From the NCBI GenBank assembly GCA_020436935.1, contig JAGQWX010000032.1, forward strand, positions 1-56,527: a stretch of DNA of 56,527 bases, given 5' to 3'. Source of the stretch: Saprospiraceae bacterium. Lineage in GTDB: Bacteria; Bacteroidota; Bacteroidia; Chitinophagales; Saprospiraceae. Both the position numbers and the translations under genes were made by a program. Below, piece after piece: positions 1-56,527 of the stretch; positions within the stretch are counted from its first letter, which is position 1, and each line of letters starts with the position of its first letter. The notes beneath the pieces were generated by a model. It was not told the DNA's origin. It saw nothing but the letters and a program-made list of their open reading frames with translations, and did no database searches.

Positions 1-1290
1 AGTTACCAACATTTTTTGGCCATTTTAATGTCAACCTATATCATGAGACCACATTGGGTATTTGGTATTAGATTCGATATTTTTTAGGCTTGTAGTATAT
101 TTACCTCTATCTGCGAAAATCTGCGAGAATATCTGCGCATATCTGCGGGAAATAGAACCCGAAGCCGGAGGTGGTCTTTAGTCTTTGGCTATAAATGATG
201 CCTATTTACAAAAACCTTTACTAAATCCTTTAACTTTTAACCTTTAACAAACAACCCCATTTCTCTCGCAATGGCGCAAAGAGGTGGTGAAGATTGAGAG
301 CGCAAAGAATTCAACAATCATCAATTACTGTCAGGGAAAATCTGCGGGCATATCTGCGTTTATCTGCGGGAAAAAGAAACAGATGATGGGTTTTGGTCTT
401 TGGTTTTTTTGGAAGTTAGCGTTTTAGCAATTTGGGGAAGTTTTGGGCAGGTTCCCTTTAGGGCCAGGGTAGCGGGCGGCAGGAATTGGGTAAAGTCTTT
501 GGTCTTTGGTCTTTAGGTGTTGGTCTTTGGTGATCATGATGCCTTATCACAAAAACCTTCTCCAACACAGCCTTTAACTTTTAACCTTTAACAAATAACC
601 CCAATTCTCTCGCAATGGCGCAAAGAGGTGGTGAAGATTGAGAGTGCAAAGAATTCAACAATCATCAGTTACTATCTGCGGGCATATCTGCGTTTATCTG
701 AGGGAAAAAGAAGCAGCCGCTAGGTTTTGGTCTTTGGTTTTTTTGGAAGTTAGCGTTTTAGCAATTTGGGGAAGTTTTGGGCAGGTTCCCTTTAGGGCCA
801 GGGTAGCGGGCGGCAGGAATTGGGTAAAGTCTTTGGTCTTTAGGTGTTGGTCTTTGGTGATCATGATGCCTTATCACAAAAACCTTCTCCAACACAGCCT
901 TTAACTTTTAACCTTTAACAAACAACCCCATTTCTCTCGCAATGGCGCAAAGAGGTGGTGAAGATTGAGAACGCAAAGAATTCAACAATCATCAGTTACT
1001 ATCTGCGAAAATCTGAGGGCACATCTGCGTTTATCAGCGGGAAAAAGAATCCGAAGCCGGGGTTGGTCTTTGGGTGTTAGTCTTTAGTCTTTGGTGATTA
1101 ATGATAATTAATGACAAAAACCTTCTCCAAGAGCCTTCAACTTTTAACCTTTAACAAATAACCCCATTTCTTTCGCAATGGCGCAAAGAGGTCGTGAAGA
1201 TTGAGAGTGCAAAGAATTCAACAATCATCAGTTACTATCTGCGAAAATCAGCGAGATTATCTGCGTTTATCTGCGGGAAAAAGAATCCAT
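1..1290. repeat. Leader of about four long decayed tandem repeat units
   Basis: This stretch has no convincing gene. A core that starts TTCTCTCGCAATGGCGCAAA recurs at 261, 605, 932 and 1168 (the last with one change), so the unit is 236-344 bp long. Each unit combines the same words: a run built on CTTTAACTTTTAACC, the TCTCGCAA..GCGCAAAG core, several ATCTGCG words (for example 112-150 and 675-700), and TTTGGTCTTT words. The units differ by small gaps and changes. Versions of the same core return at 19820, 24690 and 24995, so this is a dispersed family. The open frame at 638-904 lies wholly inside the repeats and is not counted as a gene. Confidence 0.8.
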
Positions 1291-1304
1291 GTGCAGAAAG
1301 CCGA

Positions 1305-1320
1305 TGGCTCAAAAGAGCCA
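1305..1320. other. Short perfect hairpin
   Basis: TGGCTC, AAAA and GAGCCA form a 6-bp stem with a 4-nt loop. No T-run follows on either strand, so it is not a clear intrinsic terminator. It lies between the repeat leader and the gene at 1531. The rest of 1321-1530 holds AGCTAATAGCTAA-type words and nothing else recognised. Confidence 0.4.
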
Positions 1321-1530
1321 ATGCAGGCCTTATCTAAAAATGACGCAAAAAAAGCTAATAGCTAAGAGCTAAAAGCTAACTGCCAAACTCTTCCTACTTT
1401 AACACATATCCCCTCACACTTTAAAGAAATTAGGGGTTTTTCCTGAATGTGGCTCTCCATTCATTTCTCAATTTTGCTGCACAAAGAAAAGTTTGCCATC
1501 TCGCCCATTCCAATACATTAACCCAGCACT

Positions 1531-3939
1531 ATGAATACACTTCAACCTTTAAAATTTCTGACAATTTTTTCCTGCCTGCTTTTCCTGTCTCAAGACCTAT
1601 CCGCCCAATTTACGGAACCGGCACCACAGCTGGTCTTGCGCAGAGACGATCATGTAGCGACACTGGAAATGGATTATGACCCCAATTCCGGCTGGGGAGG
1701 CAATATGTGGAACATTGGCAGTGACGGCACCGACGCACTTGGGTACCGGATACAATGGTGGCCCGATGCCGCAGACATTGGTCTGATCAATTTTGAAATG
1801 GGATGTGCCTCAGAGAACTCAGCTGGAACAATGATGATGGCAAGTGAGAACAATCCATATCAAATGGTTAGCGCCAATAAGATGGTCCAGATACAGCCCA
1901 TTGCCAACAATGTAAGGTATCATGTTAAAGTAGAAAAGCTCAATGGATTTGGTCAGGTGTGCAGCCCGGCAACAACACTGGAGTTTATGGGTGGCGACGG
2001 CACAAGAGTCAATCAACTCAGGACCAGTTTGACGTTTTTCGATGACTTTAATTTGCCTATGGGACCCAACAACGAAAAGAAATGGAACAATGCCCAAACC
2101 CCGCAGACCGATCCCCGATTCAACCTGTTTTTCATCAACGGGCAATGCCATACCCACAGCCTCAATGGAACCAGAAACGACGGTGCCGGAGACAAATCGC
2201 AGACAGCCCAACGTGCGAGGAAGCCAATTTTGATCGAAGCAACGACACGGAGAAGAATCGTATTTGACATGGACGGCATTTTTAGCGGCAGGAGCGTTTG
2301 GTACCTCGATTTCAACCCTGTGAACACTGACCTAACGGGCCACATGAGTTTTTTTGATTTTGACGGCGACGAGGGGCTACCTGCAGACGTTTGCCGGCTC
2401 AAAGCAACAGGACACGGCATTTCTGTCAATCTCATCGACGCTGGTGGTGCTTCCTATAAAGTTGCTGAAGCCGATTTATCACAATTTGGCAAAGCCATGA
2501 TGCCCAATGTTCGCCGGAGCTTTGATGTAAGGCTGGCGGCTGACGGCATACAGATATTTGTAGATGGTGTCGAAGTCATCGATCAGGCATTTGCTCCCGG
2601 GGCATTTAAACCGGGTATATATCATGCTTTGTGGTCGGTTATTGGATACAATACTTCGAAAGATGACGTGCCTTTTTTCCTCTCCCACTGGGACAACTTT
2701 GGATTTGACGGACCAGATCTTGAGGCATACCACATCCACAACTATGTCACACAAACAGAAGGCAGCGACCTCCAGAAAACATATAGAGAATGGAATGGCA
2801 ATGCCATGCCTGCAAATTTTGAAATCCACATCCCAGATGACATCCGCCCCCTTGCAGATGGGGTAAAAAATGACGTCTATCTGGTGTGGACTTATCTGAA
2901 AAATGACTACAGTAGTTTTAACATTCAGTCCATCGACTCTTTTACGGTCAATGACAGAAAATTCCCAATGCCTCAGGGAGGCAACAACACCAATCCCAAC
3001 AAACCGGGACTTGTAGATTATTCAGGATCTGCACTTTCCAATAGAATAAAAATAGATCAGGTGATGAAAAACGGACCGTCTCTGATTGTACCCGGCATGA
3101 ATCAGATATCGTTTGTCGGCAGCAATACAGGCATAGTCAACGTCCACCTTGAAGTTTTTTGCCCTGCATCATCTCCCGAACCTGCATACACCCCACCCTC
3201 TTCCATCCATCATTTTGTCCATCACGGCGACCTGCCTAAAACCGGACCTTCAGCGAGGATCTCCTTCATCGACGATAGAGAGTTTTCGCATGAAGAAAAT
3301 GACCAATTCGTCCTCTCCGGTACGCTTTCCGACACTGTACCGGTAGAGGTCGTCATTGGCAATTTTGCCTGGGCCAACTGGGCTCCGCAATGGTTAAATC
3401 AACCCAGCCTTAGCGCAGAATACTGGACGGCAGGAAGTACCCGCGGCATTGAGCGTGTGGAATTGTACCTCCGAAAAAAAGGGATTACCGGTAAAGGACT
3501 TTTGGTCAATACCCTGCAAACGAATGAGGATGCACCCGCACCCCAACTCAGGTATACCTTTTTGATGGACACCAAAAAAGTGCCGGACGGAAACTACGAA
3601 CTCTTTGTACAAGCCATCACCCCCGATGGCACACTCAGTCATCCTGCATATGGTGGTTTTGGCTTCAGGTTTGACCTGGCTGAACTTTCCGGAGCCTATA
3701 CCGGCATTGAAGTCAACATCAACAACGGCATCGTTCCAAGCTATAGGTTCAATGGACTTTCCGGTAACAATTGGACTACCTCAGGCAGTTGGGAAAATGG
3801 TCTCGTACCACCACAAGGATATAATGGAGAAATATACATTGATGCAGATTGTATAATACCTTCCGGCGTTGGTTTCAGTCTTGGTCCTACAGGAAGTTTG
3901 GTCATCAATGCCTCCAAAACATTGAGGATTATGGAATGA
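1531..3939 (+). CDS. Large secreted protein with possible concanavalin-like region
   Basis: An 802-aa protein with a clear signal peptide (about residues 1-26, ending LSAQ), so it is exported. I do not recognise a named family for the whole chain. Residues about 165-400 (from FFDDFNLPMGPNN to WDNFGFDGPD) read like a concanavalin/LamG-type beta sandwich, with the phrase 'DGIQIFVDGVEVI' typical of such folds. The last 65 residues start with a NNWTTSGSWENGLVPP phrase often seen in Bacteroidota surface proteins and end in a short beta-rich tail (IYIDADCIIPSG..). The ends of the two beta-helix proteins in this window look similar. No Por-secretion tail is seen. The start was chosen because it puts the signal peptide at the N-terminus. 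It is a single gene, convergent with the regulator at 3994. Confidence 0.8.
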   Translation: MNTLQPLKFLTIFSCLLFLSQDLSAQFTEPAPQLVLRRDDHVATLEMDYDPNSGWGGNMWNIGSDGTDALGYRIQWWPDAADIGLINFEMGCASENSAGTMMMASENNPYQMVSANKMVQIQPIANNVRYHVKVEKLNGFGQVCSPATTLEFMGGDGTRVNQLRTSLTFFDDFNLPMGPNNEKKWNNAQTPQTDPRFNLFFINGQCHTHSLNGTRNDGAGDKSQTAQRARKPILIEATTRRRIVFDMDGIFSGRSVWYLDFNPVNTDLTGHMSFFDFDGDEGLPADVCRLKATGHGISVNLIDAGGASYKVAEADLSQFGKAMMPNVRRSFDVRLAADGIQIFVDGVEVIDQAFAPGAFKPGIYHALWSVIGYNTSKDDVPFFLSHWDNFGFDGPDLEAYHIHNYVTQTEGSDLQKTYREWNGNAMPANFEIHIPDDIRPLADGVKNDVYLVWTYLKNDYSSFNIQSIDSFTVNDRKFPMPQGGNNTNPNKPGLVDYSGSALSNRIKIDQVMKNGPSLIVPGMNQISFVGSNTGIVNVHLEVFCPASSPEPAYTPPSSIHHFVHHGDLPKTGPSARISFIDDREFSHEENDQFVLSGTLSDTVPVEVVIGNFAWANWAPQWLNQPSLSAEYWTAGSTRGIERVELYLRKKGITGKGLLVNTLQTNEDAPAPQLRYTFLMDTKKVPDGNYELFVQAITPDGTLSHPAYGGFGFRFDLAELSGAYTGIEVNINNGIVPSYRFNGLSGNNWTTSGSWENGLVPPQGYNGEIYIDADCIIPSGVGFSLGPTGSLVINASKTLRIME

Positions 3940-3993
3940 TTTGGTATTAAAGTAAATACTTAATCCTGGTTTCGAAACCAAAATACCTTCAAA

Positions 3994-4608
3994 TCATAAG
4001 ATCTTACCCAGACTGATCAGCAACTCAGACCGGGTATGTACTTCCATCTTCTCATAGATGTTTTTGATGTGAAATTTTACCGTATTGATGGACATTTCCT
4101 CAGCTAAAGCGATCTGCTGATTGAGCTTGCCATCGAGTACGTGCATCAAAACATCCCATTCTCTTTCGGTGATCTTCTGGCGCAACTGATCATTGAGTTT
4201 CTCCAGACCCAATTTTTGAGTGGCTTTGAAAGGCGAACTATTGGCCAGGCTAAGCGTGATGGATGACAACAACTGTTGGCGTATGAAGGGCTTGACAATA
4301 TAGGCTGCGGGCCTGGTACCTGCTACCTTGTTCAGAGTAGTTTTATCAGAATAGGACGTAAGATAAATGTAAGGAATATTGAGTTTTTTGATTTGAATGA
4401 ATTCAGCGATATCTACACCGGAGAGTTCATCTTCGAGATTAACATCCAGCAACAAAAGGTCAGGAGGAGATTTTTGAATACCAATGAGGGCACTTCCTGC
4501 ATTGAAATAGACACCTGATATGGTATAGCCTTCTTCTTCCAGTATTTCACGAATGTCCTCGGCGATGATGGCTTCATCTTCAACGATGACTATAGAAATG
4601 TCGTTCAT
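3994..4608 (-). CDS. LuxR/NarL-type response regulator
   Basis: A 204-aa two-component response regulator. Residues 1-120 form a receiver domain with acidic pocket E10/D11/E12, phospho-acceptor D55 (LLLLDVNL), switch T84 and K106 (VKPF). Residues about 140-204 form a GerE/LuxR-type helix-turn-helix (EREWDVLMHVLDGKLNQQIA then NTVKFHIKNIYEKM). The gene starts inside the last codons of the kinase gene: the start overlaps its stop by 4 nt (ATGA). The pair is therefore almost certainly co-transcribed and translationally coupled. The target genes are not visible from the sequence. Confidence 0.95.
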   Translation of the reverse strand: MNDISIVIVEDEAIIAEDIREILEEEGYTISGVYFNAGSALIGIQKSPPDLLLLDVNLEDELSGVDIAEFIQIKKLNIPYIYLTSYSDKTTLNKVAGTRPAAYIVKPFIRQQLLSSITLSLANSSPFKATQKLGLEKLNDQLRQKITEREWDVLMHVLDGKLNQQIALAEEMSINTVKFHIKNIYEKMEVHTRSELLISLGKIL

Positions 4609-6023
4609 ATTGCCAGTTTGAAATTTTTGATCAGCATCTCAATTGAGGCGCCATTGTCGTTGCTGACATTCAAATCTGCATCCAGTTTTTTGGAGAGGGC
4701 TCTTATGAGTTTCATGCCAAAGCCGTCGCCTTCACCAATGGAAGGAAATCCTTTACCGTCATCTTTTAACTTGAGGAGTAAGTCGCCGTCTTTTTGTTTG
4801 AGCGTCATTTCAATCTTGCCCTTTTGGTTTTCTTCAAAGGCATATTTCAGCGCATTGGCGATGAGTTCATTGATGATAAGTCCAAGGGGAACAAGAGTGG
4901 CCACATCCAGGGCAATGGGGTCAATGTCGAGGGAAAGTTCAATGTTTTCGGGTTTGATGCCGTAGGTAGCGAGCAGTCTTTGCGTCAATTGTTGCACATA
5001 GTCCTGTACATCCATGCCTGAACTGACTTTGTCTTTGTAAAGATTTTGATGGATGAGGGCCATGGACAAGACCCTGCTTTGGCCTTCTGACAAGGCAAGC
5101 GAGGCTTTTTCGTCATTGACAGTTCTGGATTGAAGACTGAGCAGGCTGGAAATGAGCTGGAGGTTGTTTTTTACGCGGTGGTGGATTTCCTGGATGAGGA
5201 GGTCTTTTTCTTTGAGATTCTCAGAGACGATGGAGTTCATCTCCTTCAGCCGTTTGTTGGATCTCGTCCTGCTGATAAGAAAAGCCATGCTCGTAGCGAA
5301 AAGCAGTGATATCAGGCCGATCACAATGCGGAGGTTTTGTTTTTGCTTGCGCGCATTGTTGGCCTGTACCTGGATCAAACGGTTCTGTAAGGACAGCTTT
5401 TCAATTTCTGCGGCATGGGCTTCATCATCAAATATTCTGTCTAAATCATCGAGTGTTCTGGATGTATTCTGTAACCTGGCCAGGAGTTCAGCCCGTTCGT
5501 CAGCTGATCGTGCCTTTTGATTTTCGCCCATGGCTTCATAAATCATGGATTTGAAATTGTAGGTTTTCCAATTGCGAAAAGGACTCATCCTATCGCGCAC
5601 CTCTTCGGCTTTGTTAATCCACTCCAATGCCCTGGGATAATCCTTCATAAAGTAATGGTATTGAGCCCACAAAGCGTAGTACTCATCGGCATATGCGGCA
5701 GAATCATTGGACATAATATAGGGCTCAGCTTTTTTGAGTTCACTCAAAAATGTTTTCACATTGAGTTTTTGTCTTGCCATTCTTGCCTGCTCAATATGGA
5801 TGATGGTCGATAAATCAGACATTTGCAAGGAGTCAGATAGTCTCAGAGCGGCTTCGAAATGGTTCAGTCCATCCTTTTCAGATCTGGCCTGAGCGGTAAG
5901 CCCATCCCTGATCAACGACATGATGTCCTTTCTTACAGATAAACTGTCAGCAGACTTTGCTTCAGTTAAACGCAAAGCAAGAAGACATAGCAACAAGAAT
6001 ATCCATTTAAGAATTTTATTCAT
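4605..6023 (-). CDS. Membrane sensor histidine kinase, HisKA_2 type
   Basis: A 472-aa kinase with signal peptide (1-23), an alpha-helical sensor region rich in TPR-like helices (about 30-220), one membrane helix (about 228-248, VIGLISLLFATSMAFLI), a short coiled coil, a HisKA_2 dimerisation domain with the phospho-acceptor in EIHHRVKNNLQLISSLL (about residue 282), and a HATPase_c domain with an N-box (INELIANALKYAF) and DDGKGF. HisKA_2 kinases usually pair with receiver proteins such as the one encoded next. The sensor domain is probably periplasmic. The signal is unknown. Confidence 0.95.
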   Translation of the reverse strand: MNKILKWIFLLLCLLALRLTEAKSADSLSVRKDIMSLIRDGLTAQARSEKDGLNHFEAALRLSDSLQMSDLSTIIHIEQARMARQKLNVKTFLSELKKAEPYIMSNDSAAYADEYYALWAQYHYFMKDYPRALEWINKAEEVRDRMSPFRNWKTYNFKSMIYEAMGENQKARSADERAELLARLQNTSRTLDDLDRIFDDEAHAAEIEKLSLQNRLIQVQANNARKQKQNLRIVIGLISLLFATSMAFLISRTRSNKRLKEMNSIVSENLKEKDLLIQEIHHRVKNNLQLISSLLSLQSRTVNDEKASLALSEGQSRVLSMALIHQNLYKDKVSSGMDVQDYVQQLTQRLLATYGIKPENIELSLDIDPIALDVATLVPLGLIINELIANALKYAFEENQKGKIEMTLKQKDGDLLLKLKDDGKGFPSIGEGDGFGMKLIRALSKKLDADLNVSNDNGASIEMLIKNFKLAI

Positions 6024-6233
6024 TCATCATTTAGTTACTTGTCGATTAATTGGAATGATCTTGACAAACAACTACAATTTTACACAATCTCACTGATTTG
6101 ATAACTACCTCTGGGGGTAGGCTTGAACAATTATAGTATGAGAGCATATTTGTTTCAATACTGTCAATATATCAGTGCAGTCATTTGTAGCTGCTCATAC
6201 CCCCACCGTCTGTATTCTTAGCGTTGCTGTCGA

Positions 6234-9200
6234 TTACTTCAACTTTTCGCCGAACCTTTCGAAATATTTTTGTATCATATATCGCGAGTCTGTGAACCCA
6301 ACCAATGATCCAAGTTCATTTATACTAAGTCCAGGTCTCTCATATTTCAGTCTCCTCAAAGTTTCCATTTGGAGCTCATTTACGTATTCCTTAGGGCTTA
6401 GCCCAATATTTGACTTCAGAAAACGCAATAAGGTTTTCTGATTGATACTTAATTGTTCGGCTATGCTTAGCACACTGAAAGTCGGTTTTCCCATATCGCG
6501 TAATATGATGGCATTGATTTGATTCAGTCTGTCATCATTATTCATATTTGGATGATCACTTTCTGCCAGTACAATTTCATTGTTTTCTTTTCGAACCAAA
6601 CTTCGCTCCAATAAACGCTGCATTCTGACAATGAGCTCAATATAAGAAAATGGTTTGGTTAGATAATCATCAACACCCGCACGAAAAGCTTCGGCTTTGA
6701 TGGCTTCATTCCTCCTTGCTGACAAGAAAATAAAAGGAATATTGTGAAACCTCTCTGACTGTCTTGTTTTGGTAAGCAGGGTTAGGCCGTCCATTTTGGG
6801 CATCATAATATCTGAAATAATAAGGTCAAAAGCATTTTGATATATTTTCTCCCAGGCATCCAATCCATTTTCTGCGAGCTCAATATGACATGATGTGGAA
6901 AGCAAACTCCCAATGTAATTCCTCAGCTCTTCATGATCATCTACTATGAGAATGCTTGGTTTTTTGCCTTTCATGATCAAGTCAGGAAGTTTATTTACCT
7001 GCTCTGTCGTCATGGACAAATTTGCTTCTTGCCATTCAATCATTTTCACAGGCAATTCCAGCAGAAATTTACTTCCGTGACCAGGTTCACTTTCCAGTTT
7101 TATTTGCCCATTTAACAATTGGACAATTTCCTTTACCAAGGCAAGACCTATGCCCGCTCCAGGATTAGTGTCAGACTTATCATTCTGGACCTGGTAATAT
7201 TTCTCAAAGATTTTAGCTTGATCTTCAAATGGAATACCAGGGCCGTCATCTGAAACCTCAATGCTCAATGAATCATGTGCTAATTTGAGGTCAATTTCCA
7301 CCTTTTGTCCGGAAGTGTTGTACTTCAACGCATTGGCCAGGAGATTCTGGACGACTTTGCCCAAGCGCTTATTATCCATCCAAAAAAGTTGGTCAGTTTT
7401 GCCGCTAACATTGCTTTGCAAAAGCAAGCCAGTTTGAACAGCCACAGGTTCGAATATTTTAACTTCCTGATTCACAAGAAAATCAAGTGAACACGGACTC
7501 AAGTCGGGGCTTTCTTTTTTATTTTCCAGCCGGGTTAATTCCAGCAGCTCCTGCACGCGCTCTGTGAGAATATTTGTATTTCTTTTTGCAATGTTGAGCA
7601 GTTTTAATTGATCCGGTTGATAGTTTTCAAATGTCAAAAGTTGATCTATAGGACCATTTACCAGGGTAAGTGGCGTCTTTATTTCATGGGAAATATTGGT
7701 ATAAAACTTATCCTTATTGTCATTAAGCTCCTGGAGTGTTTTTGCTTGTTGCTTTATGGTCTCTCGTTCAGTTTGCAGCTCCGCAGTTCTCAAAGTTACT
7801 TCCCTGTCAAGCCTGGTTTTTTCTGTATTCAGTCTTCTTATCCAAAAGAAAGCAATCATACCTATAATGAACAAAATCAAGCCTCTGAACCACCATGCAT
7901 CGTAAAAGTAACCATTTGCATGAATGTGAATCTTCCTTATGTGTGAATTGATGCCACTGCTCAAATCGCGATTTCTTACCCACAACTCATAATCACCGGC
8001 TGCCAGATTGGAAAAAGAAAGTTGCATGTTTTGGCCATTGCTAATCCAGGTCTCTTCAGAATTATCTTCTGCCTCCTGTTTTAGTTGGTATTCGAGGATC
8101 AGGTTTTTGTTTTCGGACTTCAAACCCTGACTGAAATTCAAAGTAAATCCTGAATGATACGCATCTATTACCAATTTTACGTCTTCAGTTCCAAACAAAT
8201 ATATGATAGTGTCTTTTCCAGAATGGCTGTTGTATTGTCTGACCGAAGTAAATTGTATGGGTGTTATGGGATCAGACAAAACAAGGCTTTTCAGATCAAT
8301 TGCCAACAATTTTTGAAGTGAGCCAAGATATAAGATAGCATTGGCCTTGCTGAAGAAATTGCTATGACGGTTAAATTCGGTATTTTCTAAAGTCTCATCT
8401 TTAGCAAAAAACAATTTTTCAGCATTTAAATCAAATGCATAAAGTCCGCTGAAAGTAGCAATCCACAATTTATTCTCTGCCAGGGTGAGGCTTGCGATGG
8501 GCCTGCCCAAAGTTGCTATTTTTGAGACCTGATCATTGGATTTGTCTATCTTCCAAACTCCTCCTTTTCCATCCCCGACATATAAGTGTTTGTCATCTGA
8601 GTTCAAACAATTTGCTGCTCCTTCAAGGGCGAAACTTTTGACCTCTTCTCCATTTATAGTCAATAAAGAAAGGCCACCTCCATGTACCAGATAAAATTTG
8701 TTTTCATCCTGCTTGACCAGTTGTTGAATTTTATGCAAGCCGTGAAATCGAATGGTATCCACTTGGTTACGGTCAATATTTACACGCAACAGAAAATCAT
8801 CTCTTCCGTAGACGTAAATAGAATCATTAAACCTGAGCAAATCTTCAGGAACTAAAGCAAAATTTATTTTATTTTTTATCCCTTGTTTATTGACATATAA
8901 AACGCGGTCATTGTTGTAAATCAGCTCCTGGCCTGTTTGATGGTAATTTCTGCCAAAGCTTACTTCCCGGTTGATGGTTTTCATCTCACCGGATTCATAA
9001 TTCAGGGCGTAAACACCTTTCAATTCCGTTTCAACCTGCAAGTGATTTTCCACATGTCTTAGCTTGCGGATGGAAATGCCTTCAAGGTATGTTTGTACTG
9101 CTTTGTTTATGACTTTTACTTCCAGCAAGCCCAGATCAGAAAGGAGAAAAAACCTGTCTGTATAATCAGAACTTGCTATAGCGTCGTAAGTGGAAAAGGC

Positions 9201-10127
9201 CCTCAATAAGTCCGTATAGGGTATCAGTTTTGTATTTCCTTTTTTTAGAAGACCCAAGTATTTTATGTCATAGAGGTTGGAGTTGAATAGGATAAGGTTT
9301 CCTTGCTCATCCTGGTATTTATTATTATATAAAGGAACAATACTTTTTTCGCAGCTTCTACCTGCTTTTGGAAATTCAGAGAGATTGATGACTTCTCCTT
9401 TTGCATTATAAAAATACATGTTCCCTTTGCTGTCGTATCTGAACCAATGTGGATTCATTAATGGACTATCGTATAGGATACTATCGACAAAGTTGCCATC
9501 TTCATTAAGCGCAAATAAGCCATTTTCCGTGTCTAACCAAATCCTGTCGCCAACTTCATAAAGGCCTGCATAAATAAGCTCCTCTTTGACCTCATTCATT
9601 TTAGTCAATAAATGCTGCCATTTAAACAGATATTTCACCCCCTCGAATTCACCGATAAAAAACCTCCTGCCCTTAATGCTTACAACATCAGATAAGAGAG
9701 CAAGCTGTTTCCCCTGGTATTGGATTTCCTGACTTTTACCGCTGAAAGGTTCAAAAATGACGATGGGTGAAGGTGGTAAATAAAATGCAAGCTGTTGCGG
9801 GGATAAAAATTCAAACCGATGCAGTGGGTCAAACTCTTTCCATAAAATGTTTTCAGTCAATGGAAAGTTGGCAAATTTTTGTCCGTCATAGCGCAAAAGC
9901 ACACGTTCATTTTTTCCGGTTTTTGGGTCTTTTATTTCCTTCATTCCATATAGCCAGAGATTGCCCAGGCTATCCAATTGAGCTCGCTGCAAAACGTAAG
10001 AAGGGTCTAGTTTTAGCTCCGGAAATGTTTTGATATCGAATGTAGGCTCATTTCCCTGAGCTTGGGAAAGCATACAAAAGCCAAGAAAGGTAAGGCTAAG
10101 CAGTATTATTCTGTGGATATCGGCCAT
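6234..10127 (-). CDS. Hybrid two-component system sensor/regulator (HTCS)
   Basis: A 1297-aa one-protein signalling chain. In order: signal peptide (1-23); a long beta-propeller-like sensor (about 30-650, many short repeats of the kind 'xLWxDTxxGL'); a Y_Y_Y domain (about 660-740, ending in GDYELWVRNRD); a membrane helix (about 744-764); HisKA with H in NISHEIKTPLTLV (about 812); HATPase_c (NLLANALKYN, DDGPGIP, GAGIGLALVKEI); receiver with phospho-Asp in ISDIMMPKMDG (about 1105); AraC-type HTH at the C-terminus (about 1205-1297). All catalytic residues look intact. In Bacteroidota such proteins usually sense extracellular glycans and control a neighbouring uptake locus. No SusC/SusD pair is visible here, and the nearest secreted genes are the beta-helix proteins upstream. 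Confidence 0.95.
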   Translation of the reverse strand: MADIHRIILLSLTFLGFCMLSQAQGNEPTFDIKTFPELKLDPSYVLQRAQLDSLGNLWLYGMKEIKDPKTGKNERVLLRYDGQKFANFPLTENILWKEFDPLHRFEFLSPQQLAFYLPPSPIVIFEPFSGKSQEIQYQGKQLALLSDVVSIKGRRFFIGEFEGVKYLFKWQHLLTKMNEVKEELIYAGLYEVGDRIWLDTENGLFALNEDGNFVDSILYDSPLMNPHWFRYDSKGNMYFYNAKGEVINLSEFPKAGRSCEKSIVPLYNNKYQDEQGNLILFNSNLYDIKYLGLLKKGNTKLIPYTDLLRAFSTYDAIASSDYTDRFFLLSDLGLLEVKVINKAVQTYLEGISIRKLRHVENHLQVETELKGVYALNYESGEMKTINREVSFGRNYHQTGQELIYNNDRVLYVNKQGIKNKINFALVPEDLLRFNDSIYVYGRDDFLLRVNIDRNQVDTIRFHGLHKIQQLVKQDENKFYLVHGGGLSLLTINGEEVKSFALEGAANCLNSDDKHLYVGDGKGGVWKIDKSNDQVSKIATLGRPIASLTLAENKLWIATFSGLYAFDLNAEKLFFAKDETLENTEFNRHSNFFSKANAILYLGSLQKLLAIDLKSLVLSDPITPIQFTSVRQYNSHSGKDTIIYLFGTEDVKLVIDAYHSGFTLNFSQGLKSENKNLILEYQLKQEAEDNSEETWISNGQNMQLSFSNLAAGDYELWVRNRDLSSGINSHIRKIHIHANGYFYDAWWFRGLILFIIGMIAFFWIRRLNTEKTRLDREVTLRTAELQTERETIKQQAKTLQELNDNKDKFYTNISHEIKTPLTLVNGPIDQLLTFENYQPDQLKLLNIAKRNTNILTERVQELLELTRLENKKESPDLSPCSLDFLVNQEVKIFEPVAVQTGLLLQSNVSGKTDQLFWMDNKRLGKVVQNLLANALKYNTSGQKVEIDLKLAHDSLSIEVSDDGPGIPFEDQAKIFEKYYQVQNDKSDTNPGAGIGLALVKEIVQLLNGQIKLESEPGHGSKFLLELPVKMIEWQEANLSMTTEQVNKLPDLIMKGKKPSILIVDDHEELRNYIGSLLSTSCHIELAENGLDAWEKIYQNAFDLIISDIMMPKMDGLTLLTKTRQSERFHNIPFIFLSARRNEAIKAEAFRAGVDDYLTKPFSYIELIVRMQRLLERSLVRKENNEIVLAESDHPNMNNDDRLNQINAIILRDMGKPTFSVLSIAEQLSINQKTLLRFLKSNIGLSPKEYVNELQMETLRRLKYERPGLSINELGSLVGFTDSRYMIQKYFERFGEKLK

Positions 10128-10411
10128 AGGCCATAAAAGTATTGGATCTTGCAGACTTGTACAAGCGTAGTGAGTACACGCCTGCGGCGTTAATGAGTAG
10201 TCAGTAGTGTGTAGTGAGTGAAAATTACGCCTGCGGCGTTAGTGAGTGGTGAGTGCGCACCTAAGATGTTAATGAATGGTGAGTGAACTAAATCCGCATA
10301 CGGTCCTGATAAGTAGTAAGTACACACCACAGGTATAAGCACCTGACAATCACTGAGTACTCATAAAAAAAACTCACTACTCACTATTCACTACCCACTA
10401 TTCACTACCCA
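10128..10411. repeat. GTGAGTAGTGAGT-word repeats between HTCS and beta-helix gene
   Basis: The 284-nt gap is built from variants of CGCCTGCGGCGTTAATGAGT and of GTAGTGAGTG / CACTACTCACTATTCACTA. The same words fill the gap at 16640-16860. No gene is seen. The rightmost words end at the stop codon of the beta-helix gene. Confidence 0.7.
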
Positions 10412-12901
10412 CTAAGGCACGATCGTCAAACTGCCCCCCAATGCAATATTGAGCAAGACATTCATCGGTATCGTGATGGAGGGAGACTCGATGGCACAGG
10501 GGCCTATCTCCACAGTGCCACCACTTTGAGCGGCGGCAGAGACCGCTTGTGTGAGCTTAGGATATCCAAAATTATTAATAGAAATTGGAGGTTGCCATGA
10601 GGATTCATATGGCCCCAAATCCACAAAGTTATTAACGATACGTGGGCCTCCAACAAGATCAGTAGAAGTTGCATATGCATTATTTCCGGCATTTATGGCT
10701 GGTGAACAGGGAGACAATCTAAAGTCAACAGAATCTGCGACAAACATTGGATCTAATCCATCAGCTGAAGACAGACAATTGACTTTAATACCCCTTCCTA
10801 TTGATACGTCAGCATACTCACTTTGTATTCCACCAATACCGGAATTTCCCCATAAAATTGTGTTAATAAAAGTAAAAGTATTAACTCCTAGAGCATCACA
10901 AGCTGATGTTCCTGAATTAAAAGCTATGGTTGAGTTCATAATATTGACAGGAGGGGCATAAGACCATATAGCTCCGCCGTATGAACTATGATTTAAAGCA
11001 AACAATGAATTCGAGATATTTATGTCATGGGAGTTATTTGAAAAAATTACACCTCCATAATCATCCGCTTCATTCTTCATGAATTTACATTTGTCTATGT
11101 TTAGCCTGCCCTCAAGTAAATGAATGCCTCCGCCTACAGCAATCGAGCGATTTTCCAGAAAAACTGAATTACCAATTTGGTATACTTGATTAGGGCCTAC
11201 ACCTAATATGGCGATTGCACCGCCATAGCTTGCAAGATTTTTTTCGAAATAACAGTTTTCAATATCCACATCAGAAGCTAAACTATAAATGGCACCTCCA
11301 TCATGAGATGCATTTTTAAGAAAGATATCGTTTCTAAAAACTGGTGAGCAACGATTATTATAAACTGCTCCTGATCCTAGATTATAAAATAAAATATTCC
11401 TAATCAGAGGGGAAGCGTAGTTATTTTCAATACCCCTATTGAAATTTACTTGAAAGGTAGACATGATTGTAAAACCATCTAAAACTGAAGCAATGGTCAA
11501 GCCATTAGTATAATTATTAATAATGGTATTATTATTAGCATTTGATACTAAAAAACTTGTATCAATGCTCATTAAATCCCTTTCAGCGAGGGTGCTCTCG
11601 GTTCCAGAAAAATGCCCGTAAATTTTCACCCCTTCCTTCATAGAAAAACTTTGTCCGATTGGCCTTGGATAAATTCCTCCAGCGACAAAAACGCTATCGT
11701 CAACACAAGATAGGTTGATCGCCAGTTGCAGATTATTCATCGCATTTGCCCAACTGCTGCCATCTCCCTGGCCTGACACTGTTGGTTTTACAAATATTTT
11801 ATGGCTGCTGTATTCATGAAACTCGTATGCACCCATATCCACATCGCAACGTTGAATCCTGGCACCACCACTGAGATCAAAGTCTATTTCTGAAAGTATG
11901 GCAGCATCGTTGTTACCTATATTAATGCCAAGAGATACAAACTGCAGCTCGTAGTTACCCATTGGAGCATTTACGAAACTCGGGTCTGCGCTGATATTAC
12001 CCGTACCTGCAAAAGGAACTTGTGTATTGGAATAGGTGACAATCGTCGTCGGGAAAGATCCATCATTGTTGATCACAGAGGCCGGGCTTCCAAAATTGTC
12101 CCAGACGATGCAATTGGTTATGATTACCGGTTGTGTGTTTGGGGTGTTTGCAGGGATGTAGTTGTTGATGGCACTTCCCTGTATGGCCTGGTTGTGCACA
12201 ATGGTACAATTGATGAAGCTGGGATACGAAGTATGGTTGCTCACAGCTCCTCCGCTTCCGCTGGAATAATTGTCATAAAACAAGCAGTTGAGAAATTTTG
12301 CATTGGATATATAATTGAAAACTGCTCCACCCGCAACGGCGGTATTGTTCCTAAAAATGCAGTGGCTGATGATGGGCGCGCATTGATCATTCATGATGGC
12401 GCCTCCGCCATTATCGGTTTCATTGTTGTAAAAAATGCAATTTTTGATGGTGGGTGAAGCATGATTGTTGTACAAACAAGCACCATTCACATTTAGCCGA
12501 AAAGCATAACGCAGACAAAAGCCATTCAGGATTGAAGCTGGTGTTATGCCGGCATTGTTGTACATGACATAGGCACCATTGGCTTCCAAAAAACTGGTAT
12601 CCACGCCGCTCAGATTTCTTTGGGACAACGAGCTCTCCGTTCCCGCAAAATGTCCATATACTTTCACGCCTTCCTTCAATGCAAAGCTTTGTCCAATGGC
12701 CGGCTGATATATTCCTGCTGCTACGAAGACCTGGTCACCGGAGTTTGAGGCATAAATCATTGCCTGTAGATCAGCCGAAGCGTTGGACCAGGAAGTGCCA
12801 TTTCCAGATCCGCTGGCTGTAGGTTTTACATAGCGGGTGGTTTGTGAGAATCCACCAGAAACCACAAAAAGCATGGCGGTTAGTATGAGCGTGTTTTTCA
12901 T
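10412..12901 (-). CDS. Secreted parallel beta-helix protein, two modules (paralogue 2)
   Basis: An 829-aa exported protein (signal peptide 1-19, ending GGFSQ). It holds two modules, each opening with a phrase of the form YVKPTASGSGNGTSW-N-A-DLQ..I..S..GD.VFVA.GIY, followed by GQSF.(L/M)KEGVK(V/I)YGHF.GTES, then short NNxA..GGA rungs typical of pectate-lyase-like beta helices. This matches the pattern known from 'choice-of-anchor Q' proteins. The C-terminus (SINNFGYPKLTQAVSAAA, then a beta-rich tail with one Cys) is almost the same as in the 1106-aa paralogue and may be a sorting or anchoring module. No catalytic residues are recognisable, so enzyme activity is uncertain. The gene starts 10 nt after the LytTR gene and probably forms one operon with it. 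Confidence 0.88.
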   Translation of the reverse strand: MKNTLILTAMLFVVSGGFSQTTRYVKPTASGSGNGTSWSNASADLQAMIYASNSGDQVFVAAGIYQPAIGQSFALKEGVKVYGHFAGTESSLSQRNLSGVDTSFLEANGAYVMYNNAGITPASILNGFCLRYAFRLNVNGACLYNNHASPTIKNCIFYNNETDNGGGAIMNDQCAPIISHCIFRNNTAVAGGAVFNYISNAKFLNCLFYDNYSSGSGGAVSNHTSYPSFINCTIVHNQAIQGSAINNYIPANTPNTQPVIITNCIVWDNFGSPASVINNDGSFPTTIVTYSNTQVPFAGTGNISADPSFVNAPMGNYELQFVSLGINIGNNDAAILSEIDFDLSGGARIQRCDVDMGAYEFHEYSSHKIFVKPTVSGQGDGSSWANAMNNLQLAINLSCVDDSVFVAGGIYPRPIGQSFSMKEGVKIYGHFSGTESTLAERDLMSIDTSFLVSNANNNTIINNYTNGLTIASVLDGFTIMSTFQVNFNRGIENNYASPLIRNILFYNLGSGAVYNNRCSPVFRNDIFLKNASHDGGAIYSLASDVDIENCYFEKNLASYGGAIAILGVGPNQVYQIGNSVFLENRSIAVGGGIHLLEGRLNIDKCKFMKNEADDYGGVIFSNNSHDINISNSLFALNHSSYGGAIWSYAPPVNIMNSTIAFNSGTSACDALGVNTFTFINTILWGNSGIGGIQSEYADVSIGRGIKVNCLSSADGLDPMFVADSVDFRLSPCSPAINAGNNAYATSTDLVGGPRIVNNFVDLGPYESSWQPPISINNFGYPKLTQAVSAAAQSGGTVEIGPCAIESPSITIPMNVLLNIALGGSLTIVP

Positions 12902-12911
12902 TTGATTCTGT

Positions 12912-13190
12912 TTAAAGGGCTAAAGCCAAATTTTTAAATACAAGCGGCAGTTTTCGTCTTGAAATAGGCAATTCCCTGCCATCACTGGTGATCAAACATT
13001 TTTTTTTGATGGAAATTTGGCGAATGCACTTGGAGTTTACCGCAAAGGAATGGTGTATCCTGAGGAATTGATCTTCATAATCTTGCAAAACCTTTTTCAA
13101 GGTATGGGTGACTATGCGCCGCTTTCCAGAATGGTAGTAAATAAGGGTATAGTTGCTTTGCGCTTCTAAAAAAATGATGTTTTGTTCCAT
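12912..13190 (-). CDS. Stand-alone LytTR DNA-binding domain protein
   Basis: A 92-aa protein that is only a LytTR domain: IIFLEAQSNYTLIYYHSGK, then VTHTLKKVLQDYE and FLRIHHSFAVNSKCI, ending in ELPISRRK. These are the usual landmarks of this DNA-binding fold. No receiver domain precedes it, so it is either controlled by abundance or by a partner. It sits 18 nt downstream of the 1106-aa beta-helix gene and 10 nt upstream of the 829-aa one, on the same strand. It could therefore regulate this surface-protein operon (inference). Confidence 0.9.
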   Translation of the reverse strand: MEQNIIFLEAQSNYTLIYYHSGKRRIVTHTLKKVLQDYEDQFLRIHHSFAVNSKCIRQISIKKKCLITSDGRELPISRRKLPLVFKNLALAL

Positions 13191-13208
13191 CTCCTAGTTT
13201 TTTAGTAT

Positions 13209-16200
13209 TTATGGCACGATTGTCAAACTGGCCCCCAGTGCAATATTGAGCAAGACATTCATCGGTATCGTAATGGAGGGAGACTCGATGGTACAGGGGC
13301 CGATTTCTACAGTACCTCCACTGAGGGCCGCGGCAGAAACTGCCTGAGAAAGGGTGCTATAGCCCAGGTTATTTATACTTATTGGGGGTACAAAGGGGGA
13401 TTCATAGGCGCCCATGTCAACGTAGGTATTTTGGATGCGGGGGGAGCCGGTGATGTCGAGGGCATCAATAAAAGGAAGTAATATGGTGTCTCCTGAATTG
13501 ATGGCTGGCGAGCAGGGTGCAAGTTGTAGTCCGTCGTCTGAGGTCATCCAAATACCATCGGGACCAATCAAATTTATGGAATCTAAAAACTGAGAATATG
13601 AATCAATATTTCCAATACCAGCATAACCTCCTTTTATGCACGAATACTCAATTATTGCAGGGCTTGAGAAATTAGTAACAATCTCACTACCATAATCCCA
13701 CATTATTGAGTATCTAATTTTTGGAGTAGCTGCGCCATTAATCATCCCACCCTCGGTATTGTTGACGAACGTGGCATAAAAGATATTTGAAGAGGAACTC
13801 AATACATTTTCCATTCCATATCCAATATTGCTGGCAAATACTGTATTAAAAATCAATGGGGAAGAACTAAAATTATGCATTCCACTGCCGAAATTATTGG
13901 CAAAAACACAATTTGTGATCAACGGAGTGGATGAAGAACTATTATACATACCACCTCCATCAGTGGCAATATTATTAATAAAAACTACATGATTTATTTT
14001 CGGGGAAGCAACAGTATTTGCCATGCCCCCACCGCTTAAATTATTGGAGCCTCCTGTGCCTATTCCGTCCATAATTGTAAATCCATCCAAAACGGCTGCA
14101 CTGGTAAGTCCATTTTGATAATTCCTGACCACTGTAGCTTGATTCCCTTTTAAAAAGCTCGTATTGGACGATGTAAGATCTCTTTGGTTGATTGATGTTT
14201 CATCGCCCGCAAAATGACCATAAATCTTTACCCCTTCCTTCATGGAAAAACTTTGTCCGTAAGGTGGTTGATATATACCTCCGGCAACAAAGACGGTATC
14301 TCCATCGCATGATAGATTAATTGCATTTTGTAGATCATCAGTCGCATTCGCCCAATTGCTGCCATCTCCGCTTCCACTTGCAGTTTGCTTAACAAATCTG
14401 TTCCCTTGAAAAAACAAATATTCAACTGCTCCCATTTCAACGATACCAAATTGTATTCTTGGGTGACCAAGTAGATCTTTGAATATTCCAGATTGGTTTA
14501 CAAATTGATTATTACCACTGAGTTGTTCATGCTGAGAGCAGGCTGTAAGATTAAAATTACCCGCATTTGGATTCTCAAAAATAGGATTTTCATCAACATT
14601 ATTTGTGCCAGTAAATCCTCCTTGCACATCTGAGTATGATACATCAATAGTACCATCTACCTGTTGTATTTCGGGGTCAGAAATGCTCGCTGTATTATTC
14701 CAGATAATACTATTCTTTATTGTCATATTGCCTAAATTTGTCAAGGCACCACCCCTGCTCTGGGCATGATTTTGTGTAATAGTATTATTGACGATCATGC
14801 ACTCGCTGTAATTCATAATTGCGCCTCCGTTACCTCCGAGTGTAGCATTGTTGTACATCAGACAATTTAAAATATCAAGGCTATCGCTAATTTGATAAAC
14901 CGCACCACCATAAAAAGCATAATTGTTCCTGAAGATACAATATCGGATCACCGGATGGCCAGTGCCATCATTGTAAACTCCTCCACCGCCTCCGCCTCCG
15001 TTGTTATTTTCAATGATGCACCACTCAATAACCGGACTTGAGTTGGAATTCAACATGCCACCACCAGAACCTGAAACTCCATTCCTAATGGTAAATCCAT
15101 TTATTAAGGAAGAATTACTTAAATTATTGCTGTTGTTGAGGATGACAACATTTCCATTTCCAGACAAGAAACTTGTATCAGCACTGAACAAATTTCTTTC
15201 TGGCAAGGAGCTCTCCGTCCCCGCAAAATGCCCATAAATCTTTATCCCATCTTTCATTTTAAAGCTCTGTCCAGTGGCGGGCTGATAATTGCCCGCAGCC
15301 ACAAAAACGCTGTCTCCAGAGCACGATAAGTTTATAGCAGCCTGAAGATTGCTGGTTGCATTGGCCCAATCACTGCCATTGGCTAAGCCTGAAGAAGTAG
15401 GTTTTACAAATATTTTATTGGTCGAGGATTGGAAAAACTCATAAGTACCCATTTCCACGTTACATCCCTGAACTCTTGTATTTCCAGCCAAATCTGTGGT
15501 AATACCTTGAGACGATGCAGCACTGCTATTTCCTGCATTGATGCATGGCGAATTTATGTTTAGTTGATAATTTCCACCAGCAGCATTAACAAAATTGGGG
15601 TCAGCACTCATATTCCCTGTTCCTGCAAAAGTCACCTGTGTGTTGGAATAGGTGACAATTGTTGTTGGAAAAGATCCATCATTGTTGATCACGGAGTCGG
15701 GGCTTCCAAAATTGTCCCAAACGATGCAGTTTGTTATGATTACCGGCTGTGTGTTTGGGGTATTTGCAGGGATGTAGTTGTTGATGGCACTGCCTTGGAT
15801 GGCCTGGTTGTGTACAATGGTACAATTGATGAAGCTGGGATATGAAGTATGGTTGCTCACAGCTCCTCCGCTTCCACTGGAGTAATTGTCATAAAACAAG
15901 CAATTGAGAAATTTTGCATTGGATATGTAATTGAAAACTGCTCCACCCGCAACGGCGGTATTGTTCCTAAAAATGCAGTGGCTGATGATGGGTGCGCATT
16001 GGTCATTAATAATGGCACCTCCGCCATTATCGGTTTCATTGTTGTAAAAAATGCAATTTTTGATGGTGGGTGAGGCATGATCGTTGTACAAACAAGCGCC
16101 ATTCACATTTAGCCGAAATGCATTGCGCAGACAAAAGCCATCCAGAATTGCAGCTGGTGTTATTCCGGCATTGTTGTACATGACGTAGGCACCATTGGCT

Positions 16201-16529
16201 TCCAAAAAGCTGGTATCCATGCCGCTCAGATTTCTTTGTGCCAATGAGCTCTCCGTTCCCGCAAAATGCCCATAGATTTTCACGCCTTCCTTCATCTCAA
16301 AACTTTGTCCAATGGCCGGCTGATATATTCCTGCTGCCACGAAGACCTGGTCACCAGAGATAGAGGCATTGATCATTGACTGTAGGTCTGCCGAAGCGTT
16401 GGACCACGAAGTGCCATTTCCAGATCCGCTGGCTGTAGGTTTTACATAGCGGGTAGTTTGTGCCGAAAGACTAAATGAAAGTAGCCAAATACACCAAAGC
16501 ATGCTGGTAATGATTTTTCTAATCTTCAT
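13209..16529 (-). CDS. Secreted parallel beta-helix protein, three modules (paralogue 1)
   Basis: A 1106-aa exported protein (signal peptide about 1-23, ending LSAQ). It has three modules of about 330-370 aa, each opening with a (Y/F)VK(P/Q)T.SG..(N/D)GS.WANA phrase (about residues 27, 380 and 720) followed by a GQSF.MK(E/D)G(V/I)KIYGHFAG phrase and right-handed beta-helix rungs. The first about 290 residues are nearly identical, at DNA level too, to those of the 829-aa paralogue. The C-terminal about 55 residues also match it. The two genes thus look like a recent duplication or gene-conversion pair with one module gained or lost. Function is unknown; adhesion or a passenger-like surface role is plausible. 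Confidence 0.88.
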   Translation of the reverse strand: MKIRKIITSMLWCIWLLSFSLSAQTTRYVKPTASGSGNGTSWSNASADLQSMINASISGDQVFVAAGIYQPAIGQSFEMKEGVKIYGHFAGTESSLAQRNLSGMDTSFLEANGAYVMYNNAGITPAAILDGFCLRNAFRLNVNGACLYNDHASPTIKNCIFYNNETDNGGGAIINDQCAPIISHCIFRNNTAVAGGAVFNYISNAKFLNCLFYDNYSSGSGGAVSNHTSYPSFINCTIVHNQAIQGSAINNYIPANTPNTQPVIITNCIVWDNFGSPDSVINNDGSFPTTIVTYSNTQVTFAGTGNMSADPNFVNAAGGNYQLNINSPCINAGNSSAASSQGITTDLAGNTRVQGCNVEMGTYEFFQSSTNKIFVKPTSSGLANGSDWANATSNLQAAINLSCSGDSVFVAAGNYQPATGQSFKMKDGIKIYGHFAGTESSLPERNLFSADTSFLSGNGNVVILNNSNNLSNSSLINGFTIRNGVSGSGGGMLNSNSSPVIEWCIIENNNGGGGGGGVYNDGTGHPVIRYCIFRNNYAFYGGAVYQISDSLDILNCLMYNNATLGGNGGAIMNYSECMIVNNTITQNHAQSRGGALTNLGNMTIKNSIIWNNTASISDPEIQQVDGTIDVSYSDVQGGFTGTNNVDENPIFENPNAGNFNLTACSQHEQLSGNNQFVNQSGIFKDLLGHPRIQFGIVEMGAVEYLFFQGNRFVKQTASGSGDGSNWANATDDLQNAINLSCDGDTVFVAGGIYQPPYGQSFSMKEGVKIYGHFAGDETSINQRDLTSSNTSFLKGNQATVVRNYQNGLTSAAVLDGFTIMDGIGTGGSNNLSGGGMANTVASPKINHVVFINNIATDGGGMYNSSSSTPLITNCVFANNFGSGMHNFSSSPLIFNTVFASNIGYGMENVLSSSSNIFYATFVNNTEGGMINGAATPKIRYSIMWDYGSEIVTNFSSPAIIEYSCIKGGYAGIGNIDSYSQFLDSINLIGPDGIWMTSDDGLQLAPCSPAINSGDTILLPFIDALDITGSPRIQNTYVDMGAYESPFVPPISINNLGYSTLSQAVSAAALSGGTVEIGPCTIESPSITIPMNVLLNIALGASLTIVP

Positions 16530-16850
16530 CTTGGGAATGTTTTTTATGCGCTGCTAAGGTATAGGTGAACCTAAAAAAGAGCCCATTTGATTGCTGAGAA
16601 AGAATAGACATTGAGGTGAGAAAGAATGGACATTTAAGGCGGGATAGTGAGTAGTGAGTAGTGAGTATAATTACGCCTACGGCGTTATTCAGTGGCGAGT
16701 ACGCGCCTGCGTCCCTAGTGAATTGCTACTGTTTAACGCGCGCTTTTGGCGCGAAATCGACAAAACATAAAGAATTGACTAGTCACTAAAAAACAAACTA
16801 CTCACCAAAGAACTGACTACTCACTACTGACTACTCACTATAAAAACTCA
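16530..16850. repeat. GAGTAGTGAGTA / ACTCACTACTCA word repeats
   Basis: The 321-nt gap holds repeated GTGAGTAGTGAGTAGTGAGT words (16647-16666), a CGCCTACGGCGTTA word (16675-16688), and the reverse-complement type ACTCACTACTGACTACTCAC (16817-16836). Opposite-strand words face each other across the gap, so single strands could fold back. No gene is seen. The promoter of the beta-helix operon should lie just upstream of 16529, but I could not place it. Confidence 0.7.
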
Positions 16851-18248
16851 CTACTCACTAAACTCCTTATAAACAGTACTATCTTCCAAACCAAAATACC
16901 GCTTATTCAGCACCGATACCGGGACAAGCCTGAAGGCAGTATATACCGAGTCAACAGCGGCAGACACTGGCTGTACCTGATCAAATATTTTGTATGTAAC
17001 CGCATTTTCCGGTGATTCCAATGCAGACAGGATCATGGTTTCCACAGGAACTCCCCATATGACCATCATCTCATCATGATCCACATTTTTAAACTGATAA
17101 GCTTTCTCCACTTTTTGTGTCCGCATCTGACTCACCATAGTTTCCAATCGGTCCAACCTAGTAGAAAATTTTATCTCCGAACCGTAAAAGTGCCATACTT
17201 TCTGGAGCAGGATCAGGCCAATGAAAGCATAATTGAGGAACTTCCGGGGAAAAGTTTTCTCATTCATATCAATAACCAACGGACTTGCCAAAATGATGGC
17301 CAGCCCCATCCATTGACTTTCAAAATAAAACAAGTTGAATGCATTTATGGCGTCGGAAAATGTGAGGGTAACCAGTACATAATAGACCAAAGCAAAGCAT
17401 GCTGTTATTAACAAAAGACCCCATTTCTTCTTTTCCACGAGCGAAAAAACACCCATGCCAAATAACAAAAGGGCGACAACATATTTTGAACCCAAGAGCC
17501 GGAGAAATGACATGGCATGATCGTTTACCAAGGCATTCGTTATACTTTGAAAAGACAAGTTTTTAACTCCTTCCAACTTTACACCATCGTACCAGCTGGC
17601 ATAGGAAAGGTAAATCCGAATCAAAAAAAACAGGACGATCAGCGCACTAAATGCAAATGCCATTTTCCTCTTCTTTTCCACAACCCGGTAGTGAATGGCC
17701 GTGTACATCCATAAAAACAAAAAAGGTACAATGATCAGCACATGGGAGATGATGGCCATCCCGGTTGCCAGCAAAATGAAGCCGTACACCCAAACGGGCC
17801 GTCTTTCCTGTTGGGAAGCCTGGTATAAAACAGCAGCGATCGAAAGCATCATCCAGGCACAGGCCTGATGGACCTCATTGTTGGGCCAGAAAAACACATC
17901 GCTCACAAAGATCAAATGGTAGATCGCCAGTAAAATGCTGAGTCGGGGTTGTTTGAATACATATGTAATGACCAGGGCGGCAGCCAGGTAAAAAAGATAG
18001 AAACTTGCAGAATATGCCAAAAGTATACCCTTCAGAGTAAGGCCCAATCCTACAGCCATCAACGGAAAAACCTGGGTGATAAAAGCACCATATCTGTATT
18101 CAGAAATGACGAGCGCTTTATTGTTGATGATTTCAAATGAAATGAAGGCCGGATCTGCAAAAAGCATACGTTCCTTGTACCAGATCAGAGATGCCAGCAA
18201 TAGAAGAGAAAGATAGATCAGGGATATACGAAGAATTGTTTTTACCAC
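16851..18248 (-). CDS. Polytopic membrane protein, function unknown
   Basis: A 465-aa protein with roughly ten hydrophobic segments in residues 1-350 (for example ISLIYLSLLLLASLIWY, FILLATGMAIISHVLIIVPF, LLFGMGVFSLV) and a soluble C-terminal tail of about 110 aa. The size and layout recall glycosyltransferase-C-like or acyltransferase-like membrane enzymes, but I see no diagnostic motif. The first loop (YKERMLFADPAFISFEII) could hold an acidic active site of a GT-C fold; this is a guess. Single gene, with repeat-filled gaps on both sides. Confidence 0.75.
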   Translation of the reverse strand: MVKTILRISLIYLSLLLLASLIWYKERMLFADPAFISFEIINNKALVISEYRYGAFITQVFPLMAVGLGLTLKGILLAYSASFYLFYLAAALVITYVFKQPRLSILLAIYHLIFVSDVFFWPNNEVHQACAWMMLSIAAVLYQASQQERRPVWVYGFILLATGMAIISHVLIIVPFLFLWMYTAIHYRVVEKKRKMAFAFSALIVLFFLIRIYLSYASWYDGVKLEGVKNLSFQSITNALVNDHAMSFLRLLGSKYVVALLLFGMGVFSLVEKKKWGLLLITACFALVYYVLVTLTFSDAINAFNLFYFESQWMGLAIILASPLVIDMNEKTFPRKFLNYAFIGLILLQKVWHFYGSEIKFSTRLDRLETMVSQMRTQKVEKAYQFKNVDHDEMMVIWGVPVETMILSALESPENAVTYKIFDQVQPVSAAVDSVYTAFRLVPVSVLNKRYFGLEDSTVYKEFSE

Positions 18249-18393
18249 ATGTCAGTAAGTGTGGTATGAAGATAGAATTATTTTGAAAATTGTATTTCTA
18301 AGCCTATAAAATCAAGGATTATAATTGGCCAAAATTCTTCTTAATTTTACTTGATGAATTCCCTTTCACTGATGTTTGAAAACAAAAAAAAAC

Positions 18394-18464
18394 GGCAGCC
18401 CGGCTTAGAGAGAGTCATATATTGCAAATTGTTTCACCAATAAAATCAATATATACGGGCTGCC
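18394..18464. ncRNA. Possible structured RNA or composite inverted repeat
   Basis: GGCAGCCCG (18394-18402) pairs with CGGGCTGCC (18456-18464). Inside it, ATATATTG (18417-18424) pairs with CAATATAT (18447-18454). The two perfect stems (9 and 8 bp) stack almost directly on the 3' side (1 nt between) and leave a 14-nt bulge on the 5' side, with a 22-nt loop. No T-run follows. This is more than a simple terminator and could be a small RNA, a recoded transposon end or a folding element. GGAGGACCTCC (18482-18492) is a nearby palindrome. Confidence 0.4.
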
Positions 18465-18571
18465 TGATTTTCATAACCGGTGGAGGACCTCCCCGGAATT
18501 GCCACTTGCTACTATATTGGTTCTAAGTCACGATGTGCATTTCAGAACATCTTCATTGCATGGTTTTAAAA

Positions 18572-18612
18572 GAAAATAACCAAATAACCAGTTTAACCAA
18601 ATAAACCCTTAT
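18572..18612 (-). repeat. Dispersed GGTTATTT-type repeat, minus-strand copy
   Basis: Read on the minus strand this is AGGGTTTATTTGGTTAAAC followed by TGGTTATTTGGTTATTTTC. Almost the same string occurs at 55247-55287 and, expanded into octamers, at 56145-56240. The rest of 18249-18655 holds the composite hairpin above and no gene. Confidence 0.65.
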
Positions 18613-18655
18613 CCTTCAACTCAGAACAAAAAGCAACCAAATATCCAACCTAAGG

Positions 18656-19045
18656 TCAATACTGACTGCCTATGATCTTGAAGGCTATCTTATCTCCAAA
18701 AATCCGCATTTTATAGTCCAATTGGATGGTGCCATTATAGTAGACGCCATCTCCCCAGATTTCTACACCATCTGCCAATGTTTGACGTGGGATATCAATG
18801 TCCTGGGCATAGTCAGAATCGGGCTCATCTATCCTGGCCTCCACTACATCCCAAACATCTCCATCAAAAGGTGCGTCTATAAGCACCCTCCTGCCCCAGT
18901 CGGCAGAGATGTTCATTTCAAAAGTGCCGGTCACACCAACCACCCGGGCATCATAAAAGCCAATGACAGGATAAACTTCCTGAGAATAGTCAGTACAAGA
19001 ATAAAAGCCGGTGATCAACAATAGGAGTAAAAGTATCTTTTTCAT
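18656..19045 (-). CDS. Small lipoprotein, function unknown
   Basis: A 129-aa protein with a lipoprotein signal (MKKILLLLLLITGFYSC, Cys at residue 17), so it is probably anchored in an outer or inner membrane. The mature part is beta-rich (FYDARVVGVTGTFEMNIS, VWDVVEARID, DKIAFKIIG), acidic, and of the size of small Bacteroidota periplasmic beta-sandwich lipoproteins. I recognise no family. It stands alone and is divergent from the ferredoxin gene. Confidence 0.8.
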   Translation of the reverse strand: MKKILLLLLLITGFYSCTDYSQEVYPVIGFYDARVVGVTGTFEMNISADWGRRVLIDAPFDGDVWDVVEARIDEPDSDYAQDIDIPRQTLADGVEIWGDGVYYNGTIQLDYKMRIFGDKIAFKIIGSQY

Positions 19046-19250
19046 CTCCCGCAGTTTTTGTGTATTTCAAAATTGGTTCTAAAAACGGGGCTTAGCTTTT
19101 AATCTCTGACGAAATAAAATTCCCATTTGTTAGCCAATAATGAATAGAAATAAGCCTATTTAAATTAGGATTAACATTAAGCTTATGATTTCTTAAAATT
19201 TTAAATATTTTATTGCCGTATCCCCGTCCAACTATATTTTTTCTATAGGA

Positions 19251-19280
19251 TTGTGTCAGTTAATAGAATTATTAACTTTG
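19251..19280 (+). promoter_or_regulatory. Bacteroidota-type promoter of the ferredoxin gene
   Basis: TTG at 19251-19253 and TAACTTTG at 19273-19280, separated by 19 nt, match the -33/-7 pattern known for Bacteroidota primary sigma factor. They lie about 60 nt upstream of the ATG at 19340. The rest of 19046-19250 shows nothing else. Confidence 0.65.
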
Positions 19281-19339
19281 CCCCCGAAATGGGAACTAAT
19301 CCTTTACATCCCATCATTTACAAGAGAAGAAATTGAACA

Positions 19340-19666
19340 ATGGAAGACATCATCATCATAAAAGTCACCGACAGAGAGGGAACCATCCATGAGTTGGAAG
19401 CCCCAACAGATATGGCCATGAACCTCATGGAAGTCTGCAAATCTTACAGCCTTCCTGTTGAAGGCACTTGCGGTGGCATGGCCCTATGCGCTTCCTGCCA
19501 CGTATATGTCCACAGCGATCACGATTTGCCGGAACCATCGCAGGATGAGGAAGATATGCTGGACCAGGCATTTTTCGTCAAGTCCAACAGCCGCCTGGGA
19601 TGTCAGATCAAAATGGTGGATGAGATTGATGGGCTGGAGGTAGAGCTCGCCCCGGTGAATGGGTAA
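19340..19666 (+). CDS. [2Fe-2S] ferredoxin, adrenodoxin/ISC type
   Basis: A 108-aa electron-transfer protein with the vertebrate/ISC-type cluster pattern C44-x5-C50-x2-C53-x34-C88 (EGTCGGMALCASCHVYV and SRLGCQIK). The acidic stretch DEEDMLDQAF between the third and fourth ligand is the usual partner-binding region. Such ferredoxins serve Fe-S cluster assembly or monooxygenases; no partner gene lies next to it. The ATG is supported by the promoter upstream and the domain beginning at residue 4. Confidence 0.93.
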   Translation: MEDIIIIKVTDREGTIHELEAPTDMAMNLMEVCKSYSLPVEGTCGGMALCASCHVYVHSDHDLPEPSQDEEDMLDQAFFVKSNSRLGCQIKMVDEIDGLEVELAPVNG

Positions 19667-20060
19667 ATTTGAAAATTGAAATTCGAGATTTGAAATTTGA
19701 AATTCGAGATTTGTTTGACTTGATCCATTAGATACGATTAAGGCATTAACTTCGATTAATTTCAATTCCTAAATTCAATAGCCAGTCAACCCTCCCTTTA
19801 ACTTTTAACCTTTAACCGATAACAAATTTTCTCGCAAAGCCGCAAAGGAAGGGGGAGAATAAAGATCGCAAAGGCTTCAGAATAGGCTAAATTATCCATT
19901 GAGAACCATTAAGAAATTAAGGTGTATTCAGCTTCATTAGAATCAATAAATGGCTATTCCATTGTCCGTAAAGTATACTTCCGATTCGGAAAATATACCT
20001 TTTGGGCCATATTTATAATCAGGAAATTCAAAACTAAGTGCCTAATCAATGATTCCAGGT
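19667..20060. repeat. Dispersed composite repeat copy
   Basis: After a few AATTTGAAATTCGAGATTTG words (19669-19712), the gap repeats the family of the window start: CTTTAACTTTTAACCTTTAA (19797 on), then TCTCGCAAAGCCGCAAAGG (about 19830) and CGCAAAGGCTTC, then ATCCATTGAGAACCATTAAG (19894 on). No gene is seen. Confidence 0.7.
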
Positions 20061-20516
20061 TTATTTCAACGGCGTCATTTGTGCCTGGACACACCTCCAC
20101 TTACCATCTTCCCTGATATAGGTATCTGTGTAGATGGAGGCACCTGTGTATCTCTCTCCATTTCTCTCAAGAGAATAAACACTTTTTGACCGCACCAAAG
20201 CCATATCACCAAAGATGCGGATGTCCTCATCAGTATGATAAAAAGTATCTACCCCGCTGTTTTGATAATCAGTTTCCCAATTTTTCAAATAAACTTTTCT
20301 GCCAATTATTCGTCCACTGTTTTCAATACATACGAAGTCTGAATGAATGATTTCACTGTGTGCAACTGCATTTTGAGTAATGTAGTTTAATATGAATTGA
20401 CTGTTCAATTCACTCAAGATTTCCTTATCCTCCATTGTCAATTTTATTGTTCCATTGTTCATTTGGCATCCGCTGACAAAAAGAGCTGCCACTGCCAATA
20501 ATTTCAAATATTTCAT
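20061..20516 (-). CDS. NTF2-like (DUF4440/SnoaL-type) lipoprotein
   Basis: A 151-aa protein. The N-terminus MKYLKLLAVAALFVSGC is a lipoprotein signal (Cys 17). The mature part has the NTF2-like order: a helix (ILSELNSQFILNYIT), 'HSDFVCIENSGRIIGRKVYLKNW', then strands 'IRIFGDMALVRSKSVYSL', 'TDTYIREDGKWRCVQAQMTPL'. The closing WRCVQAQ(M/V)T phrase is a hallmark of DUF4440 proteins. Enzyme or binding role unknown. It is divergent from the AraC-type gene, with about 60-115 nt between them, so the regulator may control it. Confidence 0.85.
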   Translation of the reverse strand: MKYLKLLAVAALFVSGCQMNNGTIKLTMEDKEILSELNSQFILNYITQNAVAHSEIIHSDFVCIENSGRIIGRKVYLKNWETDYQNSGVDTFYHTDEDIRIFGDMALVRSKSVYSLERNGERYTGASIYTDTYIREDGKWRCVQAQMTPLK

Positions 20517-20633
20517 TGCTATTTTAACAACAAACTTCCTATAAGTTCTGCAAAAAAAACTTCAAAATCTTGCTCTTCTTTGCCTTTCACCAAATTAAAT
20601 CAACAATTTCACCATCTTCGCTTTTATAAGATA

Positions 20634-21467
20634 ATGGCAATGAAGACAATTGACTCTACCTTAGTTTTTAAAAACCAGGATTTTGAAATAAAATCTGTCA
20701 ATATTCTATTGCCCAAAAACGAATCTTTACCAAAGGCGTATAATGAAAACTTCTGTCTCCTGATTCCAAAATCCGGTAGTGTAAGTTTTTCCCATTTCAG
20801 GCAAAACATTAATTTATTTGGAGGTTATATTTTAATGGACAAACCGGATTATGATTACACCATTACAGCGGGGAACGGAGCATTTATTGTCATTAATTTT
20901 TCAACAAAATTTTATGAGGAAATAAAGGAAAAGCATAGTCTGAGTTCATCATATTATTTTACCAAACCTGATATGTTTTCACATTTTAAACTGGAGGTAT
21001 TGTGGTCATACTACCTCACAGCATTGCTTCAAAATAAGACAACACTCGGCTTGGAAAACTTCGCATTCAACTTACTTGATGCAATGCTCCATGATGTTTC
21101 GGTCTCAAATGAAATCTTTTATGAGTTCAATTCGTATCATTATCAAATTGATATGATTCAGGCAGGAAAAGATTTTATTCATTTGAATTTTGAGGAAGAT
21201 ATATCCATTTCAGATGTCGCTGCTCAAGCCCATATGAGTCCATTTCACTTCAATAGACTTTTTAAGAAATTTACCGGACTGAGTCCATATAAATACATAC
21301 AACAACTTCGTCTCATCCATGCCAAATATTTATTGGAAAAAACCAATATGTCTATCAATGAGATAGCATTTAAGTCTGGCTTCAGCAGTTTGGAATATTT
21401 CTGCACTGCTTTTAAAAAAAATCAAACTTTCAGTCCATTTCAATTCCGAAAACGAATTATCCATTGA
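20634..21467 (+). CDS. AraC-family transcriptional regulator
   Basis: About 277 aa from the chosen ATG. The N-terminal half (about 1-165) reads as a cupin-like effector domain. The last about 100 residues carry two AraC helix-turn-helices: ISISDVAAQAHMSPFHFNRLFKKFTGLSPYKY and MSINEIAFKSGFSSLEYFCTAFKKN. An in-frame ATG at 20580 would add 18 residues; I prefer 20634 because the extension shows no domain-like sequence. The extreme C-terminus (FRKRIIH) runs into the ATCCATTGATAACCATTAAG repeat word, so the repeat supplies the stop codon. Confidence 0.9.
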   Translation: MAMKTIDSTLVFKNQDFEIKSVNILLPKNESLPKAYNENFCLLIPKSGSVSFSHFRQNINLFGGYILMDKPDYDYTITAGNGAFIVINFSTKFYEEIKEKHSLSSSYYFTKPDMFSHFKLEVLWSYYLTALLQNKTTLGLENFAFNLLDAMLHDVSVSNEIFYEFNSYHYQIDMIQAGKDFIHLNFEEDISISDVAAQAHMSPFHFNRLFKKFTGLSPYKYIQQLRLIHAKYLLEKTNMSINEIAFKSGFSSLEYFCTAFKKNQTFSPFQFRKRIIH

Positions 21468-21660
21468 TAACCATTAAGGCATTAAGGTGCATTGAGCTCC
21501 ATTAGCATCAATACAAGGCATATTGCCTAATCTAAAAGCTAATGGCTAACAGCTTCTCCTTCAATCCATTAAACAATCAAAAAAAGCTAATAGCTAATGG
21601 CTAACAGCTAAAAGCCAGAAGGCCAGAAACCTAATACCTAAAACCTAATACCTACCCCTC
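21456..21660. repeat. Composite repeat copy with AGCTAATGGCTAACAGC words
   Basis: Starts inside the last codons of the AraC gene with ATCCATTGATAACCATTAAG, then GCATTAAGGTGCATTGAGCTC, and continues as AGCTAATAGCTAATGGCTAAC and CTAATACCTAAAACCTAA words up to the M16 stop codon. No gene is seen. Confidence 0.7.
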
Positions 21661-21662
21661 AA

Positions 21663-24425
21663 TCACGGCTTCTCCTGCTTCGGCACAATCACCTTTCCAT
21701 CAGCAGAAATCTGTATCACCTCCAGCCCACTGTCTTTAAGGGTTGGCAAAACCACCTGCGCATCTCCAACCATAAACCATGATAGCTTTTCAGGCCGGAT
21801 CATTTCTTTGGATACAGCCCTTACGTCCTCAAGTTTGAGGTTTTGTACGTGCTTACTGTAGGTTTGCCAGTAATCATCCTTGAGACCAAATTTTAAAATA
21901 TTACGGGCACTATAGTTGACAGCGTCGTTGGTCTCCCATCTGCCCGACAAGCCCATGATTGTATTTTGCTTTGATTTATTGAATTCCTCCAAAGTGATGG
22001 GCTGTGGTCCTGTGATGGCATCAAACTCCTTCATGATTTCTTTAAGACTTTCACTGGTTTTATCTGTTTGCACAGGGGCATATACGAGGAATGGCCGCTG
22101 ACCCTTAGTTTCAAGAATAAAAGTGCCCGCACCATAAGACCAGTGTTTATCTTCTCTGAGATTCATATTGATCCTGCTTGTAAAGTCGCCTCCCAAAACT
22201 GCACTCATTTGTTCAATAGAGGTTTCGTCCATCTTTCCATAAGGGTTGGTGAGATATCCGGCGAGTATCAGAGACTGCTGGCTTTCAGGCTTATCAATCA
22301 GGTACAATTTCCCCTTACCATTTGCCTCTTTCACTTCTGGAATCACTTTTTTAGGAGTAGTCCCTTTCTCCCATTTTCCAAACTGCGCTTCCAACTTTTG
22401 CACAAGCTCAGGCATGCTTATATCTCCGGTTACGACGATGGTCGCATTGTTGGGTTTTATCCATTGCTTGTAATACGCACTTACATCTGAAGCCATGATG
22501 GCATTCACACTTTCTTCAGTACCGGTGCCTGAGTAAGGTATTCCATATGGATGATCTTTTCCATATAAATATTCCGGCAATACTCTGAGTGCCATAGAAA
22601 TGGGGTTTTTCATTTCATTTTGTATCCGGCTCAATTGTTCTGACTTCAATCTTTTGAATTCTGATTCCGGAAAAGATGGATTCAGGACCACGTCAGCCAT
22701 AAGCTCGAGACTTTGATCAAAGCTGGCCTTCAAAGCATTGAGATTTACATATGAATAATCCAGATCGCTGGCAGTACTTAGTGTAGCTCCAAAAAGCTGC
22801 AGACGCTCATTGATTTCGAGGCTGCTCAGGTTTTTAGTACCCTCATCCATCATGTTCATCGATAAATTTGAAAGTCCAAGTTTACCCATCATTTTATCCG
22901 TGCTGTAGCCCGCATCAAACATCATATTGGCCACGACGATTGGACTTTCTGTTCTTCTGGTCAGCACTACTTTCATACCATTTTTGAGCGTCGCTCTTTC
23001 CAAAGCAGGAAAACTGGTGGTCACGTTGGGGTCGACCTTTGGTAATTCGGAGCGGTCTGCATCTGACCCTGTAACCTCGTATGTTGGAAATGGATTACAA
23101 ATCAAGGTAAATTTTCCTTCAGAAAGCCAATCCTTTGAATACTGGTGGAGGTCATTTGCAGTTGCCGTATTCATACGTAACAGCTGAGTTTTATAATAAT
23201 CAGGTTTTCCACCAAAAACTTCATTCTCGGCCAGAATATCACTTTTGCCACCGAACCCCCCTATCCTTTCCAGACCTTTGATCAGACTTGCAAAACTTGA
23301 AGCTCTGACCCTTTTGAGTTCATCCTCCTTCACCCCGTTTTTAATCACATCATCAAGAATTTCAATGATAGCCTTCTCCACTTCCTCTACCGTCTTTCCT
23401 TGTTTTACATTGGCCTGAATCATAAAATTACCGGCAATTTCAGCTGACCAAGAAAAACAGCTGACAGAACTCGCAATTTGTTTTTCATACACCAATGCCT
23501 TGTAAAGCCTGCTGTTTTTACCACTTCCCAATATTGCTGCCAGCATTTCACCGTGAGTGCTTCCAATGCTTCCCCATTCCGGTATGTTCCAAACCATCTG
23601 TATCCTGGATTCAGGCACCTGGTCCTGATAAGTCGTCCTGGTCTCCTGTGTCCGTTTGTTGATGTTTACTCCGGGTTGACTGAGCATAGGCCCAGCCGGA
23701 ATATTGCCAAAATACTTGAGCACTTTGGCATAAGCTTCCTGAGGTGTGATATCACCGGCCATTACCACTACAGCATTCGCAGCTCCATAGTATGTTTTAA
23801 ACCAGGTATGCACATCCTCAAGACTTGCCGCATTGAGGTCTTCCATTTCACCGATGACTGTATGACCATACGGGTGGTGAGGGGGAAACATTTCTTTTTG
23901 CATGATGTCCCAGCCTTTGGAATAGGGCTGATTTTCACCTTGCCGCTTTTCATTTTGTACGACACCTCTTTGCTCATCGAGCTTGCCCTGGTCTATGGCA
24001 CCAAGTAAGTGGCCCATACGATCACTCTCAAGAAACAATACCTGGTCCAATGCGCCCACGGGTACGTTCTGGAAATAATTGGTGCGGTCTTCATTCGTTG
24101 TTCCATTGAGGTCTGTGGCACCTATGGATTCCAATGCCTGAAAATAATCCTTATTATAGTGTTCAGATCCATTGAACATCAGGTGCTCAAACAAGTGCGC
24201 AAAGCCACTTTTGCCCGCTTTCTCATTCTTAGACCCCACATGATACCATACATTGACTGCAACAATTGGTGCTTTGTGATCTTCGTGCACGACGAGTCGC
24301 AACCCGTTGGGCAGTACAAATTTGGTAAATGGAATGTCAATGTCCTCCGGATTGTATTCGGGATATTTAATTTGAGCGGTCAGCGCAGCTGTGACAAAGA
24401 GCAGTACAATGGGTAAAAGTTTCAT
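21663..24425 (-). CDS. M16-family zinc peptidase, two-domain form
   Basis: A 920-aa exported peptidase (signal peptide 1-17). The N-terminal half has the inverted zinc motif H77-L-F-E80-H81 (GFAHLFEHLMF), and the downstream glutamate in RGVVQNEKRQ. The second half repeats the M16 fold without the zinc motif (TLKNGMKVVLTRRTESPIVVANMMFDAG), as in two-domain pitrilysin-like proteins where that half closes the chamber. It probably degrades peptides in the periplasm. Conserved R/Y signature near the second half: SYGAGTFI. It stands alone between repeat-rich gaps. Confidence 0.93.
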   Translation of the reverse strand: MKLLPIVLLFVTAALTAQIKYPEYNPEDIDIPFTKFVLPNGLRLVVHEDHKAPIVAVNVWYHVGSKNEKAGKSGFAHLFEHLMFNGSEHYNKDYFQALESIGATDLNGTTNEDRTNYFQNVPVGALDQVLFLESDRMGHLLGAIDQGKLDEQRGVVQNEKRQGENQPYSKGWDIMQKEMFPPHHPYGHTVIGEMEDLNAASLEDVHTWFKTYYGAANAVVVMAGDITPQEAYAKVLKYFGNIPAGPMLSQPGVNINKRTQETRTTYQDQVPESRIQMVWNIPEWGSIGSTHGEMLAAILGSGKNSRLYKALVYEKQIASSVSCFSWSAEIAGNFMIQANVKQGKTVEEVEKAIIEILDDVIKNGVKEDELKRVRASSFASLIKGLERIGGFGGKSDILAENEVFGGKPDYYKTQLLRMNTATANDLHQYSKDWLSEGKFTLICNPFPTYEVTGSDADRSELPKVDPNVTTSFPALERATLKNGMKVVLTRRTESPIVVANMMFDAGYSTDKMMGKLGLSNLSMNMMDEGTKNLSSLEINERLQLFGATLSTASDLDYSYVNLNALKASFDQSLELMADVVLNPSFPESEFKRLKSEQLSRIQNEMKNPISMALRVLPEYLYGKDHPYGIPYSGTGTEESVNAIMASDVSAYYKQWIKPNNATIVVTGDISMPELVQKLEAQFGKWEKGTTPKKVIPEVKEANGKGKLYLIDKPESQQSLILAGYLTNPYGKMDETSIEQMSAVLGGDFTSRINMNLREDKHWSYGAGTFILETKGQRPFLVYAPVQTDKTSESLKEIMKEFDAITGPQPITLEEFNKSKQNTIMGLSGRWETNDAVNYSARNILKFGLKDDYWQTYSKHVQNLKLEDVRAVSKEMIRPEKLSWFMVGDAQVVLPTLKDSGLEVIQISADGKVIVPKQEKP

Positions 24426-25315
24426 TTTATTTGGTTTTGAATGGTATGAAAGGATGTTTATTCAGATGAATAATTGGCATATCCCTGACAAGATAAAATT
24501 TAGAATAAATACTATCGATGAATATCGACAAGAATGCTGAAACAGGATATAAAACTTATTATTCGGTAGATGGCAGCACCAAATTGCGGTCAATTTTAAA
24601 TTTGAGAATTGAAATTTGAAATTTGAAATCTTGATGAGCTTTTCTGTGGATCGCTATATCTAACACCTAACCTAATCCCAATTTTTATTTCTCGCAGAGG
24701 CGCAAAGGAATGGTAAGAATAGACGTCGCAAAGGCTTCATAGTAGGTCGAATTATTCTTTGAGTACCATTATGGCATGAATTATAAATCCTAAATTTAAT
24801 GACCAGTCAACTCTGTCTTTAACTTTTAACCTTTAACCGATAACAAAATTTACCATTAAGGCATTAAGAAGAATTAAGACCACTGTGTAACATTTAAGGT
24901 AAATTACAAAAGCTAACAGCTAATGCCTAATAGCTAGCAGCTAGAAAGCTAACCGTCAGCACTCTAACACCTAAAACCTAATCCCTCTTTTTAATACTCG
25001 CAGAAGCGCAAAGGAGGGTTGGAGAATAAGTACGCAAATGCTTCTGAATAGGCTAATTATCCATTGAGAACCATTAGGGCATTAAGGTGCATTTAGCTCC
25101 ATTAGAATCAATAAAAGACATATTTCGTGATCTAAAAGCTAAAAGCCAGCACTCTAAAACCTAAACCCTAAAACCTAATCCCTCAATAGCCAGCAGCTAA
25201 CAACTTCTCCTTCAATCCATTAAACAATCAATAAAAGCTAATAGCTAATAGCTAATAGCTAATAGCTTACCGCCGGCACTCTAACACCTAATCCCTAAAA
25301 CCTTACACCTAACGG
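24426..25315. repeat. 890-nt repeat-filled gap
   Basis: No gene is seen. Two copies of the TCTCGCAGAGGCGCAAAGG core (about 24690 and, shorter, 24997), each followed by CGCAAAGGCTTC-like words; CTTTAACTTTTAACCTTTAA (24820); ATCCATTGAGAACCATTAG (25058); AGCTAATAGCTAATAGCTAA (25235-25268); CTAAAACCTAATCCCT words at 24965, 25150 and 25290. The order of words is the same as at 19797-19930, so this is one composite family rather than random low complexity. Confidence 0.75.
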
Positions 25316-27091
25316 TCATCTGAATTCATCAACCCTTACATTATCTATCAAATACAGCTTATCAGAATAGGCACTCCAGACCAAAGCTTCAAGCTTATTG
25401 AAAGGTTCATCGGGTTTTTTGACATCCAGATATAGTTTCTGAATTTTACATTCACTCAAAATTCTGCTGGTTCTGAAAAAACTCCGCTTTACCAAGTGGT
25501 CATCCATTTTTATTTGAACGACCATTTGAGGCATTTTCCATAAATCACCTTCCCTTTTCTCTGTGTAAAAATCAGCGCTAACCCTCAACCAGTTGTTTTC
25601 GTTTTTCTGAATTTCACAAACAATGGGTTGGGAAAACTCTAAATTGGAATTGATGGCATCACATACACTATTGTTGAGGTAAAATCCCTTGGCAGCGACA
25701 ATGGAGTCATTTTCAAAATTTTCAAATTTGAGCACATTCACCGCTTGTCTTTCGCCGATAAATATTTCATCAGCGTCATAGAGCTTTTTGTATTCAAGAG
25801 GTACCCGCCACCTTAAGAAGGTATGTTTGAAATAAGCCTTTGTAGAGTTATACGCGTCATAATATGCCCCTCTGTGTACCCCATGTGTCCACCACAGATT
25901 GTAGTAAAAACAAAATATAATCAGGAAACCTAGCGCCCATTTGAGCACTTTTTGCTTCAATAACTTTTCAAATGCAAAACCCAGAAAAATTCCCAGTACG
26001 GCATAAGATTGTACCATAGCTCTTGCCCCATAAAGCCAATAATCCCATGCAGTAACAACATATAAATAAATTGTTACATATATCAACATTGCCACACTGC
26101 CTTCTTTCCTACTTTTAATAGCCCACATGAGTCCAAAAGGTACCAGGAAAAACAAAGGATTATACAACAACCAGCCAACTTCATAGCTGAAAAGATATTT
26201 ATAGACGTGAGGTGACAGAAAAGAAAAACCCTGGTCCTGGTAGGCGTAAATCAGCCAGTCACCGCCTATTAGCTTATAATACAACAGCTGAAAAAAGCCG
26301 AAAGCAAATACGATGCCGCCCACCAATAAAACGTGCCTCCATTGTTTTGCCAAATCCGTGAACCAGGCTTTCCATCCACCCCCTCTATTAAGATCAAAAT
26401 TCCAAAAGAGTGGTATCAGTGCTGAAACAATTTCTGTTGGTCTGGTCAGAATTGAAATGCCCAAACTCAAGCCAATGAATAAAATGTATTTTAATTTTCG
26501 CTCCTGATTGTATTTAATGGTGTTGTAAATCAGAAAGGCATTCCATGTAAATAAATAATTGTGGGTCATTGCATTTTCGATGGAAGAAAAGCTCAGATAA
26601 TTTGTGCCCAGATACACAGAAATCAAAACCAGCGAACTCAATTTCTCACTAAAATAGTTCAAGAGTATTTTTCTCAAGAACCAAAGTCCGAATAAGGCAA
26701 ATAAAAAACTTTCGAGATGTATGGCAAATTGATAAGGCAAAGAAAAGCCGTCGGCCGAAAACCCTAAAATGGGCGCAATGAAGTGGGCTATTAGAAAAAA
26801 AGGCAAAAATTGCAATGCCATACCCATCGGGTACTTCATGACCATATTTCCATTTTCATATTCAAAAGCCTGATAAAAGTGTGAAGTGTTTTGGTATTTG
26901 TCAAGGATGTCCTGACTGAAAGCCAAAAGCTCCAAATCATCGTAAATAAAAGTTGCCGGCAAGTACCAATAATACCCGGCAGTGTCCCAGCTCAAAGTGG
27001 CTTCTGTCCCCGATAATTTCCACTTGGGAAAATAAAGGAATGAGGCGATGCATACCAAAAAATAAATGAAGTACAGGGTTCGTCTACTCAT
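25316..27091 (-). CDS. Polytopic membrane glycosyltransferase-like protein (PMT/GT39-like)
   Basis: A 591-aa protein with an N-terminal membrane segment, then the phrase LSWDTAGYYWYLPATFIYDD, whose acidic residue before an aromatic run is the place of the catalytic Asp in GT-C enzymes. About ten further hydrophobic segments follow to residue about 410. A soluble beta-rich C-terminal domain of about 180 aa (from VPLEYKKLYDADEIF) ends the chain. The family assignment rests on layout and this motif only. It could transfer sugars to lipid or protein outside the inner membrane. Confidence 0.7.
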   Translation of the reverse strand: MSRRTLYFIYFLVCIASFLYFPKWKLSGTEATLSWDTAGYYWYLPATFIYDDLELLAFSQDILDKYQNTSHFYQAFEYENGNMVMKYPMGMALQFLPFFLIAHFIAPILGFSADGFSLPYQFAIHLESFLFALFGLWFLRKILLNYFSEKLSSLVLISVYLGTNYLSFSSIENAMTHNYLFTWNAFLIYNTIKYNQERKLKYILFIGLSLGISILTRPTEIVSALIPLFWNFDLNRGGGWKAWFTDLAKQWRHVLLVGGIVFAFGFFQLLYYKLIGGDWLIYAYQDQGFSFLSPHVYKYLFSYEVGWLLYNPLFFLVPFGLMWAIKSRKEGSVAMLIYVTIYLYVVTAWDYWLYGARAMVQSYAVLGIFLGFAFEKLLKQKVLKWALGFLIIFCFYYNLWWTHGVHRGAYYDAYNSTKAYFKHTFLRWRVPLEYKKLYDADEIFIGERQAVNVLKFENFENDSIVAAKGFYLNNSVCDAINSNLEFSQPIVCEIQKNENNWLRVSADFYTEKREGDLWKMPQMVVQIKMDDHLVKRSFFRTSRILSECKIQKLYLDVKKPDEPFNKLEALVWSAYSDKLYLIDNVRVDEFR

Positions 27092-27243
27092 ACAAAATGC
27101 ATATCAACCATTTAAAAACTTTCATATTTTTAATCTTCTTGATTACTTTTCGAAATCACATTCGATATTTTGTGAAGTAGAGAAAAAGTCAGCTTTCTAT
27201 ACTGCTCGGAATATGGTATGTCCATTTTGCATGTGATGAAAAA

Positions 27244-27366
27244 ATGAATCATATAAAGGCTCAAAACACGGCTGGAGTGGTTCCTCCAGCGAGTATTTGA
27301 AACGAAGATATGGTTCATTTTAGCAGCATGGAAGTGGACAATTCGATTTCCGAGCAGTATATCATC
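27244..27366. repeat. Dispersed element with hairpin, copy A
   Basis: GCTGGAG and CTCCAGC form a perfect 7-bp stem with a 6-nt loop (about 27270-27289). The following stretch (AACGAAGATAT..., ATTTCCGAGCAGTAT) matches, with gaps, the non-coding stretch 30901-30990 upstream of the sigma gene (AACGCAGATAT..., ATTTCCGATAAGTAT). The open frame 27130-27453 on the minus strand covers this element and is not counted as a gene. The rest of 27092-27554 shows nothing. Confidence 0.5.
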
Positions 27367-27554
27367 ACAAATGAAATTAGGGCCATCTCCATTTTTTATT
27401 TGTAAAAATAAATATTTGACAGGATTTTTACGGTTTTGAGTGGCAGCCATCAATCCTAAATTTTAAAAACAAGGATGGAGAAAAAATCTATTTTTATTAC
27501 TAAAAACCTCATAAAAAGAGCCTTAATATTGATCATTATCCCAATCATGCATTT

Positions 27555-30500
27555 ATGAAAATTTCCATTTTGAACAAATTTAAAATCCATAATAACAAAA
27601 TGCTTAGGGTGGCCTATTTTGTATTAACTCTGGTCGCTGTCACAAGCACAATCTGCGCTCAAAGAAATTTGATAGAATACGGTAATGACCTATATCTCAA
27701 TTATAAAAGAGACAGCGCCTTAATCATAGCGGAAAAAGCAATCTTAATTTACAAGGACATTCCGGATTCACTGATCATGGCGCACCGGCTCAAAAACAAA
27801 GTAATTTCTGTTCAGAAATCCACAAAAGATGCAGTCGATTATGCTGCATATGTTGTAAATCTGGCGAGCCAAATATTGGATACCACAAGTTATCAATACC
27901 TTTTAACGCTAAAGCAATACGCTGGCCATCTTACAAGGAATTATGAATACAATTCAGCCCATGAGGTTTATGAGAGGTTACTCAAACTTTATCCTGAAAA
28001 AAACGATACCCTGGGATTCAGGGCAGAAATCGCTTCTGAATATGCCACCAGTTTATTCTTCAATCGACAGTTTGACGAATCTAAATATTATGGCAAATAT
28101 GCTTTGGCGCTCACAGAAAAAATTGATACACCAGATCTGCAATTATTGTTTACCGCAAACAGAAGTCTCAGCATTGCCTATCAATATCTGGCGAAAAACG
28201 ATTCTTCTTTGATTTATGCTCTGGAAACCAAAAAGGTAGCTGAAAAACTCTACCCAAGAGATCACCCCAATATCGGCATAGTTTATAACGATCTTAATGG
28301 CATTTACAGTCAACTTGGAGACAGGGCAAAACAATACGAATCTTTGAGAAAAGCTGAAGAAATATTAACGGCCGATTATCAAAAAACCGGTGTAAGCAGA
28401 TATCTGAGTGTCATTTCCACCAATTTGGGATTGTTTTATTACAATCAGGGAGAAATGGGATTGGCCATGGAGTACGGAAAAAAAGGGCTTCAACTGGGCT
28501 ACAAGGACAACAACAAATACGGCACCAACCACCTGATACCATTCATGTCACTGGCAGACATTACTTTATTTCTTGGGAATGCCGATGAAGCACTGGCTTA
28601 TGTCGATACCATATTTCAGGTCCATCTGAAGGAAGATCCGGGAAATGCAGCCCAGTTTGCTTACATGCACGCATGGTATGCAAAAATATACAATGCCAAA
28701 TCTGACCATAAAAAAGCCAAAGAGTATGCACAAAAATCCCAGGCATATTATCGCCGCGAAAATGAAATGAATACCAAGCCTGCCTATGCTGCGATGCGGG
28801 CACTTATGGATGCTGAGCATGGTTTGGGCAATCACCAGACCGCATATGGATATGTGCATGAGATCAGCGCCATAGTTGATTCCGCTTACGGAAAAATGCA
28901 CGAAGAACACCTCATCAATTGCACTTATTTTGCATCAGAACTGATCGACTTAGGACAATATGATGAAGCCTGGGACTATTTACAGGATGGTATGGACCGC
29001 TACAGAAGCACCAGTGATAAAAATCTTTTTAAAGGATTACCCTATTCTGCCAATGTGCTTTTTACTGCCCAGACGGCCAGCAGAATCATCAAAGAACAGA
29101 TATGTTCAGGATCAAAAGATCTGGAGGTTATGAAGTCTTTCATTCTTGATTTTGAAGCCTATTATGTAAACATCATCAATGCCTTCAGAAGTGAACTTTC
29201 CTTGCTTTCTCACGGGAATACTATTCGTCAAATTTATTTAAATGCGTGGCAGGCATATCACTGCAATGGCAATGATAAAAACGATGCTGAAGCCGTCTTG
29301 CTTCTTGAAAAAAGCAGATCTCAGCTTTTGAGATTGATCACCAGCAGCAGATTGATCAATCAATCATTTCTATCCAAAGAGGATCAAAAGCAATACCAGG
29401 AATTTGAAAACAAAATCAGTGAACTGAATGCATTAAGTTTTGCTGATAATGAGGGTACCGGCGATATTTCTGCCCTAAGCATTCAATTGGATTCTTTTAA
29501 TCTATTCAAAACCAAACTCAGGTCAAAGTATAAAAACTACGAAAGATCCTTTTCTGAGACGTTCAATCCTTCCTGGGAAAACATAAGAAAGGTATTGTCA
29601 AAAGACGAGGCCATGATTGCATACTTTGCCCAGGATTCACTGCTCATCGTTCATGTTATAGAACCCGATGGAAAAGTAAGCTGGGACAGGCTTGATTTTT
29701 CACAGGTGGAGCAATTATTGGAGCGCTCAGAATGGGCAAGGAAAGATCAGAAAAAGGCCAATGAATTGTACAAAATCCTTTTACCTGCAAGTGCAAAAAA
29801 ATATGAAAAGCTGCTCATCATTCCTGACGCAAGCTTATACTATCTCAATTTTGAAATTCTTAAAGATGATGAAGGAAAATATCTTTTGGAAAGCAAACAA
29901 ATCAGGTATGGCCTCAGTGCTGCTTTGCTTGCCAGCTTTCAAAAAGTAAAAGAACGCCCCTACAAAAATAATTTTCTGGCATTTGCCCCGGGATTTACAG
30001 AGAAGGTAAAAAACGACTACCTGCAATCGTCCCCGCTGATCAAAGATACCTTATACCTACAAACCCTTCAACAGCCATTCATGCTTCGACTGCTGGAAGG
30101 TTTGAAAGCGGTGAAATATTCCCAATACTTCACCGAAGGTTTGGCGACAGAATCCAATTATAATAAAACCTCAGATTTATACAACATCATCCACTTCGGC
30201 ACCCACGGCATTGTGGATGACAGGAGTCCCATGTTTTCAAAACTTGTCCTGGCAAAAGACAGCGTTTCTGATGGCTATCTGCATACTTATGAAATTTTCA
30301 ACAAACCCGTGAATGCCGATTTGGTGGTCTTATCGGCGTGCGAAACAGGTGTAGGCATGATCAACCGGGGTGAAGGCATCATGAGCATGGCCTATGGCTT
30401 CATGTATGCGGGCGCTCCCAGCATTGTGATGTCATTGTGGGATATTGACGAACAATCCTCGGCTCAGATCATTTCGCATTTTTATACCTACCTGCAGGAA

Positions 30501-30728
30501 GGGAAATCAAAATCGGAAGCACTTAGATTGGCAAAGCTGGATTATTTGTCAGAAGCACCTGCATCACTCAAAGATCCGTATTATTGGGCAGGTCTGGTCT
30601 TCACCGGAGAAGATGGACCAATTGTTTTTGTAAAACCCTGGTGGCAGCAATGGCCATACCTTTTGGCACTTGGCTTAATTTTATTTGTTTTATTTATGGC
30701 ATTTCGAAAAAAAATTGGCACGAATTGA
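27555..30728 (+). CDS. TPR-CHAT protein (caspase-like), periplasmic and membrane-anchored
   Basis: A 1057-aa protein. The N-terminus has a signal peptide (best at MLRVAYFVLTLVAVTSTICA, residue 16, so the ATG at 27600 is a strong alternative start). Residues about 45-500 are TPR helices. Residues about 660-1020 are a CHAT domain with the likely dyad H884 (IHFGTHG) and C929 (LSACETGVG). A final membrane helix (about 1035-1051) is followed by a short basic tail (FRKKIGTN). This places TPR and CHAT outside the inner membrane. CHAT proteases are caspase/separase relatives that cut specific partner proteins. A sigma factor and an anti-sigma-like protein follow on the same strand. Confidence 0.93.
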   Translation: MKISILNKFKIHNNKMLRVAYFVLTLVAVTSTICAQRNLIEYGNDLYLNYKRDSALIIAEKAILIYKDIPDSLIMAHRLKNKVISVQKSTKDAVDYAAYVVNLASQILDTTSYQYLLTLKQYAGHLTRNYEYNSAHEVYERLLKLYPEKNDTLGFRAEIASEYATSLFFNRQFDESKYYGKYALALTEKIDTPDLQLLFTANRSLSIAYQYLAKNDSSLIYALETKKVAEKLYPRDHPNIGIVYNDLNGIYSQLGDRAKQYESLRKAEEILTADYQKTGVSRYLSVISTNLGLFYYNQGEMGLAMEYGKKGLQLGYKDNNKYGTNHLIPFMSLADITLFLGNADEALAYVDTIFQVHLKEDPGNAAQFAYMHAWYAKIYNAKSDHKKAKEYAQKSQAYYRRENEMNTKPAYAAMRALMDAEHGLGNHQTAYGYVHEISAIVDSAYGKMHEEHLINCTYFASELIDLGQYDEAWDYLQDGMDRYRSTSDKNLFKGLPYSANVLFTAQTASRIIKEQICSGSKDLEVMKSFILDFEAYYVNIINAFRSELSLLSHGNTIRQIYLNAWQAYHCNGNDKNDAEAVLLLEKSRSQLLRLITSSRLINQSFLSKEDQKQYQEFENKISELNALSFADNEGTGDISALSIQLDSFNLFKTKLRSKYKNYERSFSETFNPSWENIRKVLSKDEAMIAYFAQDSLLIVHVIEPDGKVSWDRLDFSQVEQLLERSEWARKDQKKANELYKILLPASAKKYEKLLIIPDASLYYLNFEILKDDEGKYLLESKQIRYGLSAALLASFQKVKERPYKNNFLAFAPGFTEKVKNDYLQSSPLIKDTLYLQTLQQPFMLRLLEGLKAVKYSQYFTEGLATESNYNKTSDLYNIIHFGTHGIVDDRSPMFSKLVLAKDSVSDGYLHTYEIFNKPVNADLVVLSACETGVGMINRGEGIMSMAYGFMYAGAPSIVMSLWDIDEQSSAQIISHFYTYLQEGKSKSEALRLAKLDYLSEAPASLKDPYYWAGLVFTGEDGPIVFVKPWWQQWPYLLALGLILFVLFMAFRKKIGTN

Positions 30729-30837
30729 TGACTTTTTACTTTTCTTATCGATATAGTTGTAAATATACTTATCGGAAAATGGATTGTTCATTATAATTAT
30801 GCAGACAAAAATTCAAAGATCAAGATGAAGCGCGTAT

Positions 30838-30887
30838 AAAATCGTCGCAAACGATTTTAGTGCTGAACTGTGATCCCCTGATCACAG
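30838..30887. other. Two consecutive perfect hairpins upstream of the sigma gene
   Basis: AAAATCGT/ACGATTTT (30838-30845 and 30851-30858, 5-nt loop) is followed after 9 nt by CTGTGATC/GATCACAG (30868-30875 and 30880-30887, 4-nt loop). Both stems are perfect 8-bp. The first ends in TTTT and could end the CHAT transcript. Then comes copy B of the dispersed element (about 30895-30990). No gene lies in 30729-31104. Confidence 0.55.
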
Positions 30888-31058
30888 CTTCTCCTAAACT
30901 AAAGTGGTACCTCCGACGAGGCTTTCTAACGCAGATATTTGAATTTTTGGCAATAATTATTTGGACAAATCTATTTCCGATAAGTATAAAACTAACCCAG
31001 GGAAAACTTTGACAAAAAAGTAAAAAAGCATTCAGGCACAATTACTTAATGATTTGTA

Positions 31059-31086
31059 TTGGCTAAACGATGTTTTTTTATATTTG
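31059..31086 (+). promoter_or_regulatory. Possible promoter of the sigma gene
   Basis: TATATTTG (31079-31086) fits the Bacteroidota -7 box. TTG at 31059-31061 (spacer 17) or 31054-31056 (spacer 22) could be the -33 box; neither spacing is ideal. The start codon is about 18 nt further on, giving a short leader. Confidence 0.4.
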
Positions 31087-31104
31087 AATCCATAATGAAA
31101 AAAT

Positions 31105-31647
31105 GTGGATTTTAGGGCGGAACAAGCCTTGGTCAAAGGTATCCTTGATCAGGACAATGAAACTTTGAAGGCTTTTTATAAAAACAATTTTCACTCGATT
31201 GAAAACCTCATATTATCAAAAGGAGGTACCAACGAAGATGCCAAGGATGTTTTCCAGGATGGTATGATTGCGCTTTACCTCAATCTGAAGAACGGAAAAT
31301 ACACCTCCATGGATGGCCATGGACTGGAAGCTTATTTCATGCAAATTTGCAAGTTCAGGTGGTATGATAAAGTGAAGAAAAAAGCCAATAAAGAACAAAG
31401 TCTCGAGCACATGACCGTCGAACCATCAGAGGATGCCGCTGGTTTTGACATTGTGGATGAACATTATAAGATCCATGAACTCATACAAAAGCTCGGAGAT
31501 AAATGCCAAACCATCCTTCGTCTCTTCTATTGGGAAAAGAAAGACATGGTAGCCATTGCATCCTATTTAAATATGGAAAGTGACTCTGTAAAAAACGCCA
31601 AATACAGATGTATCATGCAATTGAAAAAATTGGCTTTTGACAGATAA
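31105..31647 (+). CDS. ECF-type RNA polymerase sigma factor
   Basis: A 180-aa sigma-70 family protein starting with GTG (two nearby ATGs at 31094 and 31103 are in other frames). Region 2 is seen in NEDAKDVFQDGMIALYLNLKNG, and region 4 in CQTILRLFYWEKKDMVAIASYLNMESDSVKNAKYRCIMQLKKL. No region 1 or 3 is present, as in ECF factors. It directs transcription of an unknown regulon, possibly including this locus. The next gene follows after 18 nt and has an anti-sigma-like N-terminus. Confidence 0.93.
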   Translation: MDFRAEQALVKGILDQDNETLKAFYKNNFHSIENLILSKGGTNEDAKDVFQDGMIALYLNLKNGKYTSMDGHGLEAYFMQICKFRWYDKVKKKANKEQSLEHMTVEPSEDAAGFDIVDEHYKIHELIQKLGDKCQTILRLFYWEKKDMVAIASYLNMESDSVKNAKYRCIMQLKKLAFDR

Positions 31648-31665
31648 ATCCACATCTACAGGAAA

Positions 31666-32394
31666 ATGAAATTTGATATAGCATATATAGAAAAATACCT
31701 CGATGGCCAACTGGACAACCAGGCTTCCCTTGAATTTGAACAGGAAATGTCATCAGACCCTTCACTCAGGCAGGAAGTCGAAGATCTCAGAACTCTAAAA
31801 TCTGCGTTGGAGACCCGGGCATTGAGAGAAAAGCTGGAAGCCATCATGGAAGAGCCGGCAGTCTCAGCAGAGCAGCCAAAAAGCAATAAGGGTATCGGCG
31901 CATCCAGATGGATCTTGGTTGCCCTACTATTAATGGCCACTTTGGCATTGCTTTATTATGTTGGCAAACAACTAAAAACCAAAGAAGTGCCCCAAATGGA
32001 ATATGCTGCATATTTTCAAAAAGATCCCGGACTACCTACTCCAATGGGAGCTCCCGCCGGTGAATACACCCTCATGGACGCCATGGTAGACTATAAGGCG
32101 GGCAATTATGAGATGTCATTGCTCAAACTCGGCCAATTACAAAATTACACCGATACCATCACCTACTACAAAGCCCTGAATTTGTACGAAATGGGCATGA
32201 AAGAAATCGCCATTGATTCTCTCAAACGCATCGCTCCCGAATCAGGCTATGCCAACCGGTCATTGTGGTATCAACTCAAATGTTATCTGGATTTGGGCAA
32301 TTATGCACAGGCAAAAGTATTGCTGAAAGATATCGACCCTGCAACAGAAGGGTTTGAAGAAGTATCCAAGTGGTTGAATCAGCAAAGCAATTGA
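31666..32394 (+). CDS. Membrane protein, anti-sigma-like N-terminus and TPR-like C-terminus
   Basis: A 242-aa protein. Residues 1-50 (FDIAYIEKYLDGQLDNQASLEFEQEMSSD..L) look like the short helix pair at the start of many Bacteroidota anti-sigma proteins, lacking a zinc HxxxCxxC motif. One membrane helix lies at about 85-103 (WILVALLLMATLALLYYVG). Residues about 130-242 carry TPR-like helices (AMVDYKAGNYEMSLLKLGQL, KALNLYEMGMKEIAIDSLK, LGNYAQAKVLLKDI) and should be periplasmic. It follows the sigma gene by 18 nt. The anti-sigma role is inferred from N-terminus, topology and position. Confidence 0.8.
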   Translation: MKFDIAYIEKYLDGQLDNQASLEFEQEMSSDPSLRQEVEDLRTLKSALETRALREKLEAIMEEPAVSAEQPKSNKGIGASRWILVALLLMATLALLYYVGKQLKTKEVPQMEYAAYFQKDPGLPTPMGAPAGEYTLMDAMVDYKAGNYEMSLLKLGQLQNYTDTITYYKALNLYEMGMKEIAIDSLKRIAPESGYANRSLWYQLKCYLDLGNYAQAKVLLKDIDPATEGFEEVSKWLNQQSN

Positions 32395-32534
32395 TATCGG
32401 TTTTATCGGACGCTCGGTGTATCACTTTTTATAAAATTCTGCAGGCTCATCTAAATGTCGATGATGCAGAATGTGTCATGTTGAGAGGGCATTGAGCCAA
32501 GTTTATTTTCATATATTTGCGTTTTTATAATGAG

Positions 32535-32590
32535 TTAGCTGTTAGCTGTTAGCTGTTAGCTGTTAGCTGTTAGCTGTTAGCTGTTAGCTG
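32535..32590. repeat. Heptamer array (TTAGCTG) x8
   Basis: Eight perfect tandem copies of the 7-mer TTAGCTG. Related single words (GTTAGTCTTTGG, TTTGGTCTTTAGG) continue to 32800, with two copies of a GGATTCCCTTTAGGGCCAAG-like block (about 32685 and 32780). Confidence 0.95.
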
Positions 32591-32824
32591 TTGGTCTTTG
32601 GTCTTTGGAGGGCTGATTCCTTTTAGGGTCAGGGTAGAGCGAGGCGAGTTAGCTGTTAGTCTTTGGTCTTTAGTCTTTGGAGGGAGGGTTCCCTTTAGGG
32701 CCAAGATAGAGCGCGAGGCGAATGAGGTGTTAGGTGTTGGCTGTTGGTCTTTGGTCTTTAGGCTTTGGCTTTTGGAGGGCGGATTCCCTTTAGGGCCAAG
32801 ATAGAGCGCGAGGCGAATGAGGTG

Positions 32825-32915
32825 TTAGGTGTTAGGTGTTAGGTGTTAGGTGTTAGGTGTTAGGTGTTAGGTGTTAGGTGTTAGGTGTTAGGTGTTAGGT
32901 GTTAGGTGTTAGGTG
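32825..32915. repeat. Heptamer array (TTAGGTG) x13
   Basis: Thirteen perfect tandem copies of the 7-mer TTAGGTG (91 bp). One base separates it from TTAGCTG in the array 250 bp upstream. The GG doublet every 7 nt could allow two-tier G-quadruplexes on the plus strand. ATCTGCG words like those at the window start follow (32955-32992). Confidence 0.95.
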
Positions 32916-33081
32916 TTAAATATTGGTTTTCCCAAGAAAATGCCAGCAAATTTCAGCGAAAATCTGCGCACCTTTCAGCGAAAATCTGCGGGAAATAACA
33001 CTTGAACAGCGTTTTGGCACTTTGGCGTTTTGGCGTTTTGGCACTTTGTATATAAAAAAATTCGTAATTCGTAATTCCAAA

Positions 33082-33316
33082 AAAACCACCTGAAAATCAA
33101 AGCATTAATAACAATTAGATCATTATACCATTAGATAATTAGATCATTAAAAAATAAAACCACATGAAAATCAAAGCATTAATAACAATTAGATCATTAT
33201 ACCATTAGATAATTAGATCATTAAAGAATAAAACCACATGAAAATCAGATTATTAAAAACATTAGATCATTAAATTATCAGATCATTAGATAATTAGATC
33301 ATTAGATAATTCAAAC
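33082..33316. repeat. 74-bp tandem repeats directly upstream of uvrD
   Basis: Starts at 33082, 33156 and 33230 give a 74-bp period; copies 1 and 2 are almost the same, copy 3 decays into ATTAGATCATTA / ATTAGATAATT words that reach to the uvrD start codon. Very AT-rich. The uvrD promoter must lie in or before this array; I could not place it. Confidence 0.85.
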
Positions 33317-35599
33317 ATGAGCAACGCAGTAGGCTATTCATATTTATCGACATTAAACGACGTGCAGAGGAATGCAGTGACCACCATCCACGGGCCGGTC
33401 ATGGTGATTGCGGGACCAGGGTCCGGAAAAACTAGGGTGCTTACCTTTCGCATAGCACATTTATTGAACTCCGGAGCACATCCCGGACAGGTCCTGGCGC
33501 TGACATTTACCAATAAGGCGGCCAGAGAGATGAAAGAAAGGATAGAAAAAGTGGCAGGCAATGACGCCAATAAGGTTTGGGCCGGTACATTCCACTCCCT
33601 TTTTGCCAGGATCCTGCGCGCTGAAGCACACCGCATCGGTTATCCAAACGACTTTACCATTTACGATTCTGACGATACCAAGAGCGTGCTCGGCGACATC
33701 ATCAAGTCGATGAATCTCGACAAAAAAGTATACGCACCGGGACAAGTCAGGGCCAGGATTTCAGCCGCCAAGTCCAACCTCATCACACCAAAAGCCTACG
33801 CAGCCAACGACGACCTGATGGCCCTCGACCGCATGGACCGCAGGCCCCTCATTTACCAGATTTATGAAAAATATGTGGCCAAATGTCTCAGGGCCGGCGC
33901 CATGGATTTCGACGACCTCCTGCTGCAGATGTACAAGCTTTTGTACCAAAACCCGGACAATGTCAGGGAAAAATACCAGCGCCAATTCAAATATGTACTG
34001 GTGGATGAGTTTCAGGATACCAACTACCTCCAGTACCAGATCATCAAGATACTGACCAAATACCAGGGCAGTGAGGAAAACATATGCATCGTAGGGGATG
34101 ACGCGCAGAGCATCTACTCCTTCCGAGGTGCGACCATAGAGAACATCCTTCAGTTTGAGCACGACTACCCGACCGTGCAAACCTTCAAACTGGAGCAGAA
34201 TTACCGTTCAACGAGCTTTATAGTAGAAGCAGCCAACGAGGTCATCACCAACAATAAAAAGCAGATCCAGAAAAAGATCTTCACCGAAAAAGGCGATGGC
34301 ATGAAGATCAAACTGATCAAGGCCATGACCGATACCGAAGAAGGGAAAAGAGTGGCCGACACCATCATTGAGCAAAAAAACAGGTTCAACCTTTCCAATA
34401 AAGATTTCGCCATCCTGTACAGGACCAATGGTCAGTCGAGGATATTTGAAGAACAACTCAGGAGGTACAACATCGCCTACCGCATCTACGGAGGTCTGAG
34501 TTTTTACTCCCGCAAGGAGATCAAAGACCTGGTTTCCTACCTGCGTCTGGTGGTCAACGACAAAGACGACGAAGCTTTGAAGCGCGTAATCAATTACCCC
34601 AAAAGGGGGATCGGCAATTCGACCATCGATCAGATCGCCCAGATGGCAGACGACAATGAGGTATCCATGTGGGAAGTGTTGTCCAGGATAGAATTCAATT
34701 CAAGGGCCGCAAAAAGTGTGGGTGAGTTTGTGGGCATCATCAAGGCGGCAAAAGCCAAGGCCATGCTGAGCAACGCCTACGACGCAGCCGTTTATATCGC
34801 AAAAGCCTCGGGCATTCTTTCTGAGCTGAAGAGCGACACCAGTCTCGAAGGTCAGGGCAGAATAGAAAACCTCAACTCGCTCCTGGATGGTATCAAAGAA
34901 TTTGTCGAAGACGACGAAATAGCAGAAGGAGAGACCACCATGGACAAAAGCCTCGCTGCCTTCCTGCAGACCATCTCCCTGATGACCGACCAGGACAATG
35001 ACGCCGAAGACCAGGACACCGTCACCTTGATGAGCATACACGCCGCCAAGGGGCTGGAATTCAAGTCTGTATTTGTCGTAGGTCTGGAAGAAAACCTCTT
35101 CCCCTCTTACCAATCCCTGATCACCCAGGACCAGGTCGACGAAGAAAGACGATTGTTTTATGTAGCCATCACACGGGCAGAAGAACACCTTACCCTGACC
35201 TACGCCAACAGCCGCTATCAATTTGGCAATATGCGCTTCAATGATCCCAGCAGGTTTATAGAAGAAATTGGCGATAAAAACTACGACCCGCTGACCATCA
35301 TGTCCAATAAGGCCAGCAGCGAGATCAAGTCCAATCCATTCGGCGAGCCCAAACTACTGGGCAATTTCAAAACCAAGGCCCTCAATCAGCCCCTGCCTAC
35401 CGTAGACCCGGCCACATTTGTAGCCAACAAGCCGGAAGAGATCAAGGTGGGTCAAAAAGTACTCCACCTCAAGTTCGGCCTCGGCGAGGTAAAACACATC
35501 GACCAGTCGATGATTGCCACGATCTTGTTTGAGCAGTTGGCGGACAGGCCGGAGAAGAGGATTGTGTTGAATTATACGAAATTGCAGATTGTGGAGTAG
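33317..35599 (+). CDS. uvrD: UvrD/PcrA-type superfamily 1 DNA helicase
   Basis: A 760-aa ATP-dependent 3'-5' DNA helicase for repair and replication. Seen in order: Q-motif LNDVQRNAV (13-21), Walker A AGPGSGKT (32-39), motif Ia TFTNKAAREM, motif II D230-EFQD, motif III GDDAQSIYSFRGA, motif IV QNYRS, motif V VTLMSIHAAKGLEF, motif VI YVAITRAEEHLTLTYA. The C-terminal Tudor-like PcrA tail (GQKVLHLKFGLGEVKHID) is intact. This tail is the very part that occurs again, decayed, at 35787. The codon use is more GC-rich than that of the genes in the island behind it. Whether uvrD or pcrA is the better name cannot be decided here. Confidence 0.95.
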   Translation: MSNAVGYSYLSTLNDVQRNAVTTIHGPVMVIAGPGSGKTRVLTFRIAHLLNSGAHPGQVLALTFTNKAAREMKERIEKVAGNDANKVWAGTFHSLFARILRAEAHRIGYPNDFTIYDSDDTKSVLGDIIKSMNLDKKVYAPGQVRARISAAKSNLITPKAYAANDDLMALDRMDRRPLIYQIYEKYVAKCLRAGAMDFDDLLLQMYKLLYQNPDNVREKYQRQFKYVLVDEFQDTNYLQYQIIKILTKYQGSEENICIVGDDAQSIYSFRGATIENILQFEHDYPTVQTFKLEQNYRSTSFIVEAANEVITNNKKQIQKKIFTEKGDGMKIKLIKAMTDTEEGKRVADTIIEQKNRFNLSNKDFAILYRTNGQSRIFEEQLRRYNIAYRIYGGLSFYSRKEIKDLVSYLRLVVNDKDDEALKRVINYPKRGIGNSTIDQIAQMADDNEVSMWEVLSRIEFNSRAAKSVGEFVGIIKAAKAKAMLSNAYDAAVYIAKASGILSELKSDTSLEGQGRIENLNSLLDGIKEFVEDDEIAEGETTMDKSLAAFLQTISLMTDQDNDAEDQDTVTLMSIHAAKGLEFKSVFVVGLEENLFPSYQSLITQDQVDEERRLFYVAITRAEEHLTLTYANSRYQFGNMRFNDPSRFIEEIGDKNYDPLTIMSNKASSEIKSNPFGEPKLLGNFKTKALNQPLPTVDPATFVANKPEEIKVGQKVLHLKFGLGEVKHIDQSMIATILFEQLADRPEKRIVLNYTKLQIVE

Positions 35600-35612
35600 G
35601 GAGAGGGAATAA

Positions 35613-35786
35613 AAAAATAGCTTCGAAATTGGATTGTTTGGTAATTGGGAGCAATTCTACAATCCAAATTTTAAACCCGTCGAATTCGAAGGGTTTAGAA
35701 AGCAAGCTGGGCGTAACAGTTTTCTGATCTACAAAAAAGATGCACTGAACCTACCAATGCCATTGGTATTATTTCAAAACTAGAAA
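35613..35786 (+). pseudogene. KilA-N domain remnant, frameshifted
   Basis: Fourteen nt after the uvrD stop one frame reads EIGLFGNWEQFYNPNFKP and then VEFEGFRKQAGRNSFL, matching the body of KilA-N domains as I know them (WEQ..NP.F..VEF...K.QAG.NSF). After a frame change it continues as EPTNAIGIISK, the usual next KilA-N phrase (KTNAIGIISKAGRYGGTYAH). It then stops abruptly where the copy of the uvrD end begins. Start and end of the gene are missing. KilA-N proteins are phage or defence-island DNA-binding proteins. Confidence 0.75.
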
Positions 35787-35906
35787 GGAAGAGATCAAAG
35801 TGGGGCAAAAGTACTCCACCTCAATTTTGGCTTCGGTAAGGTAAAACACATCGATCGGTTTAACTTTGCCACCATTGTGTTAAAGCAGCTGGCGGACAGG
35901 CCCGAG
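35787..35906 (+). pseudogene. Decayed second copy of the uvrD 3' end
   Basis: 120 nt that align with uvrD 35434-35554 (residues about 707-746). By hand I count 22 differences including one deleted A, about 82 percent identity. The deletion breaks the frame. The rest of 35907-36200 shows nothing recognisable. Confidence 0.85.
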
Positions 35907-36207
35907 ATATTATCTTTTTGAAAAGACTTTCAGACGAACTTAACTTGGGTACAAACGAGTTGTATTACTATTTTAACCCCCAAACCTTGTTGACGAACCA
36001 CAAGATTACCTAAGATAAAATAATGCACCGATTACAAAAAAAGCAAATTTTTGCTATCCAATGATAAGATCATTTTGCTTTTTAATTCTGTAAAATTAGA
36101 CCTTCAGTAAGGTCAATAGAGCCTTTCTTTCCAAATAAACAGAAGTACAACAAACAAAGATTGAATAATTTGTAGAATGCCTACATGAAAATAAATTTCA
36201 AGACATC

Positions 36208-36238
36208 TTGACAATTTCAGATATATCGTATACATTTG
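36208..36238 (+). promoter_or_regulatory. Promoter of the restriction-modification locus
   Basis: TTG (36208-36210) and TACATTTG (36231-36238), 20 nt apart, fit the Bacteroidota consensus. The first start codon of the locus is 24 nt downstream. It is the only convincing promoter I found in front of the tightly packed genes up to 40427. Confidence 0.65.
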
Positions 36239-36262
36239 TAGCTTTATTACAAAGAAATAAAA

Positions 36263-36829
36263 TTGAAAAAGTTAATAAAAGACGTTGCAAATATTCATAC
36301 TGGGCTCTTTGCAAAGCCTGTTGATACTGGCGAAGTGGTCTATTTGCAATCAAAACATTTTGACGAAAATGGAAAATTATTGAACGAATTGCACCCTGAC
36401 CTTTTTGCAAATTCCATTTCTGAAAAACACCTTCTAAAAAATGGAGATGTCATTTTTGCAGCCAAAGGTACAAAAAACTTTGCTGCCGTATTTGAAGGAC
36501 ACAATTTACGTGCTGTAGCTTCGACCTCCTTTTTTGTTTTAAGGATTTCAGACAGAGTTTTGTTACCAAAGTATCTGGCTTGGTTTCTTAACCACCCATA
36601 TACACAAGCAATATTAAAAAGTAATGCAAGAGGAACTGCAATTCCCTCAATCAGGAAAACCGTTTTGGATGAAATGGAAATTGTCATCCCTGCCCTTGAA
36701 AAGCAAATCATTATTTTGGAGCTTTCCAGGCTTGGAAATTTAGAAACTGAATTAAGAAATCAGATTACTGCTCTTAAACGACAATTATTAGAACAAACCA
36801 TTATTAACGAAATAAATAAGAATATATGA
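36263..36829 (+). CDS. Half-size HsdS: one target-recognition domain
   Basis: A 188-aa protein starting with TTG (no in-frame ATG early on). Residues 1-140 read as one target-recognition domain of a type I specificity subunit (KLIKDVANIHTGLFAKP, NGDVIFAAKGTKNFAAVFE, YLAWFLNHPYTQAIL, ARGTAIPSIRKTVLDEMEIVIP). The end is one long helix (LEKQIIILELSRLGNLETEL..LKRQLLEQ). Full HsdS has two such halves, so this form would need to pair with itself or with the other subunit. Its end overlaps the next ORF by 4 nt (ATGA). It is the first gene behind the promoter. Confidence 0.85.
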   Translation: MKKLIKDVANIHTGLFAKPVDTGEVVYLQSKHFDENGKLLNELHPDLFANSISEKHLLKNGDVIFAAKGTKNFAAVFEGHNLRAVASTSFFVLRISDRVLLPKYLAWFLNHPYTQAILKSNARGTAIPSIRKTVLDEMEIVIPALEKQIIILELSRLGNLETELRNQITALKRQLLEQTIINEINKNI

Positions 36830-37080
36830 CCATTAATATTCCATGCCCAAATTGTGGATGCCAATATTGTGATGCTGAAACAAAATTGGGTAACAGGGTT
36901 AAGATTGAAATCTGCAGATGTAATGACGGAAGTGGCGAATTTACTGTTTCCATCATACCTCAAAACAATGATGAGATTTTCTATGAAAAACATCGGTGCT
37001 CTCAAGAAGAAGTTGCTAATTGTCTGACAGCAAGGTTTAATATTGACCTAAGCACAATGAATCATCAATGTTTTAATTAA
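36826..37080 (+). CDS. Small Cys-rich protein, possible zinc ribbon
   Basis: An 84-aa protein of unknown function. PCPNCGCQYCDAE gives C7, C10, C12 and C15, and further Cys at about 30, 32, 58, 65 and 82; the first group can bind zinc. Coupled by ATGA overlap to the half-HsdS gene and ending 6 nt before hsdM, so it is part of the same operon. It could be a subunit or regulator of the modification complex; nothing proves that. Confidence 0.7.
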   Translation: MTINIPCPNCGCQYCDAETKLGNRVKIEICRCNDGSGEFTVSIIPQNNDEIFYEKHRCSQEEVANCLTARFNIDLSTMNHQCFN

Positions 37081-37086
37081 GAAACT

Positions 37087-38670
37087 ATGCCAAATAAAAT
37101 CACTCAGAAAGACATCAACGATGCGGTTTGGAAAGCTTGCGACACCTTTAGAGGCAGCATTGACCCAAGTGTGTACAAAGACTATGTGCTCACCATGCTA
37201 TTCCTAAAATACCTCAGCGATGTACATGACGATAAAAGGGAAAGCTACTTGGCCAAATATAACGGTGATGCAGAAAGAGCCAAACGTGCCATGCAACACG
37301 AACGTTTTGTAGTGCCAGAGCATAGTCACTTTAAGTTTCTATATGAATCACGTAATGAAGCCAATATTGGCGAACTGATCAATATTGCATTGGCAGATTT
37401 GGAAGAGGCCAACCGAGAGAAACTGTACAGCGAAGATGGTGCTGGTATTTTCCAAAACATCGACTTTAACAATAGCAAATTAGGTGAACCCAAAGACAAA
37501 AACCAACGGCTAAAAACCTTATTAATTGATTTCAACTCAGATAAACTAGACCTTCGTCCATCTCATTTAGGAGGAAATGACATCATTGGTGGGGCTTATG
37601 AATTTCTTATTTCTAACTTTGCAAGTGATGCGGGTAAAAAGGCAGGTGAATTTTTTACACCATCAGAAGTATCTACCCTTCTAGCTAAATTGACAAAAAG
37701 CAAACCAGGTTCTCGCATTTGTGACCCTACATGTGGTTCAGGTTCTTTATTGATTAAAGCCGGTAACGAGGTGGACTCAGAAAATTTTTCTCTATACGGG
37801 CAAGAAGCCAACGGTAGCACCTGGGCTTTGGCTGTAATGAACATGTTTTTGCATGGTTTCGACAATGCGACGATTCGTTGGGGCGATACCATACGCAACC
37901 CGAAACTGAAAGAAGGTGACACACTAATGAAGTTTGATACCGTAGTGGCAAATCCGCCCTTCTCATTAGACAAATGGGGAAAGGTAGAAGACAAAGATGG
38001 CGATAAAACCACTGTGAGTTATGACCCTGAAAGCGATAAATACAATCGTTTTTGGCGTGGTGTGCCGCCCAAAAGTAAAGGCGATTGGGCGTTCATCAGC
38101 CACATGATAGAAACGCTGAACGAACACGGAAAAGCCGGTGTGGTAGTGCCACATGGCGTATTATTCCGAGGCAGCAGTGAAGGCCGTATACGCCAACGCA
38201 CCATTGAGGAAAATCTGCTAGAAGCAATAATTGGATTACCTGCCAACCTGTTTTTTGGCACAGGAATTCCGGCAGCTATTTTGATTTTTAATAAGCAAAA
38301 AGCATTCAGTTCGAGTGGCGTCGAGAACAACAACTTTTTGTTCATAGATGCCAGCAAACATTACGAATCTGCCAAAAACCAAAACAAGCTGCGTGAAAGC
38401 GACATCAACCACATTGTAAATACATATCGTGATTTTGCGACTGGTAAACTTAAGCCCGGTGTGGTGGAAGATAAATACAGCTATGTAGCCACGCCTGAAG
38501 AAATACAGGAAAACGACTACAACCTGAACATCCCCCGCTATGTGGACACCTTTGAAGAAGAAGCCGAAGTGGATATTGCTGCGGTACAGAGGGAGATCGA
38601 GCAACTGGAAGGTGAATTAAAGAAAGTACAAGGAGAGATTGAGGTTTATCTAAAACAATTAGTAACCTAG
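37087..38670 (+). CDS. hsdM: Type I restriction-modification DNA methylase (HsdM)
   Basis: A 527-aa N6-adenine methyltransferase. HsdM_N helices (residues about 8-150), then GEFFTP at 187, SAM-binding motif I DPTCGSGSLL (about 213) and catalytic N289-PPF. The C-terminal coiled region (VDIAAVQREIEQLEGELKKVQGEI) should contact HsdS. All key residues are present, so it should be active. It forms the M2S core with the specificity protein and R subunits with HsdR. Confidence 0.96.
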   Translation: MPNKITQKDINDAVWKACDTFRGSIDPSVYKDYVLTMLFLKYLSDVHDDKRESYLAKYNGDAERAKRAMQHERFVVPEHSHFKFLYESRNEANIGELINIALADLEEANREKLYSEDGAGIFQNIDFNNSKLGEPKDKNQRLKTLLIDFNSDKLDLRPSHLGGNDIIGGAYEFLISNFASDAGKKAGEFFTPSEVSTLLAKLTKSKPGSRICDPTCGSGSLLIKAGNEVDSENFSLYGQEANGSTWALAVMNMFLHGFDNATIRWGDTIRNPKLKEGDTLMKFDTVVANPPFSLDKWGKVEDKDGDKTTVSYDPESDKYNRFWRGVPPKSKGDWAFISHMIETLNEHGKAGVVVPHGVLFRGSSEGRIRQRTIEENLLEAIIGLPANLFFGTGIPAAILIFNKQKAFSSSGVENNNFLFIDASKHYESAKNQNKLRESDINHIVNTYRDFATGKLKPGVVEDKYSYVATPEEIQENDYNLNIPRYVDTFEEEAEVDIAAVQREIEQLEGELKKVQGEIEVYLKQLVT

Positions 38671-38672
38671 AA

Positions 38673-40427
38673 ATGGAAAAACTCACCCGACATAGTATTC
38701 AGTGGTTTTACAACCTTTTGCATAAAGGCGAATGTGAAATTCTTGATTTCAAGGAGCAGTTGGAAGATAAAATTGCTTTTGGCAAGTCTTTGAGAAATTT
38801 TGCACCCAAATATGACGAGTTAGCCAAAGATGTGGTAGCATTTGCCAATAAAAAAGGAGGTTTTTTATTTGTAGGGATTGAGGATAAAACCAAAGAACTT
38901 AATCCAGATTTTGAATATGCTGACAGCAAAGTGTTTGAACTCATTCGTCAAATTCAAGACAGAACAGTTCCATCTATTACCATCAAACCACACAAAGTGA
39001 ATATTGATGGGCAAAATGTATTGGTGTTAGAAGTACCTTTTACTACTCAACTACATAGAACTTCCAAAAGTGAATATTTGATTAGAAGTAATGATGGAAA
39101 CAGGCCCATAGAAACCTATGAAATGGCGACTATTCAAGCTGAAAAAGGATTGATTATCTATGACCAAAAAACTTGGGATTTGCCATTATCAAGTAAGGAA
39201 ACTGACAAGCAGGGAAATCCGATCCCGGGATGGCAGGACATAGAAAAAACAAGAGATTTGTTTTTGCGCATTCAAAGGGAAAAACCACAAAGCCCTTATC
39301 TGAAAAACAATTCACCCGAGTTTACAGAAACTCTTGGATTAATAAAGGAAGATAACGGAAAATCACTCCCCACTACAGCAGGTATACTCTTTATAGGCAA
39401 CGCCAAAGCGCTAAAAGAACTACCCTACAATCAAATTAAATACATCCGATATTATGAAGATGGCACTTATACACCATTTGAGTATAGTGGCAACTTGATT
39501 GAAATGGCTGACGCATGTTTTCAGCAACTAAAGTCAGAAACCAAGGTAAAAGAATTTCACTTTGGTTTGTTTAGAGAATATATTGAAGATTACCCAGAAG
39601 TAGTTCTCAGAGAGCTTTTGATCAACGCCATCGCCCATCGTGATTATAGTCGACAACAAATTATTGAGATTAGAAAATACCCTAATTATCTAGAATTTGA
39701 AAGTCCGGGACATTTCCCACAAGGGATTAATGAAACCAACTTTCTGAGAAAAACCAATCCACGTAATCCGGGTATAATGGATGTATTGCGCGAAATCAAT
39801 TATGCTGAAAAAGCAGGCAGTGGGTTTGATAAAATATTTACGGCTTTATTATCCAAAGGAAAAAAAATACCTCAACCCATTCAATCTGAAAACTCCATTT
39901 TATTGCGAGTTGAGGCGGATGTGTATTCAGAAAAATTAGCCGAGTTGAGTTTATTGTATAAGCAAACCGCCAAAAAAGATATTGATCTTGAAAAACTCAT
40001 TGTACTTAACCATATATACACAGGTCAAAAACTCACCTTTCAACAGCTAGAACAGCTGCCCTTTGTAAACCATTATCAGTTGCGGAAAATTTTAGCCGAA
40101 TTGCAAGAGATTGAGTTTATCGAAACCACAGGTAGAACATCTGGATTGAAATACATTATCCATAAAAGTAAGCTAGTAGATATTGACGATAAGATTAGTT
40201 ACTCAAAGCTGAAAAAGCAGGAACGTGCCGAGCATATAGAAGCTATTATCAGATATTTAAAAACGGCTGATGAAATTACGAATGAAGCAGCCAGAAAAAT
40301 TTTGAATATACCCGATACCAATGCATCTTATGTGTCAAGGCTTTTTGCCGAAATGGTGGAAAATGGGCATATTATAGTAGCAGAAGAGACCAAGCACAAC
40401 CAAAGAACGTATAAGTTGAAATCATGA
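38673..40427 (+). CDS. AlbA_2/Schlafen-like protein with divergent ATPase and winged-helix domains
   Basis: A 584-aa protein starting 2 nt after hsdM. Residues about 10-130 form an AlbA_2 (Schlafen-like, nucleic-acid-binding) domain (ECEILDFKEQLE, KDVVAFANKKGGFLFVGIED). Residues about 220-400 are a divergent ATP-binding ('RecG-related', HATPase_c_4) domain (LRELLINAIAHRDYSRQQIIEIRKYPNYLEF, AGSGFDKIF). The last 150 residues carry two winged helices (LTFQQLEQLPFVNHYQLRKILAELQEIEFIETTG; DEITNEAARKILNIPDTNASYVSRLFAEMVENGHI). Such proteins often sit inside type I loci and are thought to regulate. Its stop codon lies on the first TTTGCAA-type box of the spacer behind it. Confidence 0.9.
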   Translation: MEKLTRHSIQWFYNLLHKGECEILDFKEQLEDKIAFGKSLRNFAPKYDELAKDVVAFANKKGGFLFVGIEDKTKELNPDFEYADSKVFELIRQIQDRTVPSITIKPHKVNIDGQNVLVLEVPFTTQLHRTSKSEYLIRSNDGNRPIETYEMATIQAEKGLIIYDQKTWDLPLSSKETDKQGNPIPGWQDIEKTRDLFLRIQREKPQSPYLKNNSPEFTETLGLIKEDNGKSLPTTAGILFIGNAKALKELPYNQIKYIRYYEDGTYTPFEYSGNLIEMADACFQQLKSETKVKEFHFGLFREYIEDYPEVVLRELLINAIAHRDYSRQQIIEIRKYPNYLEFESPGHFPQGINETNFLRKTNPRNPGIMDVLREINYAEKAGSGFDKIFTALLSKGKKIPQPIQSENSILLRVEADVYSEKLAELSLLYKQTAKKDIDLEKLIVLNHIYTGQKLTFQQLEQLPFVNHYQLRKILAELQEIEFIETTGRTSGLKYIIHKSKLVDIDDKISYSKLKKQERAEHIEAIIRYLKTADEITNEAARKILNIPDTNASYVSRLFAEMVENGHIIVAEETKHNQRTYKLKS

Positions 40428-40614
40428 TTGCAAAGAAAAACATATTGATAATCAGTGAGTTAAAAAATTCTTCTTTGCAAGTTTCTTTGCAAAGTTGCCA
40501 ACTTAGCTCTAAGGCTTCTTTGCAGGTTCAGGTGGTTTCCTTCTCCATTTGCAAAGAGCAAACAGCTATAAACCAACGTTTTTACCCAAGTCTCTTTGCA
40601 AGCTTGTTTGCAAG
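40427..40614. promoter_or_regulatory. Cluster of seven TTTGCAA(AG) boxes between the AlbA_2 gene and hsdS
   Basis: Boxes of the palindrome CTTTGCAAAG lie at 40427-40435 (on the stop codon), 40473-40480, 40485-40494 (perfect), 40518-40525, 40548-40556, 40594-40602 and 40606-40614. Boxes 2/3 and 6/7 are pairs with the same 12-nt step. The spacer is 205 nt long and ends at the hsdS start. An open frame of 67 codons (40424-40627) crosses it, but its sequence merely follows the boxes (SLQVSLQSCQ), so I do not call it a gene. Likely an operator array for a local DNA-binding protein. Confidence 0.65.
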
Positions 40615-40632
40615 TAACCCAAATTAGAAAAT

Positions 40633-41949
40633 ATGGCAGCAACAAAAAATACTAAAGCGTTTTACAAGACTAAAATTCCGAGTGATTGGTCTGCACTAGA
40701 GTTTGGCGATGTTTTTAATTTCTTAAAGACATTTTCATTTTCTCGTGAACAGCTTACAGGTGAACCGACAAAAGATGGAATCAGAAATATTCATTATGGT
40801 GACATTCATGCTACCTATGAAAATGAAGTTCTCGATTTCGAGATTGAAAAAACTATACCTTACTTATTTGATGGTATAATTGACTCTAAGAGTTTTGATG
40901 ATGAAAATTTTCCTGCATTGAAAGAGGGAGATTTAATTATTGCAGATGCGTCAGAAGACCATGAAGGCGTTTGCGATTGTGTAGAGTTAAAAAATATTAA
41001 TGGCAATAAGGTTATATCTGGCTTACATACGTTTGCGGCAAGAGCTTCCGAAGACAAAATTGCATTAGGATTTCGGACGTATACTTTGCAGCACGAACAA
41101 GTTATTAGAGAATTAAGACGCATTGCAACAGGTACATCGGTTTATGGAGTTTCAAAAACAAATCTTTCTAAGGTAAAAATTCCACTCCCCCCACTCCCCG
41201 AGCAAAAGGCCATAGCCCAAGTGCTCAGCACAGCAGATGCCGCTATCCACACCAACGAAAAACTCATTGCCCAAAAAGAACTCCGCAAAAAATGGCTCAT
41301 GCAGCAATTGCTTACGGGGAAGAAAAGGTTGAAGGGGTTTGAGGGGGAGTGGAAGGAAAAGAAATTAGGAGAGTTATTCTCCCACTTAAGAAATACAAAT
41401 GATGGCGGTGATGGTCATTCTGTAATGACTATATCTGCTAAACTTGGATTAGTTTCTCAAGAAGATAAGTTCGATAGGATAATTGCAGGAGAAAGCCTGA
41501 AAAAGTACACCCAATTGAGTAAGGGCGATTTTGCCTACAACAAAGGGAATTCTAAAACATATCCCATGGGGTGTATTTACAGGCTTGAGGAAAAGGAAAG
41601 CGCCTTGGTTCCTTTTGTTTATATATGCTTTAGACCAAGTGATAAAGTTGATGGAATGTTTTACAAACAGTGGTTTGTGGCCCATGGGTTAGACAGTCAA
41701 CTCAATAAAATTATTACATCTGGTGCAAGAGGAGACGGCTTACTTAATGTGAATAATGATGATTTTTTCAAACTAAAAGTCCCATATCCACCTAAAGAAG
41801 AACAAACCGCCATTGCCCAAGTTTTGCAAGCAGCCGATAAAGAAATCAGCCTGCTTAAAGCCAAAGCCGAGAAGTTGCGGGAGCAGAAAAAGGGCTTGAT
41901 GCAGGTGTTGCTGACAGGGAAAGTGAGACTTAAATTAGGTAGAGTATAA
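40633..41949 (+). CDS. hsdS: Type I specificity subunit (HsdS), full size
   Basis: A 438-aa two-domain specificity subunit that chooses the DNA target of methylase and nuclease. TRD1 (about 15-190) ends in KIPLPPLPEQKAIAQVLSTAD, followed by the first conserved helix (KLIAQKELRKKWLMQQLLTGKKRL). TRD2 (about 240-385) ends in VPYPPKEEQTAIAQVLQAADKE, followed by the second helix (EKLREQKKGLMQVLLTGKVRL). The two repeats are the usual circular arrangement. It is separated from hsdM by the AlbA_2 gene and the box cluster, unlike the usual adjacency. Confidence 0.95.
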   Translation: MAATKNTKAFYKTKIPSDWSALEFGDVFNFLKTFSFSREQLTGEPTKDGIRNIHYGDIHATYENEVLDFEIEKTIPYLFDGIIDSKSFDDENFPALKEGDLIIADASEDHEGVCDCVELKNINGNKVISGLHTFAARASEDKIALGFRTYTLQHEQVIRELRRIATGTSVYGVSKTNLSKVKIPLPPLPEQKAIAQVLSTADAAIHTNEKLIAQKELRKKWLMQQLLTGKKRLKGFEGEWKEKKLGELFSHLRNTNDGGDGHSVMTISAKLGLVSQEDKFDRIIAGESLKKYTQLSKGDFAYNKGNSKTYPMGCIYRLEEKESALVPFVYICFRPSDKVDGMFYKQWFVAHGLDSQLNKIITSGARGDGLLNVNNDDFFKLKVPYPPKEEQTAIAQVLQAADKEISLLKAKAEKLREQKKGLMQVLLTGKVRLKLGRV

Positions 41950-41957
41950 TAAAAGAT

Positions 41958-42809
41958 ATGGCAAAGAAATTACAGCGAGTTGCAATAGCTTACGACTTTG
42001 ATGGAACATTAGCTCCGGGCAATATGCAACAACATTCCTTTATTCCAAAGCTTGGAGTTGATAGCAGCACTTTTTGGAAAGAGGTAAAAGCTATCGCAAA
42101 AGACAACGACATGAATGAGATATTGGCATACATGCATCTAATGCTTAAAAAGGCTCATGAAAAAAATATTCCAATAACAAAAAAAGCATTTGTTGAACAT
42201 GGTAAAGGAATGCCAATGTTTCCTGGAGTTGTGGGATACTTCAAAAAGATTAATGAATATGCTAAATCAAAAGGATTAGTAATTGAACATTATATTATTT
42301 CTTCTGGTCTTCGGGATATTCTAAAAGGAACTCCAATTCATAAAGAATTTGAAATGGTGTTTGCTTCTGCGTATAAATATGATGTAAACGATGTAGCAGA
42401 ATGGCCAGCATTAGCAATTGACTATACTAACAAAACACAATTTCTATTCAGAATAAATAAAGGGATTAAAAACGCTTGGGATAATGAGAGCATAAACAAG
42501 TTTATGCCGGAAAATGAAAGACCAATGCCATTTAATCGAATGATTTATTTAGGAGATGGTGAAACGGATATTCCTGCCATGAAGATGATAAATTTTCAAG
42601 GTGGTAAATCTATTGCTGTTTATAATCCTGATACGAAAACTAAAGCCGGTAAGAAAGCGAAGAAAATAACACAAGAACTTGTTTCGCAAGGTCGTGCCAA
42701 CTATGTGGCTCCAGCTGATTATTCAGAAGGAAGTTCACTTTATAAAATCATCCAACTGTGTATTGATTCAATGGCGGCAGAAATCGAACTTCAAAATTTC
42801 AAAAAATAG
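41958..42809 (+). CDS. HAD-superfamily hydrolase
   Basis: A 283-aa phosphohydrolase. Motif I D13-F-D15-G-T (AYDFDGTLAPG), motif II ISSGLRD, motif IV GDGETDIPAM, with the long helical cap between 20 and 110 (HSFIPKLGVD.., MPMFPGVVGYF). Closest in build to phosphoserine-phosphatase-like HADs. Substrate unknown. It starts 8 nt after hsdS and ends 5 nt before the TIR gene, so it is in the same operon. HAD proteins of this kind occur in several defence islands, but the role is not known to me. Confidence 0.88.
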   Translation: MAKKLQRVAIAYDFDGTLAPGNMQQHSFIPKLGVDSSTFWKEVKAIAKDNDMNEILAYMHLMLKKAHEKNIPITKKAFVEHGKGMPMFPGVVGYFKKINEYAKSKGLVIEHYIISSGLRDILKGTPIHKEFEMVFASAYKYDVNDVAEWPALAIDYTNKTQFLFRINKGIKNAWDNESINKFMPENERPMPFNRMIYLGDGETDIPAMKMINFQGGKSIAVYNPDTKTKAGKKAKKITQELVSQGRANYVAPADYSEGSSLYKIIQLCIDSMAAEIELQNFKK

Positions 42810-42814
42810 AACTC

Positions 42815-43588
42815 ATGAAATACCTAGTCTGGGACTTAAAACAACTTAAAAGTGGCGAACGGGTTAAAGTAACATTAAACGGTAATGCTGCTAATGTTCG
42901 TTTGATGGACAGTTCCAATTACAGCAATTATAAATCAGGGAGAAGTCATCGTTATTCGGGCGGCTTAGTAACAAAATCACCTGTTGTGTTGGGAGTTCCA
43001 AGTTCCGGGCATTGGTATGTAACTGTTGATATGCAAGGGCTGAGAGGTTCAACCAATGCAACCTTTCAGGTTTTGCCCTCAGCTTTGCCAACTTATCAAG
43101 ATGCTCCACTCTCATCTGTTCCCTCATTGGTGCTAGGCAGAGAGCAATCACCTTTCGGTTTCCTAGAAAATGATTACAGAGAACATGATGTATTTATATC
43201 TCATGCTTTCGAAGATAAAGATGAAATAGTGAGACCCTTAGCCATAGCTCTGAGGAACGCTGGCTTATCCGTTTGGTATGATGAATTTGAATTAAAGATT
43301 GGAGACAGTTTAAGACAAAAAATAGACAGAGGCCTTGCTAAAAGTAAGTTTGGAATAGTTGTGCTTTCCAAGAGTTTTATTAAAAAAGGTTGGACAAACT
43401 ACGAACTTGATGGAATTATCACAAAAGTAGTAAGTGGCGAACAGGTATTACTTCCTATTTGGCACAATATTACAAAACAAGAAGTAGTTGATTTTTCTCC
43501 TTCTATTGCTGATAAAATTGCTCGTAATACAGCAAATTTCACTATTGAAGAAATCGCTAGTGAAATTGCAGAGTTAATCCAAAACTAA
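42815..43588 (+). CDS. DUF1883-TIR protein
   Basis: A 257-aa protein. Residues 1-90 are a DUF1883 domain (YLVWDLKQLKSGERVKVTL.., SGHWYVTVDMQGLRG). Residues about 123-257 are a TIR domain (EHDVFISHAFEDKD, LSVWYDEFELKIGDSL, FGIVVLSKSFIKKGWTNYEL). The likely NADase glutamate is E197 in WTNYELD. Bacterial TIR proteins of this kind act in antiviral NAD-depletion or signal-making systems. No STING, Thoeris or CBASS partner is seen; the neighbours are a HAD enzyme and a DUF2188 protein, so those could be its partners. Confidence 0.92.
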   Translation: MKYLVWDLKQLKSGERVKVTLNGNAANVRLMDSSNYSNYKSGRSHRYSGGLVTKSPVVLGVPSSGHWYVTVDMQGLRGSTNATFQVLPSALPTYQDAPLSSVPSLVLGREQSPFGFLENDYREHDVFISHAFEDKDEIVRPLAIALRNAGLSVWYDEFELKIGDSLRQKIDRGLAKSKFGIVVLSKSFIKKGWTNYELDGIITKVVSGEQVLLPIWHNITKQEVVDFSPSIADKIARNTANFTIEEIASEIAELIQN

Positions 43589-43600
43589 AACATCAAGCAC

Positions 43601-43840
43601 ATGCCACGCAAAGAAAGACACATTGTACCCAATAAAGATAGAGGAGGTTGGGATTCAAAAAGAGAAAATGCAGATAGAGCTTCAAGGCATTTTGAAACCA
43701 AAAAGGAAGCTATGGACTGGAGCCGAGAAAAGGCGAAACAAGAAAAATCTGAATTGATACCACATAGAAAAGATGGAAAAATTCAAAACCCAGACAGCTT
43801 TGGGAAAGACCCTAATCCCCCAAAGGATAAAAAGCGATAA
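43601..43840 (+). CDS. Small DUF2188-type protein
   Basis: A 79-aa basic protein. The order HIVPNKDRGGWDSKRENADRAS, HFETKKEAMDWSREKAKQEKSELIPHRKDGKIQNPDSFGKDPNPPKD matches DUF2188 as I know it (H.VP...GGW......A....FdTk.eA...ar..A......eL..H..dG.I....syG.dp.P). Function unknown; often found beside restriction or phage genes. It starts 12 nt after the TIR gene. Confidence 0.82.
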   Translation: MPRKERHIVPNKDRGGWDSKRENADRASRHFETKKEAMDWSREKAKQEKSELIPHRKDGKIQNPDSFGKDPNPPKDKKR

Positions 43841-43897
43841 TCAAGCAAGATTTGCCCACCCACGGTAGAGTTTATTGGGCAAAACCAATATCAAAAT

Positions 43898-44983
43898 ATG
43901 GAATATAAAATACCACAACTCCCCTTGGCGCTCGACTTAGAAACCAAGGCCATTCTGAAAAAAACGGCTGCTGCTAGAAGTGCTTTGGCAGAAATGAAAG
44001 GGGCCGCCCTTAGCATTCCGAACGAAAGTATCTTAATAAGCACCCTCTCTCTTCAAGAAGCCAAAGACAGTTCGGCCATTGAAAACATTATCACTACTCA
44101 TGATGAACTGTATCAGGGAGATTATCTGAAAAGGGAATTTAAATCTATAGCCTCCAAAGAGGTACACAACTATGCAGAAGCACTGCGGTGGGGGTTTGAA
44201 ACGGTCAGGCATAAAAGAATTTTGATAAATAACCACATCATTCAGATGCAGGCAACACTGGAAGAAAATGATGCCGGTTTTAGGAAAGTGCCAGGCACAG
44301 AATTAAAGAACGAACAAACAGGAGAAATCGTTTATACCCCTCCCCAAACTTATGATGAGGTGGTGGCTTACATGAGTAATCTGGAACAGTTCATCAACGA
44401 CAATACACTCAGCGACTGGGATCCGCTGGTGAAAATGGCCATTATTCATCATCAGTTTGAGAGTATCCACCCTTTTTATGACGGTAACGGAAGAACAGGC
44501 AGAATTATCAATATCCTGTATTTGGTGAAGGAAGGCATGTTGAATTTACCTATTTTGTACTTGAGCCGATACATCAATCAAAACAAAGGCGACTATTATC
44601 GTTTGCTCCAAAAAGTCCGCACCGAAAACGCCTGGGAAGAATGGGTGATGTATGTGCTTGATGGTGTGGAGCAGACTTCCTTACAAACCATCAAAATTAT
44701 TGAAGGAATCAAGCGTCTGATGCTGAAACACAAAAAGAAAATTAGGGAGAGCACCAAGTTCTATAGCCAAGACTTAATTAACAATCTTTTCAATCACCCG
44801 TACACCAAAATTGATTTTATCATGACCGATTTGGAGGTAAGTCGTTTGACAGCCACCAAATACCTGGATGAACTCGACCGGATTGGCGTCTTGCAAAAAG
44901 TGAAGCTTGGCAGAGATAATTATTACATCAATACAGACTTATACAACCTATTATCGAACGTAAATCACATAAAACATGTATAG
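43898..44983 (+). CDS. Fic-domain protein with self-inhibition motif and winged helix
   Basis: A 361-aa Fic protein that should transfer AMP (or another nucleotide part) to a target protein. The catalytic motif H191-PFYDGNGRTGR is complete. An inhibition motif of the (S/T)xxxE(G/N) type, S58-SAI-E62-N63, lies in front, so activity is probably held off inside the molecule. The C-terminal about 75 residues are a winged helix (YTKIDFIMTDLEVSRLTATKYLDELDRIGVLQKV). The stop codon (44981-44983) is part of the first ACATGTATAGAAAA box. It probably acts as a self-regulated regulator in the locus. Confidence 0.93.
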   Translation: MEYKIPQLPLALDLETKAILKKTAAARSALAEMKGAALSIPNESILISTLSLQEAKDSSAIENIITTHDELYQGDYLKREFKSIASKEVHNYAEALRWGFETVRHKRILINNHIIQMQATLEENDAGFRKVPGTELKNEQTGEIVYTPPQTYDEVVAYMSNLEQFINDNTLSDWDPLVKMAIIHHQFESIHPFYDGNGRTGRIINILYLVKEGMLNLPILYLSRYINQNKGDYYRLLQKVRTENAWEEWVMYVLDGVEQTSLQTIKIIEGIKRLMLKHKKKIRESTKFYSQDLINNLFNHPYTKIDFIMTDLEVSRLTATKYLDELDRIGVLQKVKLGRDNYYINTDLYNLLSNVNHIKHV

Positions 44984-45165
44984 AAAAACAACATTTTCTA
45001 TACATATTCAGAAAACATGTATAGAGCAAATAACTTGAGTAGAACATCTACAAAAAGAAAATTGAGCAAAATGTCACCGGAAAAATAGGTACATGTAAAG
45101 AAAACAAGCAAAAACTACACATGAGGAAGACAACATATATAGAAAACCGCACTATTCTATACATG
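44974..45165. promoter_or_regulatory. Cluster of ACATGTATAGAAAA boxes with two 12-6-12 inverted repeats before hsdR
   Basis: A 204-nt spacer between fic and hsdR. ATGTATAGAAAA (44976-44987) and TTTTCTATACAT (44994-45005) form a perfect 12-bp inverted repeat with a 6-nt loop at the fic stop codon. At the other end, ATATATAGAAAA (45135-45146) and TATTCTATACAT (45153-45164) repeat the layout, also with 6 nt between (10 of 12 matching). Forward boxes also lie at 45015-45026 and 45091-45104, and weaker ones at 45044 and 45115. It looks like an operator array; a terminator role for the first hairpin is possible but no T-run follows. Confidence 0.65.
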
Positions 45166-45187
45166 ATACAAACAAAATTAGCGAATA

Positions 45188-48100
45188 ATGGACACACCAA
45201 GTTTTAAAGAAGACCATATCAGCCAGATCCCAGCATTGCAGATGCTTGTGAATTTGGGTTATACCTATCTGAGTCCGGCAGAAGCCGACAGACAAAGAGG
45301 TGGTAAAACAACCAACGTACTTTTGGAGGATGTGTTGCGGAAGCAATTAAAGGAAATAAACAGTATACGAGTTAGTGCTACCAAAACCGGCATTTTCACA
45401 GATGAAAATATAGAACGGGGTATTCTGGCTTTGAAAAACCGCCCCATGAACAAAGGCTATATTGCAGCAAGTGAAAGGGTTTATAACCTGCTTACATTAG
45501 GTCAGGCAATGGAGCAAAGTATAGATGGCGACAAAAAGAGTTTTACCCTGCAATACATTGACTGGAAAAACATCAACAACAATGTATTTCATGTAGCCGA
45601 AGAATTCAGCGTAATGCGAAGTACCAGCAAAGAACATTACCGCCCAGATTTGGTCTTGTTTGTAAATGGTATACCGCTTTGCGTTATCGAGTGCAAACGT
45701 CCTGACATGAAAGAGCCGTTGAAACAGGCTATAAGTCAGCATTTGCGTAATCAACAGGATGATGGAATCAGAAGCCTGTATGTGTATTCGCAACTCACTT
45801 TAAGTATTGCCACACAGGAAGCCGCTTATGCAACCAATGCTACACCCGAAAAGTTTTGGGCAAAATGGCAAGAGAAATTTAGCAACGATGAAGAAGAACG
45901 CAACTTCAAAGGCAAACTACAAGAACTCAAAAACAAACCACTGCCGGTTTCAATAAAAGAACAATTATTTTCTGACCGTTTCAAATACGTTCGCCAGTAT
46001 TTTGATGCACTGGAACAAGAAGAAATTCTGCCAACCGAGCAGGACAATTATTTGATTGGATTATGCCGTCCTGAAAGATTGATGGATATAGTTTTTAATT
46101 ACGTTTTGTTTGACACCGGAGAAAAGAAAGTAGCCCGTTATCAGCAGTTTTTCGCTATAAAAAAATCCATGCAACGCATTAAACATGTTGAAAATGGAAA
46201 ACGCAAAGGCGGTGTCATCTGGCATACACAAGGAAGTGGAAAGTCCTTAACAATGGTGATGTTGGCACAAGCCATTGCTATGGAACCAAGCATTCGTAAT
46301 CCAAAAATTGTCTTGGTAACAGATCGCACCGATTTAGACAATCAGATTACTAGTACATTCCGAAAGTGTGGCAAGTTTGTAGAAAATGCCACGACGGGTC
46401 AAAGATTGGTTGAGCTATTGGAAAACAAAAGTGATGCAGTAGTAACGACTATCATCAACAAGTTTGTGGCGGCTGTTAAGAAAATAGAAAAGCCTTTAGT
46501 AAGCCATGATATTTTTGTTTTAGTAGATGAAGGACACCGTACACAACATGGTACGTTTAATATTGACATGCAAAAAACCTTGCCAAATGCCTGTTTTATT
46601 GCAATGACTGGAACACCGCTTTTCAAAAAAGATAAGAATACAGCTGAAAAATTTGGTGGCCTGATTGATGCTTATACGGTAGACCAAGCCGTAAAAGATA
46701 AAGCTGTTGTTCCATTACTTTATGAAGGTCGAGTAGCCATTCAAAACGTAAATGATGGACCAATTGATACGTATTTCAACATGGTTATGGAACCAATTAC
46801 AGAATATCAAAGATCAGACTTCAAAAAAAAATTTTCTAGATACGACGAACTAAACGGTGCTGAAGAAAAAATTTATGCTATTTGCTGGGATATAAGTCGA
46901 CATTTTCGCGATAATTGGCAAGGAACACCTTTCAAGGCGCAATTGGTTTGTGATAAGAAATTGAATGCCATCAAATATAAAAGTTATTTGGATCGAATTG
47001 GTATAGTGAGTAGTGAAGTTTTGATTTCATCCATTGACGAAAGAGAAGGTGAAGATAGTGCTTATGAGAAGTCTACAGAAATAGAAAATCAGTTTTGGAA
47101 AAAAATGATGGACGAACATGGCAATTCAAAAAGCTATGAGAAAAACATCATTAGTCGTTTTAAAAATCAGAAAGACCCGGAAATTATTATTGTAGTTGAC
47201 AAATTGCTTACTGGTTTTGATGAACCTAAAAACACAGTATTATATCTCACCAGGAATTTACAAAGCCATAAACTCTTACAAGCCATTGCAAGGGTCAACC
47301 GCCTTTATCCTGACAAAGAATTTGGCTACATCATTGACTATTATGGTGTTATTGAAAATTTGGATGGTGCATTACAATTGTATTCTTCATTTGAAGATTT
47401 TGATGATGAAGATTTGGAGGGTACACTCACCAATATTTCAGATGAAATCAAAAAGCTACCACAAAAGCATTCAGACCTTTGGGATATTTTCAAAACCATT
47501 GCCAACAAGCGTGATACGGAAGCCTATCAACAATTATTGAAAGATGAAGCGATACGGGTTTTCTTTTACGATAAACTAGCTGCCTTTGCAAAGGGCTTGA
47601 AATTAGCACTGTCCTCTATTCAATTCCATAGAGAAGTAGAAGGAAAAGTTATCAATCGTTACAAAGAAGATTTAGCCATGTTCTTAAAATTGCGTTTGGC
47701 AGTTATTAAAAGATACAGCGATGAAATTGACTACAAACAATATGTGGGGCAAATTCAAAAACTGATAGACACACATATCACAACTGAAAAAATTGAAATA
47801 ATCACTGAATTGGTAAACATTTTTGATAAAGATAAATTTCAACTGGAAGTAGAAAACACTACAGGAAAAGCGGCTAAGGCAGATAAAATTGCTAGTAGAA
47901 CAGCAAAACACATCACAGAAAAAATGGATGAAGACCCTGCATTTTACAAGAAATTTTCACAAATGCTGAGAGAAGCGATTTCCGATTATGAAGCAAATCG
48001 TATTAGTGAGGCACAATACCTGAGCAGAGTTCAGGACATCATGAACAATGTTTTGGCTCATACCGATAACGATATTCCAGAGCAATTGAAAGACAGAGAT

Positions 48101-48412
48101 GTTGCCAAGGCGTTTTATGGCTTGACAGTTGAAGCATTATCTAAAAAGATTCAAGACAATATTATTAGCAAAGAAGTGGCGACACAAACGGCTTTACAAA
48201 TTGAAGACCTGATTCATTCTATAGTTTTAGATAATGCAAAACCAATAATCGACTGGCAATACAAAACCAACATCACGGGTAAATTACTTATTGAAATTGG
48301 TGACTATCTGATTGATGAAGTTCGAGACAAATACAATGTAGATTTGTCGTTTCAAGAAATGGATAAGATTGCAGAAGATTGTATTGAAGTAGCTAAAATC
48401 CGGTACAAGTGA
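45188..48412 (+). CDS. hsdR: Type I restriction endonuclease, motor/nuclease subunit (HsdR)
   Basis: A 1074-aa DNA translocase and endonuclease. The PD-(D/E)xK nuclease is seen at D154...E168-C-K170 (RPDLVLFVNGIPLCVIECKRPD). SF2 helicase motifs: Walker A GSGKS (349-353), motif II D447-EGH, TGTPL, and VDKLLTGFDEPKNTVLYL, LLQAIARVNR. The C-terminal about 300 residues are the helical contact domain for the methylase core. All active residues seem intact. Its distance from hsdM and hsdS (cargo of five genes between) is unusual. Confidence 0.96.
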   Translation: MDTPSFKEDHISQIPALQMLVNLGYTYLSPAEADRQRGGKTTNVLLEDVLRKQLKEINSIRVSATKTGIFTDENIERGILALKNRPMNKGYIAASERVYNLLTLGQAMEQSIDGDKKSFTLQYIDWKNINNNVFHVAEEFSVMRSTSKEHYRPDLVLFVNGIPLCVIECKRPDMKEPLKQAISQHLRNQQDDGIRSLYVYSQLTLSIATQEAAYATNATPEKFWAKWQEKFSNDEEERNFKGKLQELKNKPLPVSIKEQLFSDRFKYVRQYFDALEQEEILPTEQDNYLIGLCRPERLMDIVFNYVLFDTGEKKVARYQQFFAIKKSMQRIKHVENGKRKGGVIWHTQGSGKSLTMVMLAQAIAMEPSIRNPKIVLVTDRTDLDNQITSTFRKCGKFVENATTGQRLVELLENKSDAVVTTIINKFVAAVKKIEKPLVSHDIFVLVDEGHRTQHGTFNIDMQKTLPNACFIAMTGTPLFKKDKNTAEKFGGLIDAYTVDQAVKDKAVVPLLYEGRVAIQNVNDGPIDTYFNMVMEPITEYQRSDFKKKFSRYDELNGAEEKIYAICWDISRHFRDNWQGTPFKAQLVCDKKLNAIKYKSYLDRIGIVSSEVLISSIDEREGEDSAYEKSTEIENQFWKKMMDEHGNSKSYEKNIISRFKNQKDPEIIIVVDKLLTGFDEPKNTVLYLTRNLQSHKLLQAIARVNRLYPDKEFGYIIDYYGVIENLDGALQLYSSFEDFDDEDLEGTLTNISDEIKKLPQKHSDLWDIFKTIANKRDTEAYQQLLKDEAIRVFFYDKLAAFAKGLKLALSSIQFHREVEGKVINRYKEDLAMFLKLRLAVIKRYSDEIDYKQYVGQIQKLIDTHITTEKIEIITELVNIFDKDKFQLEVENTTGKAAKADKIASRTAKHITEKMDEDPAFYKKFSQMLREAISDYEANRISEAQYLSRVQDIMNNVLAHTDNDIPEQLKDRDVAKAFYGLTVEALSKKIQDNIISKEVATQTALQIEDLIHSIVLDNAKPIIDWQYKTNITGKLLIEIGDYLIDEVRDKYNVDLSFQEMDKIAEDCIEVAKIRYK

Positions 48413-49107
48413 TGACTGTAGCAATACAATTTGGAAGCACAACAATAGACTTTATTTTGGAGTATTCTGACAGAAAATCGCTTGGTATTACGGTAACTCC
48501 TGAAATGGAAGTGTTGGTAAAAGCACCAACTGACACAACCATTGAAAAAGTAAAAGAGAAAATAAGAAAGAAAGCACCTTGGATCATTAAACAAAAAAGC
48601 TTCTTTCTGTCCTTTCAACCAAAGGCGCCAAAGCGGAAATATTTGAGCGGTGAAACCCATTTATATCTTGGGAGGCAATACCGCTTACAAATTTTAATTG
48701 CTCAGGAAGAATCTGTAAAACTAAAAGGCAAATCCATTGAAGTAACTGCAAGCGTAAAATCAAGAGCTAAGGACTTATTAGAAAATTGGTATTTTCAACA
48801 TGCACAGACAAAGTTTCATGAAATTGCTGAACCACTGATTGTCAAATTTAAAAAGTACAAGGTAGAGCCAAGTTCTATTGTTTTACGCTACATGCCAACA
48901 CGTTGGGGAAGTTGTACATCAAAAGGAAAAATCATTTTAAATCCTGAATTAATTAAAGCACCCAAAGGCTGTATTGAATATGTCATTATTCATGAACTAT
49001 GCCACCTTATACATCATGACCATACACAGAAATTTATAGATTTACAGACTAAGGAAATGAAAGACTGGGAAAAATGGAAAATGAAACTTGAAAAATTATT
49101 GGCATGA
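48412..49107 (+). CDS. DUF45/YgjP-type metallopeptidase
   Basis: A 231-aa protein. Typical DUF45 phrases: RKKAPWIIKQ, YLGRQYRL, VLRYMPTRWGSCTSKGKIILNPELIKAP, and the zinc motif in HELCHLIHHDHTQKF (HExxH variant H-E-L-C-H, then D-H). ATG at 48412 overlaps the hsdR stop by 1 nt (TGATG); a GTG codon 3 nt earlier is in frame, but ATG is preferred. Such genes very often follow hsdR in type I loci; the role there is unclear. Confidence 0.92.
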   Translation: MTVAIQFGSTTIDFILEYSDRKSLGITVTPEMEVLVKAPTDTTIEKVKEKIRKKAPWIIKQKSFFLSFQPKAPKRKYLSGETHLYLGRQYRLQILIAQEESVKLKGKSIEVTASVKSRAKDLLENWYFQHAQTKFHEIAEPLIVKFKKYKVEPSSIVLRYMPTRWGSCTSKGKIILNPELIKAPKGCIEYVIIHELCHLIHHDHTQKFIDLQTKEMKDWEKWKMKLEKLLA

Positions 49108-49452
49108 TAATTCAACTTATAAAAGCTAACTCATTCAATAGCCCTAAAAGTCATAAAACACGCCAAGGATTGCAATAGAGTTTTCTTTTTGTCAGCCAAA
49201 ATGTAATTCTTAAGGGAAGGTGACAACATACTAAGGAATAGTCGAACTTTGTGGCATTCAGTAATAAACTATGAAAGCAAACTGAAGATGCCAAGATTGG
49301 AGCATAATCTTACCCAAAATGTACCAATGACAACCCGTTTCAACAATTCAAACTCTTGCCAGCTTACAGTGAGATAAGTCAAATAAAAGGAATTAAAAAT
49401 TTAAATACACCTAATAAAATAAAAACCCAAACAGCCATCCTTAATCCTCCAA
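49108..49452. other. Gap without recognised content
   Basis: 345 nt, AT-rich. No convincing ORF, hairpin, box or repeat; the promoter for the next gene should lie here but no clear TTG/TAnnTTTG pair was found. The open frame 49356-49556 overlaps the next gene and is a shadow. Confidence 0.5.
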
Positions 49453-52400
49453 ATGAAAAACACCTCCACCCACATCCTCTACAGTCCTTCCGACCTATCT
49501 GCCCACAGCAGTTGCAAACACCTGACCCAGCTGAACAAACAAAATGTTCGGGGTGAGATTGCTGATCCTGAAATATACCTGAATCCTGTGTTGCAAATGC
49601 TCAAAGACAAGGGCATAACGTTTGAAGCCAGTCACCTGCAAAAATTGATAGATCAGGGATTGCAGGTGGTAACTATCTATAACGAAGATCGTGATGCAGA
49701 AAGGAAAACGATTGGCACCATGAAGGCAGGTGTGGATGTGATCTACCAGGGGCGACTCAAAGAGGAAGGGAAATGGAGTGGTTGGGCTGATTTTTTGATG
49801 AAGGTGGATAAACCAAGCAAATTGGGAGATTGGTCTTATGAGATATGGGATACCAAGCTGGCCAATGAAACCAAGGCAGGGACCATCTTACAGATTGGGC
49901 TTTACTCGGAGCGGGTAGCACATATCCAGGGTACTTCTCCTGAGTTTATGGGCGTCATCAAGCCGGAAGGGGAGGAGCGCTATCGATGTGATGAATACGC
50001 GGCATATGTCAGATTGGTAAAGAGAAATCTGGAAGATGCGATTGCCAATGATCACACCACCTATCCGGAGCCTGTGAGCCATTGTGACATTTGCAGGTGG
50101 TGGAAGACTTGCCATTTGGTGAGAAGAAAGGATGATCACCTGAGCTATGTGGCCGGCATGGGTAAATCCCAAATGAAGGAATTCAGGCTGAATGGTGTAA
50201 ATACCCTCGAGCAAGTGGCCAAGCTGGATTTGCCCGTCCCTTTTGAACCTGCAAAAGGAATAAAAGAGACTTATAATAAGCTTCGCGAACAGGCCCGATT
50301 GCAATATCAAAGCAGAGAAAACGACTACGAGCCCATTTACGAGATGCTCGACATAAAAGAAGATTATGGACTGAACAAACTGCCCGAGCCTTCTGCAAAT
50401 GACATTTATCTTGATTTTGAAGGAGATCGTTTGGTGGAGCCTGATGGGCTTGAGTACATGATTGGCTATGTGTACAAAGGCAAATACACCGCTCTGTGGG
50501 CAAAAAATGAAGTGGAAGAAAAGGCCATTTTTGAGCAATTCATTGACTTTGCCTTCGCCATAAAAAATGAAGATCCTACACTCCATATTTATCATTATGC
50601 GCCTTATGAAGTAACAGCCTTCAAAAGGTTGATGGGGAAATATGCATCTCGCGAAAATGAGGTCGATGTCCTGTTGCGGTCAAAAACTTTTATTGACCTC
50701 TATGGTGTGGTAAGACAGTCTCTGCGTGCCAGTGTGGAAAAATACTCCATCAAAGATTTGGAAGTATTTTTTGGATATGAACGTAAAATGGATTTAAGAG
50801 CCCTATCCAGGTACAAATCCCAACTGGAATTGATGCTCCAAACGGGGCATTCTGACCAGCTTACGGCAGAAACGATAGATGCCGTTCAACTCTACAACCA
50901 GGATGATTGTGAATCGCTGGTCAGGCTTCAGTTCTGGCTGGAAAAAATCAGAGCTGAACTTATTGCCAAGGGCACGAACATTACACGGCCTGAAGATGGT
51001 AATGGTGAAGCCAGCGAAAAAATCACTGTACATCAGGAACGTATACGACCAATGATGGAGGCTTTGCTGAAAGGAGTTCCTGACATAAAATCTGAACGAA
51101 GCAAAGTCGAACAAGCGCAATTCATTCTTGCACACATGTTGGATTGGTATCGACGAGAGAACAAGTCCTTTTGGTGGGAGTATTTCCGATTAAAAGATTT
51201 ACCGGAAAATGAACTCCTGGACGAGCGCAAAGCCATTGCATCCCTTAAATATACGGGGCAAAGGGAAGGAATAAAGAAAAGCTTTATTGACACTTATACT
51301 TTTCTACCTCAGGAATGCGATTTGCGTCCAGGCAATTCATTAGAAGACCAGGATGGAAATAAAATAGGAGATATTCATGAAATAGATATTGATGCAGGTA
51401 TTCTCCGGATAAAAAAGGGACCAACGAAAATCGGTCACCCCCACCCTACTTCGGTCATCCACCAGGAAATCATAAGCTCTAGTGACAAAGAGAAAGCCAT
51501 CATCAAGATGGCCGAATGGGTTGTGGAAAATGGCATGGAAAGTAGCAGCGAGTTACACCGGGCTGCGCGACAAATGCTCATGAATGTGCTGCCTACCACT
51601 GTAGAAGTACCGATTGCTCATGAAGATCTTGTTGAAAGAACCTTTGATTTTGCTGCTAAACTTGATCACAGTTATTTGCCCATTCAAGGTCCACCCGGTG
51701 CAGGCAAGAGTCATACGGCTAGCCATCTGATATTCCGTTTGGCCAAAGCGGGCAAAAAAATTGGCATCACCGCACTCAGCCACAAAGTGATCAGTAACCT
51801 GCTCACCAAGGTTTGTGAAGTTGCTGAAGAGAATGAATCACACATCCATATCATTCAAAAGATCAAACCGGGTGATGATAAAAATGGACCATGGCAATAC
51901 GCAACAGACGATAGAGCAGTTGTGGCAGCTATGGGTAAGGTGAACGTAATTGCCGGAACATCTTTTATGTGGAGCAAGACAGATTATGAAGACAGTGTGG
52001 ATTATCTCTTTGTGGATGAAGCCGGCCAACTTTCTTTGATTGATACGCTTGCGGTTGCACACGCTTGCTTTAACCTGGTACTTCTTGGCGATCCGCAGCA
52101 GTTGAAACAACCACAACAAGGGGTACACCCCGAAGGCACGGAAGTATCTGCTTTAGAACATATCTTGAGCGGAGAGAAAACCATATCTGATGATCAAGGC
52201 GTATTTCTGGCCAAAACCTGGCGTATGCATCCGTCCATCAATGCTTTTGTATCTGAGCTTTTCTATGAAAATCGTTTGCGTTCAAAATCGAATCTTCATC
52301 AACAGCAAATCATAGGCTCTAAGTATGCAGGCGCAGGACTTAATCTCGAAGAAGTAGAACATGCCGGAAACACGAGTTCATCATCCGAAGAAGTGGACAA

Positions 52401-52830
52401 GGTAGCGGAGATCGTTGCCCAGCTTACAGGAGGCGATGTCCGGTTCGTCAATGAGGATGGTAATGAAGCAACCTTAACCGCTGCCGATATAAAAATCATC
52501 ACTCCATACAATGCACAAGTGCACGCCATCAAGCAACGCCTTCCAAAATTAGACGTGGGAACGGTAGACAAATTTCAAGGCCAGGAAGCACCGGTAATCA
52601 TTTATTCGGTGGCTACGTCTGGTGTAGAAGAAGCACCCAGGGGCATGGATTTCCTGTTTAGTCCAAATCGATTTAATGTGGCTGTGTCTCGCGCGCGAAC
52701 CCGATTTATCATGGTGGCCAATCCGGCAATTTTTGAAGCAGAGTGCAAAAGCCCACATCAGATTAAACTGGCCAATTCATTTTGTAGGTTTAAGGAGATC
52801 AGTCAAGGACATATGCAAAATCTCATCTAA
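49453..52830 (+). CDS. RecB/Cas4-like nuclease, RNase H-like domain and SF1 helicase fusion (TM0106 type)
   Basis: A 1125-aa protein with three parts. Residues 1-230: a RecB-type (Cas4-like) nuclease (WADFLMKVDKPSKLGDWSYEIWDTKLANETKAG) with four cysteines spaced like an iron-sulfur site: C21, C211-x2-C214-x5-C220. Residues about 315-500: an RNase H-like fold (IYLDFEGD about 318; YHYAPYEVTAFKRL; YNQDDCESLVRL). Residues about 720-1100: an SF1 helicase of the UPF1/AAA_11-12 type (GPPGAGKSH about 746; DEAGQLS; LGDPQQLKQPQQG; TVDKFQGQE; FNVAVSRARTRFIMV). Its last codons (MQNLI) already lie in the 24-bp repeats, so the end may be altered. Confidence 0.92.
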   Translation: MKNTSTHILYSPSDLSAHSSCKHLTQLNKQNVRGEIADPEIYLNPVLQMLKDKGITFEASHLQKLIDQGLQVVTIYNEDRDAERKTIGTMKAGVDVIYQGRLKEEGKWSGWADFLMKVDKPSKLGDWSYEIWDTKLANETKAGTILQIGLYSERVAHIQGTSPEFMGVIKPEGEERYRCDEYAAYVRLVKRNLEDAIANDHTTYPEPVSHCDICRWWKTCHLVRRKDDHLSYVAGMGKSQMKEFRLNGVNTLEQVAKLDLPVPFEPAKGIKETYNKLREQARLQYQSRENDYEPIYEMLDIKEDYGLNKLPEPSANDIYLDFEGDRLVEPDGLEYMIGYVYKGKYTALWAKNEVEEKAIFEQFIDFAFAIKNEDPTLHIYHYAPYEVTAFKRLMGKYASRENEVDVLLRSKTFIDLYGVVRQSLRASVEKYSIKDLEVFFGYERKMDLRALSRYKSQLELMLQTGHSDQLTAETIDAVQLYNQDDCESLVRLQFWLEKIRAELIAKGTNITRPEDGNGEASEKITVHQERIRPMMEALLKGVPDIKSERSKVEQAQFILAHMLDWYRRENKSFWWEYFRLKDLPENELLDERKAIASLKYTGQREGIKKSFIDTYTFLPQECDLRPGNSLEDQDGNKIGDIHEIDIDAGILRIKKGPTKIGHPHPTSVIHQEIISSSDKEKAIIKMAEWVVENGMESSSELHRAARQMLMNVLPTTVEVPIAHEDLVERTFDFAAKLDHSYLPIQGPPGAGKSHTASHLIFRLAKAGKKIGITALSHKVISNLLTKVCEVAEENESHIHIIQKIKPGDDKNGPWQYATDDRAVVAAMGKVNVIAGTSFMWSKTDYEDSVDYLFVDEAGQLSLIDTLAVAHACFNLVLLGDPQQLKQPQQGVHPEGTEVSALEHILSGEKTISDDQGVFLAKTWRMHPSINAFVSELFYENRLRSKSNLHQQQIIGSKYAGAGLNLEEVEHAGNTSSSSEEVDKVAEIVAQLTGGDVRFVNEDGNEATLTAADIKIITPYNAQVHAIKQRLPKLDVGTVDKFQGQEAPVIIYSVATSGVEEAPRGMDFLFSPNRFNVAVSRARTRFIMVANPAIFEAECKSPHQIKLANSFCRFKEISQGHMQNLI

Positions 52831-52914
52831 AGTGTACCACTAAATCTCATCCAAAGTGTACCACCAAATCTCATGGAAAGTGTACCAGGGTAAATAGGGA
52901 AAATGGTTCAAGAT
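52817..52914. mobile_element. Three 24-bp direct repeats: possible IS21-type end, copy 1
   Basis: Units at 52817-52840, 52841-52864 and 52865-52888 share the pattern (A/T/C)AAATCTCATnnAAAGTGTACCA(C/G). They are followed by GTAAATAGGGAAAATGGTTC. Multiple short end repeats with a GTACCA core remind of IS21-family ends. No transposase is seen. A second copy in the same orientation lies at 54149-54212. The rest of 52915-53225 has a possible 33-codon frame at 53015 and nothing else. Confidence 0.45.
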
Positions 52915-53225
52915 GAGATTCACTAAATTTTGTTCTTTTAATCCTACCGAAGTTTACACTTTTATCTATTTATAAATTGTTTCATTTTGGGCATTAAACT
53001 AACAAGTAAAACTAGATGGAATTTCTTCAATTAGAGTATCAGCTTACCAATAGTCACTTGCAAATAAAAGATCAAGTGATAAAGGCTGTAAATACGAGTC
53101 ACACGATTCGTAAATAGATCAACAGTTGTATAAAAATTAAGGTTGGAGTTTAGAAAAAATCGCTTTTATAGAAAGCAAAATAAAGACCATAGACTAAGGG
53201 TGCGTGATCATTGAAATGAAAAATT

Positions 53226-54071
53226 ATGAGTAACATAAAATTATTTGAGGAACAAAGAGTTCGGTCTATATATAACACACAGGAAGGAAAGTGGTATTTT
53301 TCTGTTATTGATATCATGCAAATTTTAACAGAAAGCTCTGTTCCTAAAAGATATTGGAGTGATTTAAAAAAGAAATTAGAAAAGGAAGGAAGTCAAGCGT
53401 ACGAAAAAATCGTACGCTTGAAAATGATTGCAGAAGACGGAAAAAATAGAGAAACTGACACTGCAGACACCGAAACGATGCTTAGGATCATTCAATCCAT
53501 CCCATCACCTAAAGCCGAACCCTTCAAACAATGGCTCGCCCAAGTAGGTGCTGAGAGAATTGCCGAAATTGAAGACCCCGAATTGGCACAAGCTCGAATA
53601 AGATTTATCTACAAAGCCAAAAGCTATAGTGATGCTTGGATAGAAAAAAGAATAAGAGGAATACAAGTGCGGGATGAGCTTACCAACGAATGGAAAAACC
53701 GTGGGGTAAAACAAGGCAAAGAATACTTTATTCTTACAGCCGAAATCAGCAAAGCTACCTTTGGTATCGTTCCTAGCGAGTATAAAAATTTAAAAGGATT
53801 AACAAAATCATCTGAAAACCTGCGTGACCATATGACCGATTTGGAGCTGATATTCACCATGCTGGGTGAAGCTTCTACCACAGAAATTGCCAAAAACAAA
53901 AATGCTCAAGGATTTGTAGAAAACCAAAAAGCAGCCAAAGAAGGAGGAAACATAGCAGGAAACGCACGAAAAGAACTAGAAAAAAAATCGGGCACAAAAA
54001 TAGTAAGTGCGCAAAACTTTAAAGATTTAGATAGTGCCAAAGAATTAAATGACAATTCAGATAATAAATGA
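53226..54071 (+). CDS. BRO-N/DinD-like protein
   Basis: A 281-aa protein. The N-terminal half is a BRO-N-type domain (VRSIYNTQEGKWYFSVIDIMQILTESS.PKRYWSDLKKKLEKEG..., TADTETMLRIIQSIPSPKAEPFKQWLA), known from phage antirepressors and the SOS protein DinD. The second half (ARIRFIYKAKSYSDAWIEKRIRGIQVRDELTNEWKNRGV.., EISKATFGIVPSEYKNLKGL) matches the DinD-type C-terminus. It is flanked by two direct copies of the GTACCA-type repeats. Inside it lies a perfect 11-bp inverted repeat at 53394-53420. Confidence 0.85.
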   Translation: MSNIKLFEEQRVRSIYNTQEGKWYFSVIDIMQILTESSVPKRYWSDLKKKLEKEGSQAYEKIVRLKMIAEDGKNRETDTADTETMLRIIQSIPSPKAEPFKQWLAQVGAERIAEIEDPELAQARIRFIYKAKSYSDAWIEKRIRGIQVRDELTNEWKNRGVKQGKEYFILTAEISKATFGIVPSEYKNLKGLTKSSENLRDHMTDLELIFTMLGEASTTEIAKNKNAQGFVENQKAAKEGGNIAGNARKELEKKSGTKIVSAQNFKDLDSAKELNDNSDNK

Positions 54072-54148
54072 ATGTAAAAGGAAATAGCGTTTATTAATAT
54101 TTCTCCAAAGAAAGAAAGAAAGTACTTACTCATAACCAACCCCTTTTT

Positions 54149-54212
54149 CCAAAGTGTACCACTAAATCTCATGGAAAGTGTACCAGAGTAAATAGAGGAA
54201 ATGGTTCAAGAT
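54149..54212. mobile_element. Possible IS21-type end, copy 2
   Basis: CCAAAGTGTACCAC (54149-54162), then one complete 24-bp unit (54163-54186), then AGTAAATAGAGGAAATGGTT matching 52888-52908 with small changes. Same orientation as copy 1, so the pair forms direct repeats of about 64 bp around the BRO gene. Confidence 0.45.
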
Positions 54213-54334
54213 CTTTACCACCAAAAGAGGTGAAAGTTGTCCATTAAAAGAAATTATCAAAATAATTCCATTTAATGTACCAAGATTGTACTTTACCGTA
54301 CGTTAGTCTGAAAGTCAAAAAATGAAACCTGAGG

Positions 54335-55126
54335 ATGTCATACATAGCATCAATTTCCATAAGCACGGATAAAAACAATCCATTCCCTTTCAATATTCCA
54401 GCAGTGAAATATGCAAAGGATATTGATTTAAATAGCCCTATCAACTTTTTTGTTGGTGATAATGGTACAGGTAAGTCAACATTACTGGAAACAATAGCTT
54501 TTAGGCTTCAATTGCCTCATATTGATGGGTCTGATTATTCAAAAAAATCGTTCCAGGCAGCCATAAAACTTGCTTCGTACTTGGACTTAAAATTTCAAAT
54601 TGACAGACCGATTGGATTTTTCTTTAGAGCTGAAGACTTCGGAGATTATTTGAATAGTGTGAATAGAACAGATGCTCAACTGCATGCTCAACTCGATTAT
54701 CTAGAGGGCGAAGTGTCTAAAGAAATTATTCAGCAAATGAAAGATAATGCCAACCACCAGATCTATCATATGCGCAATAACTATGGCCAAGAGCTGGAGT
54801 CATTCTCTCATGGGGAAGCATATCTAAAGATTATGCAGGAGAAAATTCAAAGACGCGGGATTTATCTGCTGGATGAACCAGAAGCGGCTCTTTCTCCTTC
54901 CAAACAATTGGCTTTAATGAGTTATATAATGGATCATTTAAAGCATAACAACTCTCAGTTTATCATTGCAACACATTCGCCCATATTGATGTCATTACCT
55001 AAAGCCATAATTTATGAAATTACTGAATCAACAATGCAAAAAAAATCATTAGAAGAGTTGGAGCATTATATCATAACTAAAAGCTTTTTAAACGACCCTG
55101 AGTTGTACTTGAGGCATTTTGAATAA
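54335..55126 (+). CDS. Small ABC-type ATPase (COG3910-like)
   Basis: A 263-aa protein with a complete ABC-type ATPase core: Walker A GDNGTGKST (41-49), a signature-like SHGEAYLK (about 152-159), Walker B IYLLDEPEAALSP (about 175-187) and the H-loop IIATHSP (about 210). There is no coiled coil, nuclease or membrane part. Lone ATPases of this size are common in Bacteroidota, role unknown; they may be relatives of OLD or Rad50-type defence ATPases. It starts 122 nt after repeat copy 2. Confidence 0.9.
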   Translation: MSYIASISISTDKNNPFPFNIPAVKYAKDIDLNSPINFFVGDNGTGKSTLLETIAFRLQLPHIDGSDYSKKSFQAAIKLASYLDLKFQIDRPIGFFFRAEDFGDYLNSVNRTDAQLHAQLDYLEGEVSKEIIQQMKDNANHQIYHMRNNYGQELESFSHGEAYLKIMQEKIQRRGIYLLDEPEAALSPSKQLALMSYIMDHLKHNNSQFIIATHSPILMSLPKAIIYEITESTMQKKSLEELEHYIITKSFLNDPELYLRHFE

Positions 55127-55246
55127 GACTCTACTCTCAACAAATAGTGATTCATTATGACACATAATAGGGTGCATTTCATGTCTTCGCGCTAATTATT
55201 TGAATGAAGAACAAGATGTGATGTTATGAAATGTGTAGGGTAAAGC

Positions 55247-55287
55247 GGTTAGGGTTTATTCGGTTAAACTGGTTATTCGGTTAATTT
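55247..55287 (+). repeat. GGTTATTC dispersed repeat, plus-strand copy
   Basis: AGGGTTTATTCGGTTAAAC, then TGGTTATTCGGTTAATTTTTC. The same as 18572-18612 (minus strand), apart from TTTGG/TTCGG changes. Related to the octamer array at 56155. Confidence 0.65.
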
Positions 55288-55455
55288 TTCGACATATCAT
55301 ACAAAGAACCAAGCTTTGGGTTTTCTGTTTTTTGCAAAATTGCTGAATTGCTGGAATTGCGAAAATTGCTGGAATTGTATAAGGAAACCGAAAAACAACT
55401 GTCCGAGCCGGCACAAGGCAAAAAAACGAAGACTGATGGAACGTAAGCTTAAGTA

Positions 55456-55482
55456 AAAACTCCTCAGCCAAGGGCGAGTTTT
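55456..55482 (+). terminator. Possible terminator
   Basis: AAAACTC (55456-55462) and GAGTTTT (55476-55482) form a 7-bp stem with a 13-nt loop that can form a further short CCT/AGG pair. TTTT is part of the 3' arm and AGTTTTC follows. It lies 330 nt behind the ATPase gene, so its relation to that gene is unsure. Confidence 0.35.
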
Positions 55483-55502
55483 AGTTTTCGGGAGGTTTTT
55501 TG

Positions 55503-55530
55503 TTACTTTTTTGACGGTCCAAAAAAGTAA
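55503..55530. repeat. Perfect 11-bp inverted repeat of a common Bacteroidota type
   Basis: TTACTTTTTTG (55503-55513) and CAAAAAAGTAA (55520-55530) with the loop ACGGTC. Sequences of this kind (GTTACTTTTT-loop-AAAAAGTAAC) are familiar from Bacteroidota intergenic regions. The surrounding 55127-55847 holds GAATTGCTGGAATTGC words (55342-55378) and no supported gene. Confidence 0.6.
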
Positions 55531-55821
55531 AAAGCCAAACAGATGACCGAATGATTTATAAACAACAAGCCCCCAAGCATTTGCCGCGAACTTTACCAAA
55601 GTTCCATCCGCAGCAATCACCTTAATCTGAACCACGGGTTTTTTTGTAAGATTTTTAGCGACTGAAAAAAAGTTAGCCCCATTTAAGATGTGTAGCCATG
55701 CAAAATGATTTGAGGATCTCATTACTCAGGATTGGTCATAAATATACCCTTAATGATATAATTTTTATGACTTAGCACCATTTCATACCCGAATTGATAT
55801 AATTAGAAATAATAAGCTTAA

Positions 55822-55845
55822 TTTTATACCTTAAAAGGTATAAAA
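55822..55845 (+). promoter_or_regulatory. Palindromic operator before the first Y4mF-type gene
   Basis: TTTTATACCTT, AA, AAGGTATAAAA: perfect 11-bp arms around 2 nt, ending 2 nt before the ATG at 55848. HipB-type proteins bind such palindromes in their own promoters, so autoregulation is likely. The -7 box may lie inside it. Confidence 0.65.
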
Positions 55846-55847
55846 AG

Positions 55848-56057
55848 ATGACCAAATTGAGCCAATTTGTCAAACAAAGAAGGAAGTCTCTCGGGCTGAC
55901 ACAGGAAGACCTTTCTTTCAAAGCGGGGGTTGGATTGAGATTTGTGCGGGATTTAGAACAAGGAAAGCGAAGTTTGCGCATGGATAAAGTCAATCAATTG
56001 CTGGCATTATTTGGTCATGAACTTGGGCCTGTAGAATCAGAAAGAATTGAAGACTAG
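55848..56057 (+). CDS. HipB/Y4mF-type helix-turn-helix protein
   Basis: A 69-aa Xre-family regulator. The helix-turn-helix is in LTQEDLSFKAGVGLRFVRDLEQGKRSLRMDKVNQLLALFGHEL, the usual phrase of Y4mF-type antitoxins. Normally a HipA-like kinase toxin follows; here no gene follows for 370 nt, so it seems to be an orphan. An exact operator palindrome sits directly at its start. Confidence 0.9.
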   Translation: MTKLSQFVKQRRKSLGLTQEDLSFKAGVGLRFVRDLEQGKRSLRMDKVNQLLALFGHELGPVESERIED

Positions 56058-56154
56058 GCGATAGTGCAGTAAACGAATATCAGGTGTCATCTTTGATGAA
56101 AGGATAATCTGAGATGTTAAGACATGTTTAGAGTGGAGTGTTTAGGGTTTATTC

Positions 56155-56234
56155 GGTTATTTGGTTATTCGGTTATTTGGTTATTTGGTTATTCGGTTAT
56201 TTGGTTATTTGGTTATTTGGTTATTTGGTTATTT
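56155..56234. repeat. Octamer array (GGTTATTY) x10
   Basis: Ten tandem copies of GGTTATT(T/C), preceded by AGGGTTTATTC as at 55247. The spread of T/C changes shows older and newer units. No gene in 56058-56434. Confidence 0.9.
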
Positions 56235-56299
56235 GATTATTTTATTTACACGAGATGCAGTAATGAAGGCAGAATATCTTACTAAAATTTCAAATTAAA

Positions 56300-56442
56300 A
56301 ATCACACTATAATGTGATTAAGGCAATTTACCAACATCTAAGGGAGATATTTATATTAAAAATCACACTATAATGTGATTTATATGGTAAATCACAATAA
56401 ATAAACATATCTTTAAGGCAAAAATCACATTATAATGTTAGT
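56300..56442 (+). promoter_or_regulatory. Three-site operator array of the last gene
   Basis: AATCACA-6 nt-TGTGATT at 56300-56319; the same with 8-bp arms at 56360-56381; a half-site AAATCACA at about 56388; and a third site at 56422-56442 whose right half is the start of the coding region (ATG TTA). Sites are 61-62 bp apart, close to six helix turns, so bound proteins would face the same side. Confidence 0.7.
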
Positions 56443-56527
56443 TGCCGAATTCGGAGAAACCATAAAAAACAGAAGAAAGGAGTTGAACATCACTCAACCC
56501 CATTTGGCTGAACTGGCAAAAGTGAGT
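56435..56527 (+). CDS. Y4mF/HipB-type regulator, cut by window end
   Basis: The first 31 codons of an Xre-family protein (FGETIKNRRKELNITQPHLAELAKVS). ITQPHLAELA is the typical start of the helix-turn-helix of Y4mF antitoxins. The ATG lies inside the third operator site, so the protein would repress itself. A HipA-like toxin gene can be expected to the right, outside the window. Confidence 0.85.
   Translation, partial: MLVAEFGETIKNRRKELNITQPHLAELAKVS

Follow-up and report, generated by a model that had tools for sequence, protein, structure and literature searches.

Winged-helix effector genes followed by putative operator arrays in a type I restriction locus of a Saprospiraceae bacterium

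We propose that each of two spacers in a type I restriction locus is an operator array for the winged helix of the effector encoded directly in front of it, serving local feedback and/or as a perch for the effector; from sequence comparison, we give this reading a probability of about 0.64. The locus lies in the window, by which we mean the whole stretch of 56,527 nucleotides that was analyzed (contig JAGQWX010000032.1, Saprospiraceae bacterium). That a box is recognized by the winged helix of its own effector is a narrower claim and very probably correct. Both claims are somewhat weakened by locus L050, which mixes box words, and by the hsd neighbors of some Fic loci.

RESULTS

Layout of the locus and its box arrays

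The features of the locus are collected in Table 1. The AlbA_2 gene scored 63.8 bits with SLFN_AlbA_2 and 50.8 bits with HATPase_c_4 (Pfam). The window Fic protein matched Fic_N, Fic, and SoFic-like_C above the curated Pfam cut-offs (89.2, 69.3, and 79.8 bits), hit SoFic 3eqx with an E value of 1.3e-78 in a sequence search, and contains the catalytic motif HPFx(D/E)GN(G/K)R as HPFYDGNGRTGR (residues 191 to 202), invariant across 11 aligned sequences; a fold search with its AlphaFold model returned SoFic as the top entries. The C-terminal winged helices that the first-pass annotation had assigned to both products were recovered by AlphaFold as helix-helix-helix-wing blocks at about residues 511 to 584 of the AlbA_2 protein (block pLDDT 68-88) and at residues 291 to 350 of Fic (63-83), with the Pfam match to SoFic-like_C as additional support for Fic. 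The models were poor outside the C-terminal helices (mean pLDDT 38.8 for AlbA_2 and 44.2 for Fic).

The same annotation had described 205- and 204-nt spacers packed with private boxes and leading to hsdS and hsdR, and this description was confirmed, with repeat scores of z 18.0 for spacer 1 and z 6.1 for spacer 2 against 100 dinucleotide shuffles. A z of 5 was reached by 26 of 343 spacers of 90 to 450 nt, taken from 79 related hsd loci and one window stretch. Inside the window, 37 and 101 of 2253 sub-windows equaled or exceeded the two spacers in a 7-mer score; the spacers are not its most repetitive stretches because long tandem tracts lie elsewhere in the window. As had been noted, the first box lies on the stop codon in both cases (the TGA of the AlbA_2 gene and the stop of fic), and paired boxes lie near both ends (40473/40485 and 40594/40606 in spacer 1; 44974-45005 and 45132-45165 in spacer 2).

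Spacer 1 contains seven words with a TTGCA core, at 40427, 40474, 40486, 40519, 40548, 40595, and 40607; exact CTTTGCAAAG occurs there only once, and the remaining words are variants. Among the forms of the AlbA_2 box are CTTTGCAAAG and CGTTTGCAA. The terminal pairs of spacer 2 are inverted and built of (A)CATGTATAGAAAA. With zero mismatches, the pair pattern of spacer 1 occurs twice in the 5.8-Mb genome, both times inside spacer 1, and the inverted pair of spacer 2 was found nowhere else in the genome with up to two mismatches. The genes ahead of the arrays are large putative effector genes, and the boxes are internal to the operon; a separate small HTH controller with boxes at the operon promoter was not found at the window locus. 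Across three scanned stretches of the window, TANNTTTG occurs only once, in the candidate operon promoter. A sigma-70 promoter scan was uninformative (25 observed, 25.1 expected), and none of the 11 predicted terminators (7.8 expected; one lies in spacer 1, on the minus strand) was accepted as real.

Table 1. Genes, spacers, boxes, and predicted elements of the restriction locus (window positions)
Feature	Coordinates	Strand	Basis or remark
Candidate operon promoter, TTGACA-N17-TACATTTG	36208..36238	+	Ahead of half-length hsdS; 10/12 matches, consensus match only
hsdM	37087..38670	+	Pfam N6_Mtase, HsdM_N
AlbA_2 (Schlafen)-HATPase_c_4-winged-helix gene	38673..40427	+	Pfam; winged helix predicted
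Predicted recognition helix, last AlbA_2 winged helix	40314..40361	+	Residues 548-563; AlphaFold and comparison
67-codon open frame filling spacer 1	40424..40627	+	ATGA overlap with AlbA_2 stop
Box GATTGCAAAG	40426..40435	+	Spacer 1, on stop codon
Spacer 1	40428-40632		205 nt; AlbA_2 gene to hsdS
Box pair CTTTGCAAG / CTTTGCAAAG	40473..40494	+	Spacer 1; step 12
Boxes CTTTGCAGG and ATTTGCAAAG	40518..40556	+	Spacer 1
Box pair CTTTGCAAG / GTTTGCAAG	40594..40614	+	Spacer 1, right before hsdS
hsdS	40633..41949	+	Pfam Methylase_S
fic, SoFic type, C-terminal winged helix	43898..44983	+	Pfam Fic_N, Fic, SoFic-like_C; PADLOC SoFic 2.4e-119
Predicted Fic recognition helix	44843..44881	+	Residues 316-328; AlphaFold
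Inverted pair 1, ACATGTATAGAAAA / TTTTCTATACAT	44974..45005	none	Spacer 2; first arm on fic stop codon
Spacer 2	44984-45187		204 nt; fic to hsdR
Single box ACATGTATAG	45015..45024	+	Spacer 2
Short inverted repeat GTAG-N5-CTAC	45039..45051	none	Spacer 2
Imperfect inverted pair 2, CATGTAAAG / CTACACATG	45091..45123	none	Spacer 2
Inverted pair 3	45132..45165	none	Spacer 2, adjoining hsdR
hsdR	45188..48412	+	Pfam HSDR_N, SWI2_SNF2

Arrays in front of hsdR in related loci

With the AlbA_2 protein as the query, a search across the class (395 genomes, E value of 1e-50) returned only the window's own genome, and loci were therefore gathered via hsdR, the best 80 of 99 relatives being kept, which correspond to 79 distinct loci. 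Loci without an hsdR gene start were left out (L044, L060, L068, L089, and L093, and in the module comparison also L076). The modules between the hsd genes vary from locus to locus. When all 74 genes of the module comparison were scored, arrays with a z of 4 or more preceded hsdR after 14/16 Fic genes, 18/24 AlbA_2 genes, and 2/34 other genes. Homologous loci devoid of boxes, which had been named as an outcome contrary to the earlier proposal, were not encountered, since boxes were present in 16/16 fic-hsdR spacers and 5/5 spacers of close AlbA_2 genes.

Some arrays have outlasted the gene in front of them. IIa arrays persist before hsdR in L019, L025, L027, L065, and L081 though a IIb gene now precedes. 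In loci of classes B and C, the hsdR-proximal inverted pair still has the CATGTATAG form of class A, and it persists in L018, L020, L038, and L064, where an AbiE-like pair replaces Fic (L018 and L064 being degenerate). The persistence of this pair with other helices or without Fic counts against one reader per array.

Box class and recognition helix in Fic

The first-pass annotation had suggested asking if box and recognition helix change together, and for Fic they clearly do, both in hsd loci and in the fic genes of other genomes. Three classes, A, B, and C, are found in hsd loci (10, 4, and 2 genes), in which CATGTATAG, CATGTAAAG, and TCATGGGTAAA-like boxes accompany the helices SR(L,I)TA(T,A)KYL, SRPTATRYL, and (S,G)RKTAAKYL, respectively; the genes inside one class are related, and the recognition helix and the rest of the winged helix are taken together. 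Residues 313 and 317 plus wing residue 335 separate the classes. The two class C genes are 93 to 97% alike with the five compared class A and B genes in the catalytic part and 56 to 66% alike in the winged helix, which is 84% alike between the two of them.

In a first set of fic genes from other genomes (set 1), at least two copies of the own-class box were found in 21 of 26 classified genes, the rules having been drawn on this set and the window's own fic (L187) being counted; shuffled labels gave a mean of 7.5 and were as good in 0/5000 cases. The fixed rule held for 3/8 genes of a held-out set (22/5000 shuffles as good), and a rule broadened post hoc held for 9/11 genes of class A. The rules have gaps (class B, 1/4 in set 1; class C, 0/1 held out), and that of class F failed, with two copies in 0/2 genes of set 1 and 0/4 held-out genes. 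We also compared the genes motif-free, omitting hsd-hsd pairs, proteins of <200 aa, and L187: helix identity and common repeated 7-mers, given catalytic identity, showed a partial rank correlation of 0.332 (0/1000). At catalytic identities of 50 to 65%, boxes were common to 59% of 37 like-helix pairs versus 5 to 6% of 880 unlike-helix pairs.

Of the 20 genes of set 1 that, besides the window's own, carry own-class boxes, 17 have them upstream of fic; one Fic gene with a short flank was left out of the scoring of flanks. Inverted boxes are present ahead of fic in the relatives L185, L186, L191, and L193. In L184, fic is followed by an hsdR-like gene but preceded by its boxes; in L201 and L202 the boxes come after fic, although the flank shows no hsd gene. 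Besides the window copy, 5 of 57 Fic loci have an hsd-like stretch in their flanks, which span only about 1 kb (L165, L166, L180, L184, and L204). No relatives of Fic or AlbA_2 were found in the viral contigs searched.

Box words and the last winged helix of AlbA_2 proteins

Close AlbA_2 proteins are 91 to 95% alike over residues 1 to 503. The recognition stretch of L075 and L050 equals that of the window (18/18), while L038 matches it at 9/18 positions and L080 at 5/18. The ratio of CTTTGCA to GTTTGCA words is 7:1 in the window, 7:3 in L075, 5:6 in L050, and 5:1 in L029, compared with 1:8 in L038 and 4:5 in L080. The last winged helix and the word mix thus shift jointly, but the change is graded only, and the contrary outcome, boxes varying while the winged helix stays constant, was partly seen: L050 has the window's helix with mixed words.

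Post-stop arrays followed 16 of 38 surveyed AlbA_2 genes and 6 of 238 controls (p 2.9e-11), or 12 of 34 genes when four re-fetched places were excluded (p 2.3e-8); 22 of the 38 had no post-stop array, and upstream arrays were seen in 1/38. Many arrays of AlbA_2 genes consist of tight direct repeats, the commonest step being 11 to 12 nt (64 of 124 steps up to 40 nt). A motif-free association of helix and box across the surveyed AlbA_2 genes was weak (0.064, 5/500 permutations as high) and was set aside; this test and the post hoc broadening omitted proteins of <350 aa, duplicates, and hsd-hsd pairs. Arrays with an 11- to 12-nt period also lie inside the gene, ahead of the last winged helix, in 13 of 36 AlbA_2 genes (proteins of <350 aa omitted), which supports in substance the earlier remark on TPQVTPQV-like tails in AlbA_2 proteins. 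Repeats of this kind that we met are TSEV, TPEV, TEQV, GEVA, and EGVN.

Alternative explanations of the arrays

The boxes could act in mRNA and set translation from the leader of hsdR or hsdS, as hairpins (spacer 2) or as protein-bound words, with no DNA operator involved. We consider this unlikely. Perfect inverted pairs stand at both ends of spacer 2, and one could form an RNA hairpin; the consensus fold of spacer 2 reaches -16.9 kcal/mol, with 4 of 32 pairs changed on both sides in a sequence, but its covariation term is unfavorable (+0.92), and the imperfection of its middle pair is conserved. In favor of an action in RNA, L038, which has no Fic in front, changed its last pair in both arms together, one frame is kept open in spacer 1 and in the IIa spacers, as would be expected of a translated leader, and an internal promoter was not recognized in the spacers. 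On the other hand, the tight 11- to 12-nt direct repeats of many AlbA_2 arrays speak against it, and a joint change of box and winged helix in the genes of other genomes is not predicted by an action in RNA. As a side idea, the open frame might be a bridging frame that lets ribosomes pass.

The arrays could also be scars or hot spots of cassette exchange, with recombination in the repeated words and without a regulatory role, which we judge decidedly improbable. Signs of exchange do exist: the modules between the hsd genes differ, IIb genes stand upstream of left-over IIa arrays, in the chimeras L037, L077, and L088 other modules are followed by fic ends or Fic-type pairs, and L042 and L045 have a common winged helix and box class, although in its linker L042 is closer to class A. 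However, boxes differ between gene types, and therefore there is no common crossover site; moreover, the boxes match the helix class in fic genes of other genomes, mostly without a flanking hsd gene, and there they lie mostly ahead of fic.

That the spacers are ordinary coding DNA for small proteins, the words being protein repeats, has very little probability in our eyes: the 67-codon frame overlapping the AlbA_2 stop has counterparts in L075, L050, and L029, and in 12 of 13 loci one frame of the IIa spacer stays open as far as hsdR (1 stop versus 11.0 expected from column shuffles, 0/1000; the other frames are without such a deficit), but variability is equal across the three codon positions (0.161, 0.156, and 0.159), codons with nonsynonymous changes exceed those with synonymous changes in 6/6 pairs of spacer 1, its boxes spread over all three frames, its frame alone stays open in 210/5000 shuffles, and spacer 2 has no frame open throughout.

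DISCUSSION

In the operator reading that we prefer, TTTGCAAA words are putative sites for the winged helix of the AlbA_2/Schlafen protein, and CATGTATAG half-sites in inverted pairs are putative sites for the SoFic-type Fic. The putative helix-class sites of fic genes in other genomes mostly lie ahead of their own start codon, the classical autoregulatory position, and those of window-kind hsd loci lie behind fic, directly before hsdR. Most likely, the array-bound effector would limit expression of the gene that follows, hsdS or hsdR, and perhaps its own, and the levels of effector and restriction subunit would therefore be tied; and/or the array would retain the effector on DNA beside its own gene. 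The step acted on may be read-through transcription, met by a roadblock, a weak local promoter, or translation. We infer that the proteins bind, in which direction they regulate, and at which step, and likewise the control of hsdS and hsdR that the first-pass annotation had proposed; the plus strand of both spacers is free of the Bacteroidota-type promoter word TANNTTTG.

A more general design for AlbA_2 and SoFic defense effectors is possible, though we hold it only tentatively and rather doubt it. The last winged helix would assemble the effector on an array that is both an operator for the next defense gene and an inactivating DNA perch, keeping the effector inactive until the local DNA is altered. 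For AlbA_2, the array would be phased at 11 to 12 bp and lie at the 3' end of the effector's gene or within that end; for Fic, it could instead lie where the regulated gene begins. The protein repeats of AlbA_2 would be the same DNA arrays read through, some of them in all three frames.

Our results suggest a way in which effectors within restriction loci might be wired to the restriction subunits, and they point to a possible joint exchange of winged helix and operator as one 3' cassette. They would also give a first helix-to-box code, with several helix types that each have their own box, from which targets might be predicted from the protein sequence. DNA arrays further offer an explanation for the repetitive stretches of AlbA_2 proteins.

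In type II restriction-modification, the operators of C proteins are paired boxes that, together with a DNA-binding protein encoded in the locus, order the expression of modification and restriction. C-protein controllers are small, unfused HTH proteins, and their boxes lie at the promoter of the controller gene itself. Unlike these, the window system is of type I, its putative reader is fused to an effector, and its arrays are internal.

RptR represses type I restriction-modification islands via three direct repeats (PMC12255303). The likeness to the window lies in direct repeats with a dedicated reader (a presumed one in the window), a type I system, and an effector module between the hsd genes. 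In contrast to RptR, described in that paper as a separate small protein acting at the island promoter, the presumed reader of the window forms part of the effector, and its repeats lie within the operon, ahead of a single hsd gene. The Fic protein CccR bears a C-terminal HTH and controls the gene that encodes it, and inverted 10-bp boxes in its promoter were located by footprinting (PMC9755527). Like CccR, the proteins considered here combine a Fic domain with a C-terminal DNA-binding domain, and inverted boxes ahead of fic are likewise common among the SoFic-type genes from other genomes. Unlike the boxes of CccR, which as reported stand before the gene and 26 bp apart (PMC9755527), those of window-kind loci are behind fic and before hsdR, form several pairs, and fall into classes that track the helix; upstream of the window fic we found no inverted boxes (z 0.9).

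CbFic2, also a Fic protein with a C-terminal wHTH, changes its enzyme activity upon binding DNA through this domain (PMC10628234), a switch that lends support to the notion of an array that might hold or tune the effector. The assays reported for CbFic2 used randomized DNA, not a cognate array before a restriction gene. In BREX loci, an auxiliary component joins an RNase of the Schlafen family to a minimal histidine kinase and a wHTH, with the same domain order as the window AlbA_2-HATPase-winged-helix gene; the main text of that paper does not mention "operator," "tandem repeat," "promoter," or "binding site" (PMC12839542).

Private repeat arrays in two spacers of a type I operon

The window belongs to a genome of 5.8 Mb in 181 contigs and harbors a type I restriction-modification operon in the order half-length hsdS, hsdM, AlbA_2/HATPase_c_4 gene, hsdS, HAD-like gene, TIR-DUF1883 gene, small ORF, fic, hsdR, and a further gene. 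The first-pass annotation had described spacers of 205 nt (AlbA_2 to hsdS) and 204 nt (fic to hsdR), each with its own private words (short repeated sequences), the first lying on the stop codon, and this architecture was confirmed. Relative to dinucleotide shuffles, the repeat scores (z) are 18.0 and 6.1, and a z of at least 5 is reached by 26 of the 343 intergenic spacers scored in the window and in related loci. The paired words of both spacers are unique to this place in the genome, within the mismatch limits applied.

Features of the operon and repeats in the window (nt positions)
Feature	Position	Remarks
Half-length hsdS	36263-36829	TTG start, in front of hsdM; like stretch in 49 of the 56 related loci having hsdM
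Spacer 1	40428-40632	AlbA_2 gene to hsdS
HAD-like gene (PADLOC candidate PDC-S34) and TIR-DUF1883 gene (PDC-S66, ThsB-like)	41958-43588	between hsdS and fic
Small ORF	43602-43840	between TIR-DUF1883 gene and fic
Inverted repeat TTTGCCCA / TTGGGCAAA	43841-43897	after small ORF, before fic
Spacer 2	44984-45187	fic to hsdR
Further operon gene	begins 48409	behind hsdR
Long tandem tracts	32534-33311, 195-1007, 56149-56242	before gene at 33317 and near window ends; units GTTAGCT (8 copies), AGGTGTT (14 copies), ATTAGATA-type, 327-nt repeat, TTATTTGG (12 copies)

Arrays track winged-helix genes

In 79 distinct related loci, collected with an HsdR query from the best 80 of 99 relatives, the conserved elements, wherever the contig extends far enough, are hsdM, hsdR, and the gene that follows hsdR; the gene content of the hsdM-to-hsdR interval is swapped from locus to locus. 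Taking as the gene before hsdR the longest one ending at most 800 nt ahead of it (74 loci, window included), we found 24 AlbA_2-like, 16 Fic, and 34 other genes. A z of 4 was reached in the fixed 250 nt before hsdR in 18/24, 14/16, and 2/34 cases, respectively; because these counts differ by the type of gene in front, arrays (clusters of words) track winged-helix genes and not hsdR per se.

Two loci (L063 and L064) have a small gene between hsdM and hsdS, which we take to resemble a GxxExxY protein, followed by repeats (AATCACGGAT in L064, variants in L063). Fic-type inverted repeats persist before hsdR in L018, L020, L038, and L064, where another gene pair is found, presumably AbiE-like as judged by eye; both arms are altered together in L038.

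Box sequence and winged helix

All 16 fic-hsdR spacers contain boxes: CATGTATAG in 10, CATGTAAAG in 4, and a TCATGGGTAAA-like box in 2 (classes A, B, and C). The predicted recognition helix of Fic (residues 316 to 328) reads SRLTATKYL in class A (exceptions: SRITATKYL in L029, SRLTAAKYL in L049), SRPTATRYL in class B, and (S/G)RKTAAKYL in class C. From residue 170 onward, columns 280, 310, 313, 317, 335, 353, 357, and 358 separate all three classes. The class C genes of L042 and L045 are 93 to 97% alike to five A and B genes in the catalytic part and 56 to 66% in the winged helix, where they share 84% with each other. The L042 linker is 90 to 93% alike to class A and 72% to that of L045, which is 69 to 72% alike to class A. 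Given these linker values, a joint exchange of winged helix and box is possible. In classes A, B, and C alike, the inverted pair adjacent to hsdR takes the CATGTATAG form, a finding that runs counter to a simple helix-box rule.

TTTGCA-type words lie behind five close AlbA_2 genes and one gene remnant (L029). Four relatives are 91 to 95% alike to the window AlbA_2 over residues 1 to 503; of residues 546 to 563, L050 and L075 share all 18 with it, L038 shares 9, and L080 shares 5. CTTTGCA:GTTTGCA counts on both strands are 7:1 in the window, 7:3 in L075, 5:1 in L029, 5:6 in L050, 1:8 in L038, and 4:5 in L080, and CGTTTGC occurs 0, 1, 0, 2, 6, and 6 times in the same order. The AlbA_2 words change in step with the helix, though not cleanly. 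Two groups can be told apart among the less closely related AlbA_2 genes that precede hsdR. Group IIa has ATTCTCTGTAT words, with the variants TTCTCCAAAA (L033 and L043), ATTCGCCAGA (L071), and TTCCCCATAT (L090) accompanying altered helices; group IIb has TTTAAGAGA words, several located upstream of a residual IIa array.

When 198 genomes of the phylum were searched for the SoFic winged-helix family, 50 had matches. Around 29 scored fic ORFs, arrays with a z of 4 were downstream in 3 (one being the window's gene) and upstream in 6/28. Upstream, ITRLTATKYL or VSRITATKYL goes with CATGTATAG (L191 and L193) or ATATGTATAG (L186), VSRPTATRYL with CATGTAAAG (L185), AKRQTAADYL with TGTCGA, and SRSTAIRYL with AAGTCAAA. 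Under class rules derived from this set itself, the window's gene counted, at least 2 copies of the own-class box were present in 21 of the 26 classified genes (A, 6/6; B, 1/4; D, 12/12; E, 2/2; F, 0/2), with a mean of 7.5 for shuffled labels and 0/5,000 as good. Besides the window's gene, boxes were upstream in 17 of 20 genes and downstream only in L165, L166, and L167. L165 and L166 have hsdM-like stretches ahead of fic and own-class boxes behind it, as in the window.

A second search (395 genomes of the class, 104 with matches) yielded 28 scored ORF matches in new loci. The fixed rule classified 8, of which 3 had their own box (A, 2/2; B, 1/1; C, 0/1; F, 0/4; 22/5,000 shuffles as good). With the class A rule widened post hoc to R(L/I)TA..YL and TGTATA, the box was found in 9/11 genes, behind fic in two of them from one genus (L201 and L202). 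The held-out class B locus L204 contains an hsdR-like gene, and its boxes lie behind fic, as in the window; in L184, an hsdR-like gene lies behind fic, yet the boxes lie ahead of it. In a motif-free test (69 Fic genes, 2,173 pairs), helix identity correlated with shared repeated words given catalytic identity (partial rank correlation, 0.332; 0/1,000), and the signal may come from the winged helix as a whole, not just from the recognition helix. We consider it likely, at roughly four in five, that the winged helix of the gene in front recognizes the box, as the first-pass annotation had proposed.

AlbA_2 arrays across the phylum

HATPase_c_4 is present in 120/296 genomes of the phylum, and z exceeded 4 near the stop codon in 6/30 short AlbA_2 loci. 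Forty longer stretches were drawn from the match list, including five (L159 to L163) previously observed to bear arrays and some close relatives (L131/L133 and L138/L141). Stop-codon arrays were found in 16/38 AlbA_2-type genes versus 6/238 other genes (p = 2.9e-11) and an upstream array in 1/38; without the four array genes from those five stretches (L162 gave no counted gene), the count was 12/34 (p = 2.3e-8). Among 124 word-to-word steps of at most 40 nt, taken from 35 arrays, with related genes among them and some near-palindromes counted on both strands, the peak is at 11 nt (42) and 12 nt (22), two arrays supplying 21 of these 64. L135 has seven TTATGTGA copies on a single 11-nt grid spanning 275 nt. 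hsd genes, detected by BLAST with the window hsd proteins, adjoin 8 of the 19 array-bearing AlbA_2 genes (16 with z of at least 4 and three weaker) and, among the remaining genes, that of L148.

Arrays also lie within the gene, ahead of the last winged helix, in 13/36 AlbA_2 genes, with a period of 11 in L148, L161, and L142 (weaker in L145) and 12 in the other nine; in-gene and stop-codon arrays coincide in two genes only (Fisher p = 0.014). The 11-nt repeats pass through all protein reading frames (L148, L142, and L161), and as 11 is no multiple of three, a role as DNA is favored over one as peptide.

Open frames and proposed mechanism

An open frame runs through spacer 1 and has counterparts at three loci. 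Spacers of the IIa type, from eight loci with a IIa gene and five with a IIb gene (L015, L022, L024, L030, L035, L070, L075, L091, L065, L019, L025, L081, and L027), are open in one frame up to the hsdR start in 12/13 loci, with 1 stop versus 11.0 expected (0/1,000 column shuffles). A translated bridge to hsdR is possible. No codon-position pattern was found in the variability of spacer 1 and the IIa-type spacers, and we infer that the frame would be kept open for ribosome passage to the hsd gene, not for a peptide.

An effect of the arrays on the next hsd gene, as also proposed earlier, is somewhat favored; a holding or sensing role seems doubtful. The TANNTTTG word, present once in front of the operon, is absent from the plus strand of spacers 1 and 2 and of 13 IIa-type spacers, and therefore the array may block read-through transcription, a promoter of another type may lie within the spacer, or control may act at the mRNA.

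In the accessible open-licence literature, we found no account of type I loci with arrays following AlbA_2 or Fic genes, which argues weakly for novelty. Related themes in published work are DNA-stimulated Fic (PMC10628234), RptR (PMC12255303), Schlafen effectors in BREX loci (PMC12839542), and Fic-HTH autoregulation (PMC9755527). Given the precedent of CccR (PMC9755527), we propose that Fic probably acts through its winged helix as a repressor of the gene that starts behind its boxes, which would be fic itself where boxes precede fic and hsdR in window-type loci.
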